A stretch of 35,941 bases of DNA from a virus: positions 1 to 35,941 of IMG/VR virus record IMGVR_UViG_3300008050_000130; one strand, given 5' to 3'. Position numbers and translations under genes: made by a program. Below, in pieces: positions 1-35,941 of this stretch. Each line of letters starts with the position of its first letter. The stretch's first letter is position 1. The notes beneath the pieces were generated by a model. That model was not told the origin of the DNA and searched no databases. It saw only the letters and a program-made list of their open reading frames with translations.

Positions 1-2
1 TC

Positions 3-80
3 ATGCAGAACAAGTGGACAAACCGTGTTGCTGTGGCTGTCTGGGTCGCTGTGACGCTTGCTGTGTGGCTATTGAGATGA
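3..80 (+). CDS. Tiny hydrophobic peptide, 25 aa, possibly the 3' end of a longer gene
   Basis: The frame reads MQNKWTNRVAVAVWVAVTLA and ends WLLR before TGA. It has a short basic N-terminus and then one hydrophobic stretch long enough to cross a membrane. Only two bases precede the ATG, so no ribosome site can be judged and the frame may continue from outside the window. It overlaps the next ORF by four bases (ATGA), which supports translation. I do not recognise it. Tiny membrane peptides in phages are often lysis proteins, but nothing here proves that role. Confidence 0.4.
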   Translation: MQNKWTNRVAVAVWVAVTLAVWLLR

Positions 81-169
81 TGCGTGGGTGGTTGCCGATA
101 GTATGGCTAGTGCTAATCTATGGGCTGGTGTTGTTTTGCGGAATCTACTTAGGCTGGGGGTCAGTCTAG
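77..169 (+). CDS. Tiny membrane peptide, 30 aa
   Basis: It starts inside the stop of the preceding ORF (ATGA overlap), which points to translational coupling. The product begins MMRGWLPIVWLVLIYGLVLF and is almost wholly hydrophobic apart from one arginine, so a single membrane-spanning helix is expected. The stop is followed by 150 bases without a gene. The pair of coupled single-helix peptides could be a holin/antiholin-type or other membrane pair. That is inference from size and hydrophobicity only. Confidence 0.45.
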   Translation: MMRGWLPIVWLVLIYGLVLFCGIYLGWGSV

Positions 170-221
170 TTATTTGCTGGTCGTTCTGTTCTTCTCTGGT
201 TTCAGAGCGACCACCCTCTTG

Positions 222-253
222 CGCCCTCCGTTGGCTTCGGCTGGCGGGGGGCG
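222..253 (+). terminator. 14-bp hairpin with UUCG tetraloop
   Basis: The arms 222-235 and 240-253 pair over 14 positions around the loop TTCG, closed by C-G, which is the very stable C(UUCG)G tetraloop. Four of the pairs are G-U in a + strand transcript and would be A-C mismatches in the opposite strand, so the structure is selected in + strand RNA. It is followed by GTTTGGTT, a poor U-tract. It lies in the 150-base gap between the membrane peptides and the next gene and probably ends or stabilises the upstream transcript. Confidence 0.6.
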
Positions 254-258
254 TTTGG

Positions 259-287
259 TTAGGTTGAAAAATAAAGTAGTGTATGAT
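259..287 (+). promoter_or_regulatory. Possible promoter for the left small-gene operon
   Basis: A -10-like TATGAT lies at 282-287 in an AT-rich stretch just after the UUCG hairpin and about 37 bases before the next gene. At a 17-base spacing the -35 position reads TTAGGT (259-264), which is a weak match. A TTGAAA at 264-269 is better but only 12 bases away. The position between a terminator-like hairpin and a gene start is right for a promoter. The sequence match alone is weak. Confidence 0.25.
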
Positions 288-323
288 TTCCGTTAGTAAA
301 CCCATTTTAGAGAGGCTGAACTC

Positions 324-551
324 TTGATCCCTGTAATAATCTTTACCGACAAAATCGCTGGTCTGTCAGTACGCACAGATACATCTATTGTTGAAGGAAC
401 GAAAGGCACGATGGAGCGGCGAAGGTATCTGAATGTTAAATATGCCGAGCGCGGTAACGATGTTTACGATATAGAAAACTGCACTTTTACATTTATGAGC
501 CCAATTTATAGCTCTAGTGAAATTTCTAAATGCCTAGAGTTGGTGAACTAA
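324..551 (+). CDS. Hypothetical protein, 75 aa, TTG start
   Basis: The gene begins with TTG at 324, eight bases after the ribosome site AGAGAGG (309-315), and no better start exists. The soluble product (MIPVIIFTDKIAGLSVRTDT...) has a mixed beta-type pattern, no signal peptide and no motif I recognise. Its stop overlaps the next ATG (TAATG at 549-553), so it opens a coupled three-gene set that ends before the terminator at 1031. The set sits directly upstream of the terminase gene, where a small terminase subunit is often found, but this protein shows no visible HTH. Confidence 0.6.
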   Translation: MIPVIIFTDKIAGLSVRTDTSIVEGTKGTMERRRYLNVKYAERGNDVYDIENCTFTFMSPIYSSSEISKCLELVN

Positions 552-814
552 TGGCAGGTCCCACTATCGAATGTTCCGTGAAGCTCTGCGTCAAAAAGAC
601 GATGCGCCAGTTCACTTACACTCTCGAAGAAATCCCAATCTCTTTTGAAATCCCTCTGTGTGCAACCCATATCGGGATTGTGGCAATAGACCCTGCCACC
701 TTCATCGCAGCTCTTGACCGTGAGACCGAAAACTTGCGAGCGACTTTAGCTGCTGAAGCTGAAAGTGAAAATGCACCTGAATCAGGCATTATTGTCCCTG
801 AGATTACTTCGTGA
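551..814 (+). CDS. Hypothetical protein, 87 aa
   Basis: I chose the ATG at 551 because it forms a TAATG overlap with the preceding stop. An in-frame ATG at 530 would add seven residues but has no ribosome site. The product starts MAGPTIECSVKLCVKKTMRQ. It has a beta-rich front half and a helical, glutamate-rich tail from about residue 52 (ATFIAALDRETENLRATLAA), which could form a short coiled coil. I recognise no domain. It is followed by a GTGA-coupled gene. Confidence 0.6.
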   Translation: MAGPTIECSVKLCVKKTMRQFTYTLEEIPISFEIPLCATHIGIVAIDPATFIAALDRETENLRATLAAEAESENAPESGIIVPEITS

Positions 815-996
815 CAGCGCAAATTACGGTTCCAGAAGATGCTGAGGCTCAATGGATAGAATGTCATATGTGCGAGGATTACTGGTGTTCAGTACACGTT
901 TTGCACGTATTCGAGTGTCCTTGCCCAGATTATGAAACTATGCTTTTCCCCGAAGATGGATCAGAAGGGGTTAATCCTTATGAGACTTTCGAGTGA
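811..996 (+). CDS. Small Cys/His-rich protein, 61 aa, probable zinc binder
   Basis: It starts with GTG at 811, overlapping the previous stop by four bases (GTGA). The centre holds C18, C21, C26, H29, H32, C36 and C38 in the order CxxC-x4-C-xxHxxH-x3-CxC, enough ligands for one or two zinc ions. Small phage proteins with a W-C-x-H-x-x-H-V and C-x-C-P core are common and have no assigned role. The tail is acidic. It is the last gene before the terminator at 1031-1065. Confidence 0.65.
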   Translation: MTAQITVPEDAEAQWIECHMCEDYWCSVHVLHVFECPCPDYETMLFPEDGSEGVNPYETFE

Positions 997-1030
997 TAGG
1001 ATTTCAACAGTTGGTGTTATACCAACCGGA

Positions 1031-1065
1031 AAGCCGCCATTTGTTCAGCCTCATGGCGGTTTTTT
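1031..1065 (+). terminator. Rho-independent terminator before terL
   Basis: CCGCCAT (1034-1040) pairs with ATGGCGG (1053-1059) around a 12-base loop. The stem is followed directly by TTTTTT, and flanking A and T bases extend the pairing. A smaller stem-loop, GTTGGT/ACCAAC (1010-1026), lies just upstream. It separates the three small genes from the terminase gene 22 bases later. The structural operon must therefore be read by leakage through it or by a promoter I cannot see in that short gap. Confidence 0.75.
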
Positions 1066-1086
1066 CGTATCTGTTAGGATTTCCCT

Positions 1087-2664
1087 ATGACAACTGATAC
1101 TCCTCGACTTTCGTTTTCAAAAATTCAACTCGAACGTGCGCTTGTAATGCGAGCTGATGGCTTTCAAGACTTCGTTACGCTCAAGACTAAAGAAAACGGA
1201 GTGATGCGAACTGCGGTAAAAATTACTGAGCCGCCCGATGCTTTTGGTAAAGGCGGCGGCGTTATTGATTTTGAGATGTGGGAGAACCTTCGAGAGATGG
1301 TTCTGTTACTTGGAGTACACCGATTACTTTCAATTCTCAAAGCTCGCCAGGTTGGTCTTTCATGGCTGATTGGTGCTTATGCACTTTGGAAAGCTATGTA
1401 TTTTGAAGGATCGGTAGTTCTAATTTTCTCGCAGGGTCAGGGTGAAGCATCAGCTCTACTAGGTAAAATCCATTCAATTTGGGATAATTTGCCCCCGCAT
1501 CTTCAAGAGTCGATCGGACTCGACAACTCGACTACGATCGAGTTTCCTGCAATGAAGTCAAAAATTATTGCGTTACCGTCAACAGAAAAAGCTGGGCGAT
1601 CTGAAACAGCATCTTTAGTAATTCAAGACGAGGCTGATTTTCACGAAAACATTGAATCAAACTTTGCAGCTGTAAAACCGACTATTGATGCTGGCGGTCA
1701 GTTAATACAAATCTCTACCGTCAACAAGAAAAAAATGCTGTCGATGTTTAAAGAGATTTACCGCAACGCTCGCAGGGCAACCGATCCAATCGTCAAAGGT
1801 CAAAAGACCAACGGTTTTATATCTAAATTCTTTTCATGGAAGGTTCGTCCCTCTCGCAATCAAGAATGGTATGACAAGGTTGCGGAAGAAGCTCCAGATA
1901 CAGCTGAAATGTCTTCGTTGCTGTACATGGAGCAAGAGTACCCAAACTCAGAAGAAGAAGCGCTTAGACCTTCAAGAGTTATGGCAGCGTTCGATCAAGA
2001 AGTTCTCGACTATATGTTCGAGCATGAGACTAAAGCTCCAGTCAAGACTGAAGAAAACGGTATTGTTCGTATTTGGCAAGAAGCAACACCAGGTCGAAGA
2101 TATGTTGCATTTAGTGACACTTCTCACGGAACAGGAGGAGACAATGCCGTTACGGTAGTTATGGATATTACAAGCGGAAACATAGTTGCCGACATTAAGA
2201 GCGCACTACTGCCGCCTCAAGAATTTGCAATGCTCAGTTACAATTTGTTGGATAACTACTTCAATCCGTTATGGGGAATCGAAGATAACGACTGGGGGAT
2301 TGTCACTATTCGGACAGCTCAAGAAATGGGCTACCGGAATTTATATGAGCGAAAGACTCGTGATGGAAAACTAAGCGGGAAGATTGGCTGGCATACTGAC
2401 GAAGTTACCCGTATTGCGCTCTACGGCGATTTGATTCAAGCTATTCACAAGCATCACATTACAATCCCTGCTCGAGATGGTGTATCAGAATTTATGACAG
2501 TTATACGAAATCCAGACAAAGGCGGGCGAGTAGAAGCACTCGTAGGCACACATGACGATTACCCAATCGCAGTAGGCGGCTGCTGGCAGCTTCGAAACGA
2601 TGCGGCAGTTCAATCCACAGTTACGGAGATATATAGTTTTGGCGACGACATCGAAGAAATCTAA
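1087..2664 (+). CDS. terL: Terminase large subunit (packaging ATPase/nuclease)
   Basis: At 525 aa it has the usual length for TerL, the motor that cuts concatemeric DNA and pumps it through the portal. The ATPase half shows the classic variant Walker A K85-A-R-Q-V-G-L-S92, Walker B LVIQDE with D181 and E182, and the coupling motif ISTVN (209-213). The C-terminal RNase-H-like nuclease half shows the first acidic residue in FSDTSHG (D344), a second acidic cluster at WGIEDND (E399-D402) and a third at HDDYP (D490/D491). The ATG follows AGGA at 1077-1080. No small terminase subunit was recognised nearby. Confidence 0.95.
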   Translation: MTTDTPRLSFSKIQLERALVMRADGFQDFVTLKTKENGVMRTAVKITEPPDAFGKGGGVIDFEMWENLREMVLLLGVHRLLSILKARQVGLSWLIGAYALWKAMYFEGSVVLIFSQGQGEASALLGKIHSIWDNLPPHLQESIGLDNSTTIEFPAMKSKIIALPSTEKAGRSETASLVIQDEADFHENIESNFAAVKPTIDAGGQLIQISTVNKKKMLSMFKEIYRNARRATDPIVKGQKTNGFISKFFSWKVRPSRNQEWYDKVAEEAPDTAEMSSLLYMEQEYPNSEEEALRPSRVMAAFDQEVLDYMFEHETKAPVKTEENGIVRIWQEATPGRRYVAFSDTSHGTGGDNAVTVVMDITSGNIVADIKSALLPPQEFAMLSYNLLDNYFNPLWGIEDNDWGIVTIRTAQEMGYRNLYERKTRDGKLSGKIGWHTDEVTRIALYGDLIQAIHKHHITIPARDGVSEFMTVIRNPDKGGRVEALVGTHDDYPIAVGGCWQLRNDAAVQSTVTEIYSFGDDIEEI

Positions 2665-4657
2665 AACTTCTAAAGCAAAATCTAAACGCAAATCGTCGGC
2701 TAAAGTTTCTCCAGCACAAACTTCAGCTGAAGATCAGTACGATGCAAACCAAGCTGAAGAAGGGCTTTGGGACGATCCTGGCGTAATCATGGATGCGATT
2801 AAGGTTGTTCAAAACGAATTTGAAGGACTTCGCGATCGTTTTCAAGAAGATTTCGAGCAAGGCTACCAACTTCAGCCTTATGAGCCAAAGTCGGGATATG
2901 AGAGCTATACCAGCTCAGCTCCCAAAAACTTCTTCGATAAAATTGTTGACGGCGTGAACAGGGCGGCTTTAACCGTTCACGTAAACACCGGAGAAGAAGC
3001 ACTCGAAGAAGAACGATCTGACGCAAACGAGGCAGAGTTATTCCTTGAAGGTGCTTTCAATCATATTGATCGACTCGGGCGCAAGACTCGCCAAAAGGCT
3101 CTGCGCCGTCAACTAGCGTTCTTCTCTGGCATCCGTGGATGGGTTGTTATGCGAGCGCTCGTATATGTTCCCATGAACGAAACCGAAACTAAGTTTGACG
3201 TTAAAGTATGGGACCCAATGCACGTTTATTGGGAAGATGGTGTTGATGGAGCTATATGGGTCGCTCATCAACGAAAAGCTACTCGCTCGCAAATTTACTC
3301 CGAATACGGAGTCAAGATTGAGGGCAAAGACGGCATGATTACTGATTTCTGGACGGAAGATCAGAACATGGTGTTAGTTGATTCGACATGGCTCAAAGAA
3401 CCTACCGCCCACAATATAGGTCACGTTCCAGTATTTATCGGCAACGTCGGTGATATGCCTGATATTCAAAACAAGGATTTCTCAGGCGATAACATTGGGG
3501 TTCACAACACTCTTGAATATCAAGGTGAGTCCGTGTGGACAGCAGCTCGTGGTGTGATTGAACCTCGTAACCGATATATCTCTCAGCTCATGGATACCGC
3601 CAAGCGATCCGTTGCTGGATCGTTGGTTCATAAATCTCCAAAGGGTGATAAGAAGATCAAAGGTGATCCGTATGCCAGCTTCCAAGCAATTCCTATCGAA
3701 GAAGGAGAGTCTATTGAACCTCTCGAACTTCCAACAGCTCCTCCAGAAACAGCGGCAATACTCGGACTTCTCGATCACGACTGGCAGCAGTCCACTCTCC
3801 CATATCCTCTTGCCTACGGAGGATCGGCAGCTGCGGAGTCTGGTAGAGCGCTCGCAATCCGTATCGAAGCCACCCGTTCTGCTTACTCACCAAGAACCCA
3901 CCTGCTAAGAGAAGCGTACCAATGGCTCTCTGAGGAGCTTCTTAGCCAATTTGCTAACAAGGCAATAGGGAACAAAAAGGTTGAGCTGTACGGCGACAAC
4001 CCAATGACCGATACGTTCTTTCGAAATGGGTACGAACCAAAAGATATTAAAAGTGATTGGATCGTAGATGTAATTGTTGAGCCCCGCTTGCCTCGTGATG
4101 AGCAAGTTGAAATTGAAATGGCACTTGCAGCTTCTAGCGCTCGTGGGGAGGGTCGCCAGCCGCTTATGTCTACTGGCTCAGCGCGTAAAGACATTATGAA
4201 GCTCAAGAATCCTGATCTTGAAGAACAAAAGGTTCTTGCAGAAGAAGGAAAAGAAATACCGCCAATCAAGTTCCGTCGCATTGCTTCAGCTGTTGAAGCT
4301 CAAGGCGACCCAGAAGGCGCAGCGTTAATTGTAGAATGGCTTGAAGGTGAGGAGATGAAAAACCGCCAAGCTCTAGCAGGAGAAGGCGGGGGCGCACCTC
4401 AAGCACCTGTTTCACAACCAACTCAAACCGCTCCACCGAGCGAAGATGAAATGGTAATAGTTGAAGCAGTTATGAACGCTCTGATAGAGTATGGGCGAGA
4501 AGATTTGGCTCAGGAGTTAGCTGGCGCACTAGACGGTACAACACCGCCTCGTGATGGACTCATCGAAGAAATAATGCAAATTCTGGGAGAAATAAGCCCA
4601 GAACTAGCACAAGCGTTTACGATCGCCCTCGGCGGTGGTCAACCAGCAGGAGTTTAG
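2639..4657 (+). CDS. Portal protein
   Basis: I place the start at TTG 2639 (product MATTSKKSKTSK...), ten bases after GGAG and overlapping terL by 26 bases. The ATG at 2600 would need a longer overlap and has no ribosome site. The product is about 672 aa with a basic N-terminus and a portal-like core (GVNRAALTVHVNTGEEALEE, then a long helical clip/stem region). A Pro/Gln-rich linker near residues 585-605 leads to an acidic helical C-terminus. The position directly after terL and the size support a dodecameric portal ring at the packaging vertex. No single motif proves it, but no other gene here could fill the role. Confidence 0.85.
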   Translation: MATTSKKSKTSKAKSKRKSSAKVSPAQTSAEDQYDANQAEEGLWDDPGVIMDAIKVVQNEFEGLRDRFQEDFEQGYQLQPYEPKSGYESYTSSAPKNFFDKIVDGVNRAALTVHVNTGEEALEEERSDANEAELFLEGAFNHIDRLGRKTRQKALRRQLAFFSGIRGWVVMRALVYVPMNETETKFDVKVWDPMHVYWEDGVDGAIWVAHQRKATRSQIYSEYGVKIEGKDGMITDFWTEDQNMVLVDSTWLKEPTAHNIGHVPVFIGNVGDMPDIQNKDFSGDNIGVHNTLEYQGESVWTAARGVIEPRNRYISQLMDTAKRSVAGSLVHKSPKGDKKIKGDPYASFQAIPIEEGESIEPLELPTAPPETAAILGLLDHDWQQSTLPYPLAYGGSAAAESGRALAIRIEATRSAYSPRTHLLREAYQWLSEELLSQFANKAIGNKKVELYGDNPMTDTFFRNGYEPKDIKSDWIVDVIVEPRLPRDEQVEIEMALAASSARGEGRQPLMSTGSARKDIMKLKNPDLEEQKVLAEEGKEIPPIKFRRIASAVEAQGDPEGAALIVEWLEGEEMKNRQALAGEGGGAPQAPVSQPTQTAPPSEDEMVIVEAVMNALIEYGREDLAQELAGALDGTTPPRDGLIEEIMQILGEISPELAQAFTIALGGGQPAGV

Positions 4658-4660
4658 ATA

Positions 4661-5329
4661 ATGCCAGAACCTGATTACAGCGTAAGCTCAGAAGCAAAAC
4701 AAGACCTTACAAATTTTGAGGCTCTTTTTGCTAAAGTTATGGATATTCCCGATGCAGGTCGAAATCTGTACCAGAACTGGCTCGCTAGCAGATGGAAAGA
4801 AGCACTTGCTAACTGGGGATTTAGCTCAGAAGCGCTGCTGAACGATCCGATAGTGAAAACTAACGCTGCGGGAGAGGAGATGTGGGAAGCGGGTCCTGGC
4901 GAAAATGATACGCCAGTCAAAGTGATGACTGCCGATCCTAGAGTTGCCGAAGATTTCGAAACATATGTAACTCGCCTAAAAGATTCAAGAGACCTTTTTG
5001 GTGGATCAACCGACAAAGCCGGGCGCACTCGAACCACAGGTCGCAGGCTTGAGCAACTTCAAGGGTTGGGCGGTACGGATCAAAGGGCAGCCCTCGAAGC
5101 AATCGCAGCCAAGACCGGAATAAACCAAGATTACCTTTCGAGGGAAGCCTTTCTCAACGCACAAGAAGGTCGCTTCGGGCGTAGAGGAGCGCGAGTTATA
5201 GCTGACCGAGTGTTCAATCCAATGGCTCTTGGCAGGTTTCAAAATCTTACATTGGAGCCCGAATTTGACCCGAATCGGTCGTTCCTCAACGAGCGACTCG
5301 ACTCACTTCGTGCGAAATACGGATTCTAA
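4661..5329 (+). CDS. Hypothetical virion-region protein, 222 aa
   Basis: It starts four bases after the portal stop, with AGGAG about ten bases upstream of the ATG. The protein is soluble and largely helical, with a tryptophan-rich early segment (YQNWLASRWKEALANWGF, about residues 39-56) and a later basic, glycine-rich run (about 115-130). I do not recognise a family. In podovirus-like genomes the genes between portal and scaffold often encode internal or ejected proteins, and the tight packing against the giant gene suggests the same here. That is inference from position. Confidence 0.7.
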   Translation: MPEPDYSVSSEAKQDLTNFEALFAKVMDIPDAGRNLYQNWLASRWKEALANWGFSSEALLNDPIVKTNAAGEEMWEAGPGENDTPVKVMTADPRVAEDFETYVTRLKDSRDLFGGSTDKAGRTRTTGRRLEQLQGLGGTDQRAALEAIAAKTGINQDYLSREAFLNAQEGRFGRRGARVIADRVFNPMALGRFQNLTLEPEFDPNRSFLNERLDSLRAKYGF

Positions 5330-5334
5330 ACTAA

Positions 5335-5664
5335 ATGGCACTTACACCGTTCTTAAAAGGTTTTCTCGAAAACAACCCCAATCAAGTTGGTGTTCAAGCT
5401 GCGATTACGGCAATACCGTCTAGTTACGGTGGGCAGTCTCGTAAGCAAGGAATAGCTGGCTCAAACGCTTTTCAAGACTATTGGCGAGGACAGGCAAGTT
5501 CTGTCTATAACCAGTATCTTGGCGAATTTTCTCGTAACCCCGAAGCGCAATTAGGGGATTATCTTGACGCATACCCCTGGCTGCAAAAGTTCCAAGAACT
5601 TTCCCCAAACATGAGGGGTGAACAGAATCAGAGGTATGCTCCTAGAGTTAGATGGAGTGGCTAA
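5335..5664 (+). CDS. Hypothetical virion-region protein, 109 aa
   Basis: This short soluble protein (MALTPFLKGFLENNPNQVGV...) is rich in Gln, Asn, Tyr and Arg and ends with RYAPRVRWSG. Its stop is directly followed by the ATG of the giant gene, and five bases separate it from the previous stop, so the three are co-transcribed. No motif is visible. A role in the internal core or as a small partner of the giant protein is possible, but rests on position only. Confidence 0.65.
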   Translation: MALTPFLKGFLENNPNQVGVQAAITAIPSSYGGQSRKQGIAGSNAFQDYWRGQASSVYNQYLGEFSRNPEAQLGDYLDAYPWLQKFQELSPNMRGEQNQRYAPRVRWSG

Positions 5665-8600
5665 ATGGCGTTTAATGCGTTTGAGTCGATCGCTGGCGAT
5701 TTTTCAAGCACTCGTAAGAAACTTAATCGGTATTCATCTTCTCCAGAGGGGATGACTCCAACTCCCCCACCAGCTGCGCCACCAACGCCAGTAGCCGTTG
5801 CTCCTCCTCCCCCTGTTCGCCGTCGAGCCACTCGACCTGTTCAAGCAGCTTCGTCTACCCAGATGCCAACTGATGTTGCTGTGGCTCTTGGTGCTTTGCA
5901 GCAACGTGGCGAACAATTCGGTGTCGATACTACTGAGTTCAACTATGCTGCTCCTGATTGGGGCAAAGTTTCAGCACAAATGGGCGAGGTGAACAAAGTA
6001 TTTGACCTGATGGATTCTGAGATGAATCGACCCCCATCGCCTCAGCCTCGTGCTTGGGAACAAGGCGTTGGTGGCTTTGTTGGTGCGCTTGGCGACAACT
6101 TCCCTCATCTATTTGCTGAAAGCAACCCTGACGCATCGTTCTGGGATCGTTCGTTTGGGCGTGGAGCTGGAGCCGTAGGTCGCGGCTTGCGGCAGACAGT
6201 CGGGCGACCAGCTCGGGGTCTTTGGCGATTTGGCGGTGAGGTTGCTCAAGACATCGTAGGTTCGAATGAAGAAGCAATCGCCAATCTTGCTCGTCCAGAA
6301 GAAGAAGTCATAGCAGGTATTTTTTCTGATCTAGGAGTTACTGATCCAGAACAATGGAATGATTTTGTAAAGAAAGAAGGCAAGCTCAAAGCGGACTTGC
6401 TTCTCTCTCGACGTATTCTTGCGGAAATGGGTTCAAGCTCATGGGAAACTGGCACTCAGGCAACAAGCGGATTTACCGATGAAGAAAACTTAGCTGCTAA
6501 TCAAACACGAATAAAAAGGTTGCTTGAGCTAGACCCTGCTACTGGAAAGACTGTTGCTGAAGGAATGATGCGGAGAGGTCAGAACCCCGCAGAAATTTTG
6601 AAAATTGGGTTAGCTATTTTAGAAGCATCTGAAGGAGTTGTAACTCTCGGTAGTAGGCTTGCGCTTTCACAGATTGGTCGCCAGATCGATATTGCCAATG
6701 GTGGCGACGGTTCTAAGGGTGAGATGTGGGGCGATATTATTGGGTCGTTTGCTGGCAGCTTCCCAAAGAATCCCGCAGCTGCCATGCGAGTTGGGGATAG
6801 CGCTGGAACTGTTTACCGAAACGCCGATGAAGTTGCTGCTGGTCTAAAAGCGACTGGTCGCCCTGTTCAACAAGGCAGCGGTATTGCTGCTGCAACTGGA
6901 CTTGATTTTCTTGGCATGGAAGCGCGCGACGTTGGTGAATTAGCAAAGCTCGCAGGAACGCCAATTTTACGAGGTGGTTTACGAGCTGGTGAAAGATACG
7001 CAGAAGCAGTCGGTCGCGCTGGCACAGGCAACGTACTTGATCCTGCGCCGCGTCCTGTTTCCAGGGGCATGGCAGAAATAAATGAAGAACTGCAAGCAAA
7101 AATTGACGAGATAGATCGTGCGTTTAAAGATGGCGACCTAACTCCTCTGCAATATCAGGAAATGCTGCAATCGGTTGGCGACCCGACCGTAGCTCCTAAG
7201 TCAATCCTCCCAGAAGGTGGCATCCTCGGCGATGACTTCGGTAAAGCGCCAGAAGGAACCGTAGTCACAATCGACGGCGTTGAGACCAGGCTTGGACCGG
7301 ATGGTAAGCCGATTGTGGAGACCACAGACGACATTGCCCCGCCAGCTCCAGTTGCGCCAGTCAAAGCTCCTCGAGTAACGATCAGGAACGTCAACAAAGC
7401 GCTCGCTGATGCTGGTCACAATGCAAAAGTCCACAAGGGCAAGGACTACATCTACTTCAGCGGCGATGATGTTGGTGGTTGGATGGAAACATCAGTTAGC
7501 GTTCCACGGCTAACTGATGATCTAGGACTCGATACTCCAGCAACAGTCGATAACTGGGTAAAAGAATTCGAGCGAATGAAAGCCAATCCAGACATCAATC
7601 CTGTTCCACTTCGCGATCAAGTTAATGAATATGGATGGCTTACGCCCGAAGCAATGCAAGTTAGGGCTGCGGAGCGTGAAGAATGGGAACTAATTAAGAA
7701 AGCTGAGAACGCTGCTGCAAGCAAAAAGAGGATAGCTCACAATGAGTCGGTGAAAAACAATCCTGATGTTGTGGCTGCGCGTAGGCAACTTAATATCGCT
7801 CTAAATAAGTTACACAAATATGAAAACATGCCTCCCGCTGGAGGCGACCTCCTTTCGGATGAGTACAAAGTTTTACAAGAAGACTTCGAATCGAGACTTG
7901 CTTCATATGAGCAGACACAACGCAACGCTGTTGCGCCTACAAAAGAGGAAATTGCACAAGCCGCTAAAGAACAGTACGCTATCGACGCTAAAACTACCCA
8001 GGGCGGCTTTGATCTGACTGCGAATGTCGAAGGAACTACCGCTGCTGCTAGGGGGGCTGGTGATATTCCGGTAGTCGAAACCGCCAAACCTTTCAGTCTG
8101 TCTTCTAACCAACGGCACTTGCTTTACGATGAAGCCTTTGATGACTTTAGTAAGTACCAAACAAAGAATATGGGGCAGGCTGCTTCCCCTGATGTTGCTG
8201 GGTTCTCTGAAAGCAAACAAGAATTCCTTAGCAGGATGTCGATAAACCAAACTGAGACTAACTACGGGGCAATAAACCTTCCTGACAAAATTGTTGCCCC
8301 TGAGCATATGGAATACCTTCGGGATGAACTACTTCCAAATCTGGCACGTAAGTTAGACGATCAGATCACCGAAGGTAAAAAGAATCCGACAGAGTGGGTT
8401 CCCGGCACACAGAAAACACTAAAAAAGGTGCAAGCTGAAAGACGTTCTATCCAGAAATTGATAGACAAGGTTGGACTCGCACCAGTCGCTAGGGTCGCCG
8501 ACGATATTCCAACGTCGGGTCAAGCAACTCTCGATGGCGGTGTAGTAGCAGCGCGAACCGAGCAGGACATCGTAGACGCTCGTACTGTTCAGAGCGGCTT

Positions 8601-11600
8601 TGACCTAACTGCGACTGGCGAGGATGCCCCGTTGCGACAGGCTGACGCTGCTGCTAGGGGGGCTGGTGATGTTCCTAGTGAAGAAAGTCTTTTAGCCCAA
8701 ATTGAGGCTTCTCCAGGGTTGCCAAAAGTTATACGCGGAGACTTTATTCCTGCTTCTCCTAGAGGAGCAGTAGAACCAGAAACAGGAGCTTATATTTATG
8801 GCGATCTTGCAATTACAAAAATTCGTGGCGATTGGAAGGTCAGTCATATCCCGTCTGGTCAAAGCATAGGACCAACACATACCTATCTAAAAGATGCAAA
8901 AAAACAAGTACGAGCCACATTAGCATTATTATCTGATTCAGAGTTAGCCTCAACAGCAGAACAACTTGAAAGAAGTCCTGTTGTTTTCAAATTTCTCGTA
9001 GCTCGCGAATTGGTAAAACCAAGCTATCAAGGAACCTCTGCCCTAAAGGGCATAATAGATCGAGGATGGGGGGTTAAAGCGGCTGACGCTGCACCCACCG
9101 CCCCCGCTGCTGCTCGCCAAGTAACCCCGCCAACATCAACTGATGAAGTCATTATCAACGGCAAGAAATATGTAGAGGCTCCAGAAACTCCAGCTGAGCC
9201 AGTTGCTAGGGCTGGCGGTGTCATTGAACCTCCGTCAGCCCTTTTTCTTCCGAAGTCCGCTGATGAGGCAGCAGCACGATTAAATGCTGATGCTGACGAT
9301 GATTGGACTTATGTTGTTCGCCATGACCCGAAAAATACAGGCGGGTCACGGATCGACATTCTTGACGAAGGCGGCGAGCGTGTTGGTCCAGTCACGGATG
9401 AGATTGCTAAGGGCGATTATTCGTTTGTATACAACGATGCCGGTGACAGGGTTCGTGTTGACCTTATGGAAGGCGACGGGACGTTCTACAACTCGGCTAA
9501 TAAACGAACTCGTAAGCCCGTAGATAGAGCTGCAATCGAGTCACGGCTAACACCAGCCGCACCGGAACCGCCAGTTGCTGCCGACCCTAAATACGAATCA
9601 CAACATGGGTTCAACGATGACGGCACTCTTACTACTTTTGAGTCCCAGGCAACCGAAGGTATTGAGCAATTTGACGATAAGCTCGCCCAGGGCGAGATGA
9701 ATTTGCCTAAGACTCAGGCTGAACTAGACGCTGCGATGCCGCCTTCCGATGCTGAAATGCCCGTTTATTTCGATGAGGAGCAGTATTTATATGATTTCTC
9801 GGACGGTGAAACTGTTGATAATGCGCCGTTATTTGAAACTCGCCACCCCGACACTCCTCTTGGCAACGCCGAAAGAAAAGTCGATGAACTTGAAAAGGAA
9901 TTAGACGCACGAGCAGAGTATGAGCTTGAAGTTGAAATGGAGGCACTTCGTGACGAGATCAAAGACTCGCCACTAGCCGAATTAATGGAAGTCTTTGACG
10001 GTCGAGGGCGACCCGAAGAAGGACTTTACCCAGATCAGTATTACAAGATTTTCGGTGGTGGTGGAGTCGATCTGTTCCCTACTGGCAAGAGGGGCAATGT
10101 CATCCAGCGTGACTACATTACATGGGCGCTGAAGGCTCACCCGAAAGACTTTAAAGCCGATCCTATGGTGAACAAGGTCTTTGGCGCTGAACATCGTGCT
10201 TTGTCGCAGAAACGTAACTGGGTTATTGATCTTTCTTATACTGATGACGTTCCAGAGCAGTACAGAACATTCGGTGAATTTGATGAAACTTATGAGTTTA
10301 ATGCCGTTACGTTCTTAGACGAGATTGACAGGTTGCGATCGAAACGTGACAGGCTGCGTGATTACGACGCAAATATTGAAGGGATTCAACTTGAAGAAGC
10401 GGCAGAGCTAAAAGAAGCCAAGCGCAAGGAACTTCTTGACGCAAACGATGAAGTGATCTTGCAGCAAGGGATAGTAGAAGTTGATTATTCAGTCGGCAAC
10501 AACCGTGAAATAGCCGAACGCACAATTAATAACTTGCGTGGTCCATATTCTCCAGAAGAAGTCGCAGCCCTGCCCGATTTTCAGCTTGCAAGGCTAGTAG
10601 CAGAAAACATAAGCACACAAAATCCAGGTCGTGGCACTTCGGGGTCTATATACGCTAAAGGATTAAATCCTAGAGCCGTCGATCCTGTTGTTGGAACTGG
10701 CGATCCTGTAAAACTTGGACCGCCAGATAATCTTCAACAGACTCAAGGCGGTATTCGACCAGATATTACTCCACAGCCTAGTGAAACATATGTAAAAATA
10801 TCTGGTGAAGTTAACGAAGCCGCTAGGGAAAAACAACGACTTGCAGCTGCTCAAAAAACACTTAAGCCTATAACTGGCAGCGTTGACGAGGTTGAACAAG
10901 GGCTTGAGTATCCCGTATCTGGAAGTACAGCTACCCAATCAAGCCAAGCTGAAGTAGCACGAGCTACACGAATAACGCCTACAAAGGGGCTTCCTTACAA
11001 AATCAATTCTCCCGCAGAAGCAGAAAACGCTCGCGGCGCTATGTACATGCCACTTCCTGATAGCAAGTCACAAGTTGCAGCATCTAATTTGCGAGGAACG
11101 ATTGAGGCTGGCATGTCTCGAGATGCTGCTCAAACAGCGTATTTAAATGCCATGCCAGGAGAGGAAATCATCCCTCCAAAACAGATGCTTAAAGATATTG
11201 CTGAAGAAAACCTAAACGATATAGGTTCTATAACAGCTCATCGACTTGATCCCGGCAGAATAGCTAACACAGTCGATCGAGGTCAAGCGATTGGGTCTAC
11301 AACTAATACAATAATTGAGACTACTCAGCGAACTGACGATGCTGGTCGAATGTGGCTTGATACTGGAATACGAGATTGGACTCGACTCTTAAACAAATAC
11401 CGTATTAAATCAAATGCAGATAAAAAGCGACTGACAAATATCGTAGAAAAACTGTCTTTTGCTGATGTATACAGAGAATACGACCGAGCAAAACTTATAG
11501 ACGAAACTAATTTAGATGAAATTGTAGCTGCCCAAGACCTTCTCAATAAGCCACCAATCGCAAAAGCAGTTCAAGGTCTCAGCTATAACGACAAAATTCG

Positions 11601-14100
11601 GTTTATTCAAGCCGCTCAAGACACTCGAACTTTCCTAGATAATCTTCGTATTTTCCAGAACCAAGTTCGAACTAAGCGCAAGCAAAAACTAATTCCGTGG
11701 CTTGACGCGTATGTTCCACATATTCGAAAAATGACAGCGTGGAGCAAGCTCGGCGGGTTTAATTACGATCAATCTGACATTGCAGGGCGTAGTATTCCAG
11801 ATTTTACTCTCCCAGGTACAGCCTTTAATCAACATGAACTTGCCCGTAAATATGGTCTTCCTGATGAATCTCGTGAATTAAACGCCGACAAACTTATTCG
11901 CTCATACCTTACAACCGCTATGAAGGATGTTTTTCATACTGAAATTGACCGCAACATTAAAGCGACTACAAAACTTTGGAGAAAAGCAAAAAAAGATAAT
12001 TACAGTCTTGATAACGCAGCTGACGCTTTTGACAATTACAGCGCTGAAGCCTATTTAGGAGTTCCCTCTCTTGGAACAAAAGCCCTTCGCGCTATTCCGA
12101 TCTGGAATTCTCGGCTCAACATTGGTAAAGGAAGGGCTTTGCCAAGTTTGATGGATGCCACAGTTATGGCAAAAACAGGGCTTACTCGAACAGTATTTCC
12201 GTTCAACTGGACATGGAACACATTTATTCAGACATCTTCTGGATTACTAACTCCTGTTCGCTACGGTGTTCGCAATTCGTTGAAAGCGCTAGACGCAATA
12301 ACTAGCAGTTCTGTCAGAAATGACATTGACACATTTGCCTACGTTGCCAGAACTAAAGGTCGGAGAGGCAACTCCGTAGTTATGCAAAATACGGGTGATG
12401 ACGTATACGCCTTTAACGAAAATATACCGTGGCAAGACCGATGGTTGGAGTGGGCAAGTTTTCTTTCCACGCAAATTGAAAAGCACCTGACTAGACACGC
12501 AATTCGAGCTGCATATCTACGTGGTGAGAAGCTAGGCTATGAAGGGGCTGAGCTGTGGCAGTTTGCTTCACAAGGCGGCGCTAGAACGCAATCTATGTAT
12601 AACAAGGCTGACACAGTTGGCGCACTTCGCTCAAGAGAAGTCTCGGCAATGATTCCGTTCCAAACATTTGCATTTGAAATGTTTAATACTCTCGCTGAAC
12701 TAAACGTCCCGATACTTCGCAGCTTCACAGGAAAACTTGGTGCATACGAAACTTTTGGCGCTAACACAGCTCGCGGAAAAGCTACAACTTACGGACGGCT
12801 CAAGAACTTGGCTATTTGGTTAGCTGGAGCTGTTGCTATCAACGCAATCGCTGATCGTGCATCTAACCGCAAGCCCTGGAACGTCAGTTCGTTTGTTCCT
12901 GGCTGGGCTTTGCTTAGTGGTGGCGTGAACGGTCTCGGTCCCGGCAGCGCTTTCCTTCCTCAAAAAATTCAATATGATGTGACCTCTGCTGTTAAGGCTT
13001 ATATCAACCACGGCGATAAGCGTGAATTAGGATCGGTCGGGCTACGGTACTTGGGACTTCCCGGTGGAACTCAAATAGACAAAACTTGGGCTGGCATTGA
13101 AGCCGTCCAAGATGGTGTTGTCCGAAACAAAGATCGCACTACGAAATTTGAAGTCCAAGCTCCAGAAATGAAGGGAATTGCGTTTGATATTCCGTTCATT
13201 GGCGAAACAAATATAACTGATGCCAAAATCAACCCAGAGGAATTCCTAAAGACCTACGGGCAAGGCATTTGGTCAACAAACGGCGGTCAGGAATATCTCG
13301 ACCAGCAGCTTGGCAGAAACACAGAAGGACAATCAACTTCTGGCAAAATAAAAGCTGACATTGCAGAGTCGTTTGGGCTTGACAGATTTCCTATTGATCG
13401 CGGGGGCAAGCAAGGCAGTTTAAACAGAAAATTTAAAAAAGCTAAAGACGCTTACTACAAAATCCCAACCGATGAAGATGCTCGTAAAGAGCGGGGTCTC
13501 CCAACTCGAACTGAATTCCGTAGAAATAATCCAGAAATCGACGCCCAGCTTTTTGTCGCAGGGCAGTTTTCAACATTGCAGTCATCTAAAGCTAAAGAAA
13601 TCGCTAAAGAACTGATAGTCGAACATGATCTGCTCAATCAGGGCGGGGGATTTTTTACTGGAAGGGGCGTAGACAAAGAGCAAGAAGAAATTTTCCGAAA
13701 TGTATTTGGCGATCGGTGGGTCGATAGCATTATTGGTGGAGTTGGCAACGCCCCTATGCGGTCTTTGCCTTCAACGCAGCCTAAACGTGAAGGATATGTT
13801 CCAATATCACCAGTTACAACTCCTGTCGAGCCACAATCCGCAGCTCCTAAAACCGCTAGTGAAAACTGGCGCTTAGTGAGCAATTATTTAACACGAGATA
13901 ATCTCGTGGCTCTCCAAAAGATTTGGGACGGAAAGGAAATTTCCCGCACCGAGTCTACCTCGCTCAAAACCGTATTTGAGAAGGTTCCATTGGGGCAGAC
14001 CAACTTTAGAAAATGGTCTAAGCAAACTTTGAGGCAGCTTCAAGAGAACGCTGTTGTACGTCAAAGGGTGCGAAATCCCCGAGAGGCTGTTACGGTATAG
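5665..14100 (+). CDS. Giant multidomain internal virion / polyvalent-type protein, 2,811 aa
   Basis: This one frame fills 23% of the window. Residues 31-60 are a Pro/Ala linker, so the N-terminus is a flexible arm. A motif near 570-640 (AGHNAKVHKGKDYIYFSGDD, then VSVPRL) and others near 1035-1090 (GDWKVSHIPSG) and 1207-1256 (DDDWTYVVRHDP) resemble short beta-rich modules seen in large phage polyvalent proteins. A linker is duplicated at 774-801 and 971-1002. Residues about 1420-1440 and 1530-1600 look coiled-coil. The C-terminal 700 residues hold a conserved-looking helical region (WNTFIQTSSGLLTPVRYG near 2183) and one hydrophobic stretch, AIWLAGAVAINAIA (about 2382-2396). Position and architecture suit an ejected protein that enters or crosses the host envelope. 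I find no virion RNA polymerase, lysozyme or transglycosylase motif. Confidence 0.8.
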   Translation: MAFNAFESIAGDFSSTRKKLNRYSSSPEGMTPTPPPAAPPTPVAVAPPPPVRRRATRPVQAASSTQMPTDVAVALGALQQRGEQFGVDTTEFNYAAPDWGKVSAQMGEVNKVFDLMDSEMNRPPSPQPRAWEQGVGGFVGALGDNFPHLFAESNPDASFWDRSFGRGAGAVGRGLRQTVGRPARGLWRFGGEVAQDIVGSNEEAIANLARPEEEVIAGIFSDLGVTDPEQWNDFVKKEGKLKADLLLSRRILAEMGSSSWETGTQATSGFTDEENLAANQTRIKRLLELDPATGKTVAEGMMRRGQNPAEILKIGLAILEASEGVVTLGSRLALSQIGRQIDIANGGDGSKGEMWGDIIGSFAGSFPKNPAAAMRVGDSAGTVYRNADEVAAGLKATGRPVQQGSGIAAATGLDFLGMEARDVGELAKLAGTPILRGGLRAGERYAEAVGRAGTGNVLDPAPRPVSRGMAEINEELQAKIDEIDRAFKDGDLTPLQYQEMLQSVGDPTVAPKSILPEGGILGDDFGKAPEGTVVTIDGVETRLGPDGKPIVETTDDIAPPAPVAPVKAPRVTIRNVNKALADAGHNAKVHKGKDYIYFSGDDVGGWMETSVSVPRLTDDLGLDTPATVDNWVKEFERMKANPDINPVPLRDQVNEYGWLTPEAMQVRAAEREEWELIKKAENAAASKKRIAHNESVKNNPDVVAARRQLNIALNKLHKYENMPPAGGDLLSDEYKVLQEDFESRLASYEQTQRNAVAPTKEEIAQAAKEQYAIDAKTTQGGFDLTANVEGTTAAARGAGDIPVVETAKPFSLSSNQRHLLYDEAFDDFSKYQTKNMGQAASPDVAGFSESKQEFLSRMSINQTETNYGAINLPDKIVAPEHMEYLRDELLPNLARKLDDQITEGKKNPTEWVPGTQKTLKKVQAERRSIQKLIDKVGLAPVARVADDIPTSGQATLDGGVVAARTEQDIVDARTVQSGFDLTATGEDAPLRQADAAARGAGDVPSEESLLAQIEASPGLPKVIRGDFIPASPRGAVEPETGAYIYGDLAITKIRGDWKVSHIPSGQSIGPTHTYLKDAKKQVRATLALLSDSELASTAEQLERSPVVFKFLVARELVKPSYQGTSALKGIIDRGWGVKAADAAPTAPAAARQVTPPTSTDEVIINGKKYVEAPETPAEPVARAGGVIEPPSALFLPKSADEAAARLNADADDDWTYVVRHDPKNTGGSRIDILDEGGERVGPVTDEIAKGDYSFVYNDAGDRVRVDLMEGDGTFYNSANKRTRKPVDRAAIESRLTPAAPEPPVAADPKYESQHGFNDDGTLTTFESQATEGIEQFDDKLAQGEMNLPKTQAELDAAMPPSDAEMPVYFDEEQYLYDFSDGETVDNAPLFETRHPDTPLGNAERKVDELEKELDARAEYELEVEMEALRDEIKDSPLAELMEVFDGRGRPEEGLYPDQYYKIFGGGGVDLFPTGKRGNVIQRDYITWALKAHPKDFKADPMVNKVFGAEHRALSQKRNWVIDLSYTDDVPEQYRTFGEFDETYEFNAVTFLDEIDRLRSKRDRLRDYDANIEGIQLEEAAELKEAKRKELLDANDEVILQQGIVEVDYSVGNNREIAERTINNLRGPYSPEEVAALPDFQLARLVAENISTQNPGRGTSGSIYAKGLNPRAVDPVVGTGDPVKLGPPDNLQQTQGGIRPDITPQPSETYVKISGEVNEAAREKQRLAAAQKTLKPITGSVDEVEQGLEYPVSGSTATQSSQAEVARATRITPTKGLPYKINSPAEAENARGAMYMPLPDSKSQVAASNLRGTIEAGMSRDAAQTAYLNAMPGEEIIPPKQMLKDIAEENLNDIGSITAHRLDPGRIANTVDRGQAIGSTTNTIIETTQRTDDAGRMWLDTGIRDWTRLLNKYRIKSNADKKRLTNIVEKLSFADVYREYDRAKLIDETNLDEIVAAQDLLNKPPIAKAVQGLSYNDKIRFIQAAQDTRTFLDNLRIFQNQVRTKRKQKLIPWLDAYVPHIRKMTAWSKLGGFNYDQSDIAGRSIPDFTLPGTAFNQHELARKYGLPDESRELNADKLIRSYLTTAMKDVFHTEIDRNIKATTKLWRKAKKDNYSLDNAADAFDNYSAEAYLGVPSLGTKALRAIPIWNSRLNIGKGRALPSLMDATVMAKTGLTRTVFPFNWTWNTFIQTSSGLLTPVRYGVRNSLKALDAITSSSVRNDIDTFAYVARTKGRRGNSVVMQNTGDDVYAFNENIPWQDRWLEWASFLSTQIEKHLTRHAIRAAYLRGEKLGYEGAELWQFASQGGARTQSMYNKADTVGALRSREVSAMIPFQTFAFEMFNTLAELNVPILRSFTGKLGAYETFGANTARGKATTYGRLKNLAIWLAGAVAINAIADRASNRKPWNVSSFVPGWALLSGGVNGLGPGSAFLPQKIQYDVTSAVKAYINHGDKRELGSVGLRYLGLPGGTQIDKTWAGIEAVQDGVVRNKDRTTKFEVQAPEMKGIAFDIPFIGETNITDAKINPEEFLKTYGQGIWSTNGGQEYLDQQLGRNTEGQSTSGKIKADIAESFGLDRFPIDRGGKQGSLNRKFKKAKDAYYKIPTDEDARKERGLPTRTEFRRNNPEIDAQLFVAGQFSTLQSSKAKEIAKELIVEHDLLNQGGGFFTGRGVDKEQEEIFRNVFGDRWVDSIIGGVGNAPMRSLPSTQPKREGYVPISPVTTPVEPQSAAPKTASENWRLVSNYLTRDNLVALQKIWDGKEISRTESTSLKTVFEKVPLGQTNFRKWSKQTLRQLQENAVVRQRVRNPREAVTV
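7981..8671 (+). repeat. Duplicated linker module inside the giant gene (two copies)
   Basis: Copy one (about 7984-8067) and copy two (about 8575-8671) both encode a short block with the pattern DA-(K/R)T-x-Q-x-GFDLTA, followed by AAARGAGD(I/V)P. The DNA around GCTGCTGCTAGGGGGGCTGG is identical in both. The copies lie about 590 bases apart and bracket a separate helical region. This looks like a duplicated inter-domain linker and could allow domain gain or loss by recombination. Confidence 0.75.
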
Positions 14101-14109
14101 GGACAAGTT

Positions 14110-14769
14110 ATGACCACCGACCAAAACCAACAGACAGCAGCAGAAGAAAGTTTCTCCGCTTTTGATTCTGGTGAAAACCAAAATGAAAGCGCTAGTGACG
14201 CTCGTAATGCTGCCTCTCAAACTTCTGGTAGCCAAGATGGTAATGGCGAGAAATCGGTTCTCGCCCAAAAAGATCAAACGATTACACAGCTTAGGCAACA
14301 GCTTTCACGCAATGCCTTGCAAGCTCAAATCGATCGGATCGAAACCGAAGCCGCGACCGAATCCTCAGCTGACATAACTGCCGTTTCAGACGGTGAAATG
14401 ACAGCTGAAACAGCCCAAACTAGAGCTGACGATCGGCGAAATGCTACCAGAACTAAAGTTGAAGATGTTTCAAACCAAATTCCAGAACAAGAACGAATTG
14501 CTGCCCAGTTGGTCAACGACGCTCTTGTTGCTAGAGAAGGTTTTGCAATACGACTTTCAAAAGAATTTGATGTAGATATGGAAGTCCTAATGGACGATCA
14601 AACTCTTACAAATCCTGATGAAATGAGAATAAAAGCACGAGAACTTCAGCTTGACGCTCGGGATAGTAACCGCACAGGATCGCAAGTTTTCGACTCAGGG
14701 CAAAAACGAGCGGCTTCACTAAATGTGAACGAAATGGATGCGATGAGTAAAGTTAGAGCTGGTCTCTAA
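14110..14769 (+). CDS. Probable scaffolding protein, 219 aa
   Basis: The gene starts nine bases after the giant gene's stop and lies directly upstream of the major capsid gene, the normal place for a scaffold. The product is acidic and rich in Gln, Glu, Ser and Ala. It has a disordered first 50 residues and then long helices with heptad character (QKDQTITQLRQQLSRNALQA, about 53-72), which matches scaffolds in composition and length. There is no protease-like Ser-His signature. It should coat the inside of the prohead and leave before packaging. Confidence 0.75.
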   Translation: MTTDQNQQTAAEESFSAFDSGENQNESASDARNAASQTSGSQDGNGEKSVLAQKDQTITQLRQQLSRNALQAQIDRIETEAATESSADITAVSDGEMTAETAQTRADDRRNATRTKVEDVSNQIPEQERIAAQLVNDALVAREGFAIRLSKEFDVDMEVLMDDQTLTNPDEMRIKARELQLDARDSNRTGSQVFDSGQKRAASLNVNEMDAMSKVRAGL

Positions 14770-14806
14770 ACTTGTCGTCTCCCAATTTTTGTGAGGTTCT
14801 AAAATT

Positions 14807-15769
14807 ATGGCAATGACACTTGTTGAAGCTAGTAAATATAGCAACAACGTACTTCAGCGTGGCGTGATCGAGCTGATCGTAAAAGATGACCCGATTATGT
14901 CTCGCCTTCAGTTCAAGGACATCAAGGGCAATGGTCTAACGTATGACGTTGAGACTTCGCTCTCTGGCGCTGACTTCTATCAGGTCGGGGACACTTGGCT
15001 CGAATCTACCAGCACAGTAACTCAGCACACAGCACATACCAAGATTCTTGGTGGTGACGCTGACGTTGACAACTACCTTGCTGCGACTCGTTCTAACGTG
15101 CAGGACTTGATGGCAGAGCAAATTGAAGCAAAGTCGAAGGCAATTCGACACGCTTTCTTGAACACTCTGTTCTACGGCGACAACGCCACAGAAGGCGCTC
15201 GCTTTGACGGTCTCCACCAGATTCTCGATTCAGAGACCTACAACACCGTTGCGGTGGGTGGCTCAGGCGCTCCAGCTGTTCTTAGCATGGAGAAGCTCGA
15301 AGAAATGATCGACTTGATCCTTGACGGCAAGCCCGACATGCTAGTTATGACAAAGATGATGCGTCGGCAGATCAACACGTATCTCAAGTCTGTCGGTGGT
15401 TTGACCTACGACGATTCTGCAAACAAGCGTGTTCAAACAATTCTTGGTGTACCTGTCCATGTTTCTGACTTCCTTTCGAACGACGAATCTTGCGACAACG
15501 ACTACGGAAGTGGCTACGGTCACAACCCTAGTGATGGCACAAGCCTCGGCGACGATGACAACAGCACTTCGATCTTTGCTCTCCAATTCGGACCCAAAGC
15601 TCTTTGTGGTGTTCAGTCGATGCCGATTACGGTTGAGAAGTTCAAGAAGCTCGAGACCAAAGATGCAGCTCGTACTCGCATCAAGTGGTATCCAGCAATC
15701 ATGGTTCAGTCTGTGATTTCTTGCGCTAAGTTGACTGGTCTTCAGCCAGCAGGAACAGTAACCGCCTAA
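14807..15769 (+). CDS. Major capsid protein (HK97 fold type)
   Basis: The 320-aa product starts MAMTLVEASKYSNNVLQRGV and continues with VKDDPIMSRLQF and GNGLTYDVE. This opening is typical of a widespread phage capsid family. VGDTWLESTSTVTQHTAH and ILGGDADVDNYLAATRSN follow and fit the E-loop and spine-helix region. An Asp/Ser/Gly-rich insert (SNDESCDNDYGSGYGHNPSD, about 224-243) probably forms a surface loop. GAGG-type ribosome sequence precedes the ATG. It will form the icosahedral shell and should be the most abundant protein. Paired hairpins follow the gene. Confidence 0.9.
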   Translation: MAMTLVEASKYSNNVLQRGVIELIVKDDPIMSRLQFKDIKGNGLTYDVETSLSGADFYQVGDTWLESTSTVTQHTAHTKILGGDADVDNYLAATRSNVQDLMAEQIEAKSKAIRHAFLNTLFYGDNATEGARFDGLHQILDSETYNTVAVGGSGAPAVLSMEKLEEMIDLILDGKPDMLVMTKMMRRQINTYLKSVGGLTYDDSANKRVQTILGVPVHVSDFLSNDESCDNDYGSGYGHNPSDGTSLGDDDNSTSIFALQFGPKALCGVQSMPITVEKFKKLETKDAARTRIKWYPAIMVQSVISCAKLTGLQPAGTVTA

Positions 15770-15780
15770 ACGGTCTCGCA

Positions 15781-15838
15781 TCCCTGTGTGCGTAATCGCA
15801 GGGAGGAAGCCAACAGCCCCGATCCTTCAAAACGGGGC
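15781..15838 (+). promoter_or_regulatory. Two hairpins after the major capsid gene
   Basis: TCCCTG (15781-15786) pairs with CAGGGA (15799-15804), and GCCCCG (15816-15821) pairs with CGGGGC (15833-15838). Neither has a U-tract, so they should stabilise the capsid message 3' end or partly slow the polymerase rather than terminate fully. The next gene starts 21 bases later with AAGGAA before its ATG. Such elements help keep capsid protein levels above those of downstream genes. Confidence 0.5.
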
Positions 15839-15858
15839 AAACAAATCAATAAGGAAAT

Positions 15859-16623
15859 ATGTCCGTGGCTTTTACATACACAGACAAAAACCAGAAGCGA
15901 ACTGTTCGTACTGGTAAGGCGTATAAGGCAACAGTCAACGCCGCTGTTGCTGTTGGGGACTTGCTAGCCCCAGCAAACGCAGATACATCTAGCACTTTCA
16001 AGCTGGCTGATGACTCTACTCGAGCAAAGGCAACAGCAATCGCAATAGAATCCTCAACAGCAGCCGGGGAAGAAATCTCCGTTGCTGACTGGGCAGAACT
16101 CCAGACTCAGGACACCATTGGCGCTGCCGGTGCTGTTACCCAGGTCTACTTCGCTGCATCTAGCGACTTCCTCGGGGCTCCGCTATATCTGGGTGAGAGC
16201 GGCAAACCGTCCTCTGCTCAGGGAACTTCGGGTCAGCAAGTTGGTATTCTCACAGCTCGAAATCGCATCTTGGTAAACCCAGGTGTGTATTCGCAGCCTA
16301 GTGATTACACCAACGCAATCGCTGATCCAGGTGACGCAGGGGCAATTCCTGTTATTGCGTCTGGTTCCGTTGCGCTGGTAACAGCTGGTGCTGAAACTCG
16401 AACACTTGCTGACCCTACCTTTATTGGGCAGTCATTGAGTTTGTACTTGAAGACTGACGGCGGCGACTGTGTTGTTACTTCTGCTTCAGATGTGACGAAC
16501 ACATCTGGCGAAAACATAATGACGTTTGCAGACGTTGGTGATAGCGTGATCCTCATTGCTATTGAAGACGGTTCAGACCTCGAATGGCGAACATTGCAAA
16601 ACGATGGCGCAGCTCTCTCGTAG
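15859..16623 (+). CDS. Probable capsid decoration protein, 254 aa
   Basis: This beta-rich protein lies directly after the capsid gene, as decoration proteins usually do. Residues 1-135 look like a small barrel (GKAYKATVNAAVAVGDLLAP, later ILTARNRILVNPG), resembling head-decoration modules. After a linker, residues about 165-250 form a second module (IPVIASGSVALVTAG ... FADVGDSVILIAIEDGSDLEW) of the jelly-roll type often found on phage virion surfaces. There are almost no cysteines and few basic residues. Two surface-type modules fused in one chain suggest one anchors to the capsid and the other projects. Confidence 0.7.
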   Translation: MSVAFTYTDKNQKRTVRTGKAYKATVNAAVAVGDLLAPANADTSSTFKLADDSTRAKATAIAIESSTAAGEEISVADWAELQTQDTIGAAGAVTQVYFAASSDFLGAPLYLGESGKPSSAQGTSGQQVGILTARNRILVNPGVYSQPSDYTNAIADPGDAGAIPVIASGSVALVTAGAETRTLADPTFIGQSLSLYLKTDGGDCVVTSASDVTNTSGENIMTFADVGDSVILIAIEDGSDLEWRTLQNDGAALS

Positions 16624-16650
16624 TAGCTGTTCTAACAGTGCGAAATTATG

Positions 16651-16676
16651 GGGAGTCGGGCTTCGGCTCGACTCCC
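16651..16676 (+). terminator. UUCG hairpin terminator after the decoration gene
   Basis: GGGAGTCGGGC (16651-16661) pairs with GCTCGACTCCC (16666-16676) over 11 positions with one G-U pair, around the tetraloop TTCG. It is followed by TATTTACT, a broken U-tract. The form is the same as the left-end hairpin at 222-253. It likely causes partial termination after the high-demand capsid genes and marks the left border of the small antitoxin-like insert. Confidence 0.65.
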
Positions 16677-16698
16677 TATTTACTAAACTGAGGCTGAT

Positions 16699-16896
16699 AT
16701 GCGAACAATTAGTTGGACAGAATTCAAAACAACCCCGATCGAAGTCATACGAAAACGTGAAAGCGTTATCGTAGCTGGCGACGGTCAACCAGCGTTTATT
16801 GCGGTAATTGGAGCTGAAGGCGATATGGCTAATACCATTCAATCTCACGCATCTTTGATTCAAGCAGGAAAGCAAGCTGAATTATGGGAGAGCTAG
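16699..16896 (+). CDS. Phd/YefM-like antitoxin-type protein, 65 aa
   Basis: The product MRTISWTEFKTTPIEVIRKR... followed by ESVIVAGDGQPAFIAVI has the pattern of the Phd/YefM N-terminal DNA-binding domain. That pattern is an opening beta strand and a helix beginning with an acidic residue, then a strand and a G-x-P-x-x-x-(I/V) turn. The length suits a minimal antitoxin. No toxin gene adjoins it: the next protein is not Doc-, RelE- or Fic-like. It sits in the virion operon just after a hairpin, with GAGG upstream of its ATG. It could be a moron countering a host toxin or simply a repressor. The fold call is by eye. Confidence 0.5.
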   Translation: MRTISWTEFKTTPIEVIRKRESVIVAGDGQPAFIAVIGAEGDMANTIQSHASLIQAGKQAELWES

Positions 16897-17084
16897 ATGC
16901 CCGATCTGGGTTGCAAGCGACTGGCGAGTATGTCCTTCGTGACAAAAACGGAAATATTAAACAAACAGGCGTTGTAATTGAAGGGAACATTGAGCGTGAC
17001 GATAAAGGAAACGTCATTGCGTTTACTGATCCAAATAACATTCGCCATGTTGATTTTGAGGTAGAAAATGACAGTCCCAACTAA
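16884..17084 (+). CDS. Hypothetical protein, 66 aa
   Basis: It starts 13 bases inside the antitoxin-like gene, with AGGAAAG upstream, and overlaps the following gene by 17 bases. The product is a compact, charged, beta-patterned protein (YVLRDKNGNIKQTGVVIEGN...) with two D-x-x-G-N turns, and it has no cysteines. I do not recognise it. Its place as second gene of a coupled pair is where a toxin would be expected, but it shows no toxin signature. It could equally be a small virion protein. Confidence 0.55.
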   Translation: MGELDARSGLQATGEYVLRDKNGNIKQTGVVIEGNIERDDKGNVIAFTDPNNIRHVDFEVENDSPN

Positions 17085-17457
17085 CGGTGGTTTTGCTGAA
17101 ATGGCAAAACACGCCACAGGCACAGGTTCACCAGTCGCATTTACAAAAATAGCTGTCGGTATAGGTAGCGGTCAGGGCGCATCAGATACAACTCTTGATT
17201 CTGAAGTAACAGATACAGGTCTTGCAAGAGCAACTGCTGGAACTATATCTACTGTTCAAACAACAGTTGCAGATGATACTGGAAGCTGGGTGCATGTTTT
17301 TACGGCTACTGGATCAAAGACAATTACAGAAGCAGGTATTTTTAATGCTTCCTCTGGTGGCGATATGCTGATTGTTGGAGCTGTGTCTCCAGAAGCTGCA
17401 ATGGTAAATGGCGACACTTTGACTCTTACCATGAAGTGCCAATTCAAAGCAGACTAA
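17068..17457 (+). CDS. Fibre-associated virion protein, 129 aa
   Basis: The pattern AFTKIAVGIGSGQGASDTTL, then LARATAG, then ITEAGIFNASSGGDMLIVGA and a beta-strand end (GDTLTLTMKCQFKAD) matches a small beta-sandwich protein widely found next to tail fibre genes in marine and other phages. It overlaps the previous gene by 17 bases and is followed twelve bases later by the fibre gene. A role in attaching or trimerising the fibre is the usual guess. No enzymatic motif is present. Confidence 0.65.
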   Translation: MTVPTNGGFAEMAKHATGTGSPVAFTKIAVGIGSGQGASDTTLDSEVTDTGLARATAGTISTVQTTVADDTGSWVHVFTATGSKTITEAGIFNASSGGDMLIVGAVSPEAAMVNGDTLTLTMKCQFKAD

Positions 17458-17469
17458 TAGGAGATTGCT

Positions 17470-20400
17470 TTGGCAACGACATTTCAGAAAGTCGCTAATA
17501 ATGCGGTAAGCACTCTTGCCACAACGATGAACACTTCGGTAACAAGCGTAGTTGTTCAGTCGGGCGAAGGCGCGCTATTCCCTGCATCTGGATCATTTCA
17601 TATCACGATTGAATCAGAAATTCTGATTTGTACTTCTCGATCAGGCGACACGCTTACTGTTAGCAGGGCTGCGGAATCAACTTCTGCTGCAAGTCACACA
17701 GAAGGCTCGCAAGTTGCCCTTAACATCATCAGCAAGCACATCTCAGACCTCAACACAGCCGTCAACGCTGTCGAGACCGTACTTGCGACCTCTGGCGGTT
17801 TACGAGGCAATCTAAGCGATGAAACGGGAACGGGCGGGGCTGTTTTCGCTACCGAGCCTACTTTAACTTCGCCTGTGCTAAATACTGGCGTGTCTGGTTC
17901 GGCAATATCTACCGATACTGCTCTTGGCACAAGCAACACTTTGCTATCTACTCAGGGCGCAGTAAAGTCCTACGTTGATACTCGAATAGCAACAGAAGAT
18001 ACGATTGCAGAGCTAAACGACACTAACATTAGTTCTCCTGCTGCTGGTCACATACTTGTATATGACAACACGGCAAGTGTCTGGGATAACGTGGCTTTAA
18101 CAGCCGATGATGGTCTTACCGTTACTCTCGGTGATGGAACATTAGAACTTGACTTAGACCTCAAATCTAATGGCGGGGTTGTAATAGAGTCAAACGAACT
18201 TGCTGTTGATCTTGGTGCAAGTTCTATCACAGGTACTCTTGCTGTCGGGGATGGCGGTACTGGAGCTACAACCCTCAACGACCTCATTACGATGGGGACA
18301 CACACCACAGGTGACTATGTTGCAACTGTTACTGCTGGCACAGGTCTGACCTCAAGCGGTGCAACCAGCGGGGAAAGTATTGCTCACAGCCTAAGTGTTG
18401 ATGCTTCTCAAGGGCAGATAACGACAGTAGGAGAGCTGGGTGCTGGCTCTATCGCCACAGGCTTCGGTACGATCAACAACGCTGCCGCTATTACCGGAAC
18501 GGTGCTTACTGCTACAACCAACTTCACTATGGGCGACACGGTAGTAACTGATGGTGTTATCACCGACACATCGGGATTGTCGCTTGCTGCTGACGTAACT
18601 GTTACTGGCGACCTAATAGTTAACGGAGACACGGTAACTGTTAATACAGCAACGCTATCCGTAGAAGACCCCTTGATTGCTTTGGCTACAGGGAATGGCG
18701 CAGACAGCGTTGACGTTGGTTTATATGCCAAATATACGGATAGTGGTGTCAAGTATTCAGGTTTGTTTAGGGATGCCAGTGATTCAGATAAATGGAAATT
18801 ATTTGCAACAACTGGAGGTAGTCACGCAGCACCTACAACTACGGTAAATACAACTTCTGGTTTCACATTAGGAACCCTAGTTGCTAGCGCATTTGAAGGC
18901 GATCTCACAGGCGATGTAACAGGCAACGCTGACACCGTAACCACAAACGCCAACCTGACGGGTCACGTTACTAGCACAGGCAACGCAGCAGTCCTCGGGG
19001 CATTTACTAAGGCGCAACTGTCATCGGCGGTCTCTGACGGGACTCCAATATATTCCGGGGACACTATCTCGTCAGGTACTTGGCAAGGCACTCCGGTCGC
19101 CACCGCCTATATTGCTGACAATTCAATTACTCTGGATAAGCTGGCGGGCGGTACTGACGGTAACATTATTAGTTTCGACGCAAACGGCGACCCTGTTGCG
19201 ATTGCGACAGGGAATGACGGGCAGGTGCTTACCTCTGCTGGTGCTGATGCGCCTCCCGCTTTTGAAGATGCTGCTGGTGGTGGTGGTGGAACTAGGGACT
19301 TTGTGGCTTCGGGCGCAATCGCTAACGGCGATATGGTTATTCTCAATACTGACGGTACGGTGTCTGTGGCTACAACTACTGGCGCAGCATCAGCGGGGTC
19401 TACCGTAAGCACCGGAGTTGGACACACGGAAGACCGTGCCGCGGTTTATGACCCGTCAACTGACCGTCTTGTTGTAATCTCAGGCAATTACCAAAGCCCG
19501 TGGACTCTGGAATACACCGTCGGAACTATAAGCGGGACAAGTATCAGCTTTGGTACACCGACCGAATTTACTGGCAACTACGGACATGACCCATCCATAG
19601 CTTACGACCCCGATACTCAAAGATTATTGGTTATATATAGGGAAGGACTTTCCAAAGTTCCTAAAGCAAGAGTTATGACGGTAGACCCGTCTGACAACTC
19701 GGTTGACTTAGGAAGTGTGAACAGCGGTTGGACTACTAACGGACGCTATATGAACTTCAACTGTTCTGGTCTTTCTTATGACACGACTGCAAATAAATTT
19801 GTGGTTGCATATCACGACGATGGTGGCAGTAATTACGGCTACGCAATAGTCGCCACGGTAACTGGAGGGTCAACGAATACGGTTGCCTTTGGGACTGAGT
19901 TAGCCGTTCGCAGCGAATACGCTGGCGCGACGTCATGCGATTATGACAGCGGTTCAGATAGAACTGTTATTGCGACATCAGGTTCGGGTTCTGGAAAAAC
20001 TTACGTTGGCACAGTAAGCGGGACTAGCATTTCCGTGGGTTCGCCTACGTCAGGCGGCTTCAATAGCGATGGTTACGCTACTGTTAGGTATCACGCTGGT
20101 CACAACAGGACTATCATCGCTGGTGCCAATTGTTCCTTCATTGGCACAGTAACGGGCGGGTCAACGAATACCATTTCTCTTGGAAGTAACACGGCGACTG
20201 GCGTTGTTCGTCCCGGTATTGCAGTCAATACATCGTCGAATCAATTCGTTATTGCAGGGGCAGCGACAACTGCTTACAACACCATTGAGAGGGGCGTAGC
20301 TGGAAAAGTAAAAGTCTGCTCAATTACTGGCGGGTCATTAGATGCAATAACTATTGATTCCTCAACTAACTTAGACAGTTCAATCAACTACAATACGAGC

Positions 20401-20724
20401 GTAGCTTTTGACCCTGATACTGGGCTATTTGCTGTCCACTACTCAACATATTACTCGCCGACGGATAAGGTGATGATATTCGATAGTGGCTCTCCTGATG
20501 TATCAACGTGGGTCGGTGCAGCGACAGCGGCAATTTCCGACACAGCCACAGGGACTATTACGATTGTTGGCGGGGTAAACGAAAGCCAGAGCAGCCTCAC
20601 GGTTGGCTCTAAATACTACATACAAAACGGTGGAACTATCGCCACTACGGTCGTGTCAGGGCAAGAGGTTGGACGTGCCTTGTCTGCAACGAACTTACTA
20701 ATCACACAGGGGAGTATTTCGTAA
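17470..20724 (+). CDS. Tail fibre with C-terminal seven-repeat beta-propeller, 1,084 aa
   Basis: The TTG start follows AGGAG (17459-17463). Residues about 15-75 form a known fibre attachment-type module (SGEGALFPASGSFHITIESE ... RAAESTSAASHTEGSQV). The middle, about 110-630, is a long Thr/Ser/Gly/Ala-rich shaft containing GDGGTGATTLNDL and ADNSITLDKLAGG motifs. Residues about 640-1005 contain seven similar blocks of 36-59 residues, each with a D-x-x-x-(D/N)-(R/K)-x-V-(V/I) strand and a later SG-(T/G)-S-type strand, which suggests a propeller. The last 75 residues (VGSKYYIQNGGTIA ... GRALSATNLLI) match a common fibre tip module. It should bind the host surface, and the propeller may bind sugar. 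Confidence 0.85.
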   Translation: MATTFQKVANNAVSTLATTMNTSVTSVVVQSGEGALFPASGSFHITIESEILICTSRSGDTLTVSRAAESTSAASHTEGSQVALNIISKHISDLNTAVNAVETVLATSGGLRGNLSDETGTGGAVFATEPTLTSPVLNTGVSGSAISTDTALGTSNTLLSTQGAVKSYVDTRIATEDTIAELNDTNISSPAAGHILVYDNTASVWDNVALTADDGLTVTLGDGTLELDLDLKSNGGVVIESNELAVDLGASSITGTLAVGDGGTGATTLNDLITMGTHTTGDYVATVTAGTGLTSSGATSGESIAHSLSVDASQGQITTVGELGAGSIATGFGTINNAAAITGTVLTATTNFTMGDTVVTDGVITDTSGLSLAADVTVTGDLIVNGDTVTVNTATLSVEDPLIALATGNGADSVDVGLYAKYTDSGVKYSGLFRDASDSDKWKLFATTGGSHAAPTTTVNTTSGFTLGTLVASAFEGDLTGDVTGNADTVTTNANLTGHVTSTGNAAVLGAFTKAQLSSAVSDGTPIYSGDTISSGTWQGTPVATAYIADNSITLDKLAGGTDGNIISFDANGDPVAIATGNDGQVLTSAGADAPPAFEDAAGGGGGTRDFVASGAIANGDMVILNTDGTVSVATTTGAASAGSTVSTGVGHTEDRAAVYDPSTDRLVVISGNYQSPWTLEYTVGTISGTSISFGTPTEFTGNYGHDPSIAYDPDTQRLLVIYREGLSKVPKARVMTVDPSDNSVDLGSVNSGWTTNGRYMNFNCSGLSYDTTANKFVVAYHDDGGSNYGYAIVATVTGGSTNTVAFGTELAVRSEYAGATSCDYDSGSDRTVIATSGSGSGKTYVGTVSGTSISVGSPTSGGFNSDGYATVRYHAGHNRTIIAGANCSFIGTVTGGSTNTISLGSNTATGVVRPGIAVNTSSNQFVIAGAATTAYNTIERGVAGKVKVCSITGGSLDAITIDSSTNLDSSINYNTSVAFDPDTGLFAVHYSTYYSPTDKVMIFDSGSPDVSTWVGAATAAISDTATGTITIVGGVNESQSSLTVGSKYYIQNGGTIATTVVSGQEVGRALSATNLLITQGSIS

Positions 20725-20990
20725 TGAGTAAAACCTTAGTCAAAGACGGTAAATCTATTTACCTGTTTGAAGATGATGTCAGCGTAGTGCTTTCAGATAC
20801 AGACATAACCGTAGGCGACCCTGCCATACTGATTATCGGAGATTGCAGCAGCACCGACACGGTACTGCATGAAGGTGTAACTGCTCCCGATGATTGGTAC
20901 GGTCACAAATATACATTCAAGCGTTCTAAGTGGAAGTTAAACCCCGATTGGGTTGAACCTGTCCGCCATAAAGACCCGTGGGAGGAATAA
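20724..20990 (+). CDS. Small fibre-adjacent protein, 88 aa
   Basis: It overlaps the fibre stop by one base (TAATG). The pattern VGDPAILIIGDCSSTDTVLH, then EGVTAPDDWYGHKYTFKRSK and WKLNPDW, is shared by small proteins found after fibre genes in many aquatic phages. In those proteins the PxDWxGxKYxFD core is conserved and the function unknown. It may be a fibre chaperone or tip cap. It has no membrane segment and one cysteine. Confidence 0.65.
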   Translation: MSKTLVKDGKSIYLFEDDVSVVLSDTDITVGDPAILIIGDCSSTDTVLHEGVTAPDDWYGHKYTFKRSKWKLNPDWVEPVRHKDPWEE

Positions 20991-20996
20991 ACCTAA

Positions 20997-21167
20997 ATGA
21001 CAACAGAGAATAACATCACTATCACCATGCAGGACGTTGACGTAGTACGCCAGCTTATCCCTGCCTTTGCAGATCAGCTAACCATTGCTGCGGTGGCTCG
21101 CATAAGAGCAGAGAACACTCAACGCATCGAAGCTGAAGCTGTTGAAAAGAAATCAGCGAAGAAGTAA
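20997..21167 (+). CDS. Hypothetical protein, 56 aa
   Basis: The ATG at 20997 follows GGAGG about 11 bases upstream, and the stop overlaps the next ATG (TAATG at 21165-21169), so this short frame sits cleanly in the operon. The product (MTTENNITITMQDVDVVRQL...) is mostly helical with a strongly charged C-terminus ending KKSAKK. I see no known motif. Confidence 0.65.
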   Translation: MTTENNITITMQDVDVVRQLIPAFADQLTIAAVARIRAENTQRIEAEAVEKKSAKK

Positions 21168-21403
21168 TGGCAGGGTTTAATCAAACGAGTTTCAATTCAA
21201 CTTACTGTAATTCGGGGCAGTCATTTTCTAGATGGCTAGCGTCAACTATTGTCGCAATCGTAGGGTCGTTGCAACAGTCATTCCGTCCACCGAGGCGCAT
21301 GGCTCAATCGGCAACGACTCGAGTAAATAGCGAAGCTGTCGGAACGGATCGCTCAGTTCGAGAAATTGACACTAATACAGATCGGATTGTGGAGCGGTTT
21401 TAA
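21167..21403 (+). CDS. Hypothetical protein, 78 aa
   Basis: It is coupled on both sides: TAATG with the preceding gene and a one-base stop/start overlap with the adaptor gene at 21403. The first half is polar and carries one hydrophobic stretch (WLASTIVAIVGSL, about 23-35), which could be a membrane-active or buried helix. The second half is basic and then acidic. I recognise no family. A lysis or tail-assembly role cannot be separated on this evidence. Confidence 0.6.
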   Translation: MAGFNQTSFNSTYCNSGQSFSRWLASTIVAIVGSLQQSFRPPRRMAQSATTRVNSEAVGTDRSVREIDTNTDRIVERF

Positions 21404-22221
21404 TGGCAGTTTTCAGTAACACACGTATAGCACTTCGTCATTTATTAGCTACGTTGATGAATGACCAAATTACGGGAATAGTTGCATCTCCTGGGTCTGG
21501 TTCTTTTGTTTGCGCTTCTACTGACTGGGAGCGTTCAGATGATTTTTTCAATGATTTTGTTGAAGTGTATTGCTACTCGGGAACAGGTGTTGGAACATCA
21601 GGAAAACCAACTAATTGGGTCAACTCAACCCATACGCTTTCGTTTTTGCCAGCTGCAACACTAACCGCCGCTGACTTGGTAGAAGTACACCGCAGGTTTA
21701 CGGTCGATGAGTACAACAAGGCAATCAATCATGCAATAGATCAGGTTGCTCTGGACGCTTTAGTTGATCGTGTAGACGAGTCGATCACGCTTACAAGTGG
21801 CACTTATCAGTACAATTTGCCAACTCAGTTTCTTTACATAGATGATCTTTGGATTTCAGATGTAAATGGTAATTGGGTCGAGCAACTTCCTCTGGATCAG
21901 AAGTATTGGCGACCAGTAAAAAAATCAACCCTGCTAATCGAATTTATCAAAGAGCGGTACTCACCGATAACTAGCCATAAGGTGCGAATTGTAGGAATGG
22001 CTTCACCGTCAATCCTTGATACTGACACAGAGACCACCCCGATTGATCCTGAGTACATCATTCAAGCTGCTAAAGCATTTTTACACCAATCTCGTATTCG
22101 TGGAGCTGACAAAGATTCTGAATTCCATGCTCAGCAAATGCAAATAGCTGCTACTCTCGCATCTAGCAGCCGCCGTGAAATGCAAACTAACCGTACTGGC
22201 GTAGCGATTGTTGAGGCGTAA
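21403..22221 (+). CDS. Head-tail adaptor protein, 272 aa
   Basis: The sequence has the layout of phage adaptor/connector proteins that sit under the portal. An N-terminal helical part contains VHRRFTVDEYNKAINHAIDQ (about 99-118), a central beta domain follows (SGTYQYNLPTQFLYIDDLWI, about 130-150), and the helical end carries PEYIIQAAKAFLHQSRIRG (about 225-243). It directly precedes the tail hub genes, matching adaptor-nozzle order in podoviruses. The match is by pattern, and the gene could also be called a tail tubular A-like protein. Confidence 0.65.
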   Translation: MAVFSNTRIALRHLLATLMNDQITGIVASPGSGSFVCASTDWERSDDFFNDFVEVYCYSGTGVGTSGKPTNWVNSTHTLSFLPAATLTAADLVEVHRRFTVDEYNKAINHAIDQVALDALVDRVDESITLTSGTYQYNLPTQFLYIDDLWISDVNGNWVEQLPLDQKYWRPVKKSTLLIEFIKERYSPITSHKVRIVGMASPSILDTDTETTPIDPEYIIQAAKAFLHQSRIRGADKDSEFHAQQMQIAATLASSSRREMQTNRTGVAIVEA

Positions 22222-22664
22222 TGGACAACGAACAAGCTCACGTAATTTTAAATGGCAAAAAAATTCCTATCTCTGGCTCAGTAGTCTGGGATAAAGTAAC
22301 TCCGTTTCCAGATGCGTTTATAGATCAACCACCAACTGAAGCAGATTTTAAGCCAGTTAAAAAACACCGCTGGGGATCGCTACGTGGTGGAGCTGGTGTC
22401 GAGAAGTGGTCGAAAGAAAACAACGATCGCTATTGGGAAGCCACAGATGTTGACACCTCACAGAGCAAGCAAACGCTAGGACCGCTTGTAACTACCCTTG
22501 CTTCTTTCGGCGCTGCCCCTGTGAAGCTGATATGGCATAACGACGCTCTTTGGGCGATTGGGCATAGGGCTATTTCTAGCTGGAATGGTTCTGCTTGGTC
22601 TTCAAAGAAAACTGATATTGATAATCCCACGGATGCGATTGTATATTTTGGGGCAGCATCTTAA
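22221..22664 (+). CDS. N-terminal part of a split tail hub/propeller protein, 147 aa
   Basis: After an extended N-terminus the sequence GSLRGGAGVEKWSKENNDRY begins the type of propeller domain found in podovirus tail hub or nozzle proteins. The last 50 residues (LIWHNDALWAIGHRAISSWN, GSAWSSKKTDIDNPTDAIVY) form one blade and stop at the point where the next strand should begin. The stop overlaps the next ATG (TAATG, 22662-22666). The following protein resumes with a matching blade only after about 240 residues. It is therefore probably one half of an ancestral single gene. Confidence 0.6.
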   Translation: MDNEQAHVILNGKKIPISGSVVWDKVTPFPDAFIDQPPTEADFKPVKKHRWGSLRGGAGVEKWSKENNDRYWEATDVDTSQSKQTLGPLVTTLASFGAAPVKLIWHNDALWAIGHRAISSWNGSAWSSKKTDIDNPTDAIVYFGAAS

Positions 22665-24742
22665 TGCCTACTCTTAATAACTATCCGTCTACACATCTTG
22701 GATCATCTACGGGTAATTTTACCAGGTATGGCGCTGAGTCTAGTGACTGGGAAGCTCTTACAACTAATAACACTACTGATTATTTGTACGACTCATCAAT
22801 TAGTTCACCTACATGGCAAGAGTTTTACACCGATGATATAGACCAGTCGCATGTCGGAGTGTCTCCATCTGGAGGGCAAGGCTCGCAAATTGAATCAATT
22901 ACCGTTTACGCTCGTTGCAAACAGGACTCTCACGGAACTCCCGCTACGGTCAAGTTGTCCCATCGTGACTCAACTGGCACTCGGTACGAATCGGCTGCGA
23001 AGAATCTAACAACTTCATGGGCGTGGTATAACGAGACATGGACTGAATACAGTTCTGGAGTTCCTTTTGATTTTGGTTTTTACCCAGATCATTCATCTAC
23101 CGCAGCTGCATCTGAACTTCAAATTGGATTTGGTTTTGAGCATGGAACTGTCGGGGCTTTTTGCGCCGAATTATATGTGTCGATCGTATATAAGAACGTC
23201 TACTCATATGCAACTACGCCGATTGGAATAGCCGCTCCAGCAGCCACACGAATACATAATAGTGTCCGTTCGTTAACTTCACCAATTGCTATTGCACCTA
23301 CAACTTCTCGAAATGCTACTTACGGTCGAGTCTTTCCCGTTATTCCTGTTGGTATTTCGGCAACAAATGTTGTTGAAAGAAATCTTGCAACATGGCTAGT
23401 AGTAGCAAGCGCTGACTCGGGTTCGTATAAAACAAGGGACGGGGCAAGCTGGTCTAGTGCTGCAAAAAACGGAAGTATTGATCCTATTTCTGCTTCGTAT
23501 TTAGAACAATTTGATAATCGTTTAGTTGTATTAAAAAAAGAAAACGCGGGATTTGCTTATTCATCAGTTAATGATCTTGTAACTAATTGGACAAATAAAC
23601 CAAACTTCCCGAATCAGCCAACATCATTTACAGGAATGTTTGTAGGTCGCGATGCTTCAGACAACCCAGCTTTGTATTTTCTTGCTGAAGATGGCGTGTA
23701 TTACATGGACGTATTCGAACAGTTCAAGTTTGGCAAAACTGAGCTGAGCTGGGAAAAGAACTCCAACTCAGGTAAAAAAGCTATCTATTTCAAGGGCGCA
23801 ACCTATGTTGCTGTCGATCGTGGAATTTACGAGCTTCAAAGCGGAGTCGCACTTCCAGTTGGACCAGACCAGGATGATGGGCTCCCAGATGACATGAATG
23901 GGCATATCAGCGATTTGATCGGTGTTGGCTTTTGGCTAGTTATTTCAATCAACGGTGGAGCTGGTCGCAAATCTGCAATTATGAAGCGACATATAGCAGG
24001 GAAACATTGGCATACAATTTATAAAACCGCTGCTGCAAACTCTGAAATCAATACTATTGCGTGGAACAATGGCATCTTGTATTTCGGTGAAGGCACAAAT
24101 GTAAAATCGATGCCAATGTCCGCTGACTCAGATAACGTAAGGCTGCTTCCAACCTACGAATCTCAAGCAACAGGGTCGTTGATCTATCCGAGATTCCACT
24201 CTGAATTCGAGGGAACTTCGAAAGTCGCCCAGAAGTTGAGAATGGTTACTGAAGATTGCGATGCGAACAATTACTTCACGGCGTTCTACAAAATCAATGG
24301 AGCTGCGAGCTGGACTTCACTTGGTACGTTCGCTACGTCGCCTCGACCAACAGCTCTACCGTTTGGCGACGGTTCGGATAATGTCGGCAAGGAATTCGAG
24401 GACATACAGTTCAAAATTGAGCCAACTCGCAACGCTAGCGTTGCCACACAGCGCCCAGTCCTTGTCTCGCTGACGTTAGACTACCGAGTAGTTCCAGACG
24501 TTCTCTACAAGTGGCGGTTCAAAGCTGAAGCTCGGTCAAGTCGGGGTAAAGCTGGTCAAGAAACTATCGACAATCTCACAACAGCTCTTGCTTCGAAGCC
24601 GTTAGTAAAGTTTTACCCGACTGGCGACGTTGCTGGCACTTCTTATTTAGTTGAGATGACATCGTTGCCTCACGCCCAGAAAGGTACTGAGTTCGGCGAA
24701 GAAGGTGAATATGATGTCGAGGTATCGCAAGTAACAGATTAA
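22664..24742 (+). CDS. Tail hub/nozzle-type protein with N-terminal surface module, 692 aa
   Basis: Residues 1-180 are a beta-sandwich like those on fibres (YESAAKNLTTSWAWYNETWT, GFGFEHGTVGAFCAELYVSI). Residues 180-238 are a linker with loosely repeated P-(I/V)-x-I-(A/S) units. From about 238 a propeller starts (TWLVVASADSGSYKTRDGAS) and runs to about 520 with W/Y-rich blades. The C-terminal 170 residues (FTAFYKINGAASWTSLGTFA, FEDIQFKIEP, RPVLVSLTLDYRVVPDVLYK) match the beta domain common in podovirus tail hub proteins. It is the last gene before the convergent terminator. The main function is likely tail channel closure and host contact. Confidence 0.7.
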   Translation: MPTLNNYPSTHLGSSTGNFTRYGAESSDWEALTTNNTTDYLYDSSISSPTWQEFYTDDIDQSHVGVSPSGGQGSQIESITVYARCKQDSHGTPATVKLSHRDSTGTRYESAAKNLTTSWAWYNETWTEYSSGVPFDFGFYPDHSSTAAASELQIGFGFEHGTVGAFCAELYVSIVYKNVYSYATTPIGIAAPAATRIHNSVRSLTSPIAIAPTTSRNATYGRVFPVIPVGISATNVVERNLATWLVVASADSGSYKTRDGASWSSAAKNGSIDPISASYLEQFDNRLVVLKKENAGFAYSSVNDLVTNWTNKPNFPNQPTSFTGMFVGRDASDNPALYFLAEDGVYYMDVFEQFKFGKTELSWEKNSNSGKKAIYFKGATYVAVDRGIYELQSGVALPVGPDQDDGLPDDMNGHISDLIGVGFWLVISINGGAGRKSAIMKRHIAGKHWHTIYKTAAANSEINTIAWNNGILYFGEGTNVKSMPMSADSDNVRLLPTYESQATGSLIYPRFHSEFEGTSKVAQKLRMVTEDCDANNYFTAFYKINGAASWTSLGTFATSPRPTALPFGDGSDNVGKEFEDIQFKIEPTRNASVATQRPVLVSLTLDYRVVPDVLYKWRFKAEARSSRGKAGQETIDNLTTALASKPLVKFYPTGDVAGTSYLVEMTSLPHAQKGTEFGEEGEYDVEVSQVTD

Positions 24743-24785
24743 AAGAAAAGCCCCGAGGGAATCGAAACCTCGGGGCTTTTCTTTT
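24741..24785. terminator. Bidirectional terminator between convergent operons
   Basis: AAAAGAAAAGCCCCGAGG (24741-24758) and CCTCGGGGCTTTTCTTTT (24768-24785) are perfect inverted complements over 18 bases with a nine-base loop. Each strand has a GC stem followed by TTTTCTTTT, so it works in both directions. The left arm begins inside the stop codon of the tail hub gene. It stops the + strand structural transcript and the - strand recombination transcript where they meet. Confidence 0.95.
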
Positions 24786-24817
24786 GGGCAGGTAGCCCGT
24801 CGCAGTAGGAGCCAACC

Positions 24818-24859
24818 GATACGACTTGTCTATGATTGCATGTCCAAGACAAACGTATC
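24818..24859. repeat. Imperfect inverted repeat in the convergent gap
   Basis: GATACG (24818-24823) pairs with CGTATC (24854-24859), and TTGTCT (24826-24831) pairs with AGACAA (24847-24852). The stems are separated by small bulges and enclose a 15-base loop. The gap 24786-24886 holds no gene, and this is its only clear structure. It could be a second terminator or RNA 3' end element for the - strand operon, or a protein site. It has no U-tract. Confidence 0.45.
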
Positions 24860-24886
24860 TTATCAGTTGAAACTACTTAGCGCTGA

Positions 24887-25198
24887 CTAGGGCTGCACAG
24901 CTGACGTAACAAGATTGCACTCACAGCTCGGGCAATGGCGCATTTTCTGGCGAACACTCGTTTTACCTACCAATCGATACATTCCTCTGCGGCGATTAGG
25001 CTGACGATCCATTTCAATGTCCCACATATCGTCTTTTAGCGTGAGTATACGAGCTGCAACCCGTTTACTTCCCGAGACTTCTTCTAAGCGCTCTACGGTG
25101 ACATGCTTGCCGAAATTTACTGCCAGTTCGTGAAGAATAAATTTCTTCTGACCTTTGTAGGCTTGAACATCATCGGCGGTCATAAAGTTTGGGTACAT
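24887..25198 (-). CDS. Winged-helix-like small protein with CxxCxC tail, 103 aa
   Basis: I start it at the ATG at 25198, which overlaps the previous stop (TAATG). The longer open frame to 25324 is shadow sequence. Residues 20-77 fit a winged helix: KFILHELAVNFGKHVTVERL, then a recognition-helix-like SGSKRVAARILTLKD, then a wing WDIEMDR...GMYRLVG. C89, C92 and C94 (CPSCEC) near the end may bind zinc. It is the last gene of the recombination operon and could regulate it, but the target is unknown. Confidence 0.6.
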   Translation of the reverse strand: MYPNFMTADDVQAYKGQKKFILHELAVNFGKHVTVERLEEVSGSKRVAARILTLKDDMWDIEMDRQPNRRRGMYRLVGKTSVRQKMRHCPSCECNLVTSAVQP

Positions 25199-25467
25199 TA
25201 GCTTTTCCTTTTCACTCTCGGCAACGTGCCGAGCTTTTTGTTGTTTATAGATTGGTATGCTTGCTGCGATGCTTTGTGGCGCTTGAAGAATCCGTTCTTC
25301 TTTACCTCGACTGGCTGCTCGCACATTTCACAGATCGAAAGAATCCTTCCGTTGACTTGCGCTGACTTGCGATTTTCCTCCACCTTGAACGATGGCTGGA
25401 GTTCCTGCATACGCTTCTCTCCAGTTACGCACCAGTCCACGCTAAACCTTGATTGATTGAGAGCCAT
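25198..25467 (-). CDS. Small basic CxxC protein, 89 aa
   Basis: Start ATG at 25467 lies after a GGACGGTGG-type purine run. The product is basic. It carries C46-x2-C49 (ILSICEMCEQPVEVKKNGFF) followed by H64 in a KRH run, which could be a partial zinc knuckle of the kind seen in nucleic-acid-binding phage proteins. It is coupled by TAATG to the winged-helix gene downstream. No family assignment. Confidence 0.6.
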   Translation of the reverse strand: MALNQSRFSVDWCVTGEKRMQELQPSFKVEENRKSAQVNGRILSICEMCEQPVEVKKNGFFKRHKASQQAYQSINNKKLGTLPRVKRKS

Positions 25468-25492
25468 TTACCACCGTCCGTTCTTGTTGTGT

Positions 25493-25517
25493 TTCATTCC
25501 AATTTTTTTAGAATGAA
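25493..25517 (-). promoter_or_regulatory. A-rich-loop stem between SbcD and the small basic protein gene
   Basis: TTCATTC (25493-25499) and GAATGAA (25511-25517) pair around an 11-base loop that is almost all A in the - strand transcript. It occupies the 78-base gap after the SbcD-like gene, the only real gap in the distal operon. The stem is AU-rich and weak, so it may be a processing site or protein target rather than a terminator. Confidence 0.35.
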
Positions 25518-25545
25518 CCTTTTTTAGCGGGGACAATTTATAAAA

Positions 25546-26664
25546 CTACTTTTTGGAATGTTCGAGAACGCTTTGGAATTTGCTTCGAACATCTTTAGCG
25601 AGCTTTGCATCAATGCTTGAGTGTCGTAGGTAAGCATCTACGGCATCGGTCGGGATCATAGCCGCCAAAGAGTCGCCCGAAATTCTTTGGGCTACAACTC
25701 GCTCCACGTTTATCTCGACCGACTCGACCACATCAGCTGTTTTACTTAGCGCCTCACGTATCTTGGCGACTTCTTCTGGCGATGGCTCCTCTCCTGCTGA
25801 TACGTCTTGTCGATAGCGAGCTACGTCGTAATGAACGGTTTCATTACCCAGTTGAGTATCTTCGTTAGCGTCCAGTAGTCTGATCGAGGTTTTGTACGGA
25901 ATAAAAGTTTCGACTTTACCGAGGTATTCGGTGTCGATAACTACGAACCCTTTTCGATGTTCAGCATCACCCCAGTCGGTCGGTTGCGAGCTGCCGATGT
26001 AGCCTTTTTGAGAAGGGTCGTGAACGTGTCCGAGGAACACCGCATCAAAGTTTGCTGCAAGTGCGTCGTAGTCGAATACAACGTCCTTGCCAGCCCATTG
26101 GAGATTCGGCGAGTGAGCCAGCTCTGTGCCGCCAGCGTAGCTCACCATAGCGTGTCCGATAAGGACGTTTTTAAGGTTGGGGTTTATCATCAAGTTGAGT
26201 TCATCGAGGGCAACGGCTTGTGTGAGTTCGAGCTGGGTATCTAAATTCCCATTGCACATACGCGCATCAACACCATATGCCTGTGGCGTTATCCACGGCA
26301 AAAACACAAAGTTGGTGTCTCCCCAAACGTATTGAGCTGGTTTTTTTCTTGCCCATAGCATTGCGGTAAAAAACGCCCAAGTTCCCGACGTTGAATCTTT
26401 GGCAATTTCATCGTCGTGGTTTCCGTCAGCCCCCATAAAAGCAATCATGGCGGTGTTGAGTCGCCAAATTTGATCGTGCATAAACTTTCCATCTGACGGC
26501 GACGGCTTACGGCTGTGGAATATGTCACCAGCTAAGGCGACGGCATCTAGTTTGTTTTCTATGGCGTAGTCAATTAGCTCGACAACTGGGGCTCGCCATT
26601 TCTCGTCGGATACGCCGAACTTGTTTGCTCCGATGTGTGTGTCGGCTGCGATCGCGATTTTCAT
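25546..26664 (-). CDS. sbcD: SbcD/Mre11-like nuclease subunit (phage gp47 type), 372 aa
   Basis: The metallophosphoesterase signature is complete: D8-T-H10, GD47, GN82HD, H171 in LIGHAMV, and GHVH (H213, H215). These residues hold two Mn ions in the Mre11/SbcD/gp47 active site, which degrades DNA ends with its ATPase partner. The C-terminal 150 residues form the expected capping and partner-binding region. It lies two genes downstream of the SbcC-like gene, separated by a 45-aa protein coupled on both sides. The likely role is end processing for phage recombination with the RecT-like protein upstream. Confidence 0.92.
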   Translation of the reverse strand: MKIAIAADTHIGANKFGVSDEKWRAPVVELIDYAIENKLDAVALAGDIFHSRKPSPSDGKFMHDQIWRLNTAMIAFMGADGNHDDEIAKDSTSGTWAFFTAMLWARKKPAQYVWGDTNFVFLPWITPQAYGVDARMCNGNLDTQLELTQAVALDELNLMINPNLKNVLIGHAMVSYAGGTELAHSPNLQWAGKDVVFDYDALAANFDAVFLGHVHDPSQKGYIGSSQPTDWGDAEHRKGFVVIDTEYLGKVETFIPYKTSIRLLDANEDTQLGNETVHYDVARYRQDVSAGEEPSPEEVAKIREALSKTADVVESVEINVERVVAQRISGDSLAAMIPTDAVDAYLRHSSIDAKLAKDVRSKFQSVLEHSKK

Positions 26665-26801
26665 TATTTTGTTACCTCAATACATTTCGGGCATGTAACG
26701 TCGTTGATTTTTGTAGATTCTTCTACCACTTCTGCCCATTTTCCATAGACAAGAATTCCGCATGGCGTGTACGTGTTGAATATGTAACTCATGTGAATCA
26801 T
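26664..26801 (-). CDS. 45-aa CxxC protein coupled between SbcC and SbcD
   Basis: The ATG at 26801 overlaps the sbcC stop (TAATG) and its own stop overlaps the sbcD start (TAATG at 26666-26662), so all three are translationally locked. The product MIHMSYIFNTYTPCGILVYG ... DVTCPKCIEVTK has C14, C37 and C40, and one CPKC knuckle at the end. The frame is open exactly from gene to gene with no spare bases, which is strong evidence of coding. A structural or regulatory partner of the nuclease complex is an attractive guess. I know of no such subunit. Confidence 0.7.
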   Translation of the reverse strand: MIHMSYIFNTYTPCGILVYGKWAEVVEESTKINDVTCPKCIEVTK

Positions 26802-28963
26802 TATTTGATCCTGCTTTCGTTGCCGTTTGAGACAATTTCGATTTGTTGGTCAACCATCTGTTTGACGGTTTCTATGTGGGTGATCGCTACTACGTCGATC
26901 CCTGTGTCAGCAACTTTTGCCAGCATGTTCATAAACTGTTGCTGGTAATTTCCTGTTAACCAGGCATCGGCTTCGTCGAGGTACAAAGTCTCGTAATGAA
27001 TCCCTTGTGCAGCTCCACCAACTTCAGCGAGCCCCAGTCGAACGGCAAGCGCTACGGCTACGCTCTGTGCGCCTGACAGCTCGCTCCACGGCTGGATTGC
27101 TCCGCTGGGCAGGATCACACCTTCGTCGAAAGTCTCTCGATCTGTGTCAGTCTGAGTCGAGAACGCTATTTCGAATTCTGGAGCGATGATTGCCAGCCAT
27201 CGGTTGCAAGCTGGTTCTAGTTGTGCGAGCGCTTGGTCAATGATGAGCTGGCGTATTCCGTTGACACCGCACATCAACACAACAGTTTCCCATTGGTGTA
27301 ATTCGGTTTTGTGTTCTCCGAGCAAATTTCTGTAATTGGAGAGCTGCGTTTTAGCTTTCTTGGCAGCTGCAAGAGCTTGCTCGCCGAGCGCTACATTTAC
27401 TCGTTGCATATCTCTTGCTTCAAGCGATACCCGCTCATTTTCGAGCGCCTGATTCTCGGTTGCAATCAAGCGTTCTAGGTAGTTTGATTCGGGTCGCTCT
27501 GTTGTTTCAATCCACCGTTTCATGTTTGTGATATTGACTTCAATTTCGTTTGCTTCGCCGACTAACACATTTTTTTGAATTTGCTGAGTTTGTATTAAGT
27601 CTCCTGCGTTTGCTGCTTTTGCTCGAAGCTCGATGATTCGTTCGTCTTGCCCTAGTTCACTTGGCACATCGAACGGTGCTGGCATGGTTTTGTCAGCTGG
27701 TCGAGCTGGCGGGATTTCTTTTTCCAATTCAGCAATTTCTTTTCGAGCGCCTGAGATTATCCCCTCCCAGCCAGTTCCGTTGGCAATTATGTTGTCGAGT
27801 TCTTCGCGCCTTTTACCAGTCAGCGGCTGATTGCATGTACGGCAAGTGCTGTTTTCCAATTCCTCGATAGCAGCTCCAATTATTTCGGCTGCTGCAATTT
27901 CATCGTTCAAAACTATTTTGTGATTAGCAATATCTTTGTGAAATTGTTCGACCTCGCTTTGCCATCGGGCAATCGCTCGGTCATATTCATAATTCCAATT
28001 ATGTTGAGCTTCGCGTATACGCTCGTTTTCGAGCCGAACTTTGTCTATTTCGGCTTGTCGATCTGCGATTTTCTTTTGGTGAGTGTCGTAGTCCGAGTTG
28101 ATGCTGCTAAGTTGAGCAGCTGATTTTTGCAGCTCGGCAATGTTGGTGTCGATTTTGTTTATTGATGCTAGGCAAGTTGTTGCTTGGATTTGTGCGGCTG
28201 CCAGCCTGTCGTCCCTGTCTTTCCATTCGACAACTATTTTTCGACCACGATCCACGGCGGCGCTTGAGTCCTTTAGTTTGCTGGAGGCTTTTTCCAAAGC
28301 AATATCGGATTCGACACCGAGCAATCGTGCTGCGGCAAGAGTTTGGCTAACAGCATCAAGCGGTTCAGCTGCTTCCGCTATCACAGGAATTGCACCTTCA
28401 ATTCGAAGTATTTCTGATTCGTAGTGAGTCACTCGTTGTTTAGCAATCAACTCCCATTGATCCCAGTCGCCAGTTCCAGCGACAATTTCGCGAAGTATGC
28501 CTTTCCGCTCGTAAGCGTTTGCTTCAAGGAATTGCCCAGCGCCTTCACGTTGTCCAACGTAGGCGGTCATTTGCCATACCTCAAAGCTGCCAGCAATAGA
28601 ATTGATTGTCGCTTGAGTTTCTTTAACGGTGGCTTTGGTGAGGTCTGATTTGTCAGTAAGCAACAGCTGAGTTACGCCGCCCTTGCCATTTTTGTTTAGT
28701 CTGAATCGGCGTGTAACCACATATTCAGTTCCGTTCGAGTTGAACGTCAGCTTGCCGACCATTTCACGTTCGCCGTGTCTAACTAAAAAGTCTTGGGTTC
28801 TGCCTGGAGTTTGACCCCACATCACCCACGCTGCTGCTATTCCGAGGATTGTCGATTTCCCTGTTCCGTTTTGTCCCGTTACTAGGCTTAATCCGGTCGG
28901 TATTTTGTAGTTTGCGTTGGCGAACGTCCTCATGTTCGCCAGCTCTACGTTTTCGATTCTCAT
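26801..28963 (-). CDS. sbcC: SbcC/Rad50-like ATPase subunit (phage gp46 type), 720 aa
   Basis: I start at 28963 (MRIENVELANMRTFANANYK) with AAGGA just upstream. The ATG at 28999 would add an unlikely 12-residue leader. Walker A is GQNGTGKST (30-38). Long coiled-coil arms meet at the zinc hook C374-R-T-C377, near the exact middle. The signature LSGAQ (about 625), Walker B LYLDEAD (D663, E664) and the H-loop ITHIE follow. The length is shorter than cellular SbcC and fits phage gp46. It forms the complex with the SbcD-like protein. Confidence 0.93.
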   Translation of the reverse strand: MRIENVELANMRTFANANYKIPTGLSLVTGQNGTGKSTILGIAAAWVMWGQTPGRTQDFLVRHGEREMVGKLTFNSNGTEYVVTRRFRLNKNGKGGVTQLLLTDKSDLTKATVKETQATINSIAGSFEVWQMTAYVGQREGAGQFLEANAYERKGILREIVAGTGDWDQWELIAKQRVTHYESEILRIEGAIPVIAEAAEPLDAVSQTLAAARLLGVESDIALEKASSKLKDSSAAVDRGRKIVVEWKDRDDRLAAAQIQATTCLASINKIDTNIAELQKSAAQLSSINSDYDTHQKKIADRQAEIDKVRLENERIREAQHNWNYEYDRAIARWQSEVEQFHKDIANHKIVLNDEIAAAEIIGAAIEELENSTCRTCNQPLTGKRREELDNIIANGTGWEGIISGARKEIAELEKEIPPARPADKTMPAPFDVPSELGQDERIIELRAKAANAGDLIQTQQIQKNVLVGEANEIEVNITNMKRWIETTERPESNYLERLIATENQALENERVSLEARDMQRVNVALGEQALAAAKKAKTQLSNYRNLLGEHKTELHQWETVVLMCGVNGIRQLIIDQALAQLEPACNRWLAIIAPEFEIAFSTQTDTDRETFDEGVILPSGAIQPWSELSGAQSVAVALAVRLGLAEVGGAAQGIHYETLYLDEADAWLTGNYQQQFMNMLAKVADTGIDVVAITHIETVKQMVDQQIEIVSNGNESRIK

Positions 28964-29105
28964 AAGTGTCCTTGTGGCAGTCGCAAGAGCAGGGTCCATT
29001 GAACCTAATGTTCTTCATTCTGCCGTTGATTCTTGTAGGTCTGTTTGTTGCCCACATACCAAAGCACTCGGTCTCACAAGTTACGTGCATATTGTGTACA
29101 CACAT
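28779..29105 (-). CDS. Possible Cys-rich small protein overlapping the sbcC start
   Basis: The 141-base gap between the annealing-protein stop (29147) and the ATG at 28999 is open in a third frame that begins MCVHNMHVTCETECFGMWAT. It carries C10, C14, then CSCDCH (47-52), a pattern typical of small phage zinc proteins. The frame then runs 185 bases into sbcC, where it looks like random shadow (RKLQNTDRIKPSNGTKRNRE). Either the gene is real and overlaps heavily, or only its first 55 residues are meaningful. The ribosome site is poor. Confidence 0.4.
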   Translation of the reverse strand: MCVHNMHVTCETECFGMWATNRPTRINGRMKNIRFNGPCSCDCHKDTYENRKRRAGEHEDVRQRKLQNTDRIKPSNGTKRNREIDNPRNSSSVGDVGSNSRQNPRLFS

Positions 29106-29146
29106 AGCTGTGAGCCGAGCATCGCCTTGATTGGGCGCACCGAGCG

Positions 29147-30238
29147 CTACCACGGAAGTTCTTCGATTTGCTCTCCGTCCTCGACTGTGATTGCAGGGGC
29201 GGGGCTCCAGCACATCATCTTGACAGAATCAACTATTTCTTCGAGTGAATAGTCGCCTGATCGAGTCATAACTGCTACGCCTTTTCGCCCGCTAGCTCCT
29301 TCAAAATTGAACTTGTCAATTTCAATTTCACCTAACTCGTTAATAGCAGCAACAACTTCAAGTGCGAGTTCTTTCGCGTCGATTGTTTTCACACTTCGAT
29401 CTAGTCCGCTTTCGGCTGGTGCGATAGCCTCTATGGTTTCGCTAACGTCCCGAACGTCGCCTGTTGTAGCGTCCATCACTTCATTCCCGTCTATCAGGGT
29501 TTCCATGTTGACACCTAGCGGACATGCTAGTTCCATCGCTCGGCAATACGCTCTCTTGACTGCCATTTCAGCGGGGTTCGCTTTGGCTACTGGTTGGCTG
29601 GCATCACGCTTTCCACCAGCTCGACCAAAGTTTTCGAACGGCATACGCTCGCCGTTGATCGGGTTCAACTTCCAGATAGTTGCTACGATTCCGACCTCGT
29701 TATCTTCTAGTTGGTACGCTTCTCGCTCGTCAGCTGTCATAGGTCGGTCGGTTGCTCCACCGTCGAGAGCCCCGAGCGCTCGCTTAGTCCAGAACACTCG
29801 ACCCTTGTAGTTCAAGTAGAGTTTGCCGTGTATCACGTTCATGTGCATCGGCTGGAACCCGTTGGCGGTGAGCTGGGTGGCAAGTATCAGGTCAGAGTCA
29901 GGCAAGTTAGCGCCGTACCCTTCGATGCTTTGTTCTAATTCTTTGCCAGTAATTGCGATTTGCTGATCGCTTGGTTTCACTAGCTCAAGTGCGGTCTGTT
30001 GCGTCACAGTCATCTCTCCATGTTTCTGCCGCAGTTTCGATTGGATTGCGGCGTTCTGAATTTCGCCAGTCTGATATTTTTCGGTTTCCGAATTCACCCT
30101 AATGCGATCTGCTGGCTGGTCGTCGCAAAAGTAACAGTAGTCATCGCCGTACTTAGTGATGAGCAACTTGTCGGGGTGAATGGCACAAGCAGCTCGCCGT
30201 GTTTGGGCGAGCTGCTGTTTTCGGTGTCGTAGTGTCAT
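29147..30238 (-). CDS. RecT-like single-strand annealing protein with N-terminal zinc finger, 363 aa
   Basis: The ATG at 30238 directly follows the previous stop. Residues 1-75 carry C18-x2-H21 and C35-x2-C38, a zinc finger. From about 76 the core resembles phage RecT/Bet-type annealing proteins: LATQLTANGFQPMHMNVIHG, then EVGIVATIWKLN, the G-R-A-G-G turn, and NPAEMAVKRAYCRAMELACP (about 222-241), whose KRA-x-x-RA helix is typical. The acidic C-terminus ends QIEELPW, like tails that recruit partners. With SbcCD-like nuclease downstream it makes a nuclease-plus-annealase recombination pair. An internal start at M76 is possible but has no proper ribosome site. Confidence 0.6.
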   Translation of the reverse strand: MTLRHRKQQLAQTRRAACAIHPDKLLITKYGDDYCYFCDDQPADRIRVNSETEKYQTGEIQNAAIQSKLRQKHGEMTVTQQTALELVKPSDQQIAITGKELEQSIEGYGANLPDSDLILATQLTANGFQPMHMNVIHGKLYLNYKGRVFWTKRALGALDGGATDRPMTADEREAYQLEDNEVGIVATIWKLNPINGERMPFENFGRAGGKRDASQPVAKANPAEMAVKRAYCRAMELACPLGVNMETLIDGNEVMDATTGDVRDVSETIEAIAPAESGLDRSVKTIDAKELALEVVAAINELGEIEIDKFNFEGASGRKGVAVMTRSGDYSLEEIVDSVKMMCWSPAPAITVEDGEQIEELPW

Positions 30239-30436
30239 TTACTCGCCAGCGATTTTGTAGCCGCCAGCTCGCAATTCAGCGTGGGTACGCCTGAGCGCTG
30301 TTACGGACTCTACGGGCAAGTCGATGGTGCTGTCGGCGTTTTGGTAAATCTTGACGTTTACCTGAGTTTCGCCTTTCGCAGTTGACTTTATTTCGATTGA
30401 ACTTTGACTCAATCCTTCGGTGTTTGGCGTGACCAT
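30239..30436 (-). CDS. Hypothetical protein, 65 aa, first gene of the recombination operon
   Basis: The ATG at 30436 follows AAGGAG (about 30446-30441), placed just after the interleaved hairpins at 30452-30524. Residues 15-35 (IEIKSTAKGETQVNVKIYQN) form a beta hairpin pattern, and the rest is helical. The stop abuts the ATG of the annealing protein. I do not recognise a function. Its place suggests an accessory to the annealing protein. Confidence 0.65.
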   Translation of the reverse strand: MVTPNTEGLSQSSIEIKSTAKGETQVNVKIYQNADSTIDLPVESVTALRRTHAELRAGGYKIAGE

Positions 30437-30451
30437 TTTGGCTCCTTAAAG

Positions 30452-30524
30452 CGAAGCGCCCGTTGAATCCTCTCTACTGGCTTCAACGGGCGCTTCGATA
30501 TTCAGTTTTCGTTCCAGTAGAGAG
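30452..30524 (-). promoter_or_regulatory. Interleaved alternative hairpins, leader switch candidate
   Basis: Stem A pairs 30452-30467 with 30482-30497 perfectly over 16 bases. Stem B pairs CTCTCTACTGG (30470-30480) with CCAGTAGAGAG (30514-30524) perfectly over 11. B's left arm lies in the loop of A and A's right arm lies inside B, so the two cannot both form fully: the two-base link is too short for a pseudoknot over 11 bp. In the - strand transcript stem B is made first and stem A second. Stem A is followed by CUUUAAGGAG, a short U run and then the ribosome site of the 30436 gene. This is the layout of an attenuator or translation switch between the HTH gene and the recombination operon. Confidence 0.7.
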
Positions 30525-30530
30525 TGCTGT

Positions 30531-30761
30531 CTACCTTACCTTATTTGGGTCGAACCCTGCACTCGCGGCGACACTATCTATCTTGCGTTCGGTATCTGGT
30601 GTGGGGAAATACTTTCCGTGAAACCAATTACTGATAGTGTTTCGATGAACTCCTAGTGCGAGCCCAAGCTCCAGTTTGCCTAGTGAGTTGGGGTGCGAGT
30701 TGGGGTCTCGTAGCTTCAATGCCAACGCTCGAATTGTTTTTTTATTCCATCGTGTTTTCAT
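30531..30761 (-). CDS. Small HTH (XRE/Cro-type) protein, 76 aa
   Basis: I use the ATG at 30761, which overlaps the previous stop by four bases (ATGA), in place of the longer frame from 30791. Residues about 31-50 (GKLELGLALGVHRNTISNWF) are a clear helix-turn-helix with the TIS-x-W recognition core, followed by HGKYFPTPDTERKIDSVAAS as in small XRE repressors. It is the last gene before the interleaved hairpins, so it may control the early or the recombination genes. There is no cI-like cleavage domain. Confidence 0.75.
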   Translation of the reverse strand: MKTRWNKKTIRALALKLRDPNSHPNSLGKLELGLALGVHRNTISNWFHGKYFPTPDTERKIDSVAASAGFDPNKVR

Positions 30762-31114
30762 TGCATGTACGGGGTTGCATAAAGCACCCACTCTCCATCG
30801 TGTCCTTGTAGCCGCTGACTGGTGAATTGTCCGTTACCCGCAAGTTCGGCTAATTTTTTGAAACGGCTGTAACAGTTACAGTGATAGTTCGCTCGTTCAT
30901 CGTGTATGGAAGTTTCTTTCAGCTCTGCCGCCCCAGCTTCGGTCGAGTGCCACGGTTGTTGATCGTGGTTATCGGTCGCAACCCTGACCGCTTCTACGTG
31001 GAGCTTCTCGGTTCCAATCTGAAGGTCGCCGAGCAAGTATCCATCGCAGCCGCCGACTGCTTCTAGCCGTACCCCAGTAAGCGGGATACGGCTGGTGTTT
31101 CTACTTGTAGTCAT
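30758..31114 (-). CDS. Hypothetical protein, 118 aa
   Basis: The start at 31114 follows GAGG and overlaps the previous gene by 14 bases; the longer frame to 31243 is shadow. The product begins MTTSRNTSRIPLTGVRLEAV. It has a beta-rich first half (EKLHVEAVRVAT) and then a helix-rich end with H78-C79-N80-C81-Y82 and the tail GHDGEWVLYATPYMQ. No family recognised. The HCNC cluster is a weak metal-site candidate. Confidence 0.6.
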   Translation of the reverse strand: MTTSRNTSRIPLTGVRLEAVGGCDGYLLGDLQIGTEKLHVEAVRVATDNHDQQPWHSTEAGAAELKETSIHDERANYHCNCYSRFKKLAELAGNGQFTSQRLQGHDGEWVLYATPYMQ

Positions 31115-31337
31115 GCGCTGCCTCGTATTCCAGAATTTCATATCCTGCACTTGCGAGCGCATCGGCAATCTCGGCTGTGGTGTCGCTGTCCCATTCATGC
31201 CCCGACAGTAGCCTGTGGATTTTGTCGAGCGTTTCCGAGGCACTTGGCGTAGCCTTGACCTTTTGCTCGGGCTGTTTATCAGCCCAAATTATTTTGCGTT
31301 CGCCGTGGCGAATAGTTCGTATTAGTTCGTTTGTCAT
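31101..31337 (-). CDS. Hypothetical protein, 78 aa
   Basis: It starts at 31337 by TAATG coupling to the gene before; the in-frame ATG at 31415 would overlap that gene by 79 bases and is rejected. The product (MTNELIRTIRHGERKIIWAD ... IADALASAGYEILEYEAAHD) is charged, with a C-terminal helix followed by an acidic strand. No known domain or cysteines. It belongs to the tightly packed early set. Confidence 0.6.
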   Translation of the reverse strand: MTNELIRTIRHGERKIIWADKQPEQKVKATPSASETLDKIHRLLSGHEWDSDTTAEIADALASAGYEILEYEAAHDYK

Positions 31338-31591
31338 TACACGTTCCGGTAGTGATTCTGAGTGACTAGCACTCGCTGGTTGACTCGCTTGATTCGGATA
31401 GGGTCGGCGTACCAATTAGCGCAGCAATCGTATGAGTGCTGGCAGTAGTCGCCTTCTGGGTTGTACGCCCATCGCTCGCCGATTTCTTCATCGGTGATTC
31501 CAGCGGGTAGTACTACCCATGTTTTCTCCCAGTCGTTATCGCTGTCTGTCGATGTGGCTAGGTTTAGCTTGAATCGTTGTTTAGTGGTCAT
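31337..31591 (-). CDS. Hypothetical protein, 84 aa
   Basis: The ATG at 31591 forms an ATGA overlap with the previous stop. An ATG two codons earlier (31597) is equally near AGAGG and cannot be excluded. The sequence holds WEKTWVVLPAGITDEEIGER, then YCQHSYDCCANWYADP (Cys/His/Trp cluster about residues 49-64), then a basic strand. The cluster C-x-H-x3-CC could bind zinc. Unknown function. Confidence 0.6.
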   Translation of the reverse strand: MTTKQRFKLNLATSTDSDNDWEKTWVVLPAGITDEEIGERWAYNPEGDYCQHSYDCCANWYADPIRIKRVNQRVLVTQNHYRNV

Positions 31592-32259
31592 TTCCATGTT
31601 GCCTCTTGAATAGCTAGTTTTGCGAGCTTGGTTACTTCAAGCTCAAATTGATCTTGTAACTCGGCGGTGCTAACTGCAATCCCAACAAACGAAATGCCTG
31701 TCCCCCTCCCGTGGTTGAGCGATGCCCATTGAGTCATGTTGTTAGCGAGGTGGCTGTTGAGCTTGGCGGCGAAACTTTCAATCGCTGTGTACCAGTCAAA
31801 GTCGTCGTAAATTTGATCGCCTTGTTTATCGGTTGGAATTGCCGATGCGAAACATTGTGCCGCTGATATAACGCCGAGCCGGTAGCCTGAGCTGCCTTCG
31901 ATTTCGTCGATGAATTCGAGGTCAATAGCGGCGCTGGCTACACCCAACTCGAACGCGTTTTCCATGTCGGCGTAGTCAAAGTTGGTGCGACTCATAATGT
32001 TGTCGAGGTCGCTGACTGGTAGCTTGCTGACTGGGGCTACCTCCCTAACTCTAAATTCGTCGGGGTCGTATCCTTCATCAGCTGCGCGTTCGCCCGATGC
32101 GATCTGGGCGGCGATTTCTGCGAGGTCGCTGTCTATCTCTGCTTGAGCTTCTTCACGGCTGTCGAATACTAGCGGTATTTCGTTACCGTCGGTATCTTGG
32201 GTGGTCGAGGCGTTTATCCAGCCGTCGCACCATGTTTCGTGTTGTATTTCGTACTTCAT
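31588..32259 (-). CDS. Hypothetical early protein, 223 aa
   Basis: It starts at 32259, directly after the previous stop (TAAATG). Residues 1-75 (MKYEIQHETWCDGWINASTT ... FDSREEAQAEIDSDLAEI ... FRVREV) match a small beta-alpha module that many phages carry as a free-standing protein of unknown function. Residues 80-223 add a helical domain (YADMENAFELGVASAAIDLE, SGYRLGVISAAQCFASAI, LAKLAIQEATWK) that I do not recognise. It is the longest gene of the early block and strongly acidic. Confidence 0.65.
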   Translation of the reverse strand: MKYEIQHETWCDGWINASTTQDTDGNEIPLVFDSREEAQAEIDSDLAEIAAQIASGERAADEGYDPDEFRVREVAPVSKLPVSDLDNIMSRTNFDYADMENAFELGVASAAIDLEFIDEIEGSSGYRLGVISAAQCFASAIPTDKQGDQIYDDFDWYTAIESFAAKLNSHLANNMTQWASLNHGRGTGISFVGIAVSTAELQDQFELEVTKLAKLAIQEATWK

Positions 32260-32418
32260 TTACTTAACTTCCTCAACTTCATAAAAGTCGTGTTCCTGCC
32301 AATTCCTGACAAGTTCGCCCTTGCCTTCGCTGACTAGGTGTTCGGCTTCTTCTTCGGAAGATGCTTCGACTTGGTAGGTGTCGGCGGTTGAGCGGTATTC
32401 GATTACGTCGTATTTCAT
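32260..32418 (-). CDS. Small acidic protein, 52 aa
   Basis: The start at 32418 follows the recurring AAGAAGGATCGAA ribosome module and forms ATGA with the previous stop; the frame extended to 32454 is rejected. The product MKYDVIEYRSTADTYQVEAS, then SEEEAEHLVSEGKGELV and the end FYEVEEVK, is a beta-alpha-beta miniature of the module that begins the next gene (both start MKY and carry EEA). A diverged copy of that module is a fair guess. Confidence 0.65.
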   Translation of the reverse strand: MKYDVIEYRSTADTYQVEASSEEEAEHLVSEGKGELVRNWQEHDFYEVEEVK

Positions 32419-32564
32419 TTCGATCCTTCTTTGCTTTCTGTGCAGTAAGCCCACTCGCAGGTGTCTGCTGACTGGTCTACAATTTCGACGATCAAGCCAA
32501 TCGGCTGATCTTTGCCCAAACAGTTTTCGCAGATTTTTACTGGGCGATAAAATTCCTGGGTCAT
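32415..32564 (-). CDS. Small zinc-ribbon-like protein, 49 aa
   Basis: It is coupled at both ends by ATGA overlaps. The product MTQEFYRPVKICENCLGKDQ ... DTCEWAYCTESKEGSK has C12-x2-C15 and C36-x4-C41, a plausible four-cysteine zinc ribbon. Its last codons AAA GAA GGA TCG AAA TGA also serve as the ribosome site of the next gene, so the C-terminus KEGSK is dictated by that DNA module. Unknown role. Confidence 0.7.
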   Translation of the reverse strand: MTQEFYRPVKICENCLGKDQPIGLIVEIVDQSADTCEWAYCTESKEGSK

Positions 32565-32579
32565 TTCGATCCTTCTTTG
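32415..32579 (-). repeat. Duplicated junction module, CAAAGAAGGATCGAAATGA, two copies
   Basis: The 19-base sequence occurs perfectly on the - strand at 32433-32415 and 32579-32561. Each copy encodes the final residues KEGSK of one gene, the ribosome site, and the overlapping stop/start (ATGA) of the next. The two genes are otherwise unrelated. Similar GAAGGAATCGA ribosome modules occur before 33932 and 34859, and a shorter GAATCGAA form before 35926. Confidence 0.85.
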
Positions 32580-32767
32580 TTTTCGCTGTCTGCTTTAAAC
32601 CCGCTGTCGTGGTTCATAAGCTCGTTGTAGTCGCCCCATGCGAATATGTCGGCGTTGACTGCGTGAGCGTCGGCGCTGTCTTGGTCACTACGGGCGGCGA
32701 CTGAGGTGATCGTTCCATCTGGCAGGAACATCGATTGCGCTGTCTGGCGCTCGGCTTTGTCGGTCAT
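32561..32767 (-). CDS. Hypothetical protein, 68 aa, mosaic of shared motifs
   Basis: The ATG at 32767 follows ATAGGAGC. The product contains FLPDGTITSVAARSD near residues 14-28 and NHDSGFKADSENKEGSK at the end. The first motif recurs in the 34587-34859 product (IPDGTITSV) and the second in the 33477-33932 product (NRDSGFEVDSE), in both cases with near-identical DNA. The protein looks assembled from pieces shared with its neighbours. Function unknown. Confidence 0.65.
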   Translation of the reverse strand: MTDKAERQTAQSMFLPDGTITSVAARSDQDSADAHAVNADIFAWGDYNELMNHDSGFKADSENKEGSK

Positions 32768-32781
32768 GTCTAGCTCCTATC

Positions 32782-32805
32782 GCCGCCAGCTCTATGGCTG
32801 GCGGC
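32782..32805 (-). promoter_or_regulatory. 9-bp hairpin upstream of the 68-aa gene
   Basis: GCCGCCAGC (32782-32790) pairs perfectly with GCTGGCGGC (32797-32805) around a six-base loop. In the - strand transcript it comes after the 44-aa gene's stop and just before the ATAGGAG ribosome site of the next gene. It has no U-tract, so processing or translation control is more likely than termination. Confidence 0.5.
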
Positions 32806-32815
32806 TGTCTGGGGT

Positions 32816-32950
32816 TTATATGAGCCCGAGCCTGAGCATCGGCGACTCTTTGCCGTGTTCGCACTCGCCGTCGGCTTCTACGTCGCAACCGTCCTCAGTC
32901 GTTACTACTGTGCCGTCGCCAAAATCTTCGTCGCCTATTAGGTCAAACAT
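32816..32950 (-). CDS. Small phage protein of the DGCxVExDGxCxHG...LGLI type, 44 aa
   Basis: Start at 32950 after AAAGGGAATCGAG. The product MFDLIGDEDFGDGTVVTTED, then GCDVEADGECEHGKESPMLR and LGLI, matches a short motif found in many phages and plasmids, where D-G-C-x-V-E-x-D-G-x-C-x-H-G-x-x-S-P-x-L-x-LGLI is almost the whole protein. C22, C30 and H32 suggest a half zinc site. The function of this widespread family is unknown to me. Confidence 0.75.
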   Translation of the reverse strand: MFDLIGDEDFGDGTVVTTEDGCDVEADGECEHGKESPMLRLGLI

Positions 32951-32970
32951 CTCGATTCCCTTTCGATTCC

Positions 32971-33058
32971 TAGTGCTGATCTAGCACTATCGGAGCGCCG
33001 ATACCCAACCGAGAATATCGACGCTCTGATAGTGCGGCGAGCCGTTGCCAGCTCGCCG
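32971..33058 (-). promoter_or_regulatory. Structured intergenic region with competing hairpins
   Basis: Three elements fill the 113-base gap 32951-33063. TAGTGCT/AGCACTA (32971-32977/32983-32989) is a 7-bp hairpin. GCACTATCGGAGCG (32984-32997) pairs with 33022-33035 at 13 of 14 positions and continues with CGATA/TATCG (32999-33003/33016-33020), giving about 19 pairs. CGGCGAGC/GCTCGCCG (33035-33042/33051-33058) is an 8-bp hairpin. The first two share AGCACTA and exclude each other. No U-tract follows on either strand. Confidence 0.6.
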
Positions 33059-33063
33059 TCGAT

Positions 33064-33480
33064 CTATCTGTTGTTAGCGATAGTGTTATCAGGGTAGAAG
33101 TGTTCCCCGTCCCACACGCCGTCCTCGTAATCTGCGCGAGATTCCTGATACTGGCGATTTTCCATATCCGCCTCGTGAGCGATCTGGCGGGCGCAGGATT
33201 CGCAGATACCTTCTTCATCTTCGAGGGTGTCTTCGATCCATTCAAGCTCCGAGCCTTTAAGGGTGCTTCGAAATCCATCATCAGAGTCTCCGCAATCCGC
33301 ACACGTCGAGCGCCAAAATATCGACCTAGCGGTTGGTGAATCTTCAATGGCATCTACGCCGTCAGTTACAACAGCCTCATAGACTTTCAAAATGGTGGGA
33401 ATATCCGCACCGTCCCACCATGATTCAGTCTGCCACCCACTCCACTCGGCAATTCTTCTTAACTTGTCTATGTCGCTCAT
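33064..33480 (-). CDS. Early protein with CxxC...CxxC zinc site, 138 aa
   Basis: It is ATGA-coupled to the previous gene. The product starts MSDIDKLRRIAEWSGWQTES. Its centre has CADCGDSDDGFRSTLKGSEL (C60, C63) and later GICESCARQI (C93, C96), a spaced four-cysteine zinc ribbon. The C-terminal third is acidic and rich in Asp, Glu and Tyr (WDGEHFYPDNTIANNR). Not assigned to a family. A nucleic acid or protein adaptor role would be usual for such a ribbon. Confidence 0.7.
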   Translation of the reverse strand: MSDIDKLRRIAEWSGWQTESWWDGADIPTILKVYEAVVTDGVDAIEDSPTARSIFWRSTCADCGDSDDGFRSTLKGSELEWIEDTLEDEEGICESCARQIAHEADMENRQYQESRADYEDGVWDGEHFYPDNTIANNR

Positions 33481-33932
33481 CGGTAATCTACAATCTCAAG
33501 GTGTCCAGATTGCTGAGCGGCTTCGATTATCGTGTTGTATCGCTCCGTCTGCGTCGGGAGCGGCGACACATAACGGGGATCGTTCAAGCTCTCCATATCC
33601 CGCGGCGATACTTCGTTGTATCGGCGTTGAAGCGAGAGATTGCGCTCAGGGATATACCAGCGTTCGCTGTCTACTTCAAACCCGCTGTCGCGGTTAACAA
33701 TGCCTGCTGACTTCATAAAGCGGGGTGCGTCCATATCTTCCTCCAGATATACGTTCTCGCCGTCTGTATAGCTGTATGAGCTGGCGGGTGCGTCGGCGAG
33801 TTCGTAAGCGCTGACTGGGACTTTAAGCCAACCGTGGGAGCTGTCGCTTATAAACTCCATTGTGTGGGTGTCGCCGTTGGTCGGCGGGGTTGTTAGCAGC
33901 TCTATGATCTGCTGTCGGGTCGTGTCGTTCAT
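33477..33932 (-). CDS. Early protein with SHGWLKV/YLEED motifs, 151 aa
   Basis: The start region is a DNA repeat shared with the 34859 start (product MNDTTR in both). The core DSSHGWLKVPVSAYELADAP, SSYSYTDGENVYLEEDMDAP matches a small family of unknown function found in many phages, in which S-x-x-HGWL, YSY and YLEED are conserved. Residues about 79-89 carry the NRDSGFEVDSE motif also found in the 68-aa protein. The end is helical. There is no catalytic motif I can name. Confidence 0.7.
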   Translation of the reverse strand: MNDTTRQQIIELLTTPPTNGDTHTMEFISDSSHGWLKVPVSAYELADAPASSYSYTDGENVYLEEDMDAPRFMKSAGIVNRDSGFEVDSERWYIPERNLSLQRRYNEVSPRDMESLNDPRYVSPLPTQTERYNTIIEAAQQSGHLEIVDYR

Positions 33933-33964
33933 GGGTCTCGATTCCTTCGGGCTTGTGTCGGTCG

Positions 33965-34026
33965 CTGGGGCGCTTCGCTCCAGAGCTAAGGCGCTAACGG
34001 GGTGAATCGTTAGCGCCTACGCTCTG
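33965..34026 (-). promoter_or_regulatory. Strong compound hairpin downstream of ardA
   Basis: AGGCGCTAACG (33989-33999) pairs perfectly with CGTTAGCGCCT (34008-34018). CAGAGC/GCTCTG (33981-33986/34021-34026) extends it after a 2x2 internal loop. A second hairpin, CTGGGGCG/CGCTCCAG (33965-33972/33976-33983), competes for CAG. In the - strand message it follows the ardA stop by 13 bases. A CTTT-like run is absent, so it probably protects the ardA 3' end or reduces read-through. Confidence 0.6.
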
Positions 34027-34039
34027 CGGCGAAACTAGG

Positions 34040-34582
34040 CTAATCGGCGGGGGCGAATACATATCCGTCGTGTTCGATGTATCCCCAATCTCTCATTACG
34101 TGATCGAAATATAATTTCCAGTCGATGTAATAAGCGATCTCGTCGGGGACGTTCAGAAGCGCTCCGGTTTCGTCGGCGAATTGCTCGGCGTATTCTTCGC
34201 CGCTCATTTCGCCGCAATACTGTTGATCGAACCGTTCGGCGTAGTCGCTAATATCCTGCGGCAAATCGTCCTTGCCTTGATAGTCGATCCACGCGAGAAA
34301 CGCGGCTTCGTCCCGTATTCCGTCCATTACTGCGGACAACTCCGCAACATCTCGGAGCGGCGTATATTCCTCGATCAATCGACCAAATCCTTCGTGGTCG
34401 AAGATCGCGAATTCTTCGGCGTATGGCTGGCGGCTGGTGGCTAGTATTCGGGCGGCTTCGGCGTTCAGCTCGTCGCCGTCTTTCCCGTCAACGTCTACCC
34501 ACTCGCCGAGCAAGTCGCCGTTGTTGTAGTCGGCGAGCGATCCGATCCAAATTCGGCGCTCGGTTGCTGTTGTTGTTGTCAT
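34040..34582 (-). CDS. ardA: Antirestriction protein ArdA, 180 aa
   Basis: The start at 34582 follows AGGAG. The opening ERRIWIGSLADYNNGDLLGE is the hallmark of ArdA, followed by FAIFDHEGFGRLIEEYTPLR and the C-terminal ISDYAERFDQQYCGEMSGEE, YAEQFADETGALLN and YYIDWKLYFDHVMRDWG. The length is normal. The protein is strongly acidic, as expected for a dimer that mimics about 40 bp of B-form DNA and ties up type I restriction-modification enzymes. It is made from the fifth gene of the early operon, so it would protect incoming DNA soon after entry. Most known copies are on conjugative plasmids; phage copies are known. Confidence 0.93.
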   Translation of the reverse strand: MTTTTATERRIWIGSLADYNNGDLLGEWVDVDGKDGDELNAEAARILATSRQPYAEEFAIFDHEGFGRLIEEYTPLRDVAELSAVMDGIRDEAAFLAWIDYQGKDDLPQDISDYAERFDQQYCGEMSGEEYAEQFADETGALLNVPDEIAYYIDWKLYFDHVMRDWGYIEHDGYVFAPAD

Positions 34583-34586
34583 GTTC

Positions 34587-34859
34587 TTAGGCTCCTGTAA
34601 TCGTGCTTAGTAGGTCGGCGGCTTCGTCGGCTGCCCACGCTGCTTCTTCGAGTTTGTCGGCGGCTTCGTCTAGGGTGTCGGCGGCTTCTTCGAGTGCTTC
34701 CAGTTGGACTGAGGTGATCGTTCCGTCTGGGATGTTGCCGATCTTCTCGCGCTCATCGTCGGCGAGCTGTCGCACTTCGTCGGCGATGCCCGAAAATCCG
34801 TTGTCGGTGAAGATGTTTTCGATCTGTGTTTGAACATCTTTGCGGGTCGTGTCGTTCAT
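34587..34859 (-). CDS. Small helical acidic protein, 90 aa
   Basis: I start at 34859 after the CGAAGGAATCGA module; the longer frame to 34994 is read through a non-coding hairpin and is rejected. After MNDTTRKDVQTQIENIF and the cassette IPDGTITSV, the last 40 residues are Ala/Glu/Asp heptads (LEALEEAADTLDEAADKLEE), a strong coiled coil. It ends four bases before the ardA ATG. An acidic helical protein next to ArdA could be another DNA mimic, but that is a guess. Confidence 0.65.
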   Translation of the reverse strand: MNDTTRKDVQTQIENIFTDNGFSGIADEVRQLADDEREKIGNIPDGTITSVQLEALEEAADTLDEAADKLEEAAWAADEAADLLSTITGA

Positions 34860-34910
34860 TGTTTTCGATTCCTTCGTTCGTTCGGTTGGTCGAGCTGAGC
34901 GGCTCGGCAT

Positions 34911-34939
34911 AGCTCGCAAGCGCTCAAGGCTTGCGAGCT
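34911..34939 (-). promoter_or_regulatory. 11-bp hairpin between early gene groups
   Basis: AGCTCGCAAGC (34911-34921) pairs perfectly with GCTTGCGAGCT (34929-34939) around a seven-base loop. It lies in the 91-base gap after the 88-aa gene and before the ribosome module of the 90-aa gene. No U-tract follows on the - strand (the next bases are ATGCCGAGC), so read-through is expected. It divides the first three genes from the ardA pair. Confidence 0.6.
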
Positions 34940-34950
34940 GTACCCAGACG

Positions 34951-35217
34951 TTAAGCGTTGGCGTTCTGGCTGGCAAGGTAACGCCGTATTGCATAGGCGC
35001 AATGCTCGCAACATTCGGACACGGGCGCAGCTGGCGCAGCTGGGGCGGCTTGGTCGAGCTTGTAGAGGTAGGCGTTAACTCGGTTTACGCAAGTTAGCGC
35101 GAGCTCGTCCCTGCCTGATTGAATCATCAGCTGCATCATCTGAAGGTCTTGCATGGCTCGCCTTGCGTCGTAGTCTGGGGCGAGCTGGTCGGCGAGCTGT
35201 TTTAGTTCGGTTGTCAT
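34951..35217 (-). CDS. Small helical CCxxC protein, 88 aa
   Basis: It is TAATG-coupled to the previous gene. Residues 1-60 are helical with many Met and Gln (AMQDLQMMQLMIQSGRDELA). An Ala/Pro linker (AAPAAPAAP) follows, then SECCEHCAYAIRRYLASQ with C69, C70 and C73. The linker-plus-cysteine tail looks like a flexible metal-binding end. I do not recognise it. Confidence 0.65.
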   Translation of the reverse strand: MTTELKQLADQLAPDYDARRAMQDLQMMQLMIQSGRDELALTCVNRVNAYLYKLDQAAPAAPAAPVSECCEHCAYAIRRYLASQNANA

Positions 35218-35504
35218 TAGAGAACTTCTCCGTCTATTTTGATAGTTGTAGCTCCGGCGTTCGGGGCTCCGAATTCGTGGAGCGGGGTGAATTGTTCTTC
35301 CCCGTTCCGGTGATAAATAAATCCTTTGTAGTAGCTCTCTCCGTCGTCGTCGAGCATCTCGAAACTCGAGCGGATAATTCCCGCTCGGGTCTTAACGTGT
35401 GGGTCTCCTGAGTGTCGCCCTTTGGCGTTGGCGTTGGTTCCAGCTGGGGCGGCTGGGTCGGCGATCCGGTCAAGGGTGATTTCCCAGTAATACGAATAAC
35501 TCAT
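35217..35504 (-). CDS. Small early protein of the DDDG-YY...FGxPNAG type, 95 aa
   Basis: The start at 35504 overlaps the previous stop (TAATG) and follows AGAGGCGG; the frame from 35525 is rejected. MSYSYYWEITLDRIADPAAP, then FEMLDDDGESYYKGFIYHRN and FTPLHEFGAPNAGATTIKID follow a pattern seen in small proteins of many phages and plasmids (Y-W-x-I-T, DDDG-x-x-YY-x-G, PL-x-x-FG-x-PNAG). The fold should be beta-rich. Function unknown. Confidence 0.7.
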   Translation of the reverse strand: MSYSYYWEITLDRIADPAAPAGTNANAKGRHSGDPHVKTRAGIIRSSFEMLDDDGESYYKGFIYHRNGEEQFTPLHEFGAPNAGATTIKIDGEVL

Positions 35505-35926
35505 TATTTCGCCGCCTCTGCCCATGCTGTCGCCCAGCGCTCGAGCAGCTCGACAATGTGAGCGTTTTCGGGTGCGTGAATGTCTAGGTCGTTGCCACCT
35601 AACGCAATATCAACAGCTGCAAACCGTCGGCGGGCTTCGTGTTGGGCTGTTGTGAGGTTTCCTGCGTAGGCTTTCCATGCGGCGGGTTTACTTTGATCTG
35701 CGAAGGCTTGCACCTCGTCGGCGTGTTCCTGTATCCCTTCGGGGCTGTACTGGTGATTTAAGCGCCTAGCTTCGGTGATTGCTTCATATTCATTAACGCA
35801 GCATGTAACTGCTTCACTGTCGCCGTTGGCGAACACTTCCCGCACTTCGAAATGTCCGGTCTCGATTAGGTCGCCCGTTGTCGGGTCTGCGTGTTCGTCG
35901 GTCTGGACTATGAATGATGAGGTCAT
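35504..35926 (-). CDS. First visible gene of the early operon, 140 aa, unknown
   Basis: The ATG at 35926 follows GGAGAATCGAAACA, and the ribosome site begins at the very edge of the window. The first 60 residues (TGHFEVREVFANGDSEAVTC, then CVNEYEAITEARRLNHQYSP) form a beta-alpha module resembling those in other small early genes. The remaining helical part (AWKAYAGNLTTAQHEARRRF, ELLERWATAWAEAAK) is not recognised. The promoter must lie outside the window. Confidence 0.65.
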   Translation of the reverse strand: MTSSFIVQTDEHADPTTGDLIETGHFEVREVFANGDSEAVTCCVNEYEAITEARRLNHQYSPEGIQEHADEVQAFADQSKPAAWKAYAGNLTTAQHEARRRFAAVDIALGGNDLDIHAPENAHIVELLERWATAWAEAAK

Positions 35927-35941
35927 TGTTTCGATTCTCCA

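What the first reader, a model, noticed from the sequence alone, without database searches (positions are those of the whole stretch)
30531..35926. ArdA-centred early block as a candidate anti-defence island
ArdA is clear. It is surrounded by about 14 very small, mostly acidic or zinc-binding proteins of unknown function that belong to families scattered over phages and plasmids. Genes beside ArdA in other mobile elements often counter restriction, CRISPR or other defences. The 90-aa acidic coiled-coil neighbour and the 95-aa, 151-aa and 44-aa conserved-type proteins are the first to test.
Basis: partly seen in the sequence, partly recalled or inferred. Interest (0 to 1): 0.7.

Follow-up and report, generated by a model that had tools for sequence, protein, structure and literature searches.

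The report
Phage early genes around one anti-restriction gene
This is a cluster of tiny, probably first-transcribed accessory genes of an uncultured bacterial virus; one gene (ArdA) almost certainly blocks bacterial DNA-restriction enzymes, but the others are mostly generic, easily swapped small genes for which nothing yet shows a role against bacterial defences.

Summary
In detail: window 30531-35926 (minus strand) is a tightly packed run of 16 short ORFs, 14 of the 15 ArdA neighbours acidic, with a clear full-length ArdA at 34040-34582 (PF07275, E 7.5e-27; net charge -30). The window is an IMG/VR phage record. A related contig (L037) carries the same block divergent from its terminase genes, so this is very likely an early operon. 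L037 swaps ArdA precisely for a 123-aa DUF7222 protein between near-identical flanks, lacks the 138-aa and 49-aa genes, and keeps most others. So ArdA sits in an exchangeable accessory slot. The 'anti-defence island' reading fails its own counting test: ArdA lies near only 2 of 79 loci of the 95-aa family and 1 of 80 of the 151-aa family; 150 proteins beside ArdA in 70 viral loci included no recognised anti-restriction family among the 25 commonest Pfam families, and only two DNA methylase matches. Best reading: a mosaic early accessory operon in which only ArdA has evidence of counter-defence. Unexpected extra: gaps between genes hold very stable hairpins, three of them 94-98% conserved against 81-87% in most neighbouring genes, and one bounds the swapped slot.

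The parts
35504..35926 (-). 140-aa acidic ORF, first gene of the block in this record; no recognised family; replaced by other small ORFs in relative L037
35217..35504 (-). 95-aa protein, phrog_12268 family; 87% identical in L037; 112 or more viral contigs; model pLDDT 82.5, no significant PDB fold match
34951..35217 (-). 88-aa protein with a CCxxC motif; longer (126 aa) homologue in L037
34587..34859 (-). 90-aa acidic coiled-coil-like protein, phrog_4068 family (E 2e-11)
34040..34582 (-). ArdA anti-restriction protein, 180 aa, net charge -30, pI 4.05; the slot holds a DUF7222 protein in L037
33933..34039 (-). intercistronic hairpin between ArdA and the 151-aa gene (MFE -47.7, z -6.4), 98% identical in L037
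33477..33932 (-). 151-aa protein of a very large phage family with motif (D)xxHGW ... YLEEDCDA
33064..33480 (-). 138-aa acidic protein with two Cys pairs (possible zinc site); absent from the same place in L037
32951..33066 (-). double intercistronic hairpin before the 44-aa gene (MFE -60, z -7.3), 94% identical in L037
32816..32950 (-). 44-aa acidic protein, 100% identical in L037; relative near ArdA in L186 (E 5e-8)
32768..32815 (-). hairpin followed by GATAGGAGC and a start codon
32561..32767 (-). 68-aa mosaic ORF sharing short DNA repeats with the 90-aa and 151-aa genes; L037 homologue has an extra N-terminal Cys-rich motif
32415..32564 (-). 49-aa Cys-rich ORF between 24-nt direct repeats; absent from L037
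32260..32418 (-). 52-aa protein, 98% identical in L037
31588..32259 (-). 223-aa acidic protein; first 75 residues 80% identical in L037, which ends there
31337..31597 (-). 86-aa protein, weak phrog_20892 match (E 0.0017)
31101..31337 (-). 78-aa ORF, no recognised family
30758..31114 (-). 118-aa ORF, no recognised family
30531..30761 (-). 76-aa basic HTH protein (HTH_3-like, below cutoff), likely DNA-binding regulator
30437..30530 (-). hairpin (z -3.9) before the 65-aa gene, end of the block

Best explanation
The block is a leftward early accessory operon of an uncultured tailed phage, divergent from the terminase genes. It is a mosaic of small, independently exchanged genes. ArdA is a genuine DNA-mimic anti-restriction protein that would bind type I restriction-modification enzymes in place of DNA soon after infection; in this phage lineage it occupies one exchangeable slot, where a relative carries a DUF7222 protein instead. 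The other genes are generic small phage early genes of mixed, mostly unknown function (at least one likely DNA-binding regulator); some may counter defences, but the block as a whole is not a dedicated anti-defence island. Shown: the gene content, ArdA family membership, the precise slot exchange, the gene gains and losses, and the weak neighbourhood association. Inferred: early timing (from layout and from known phages), inhibition of type I enzymes (from the family), and exchange through short shared leader repeats and hairpin-bearing gaps.
For: ArdA above the curated cutoff, acidic; a profile built from it and nine homologues hits solved ArdA structures 2w82/7bto/7btr over most of its length (E 2e-22). 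L037 has the block beside divergent TerS and TerL. ArdA is exchanged for DUF7222 (PF23864, E 2e-16) with 98% identical downstream DNA; the 138-aa and 49-aa genes are present/absent, the latter between 24-nt repeats. A distant virus, L142, has TerS divergent from an early run with ArdA, a 68-aa-like and a 151-aa-like gene. In actinophages ArdA lies in right-end blocks of small genes. Association counts are low.
Against: Family libraries miss most anti-CRISPRs and other small inhibitors, so lack of matches near ArdA is weak evidence of absence. L037's first early gene has a sub-threshold Lar match (E 2.9e-4). The 151-aa family co-occurs with ArdA in 7 of 80 ArdA loci, though six of these look like one group of related phages. 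The slot exchange rests on one comparison. Early timing is not measured.
Confidence: 0.7

Rival explanations
1. A true anti-defence island: ArdA blocks type I restriction and several neighbours (the DUF7222 alternate, 95-, 90-, 151-, 138- and 44-aa proteins) each block other defence systems, and the slot exchange reflects an arms race with changing host defences.
For: ArdA present; ArdA slot swapped for another acidic small protein; Lar-like first gene in the relative, below cutoff; published clustering of anti-defence genes in mobile elements (PMC7648647, PMC11541004); ArdA directly follows a 95-aa homologue in L130.
Against: Census of 150 ArdA neighbours shows no known anti-restriction family among the 25 families displayed; the 95-aa and 151-aa families are mostly far from ArdA; no PADLOC or NCBIfam hit in the block; acidity is shared with the phage's structural proteins.
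Confidence: 0.2
2. The neighbours are mainly host-takeover or regulatory early genes (transcription, translation, nucleases, DNA replication control), and ArdA is a lone cargo gene, or itself acts partly as a DNA-mimic regulator.
For: HTH protein at the end of the block; SbcC/SbcD-like proteins further downstream; [quoted passage not shown] coli (PMC13300388, abstract start seen).
Against: No direct functional evidence for any neighbour; the ArdA slot's exchange for DUF7222 would need another explanation.
Confidence: 0.1

Closest known systems
ArdA (PF07275; Tn916 ORF18, 2w82; further entries 7bto and 7btr)
   Same: Full-length family match, acidic, similar length, found in phages and other mobile elements
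   Different: Only about 30-37% identical to its nearest phage relatives; host and target enzymes unknown
Anti-defence islands of plasmid leading regions and acr loci (PMC11541004, PMC7648647)
   Same: Small genes around ArdA on one strand, early-entry logic
   Different: Only one recognised anti-defence gene here; no enrichment among viral ArdA neighbours in this census
Right-end blocks of small genes in actinophages (Zolita, Cuco, MyraDee, RGL3, Nancinator, SpeedDemon)
   Same: ArdA lies among small unknown genes on one strand near the right end
   Different: Apart from ArdA, none of the block's proteins matched the fetched Zolita, RGL3 or SpeedDemon stretches; the others were not searched with the whole block
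Start-associated sequences of Cluster K mycobacteriophages (PMC3203893)
   Same: Repeated non-coding sequence just before start codons of small non-structural genes, sometimes with inverted repeats; GATAGGAGC before the 68-aa gene resembles GGGATAGGAGCCC
   Different: The main repeat here is GGAATCGA, and the hairpins between genes each have their own sequence

Membership tests
ArdA (PF07275) | Profile match above the curated cutoff over the full domain | tested here: met
   95.3 bits against 27, profile positions 1-154 of 155
ArdA (PF07275) | Strong negative charge of a DNA mimic | tested here: met
   42 D/E against 12 K/R, pI 4.05
ArdA (PF07275) | Homology to solved ArdA structures | tested here: met
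   Profile of this and nine homologues hits 2w82, E 2e-22
ArdA (PF07275) | Inhibits type I restriction or modification | not testable with these tools
   Needs a plaque or conjugation assay
Anti-defence island | Two or more recognised anti-defence genes clustered | tested here: not met
   Only ArdA recognised; Lar-like gene in L037 is below cutoff
Anti-defence island | Neighbour families associated with anti-defence genes elsewhere | tested here: not met
   2 of 79, 1 of 80; none among the 25 displayed Pfam families of 150 ArdA neighbours
Anti-defence island | Early-entry or early-transcribed position on one strand | tested here: inconclusive
   One strand, divergent from terminase in L037; timing not measured
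Small ArdA (sArdA, PMC12548430) | Short protein homologous to the N- or C-terminal part of ArdA | tested here: not met
   No other block protein reached the inclusion threshold with the ArdA profile; best E 0.01 for the 138- and 140-aa proteins
Cluster K SAS/ESAS | GGGATAGGAGCCC repeats a few bases before starts | tested here: inconclusive
   One near match by eye; not counted statistically; a different repeat, GGAATCGA, dominates

The most novel reading that the evidence does not exclude
The block is an array of interchangeable early gene cassettes bounded by conserved RNA hairpins and shared leader-start repeats, in which ArdA and DUF7222 alternate as functional equivalents, making DUF7222 a new anti-defence family.
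Probability: 0.13. Interest if true: 0.6.

Novelty: new member of a known kind. Interest (0 to 1): 0.35.

Why it matters
It gives a concrete, testable swap (ArdA for DUF7222 in the same slot) and shows by counting that being beside ArdA in a phage is weak evidence for an anti-defence role, a caution for guilt-by-association screens. The conserved hairpins between genes are a possible new element of early operon control or gene exchange.

Tried and rejected
Near-identity DNA search of window 20000-35941 against the phage collection: no match. Single-sequence searches of IMG/VR with ArdA and with the 363-aa protein: no relatives; an alignment of ArdAs succeeded. Capsid-related viruses (L002-L015, L023-L036) share no early gene with the window by tblastn and have no ArdA. 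Fold searches of the 95-aa model (pLDDT 82.5) and the 151-aa model (pLDDT 63.9, poor) gave no PDB match with E at or below 0.001; a weak similarity of the 95-aa model to phage Dmd (probability 0.47, E 0.6) was not accepted. No Rfam family in 25000-35941. The hairpins were considered as intrinsic terminators, but the terminator scan found none at these places on the minus strand. DUF7222 relatives lie in Enterococcus myophages, Brevibacillus and Bacteroides phages and a few plasmids; in the four neighbourhoods read there was no consistent anti-defence neighbour, though one, BS-TP1, has a Lar-like gene about 4 kb away. No paper in the library mentions DUF7222. SbcC matches PADLOC SMC-type models (best LmuB, E 1.2e-21) but is better explained as phage SbcC, PHROG_77 E 1.8e-57.

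Full report
What is there. The window is a 35,941-base IMG/VR virus record. Long plus-strand genes fill about 1-24.7 kb, and the minus-strand right arm carries SbcD-like and SbcC-like genes, a 363-aa gene and then the block in question. In 30531-35926 sixteen minus-strand ORFs are packed closely, most with Shine-Dalgarno-like sequences. ArdA at 34040-34582 is unambiguous: PF07275 95.3 bits against a cutoff of 27, PHROG_2059 E 6.7e-32, net charge -30, and an alignment that includes it hits the solved ArdA chains 2w82, 7bto and 7btr. Of the other 15 only the 95-aa (phrog_12268), the 90-aa (phrog_4068) and the HTH protein show recognisable families in the libraries; NCBIfam and PADLOC add nothing for the block proteins tested.

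A related contig. A search with the 223-aa protein found one contig, L037 (9,126 bases). Its early strand carries, in the same order, homologues of the 95-, 88-, 90-, 151-, 44-, 68- and 52-aa genes and the start of the 223-aa gene, at 58-100% protein identity. Differences concentrate on third codon positions for most of these genes, which shows they are real genes; the 90-aa and 68-aa genes show this less clearly. On the other side of a divergent intergenic region lie a small terminase subunit and, further on, the start of the large subunit; the window's own left end aligns to the latter. So the window is probably near complete, lacking roughly 4 kb between its ends (inference), and the block is the run of genes that points away from the packaging genes, a layout typical of early operons (inference from phage biology).

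The slot exchange. Between the 90-aa and 151-aa genes the window has ArdA and L037 has a 123-aa DUF7222 protein (PF23864, E 2.1e-16). The exchange is precise: the DNA from just behind the gene to the next start codon is 98% identical, more than the neighbouring genes. The 138-aa gene is absent from L037, and the 49-aa gene is absent too; in the window it lies between 24-nt direct repeats that include the ribosome-binding site and start codon. The 68-aa ORF shares short repeats with the 90-aa and 151-aa genes, and the latter two share a 34-nt leader-plus-start repeat (91%). This is a mosaic operon built by local recombination (inference). The relative's first early gene is a Cys-rich protein with a Lar (restriction alleviation) match below the curated cutoff (21.5 against 28.6 bits), so it is not counted as Lar.

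The guilt-by-association test. For the 95-aa family, at least 112 viral contigs matched; in 79 distinct loci fetched (viral contigs plus 12 bacterial genomes), ArdA lies within 6 kb in two: the virus of L053/L054, and an actinobacterial genome, L130, where an ArdA-like gene (E 1e-6 with the refined profile) follows directly. For the 151-aa family, at least 457 viral contigs matched, and one of the 80 fetched loci has ArdA. Conversely 7 of 80 ArdA loci have a 151-aa relative: L142 plus six that look like one group of related phages. L142 is informative: terminase genes divergent from ArdA, a 68-aa-like gene and a 151-aa-like gene. A Pfam census of 150 same-strand proteins next to ArdA in 70 distinct viral loci gave 30 matching families, of which the tool displays 25; integrase/recombinase and HTH families dominate, with two matches to DNA methylases and no recognised anti-restriction family among those shown. 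The neighbours of the 95-aa family gave two cytosine methylases and one ArdC N-terminal domain among the 25 of 28 families shown. Limits: five and three families respectively were not displayed; ORFs were called by a simple length rule; loci are the best-scoring ones, not a random sample; no matched control was run; and Pfam lacks most anti-CRISPR families. Within those limits the neighbours are not shown to be anti-defence genes.

Structure. A model of the 95-aa protein is fairly confident (pLDDT 82.5) but has no significant PDB match; the 151-aa model is poor (63.9) and likewise has none. So structure does not assign them.

Hairpins and start repeats. Folding the exact gaps gave very stable hairpins: ArdA to 151-aa gene, -47.7 kcal/mol, z -6.4; 138-aa to 44-aa gene, -60, z -7.3; 44-aa to 68-aa gene, z -4.6; HTH to 65-aa gene, z -3.9; 88-aa to 90-aa gene, z -2.7. 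The three that were also folded in L037 are as strong there (z -6.2, -7.7, -5.3) and are 94-98% identical, while most neighbouring genes are 81-87% (the 44-aa and 52-aa genes are 93% and 98%). A control with fixed 100-nt windows along the strand gave a mean z of -0.25 over 98 windows outside these gaps, minimum -3.0; windows overlapping the gaps ranged from +1.1 to -5.0 because fixed windows cut several hairpins, so this control does not reproduce the exact-gap values for all gaps. The octamer GGAATCGA occurs six times in the window against 0.95 expected; all four minus-strand copies lie just before starts of block genes. The motif was chosen after reading the sequence, so the count is descriptive. 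These features recall Cluster K start-associated sequences, but the sequences differ.

Mechanism. Shown: ArdA membership, operon content, slot exchange, gene gain and loss. Inferred: after DNA entry the operon is transcribed early, ArdA mimics DNA and occupies type I restriction-modification enzymes, and genes are exchanged between related phages through shared leaders and conserved gaps. Verdict: an ordinary kind of phage early accessory region with a genuine ArdA; the island label is not earned by the evidence, though individual neighbours, above all DUF7222 as the alternate occupant, remain fair candidates.

Noticed in passing
window 32768-32815, 32951-33066, 33933-34039, 34860-34950, 30437-30530: Very stable hairpins in the gaps between early genes; three of them 94-98% conserved in L037, without a terminator T-run.
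   Followed up: partly
window 34865-34872, 33938-33945, 32952-32970: Repeated GGAATCGA just before start codons of block genes; the 90-aa and 151-aa genes share a 34-nt leader-plus-start repeat.
   Followed up: partly
L037:1446-2345 and L037:2349-2474: A viral contig encodes a TatC protein (PF00902, E 2e-33) with a 41-aa membrane-type protein beside it, next to terminase genes; the corresponding stretch is missing from the window.
   Followed up: no
window 32816-32950 and L186:9428-9610: 44-aa protein identical in two viruses; a C-terminal motif DGCxVExDGxCxHGxxSPxLxLGxI recurs in a distant ArdA-bearing virus.
   Followed up: partly
window 33477-33932; alignment A11: Very large phage family (at least 457 viral contigs) with invariant H, EED and D residues; the window member has no significant Pfam, PHROG or NCBIfam match.
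   Followed up: partly
L099:3582-5305, L090:2437-4367: Other phages also start a run divergent from the terminase side with 95-aa-family and 151-aa-family genes next to each other.
   Followed up: partly
window 5665-14100: A 2,811-aa ORF in the structural arm, unusually long for a phage of this size.
   Followed up: no
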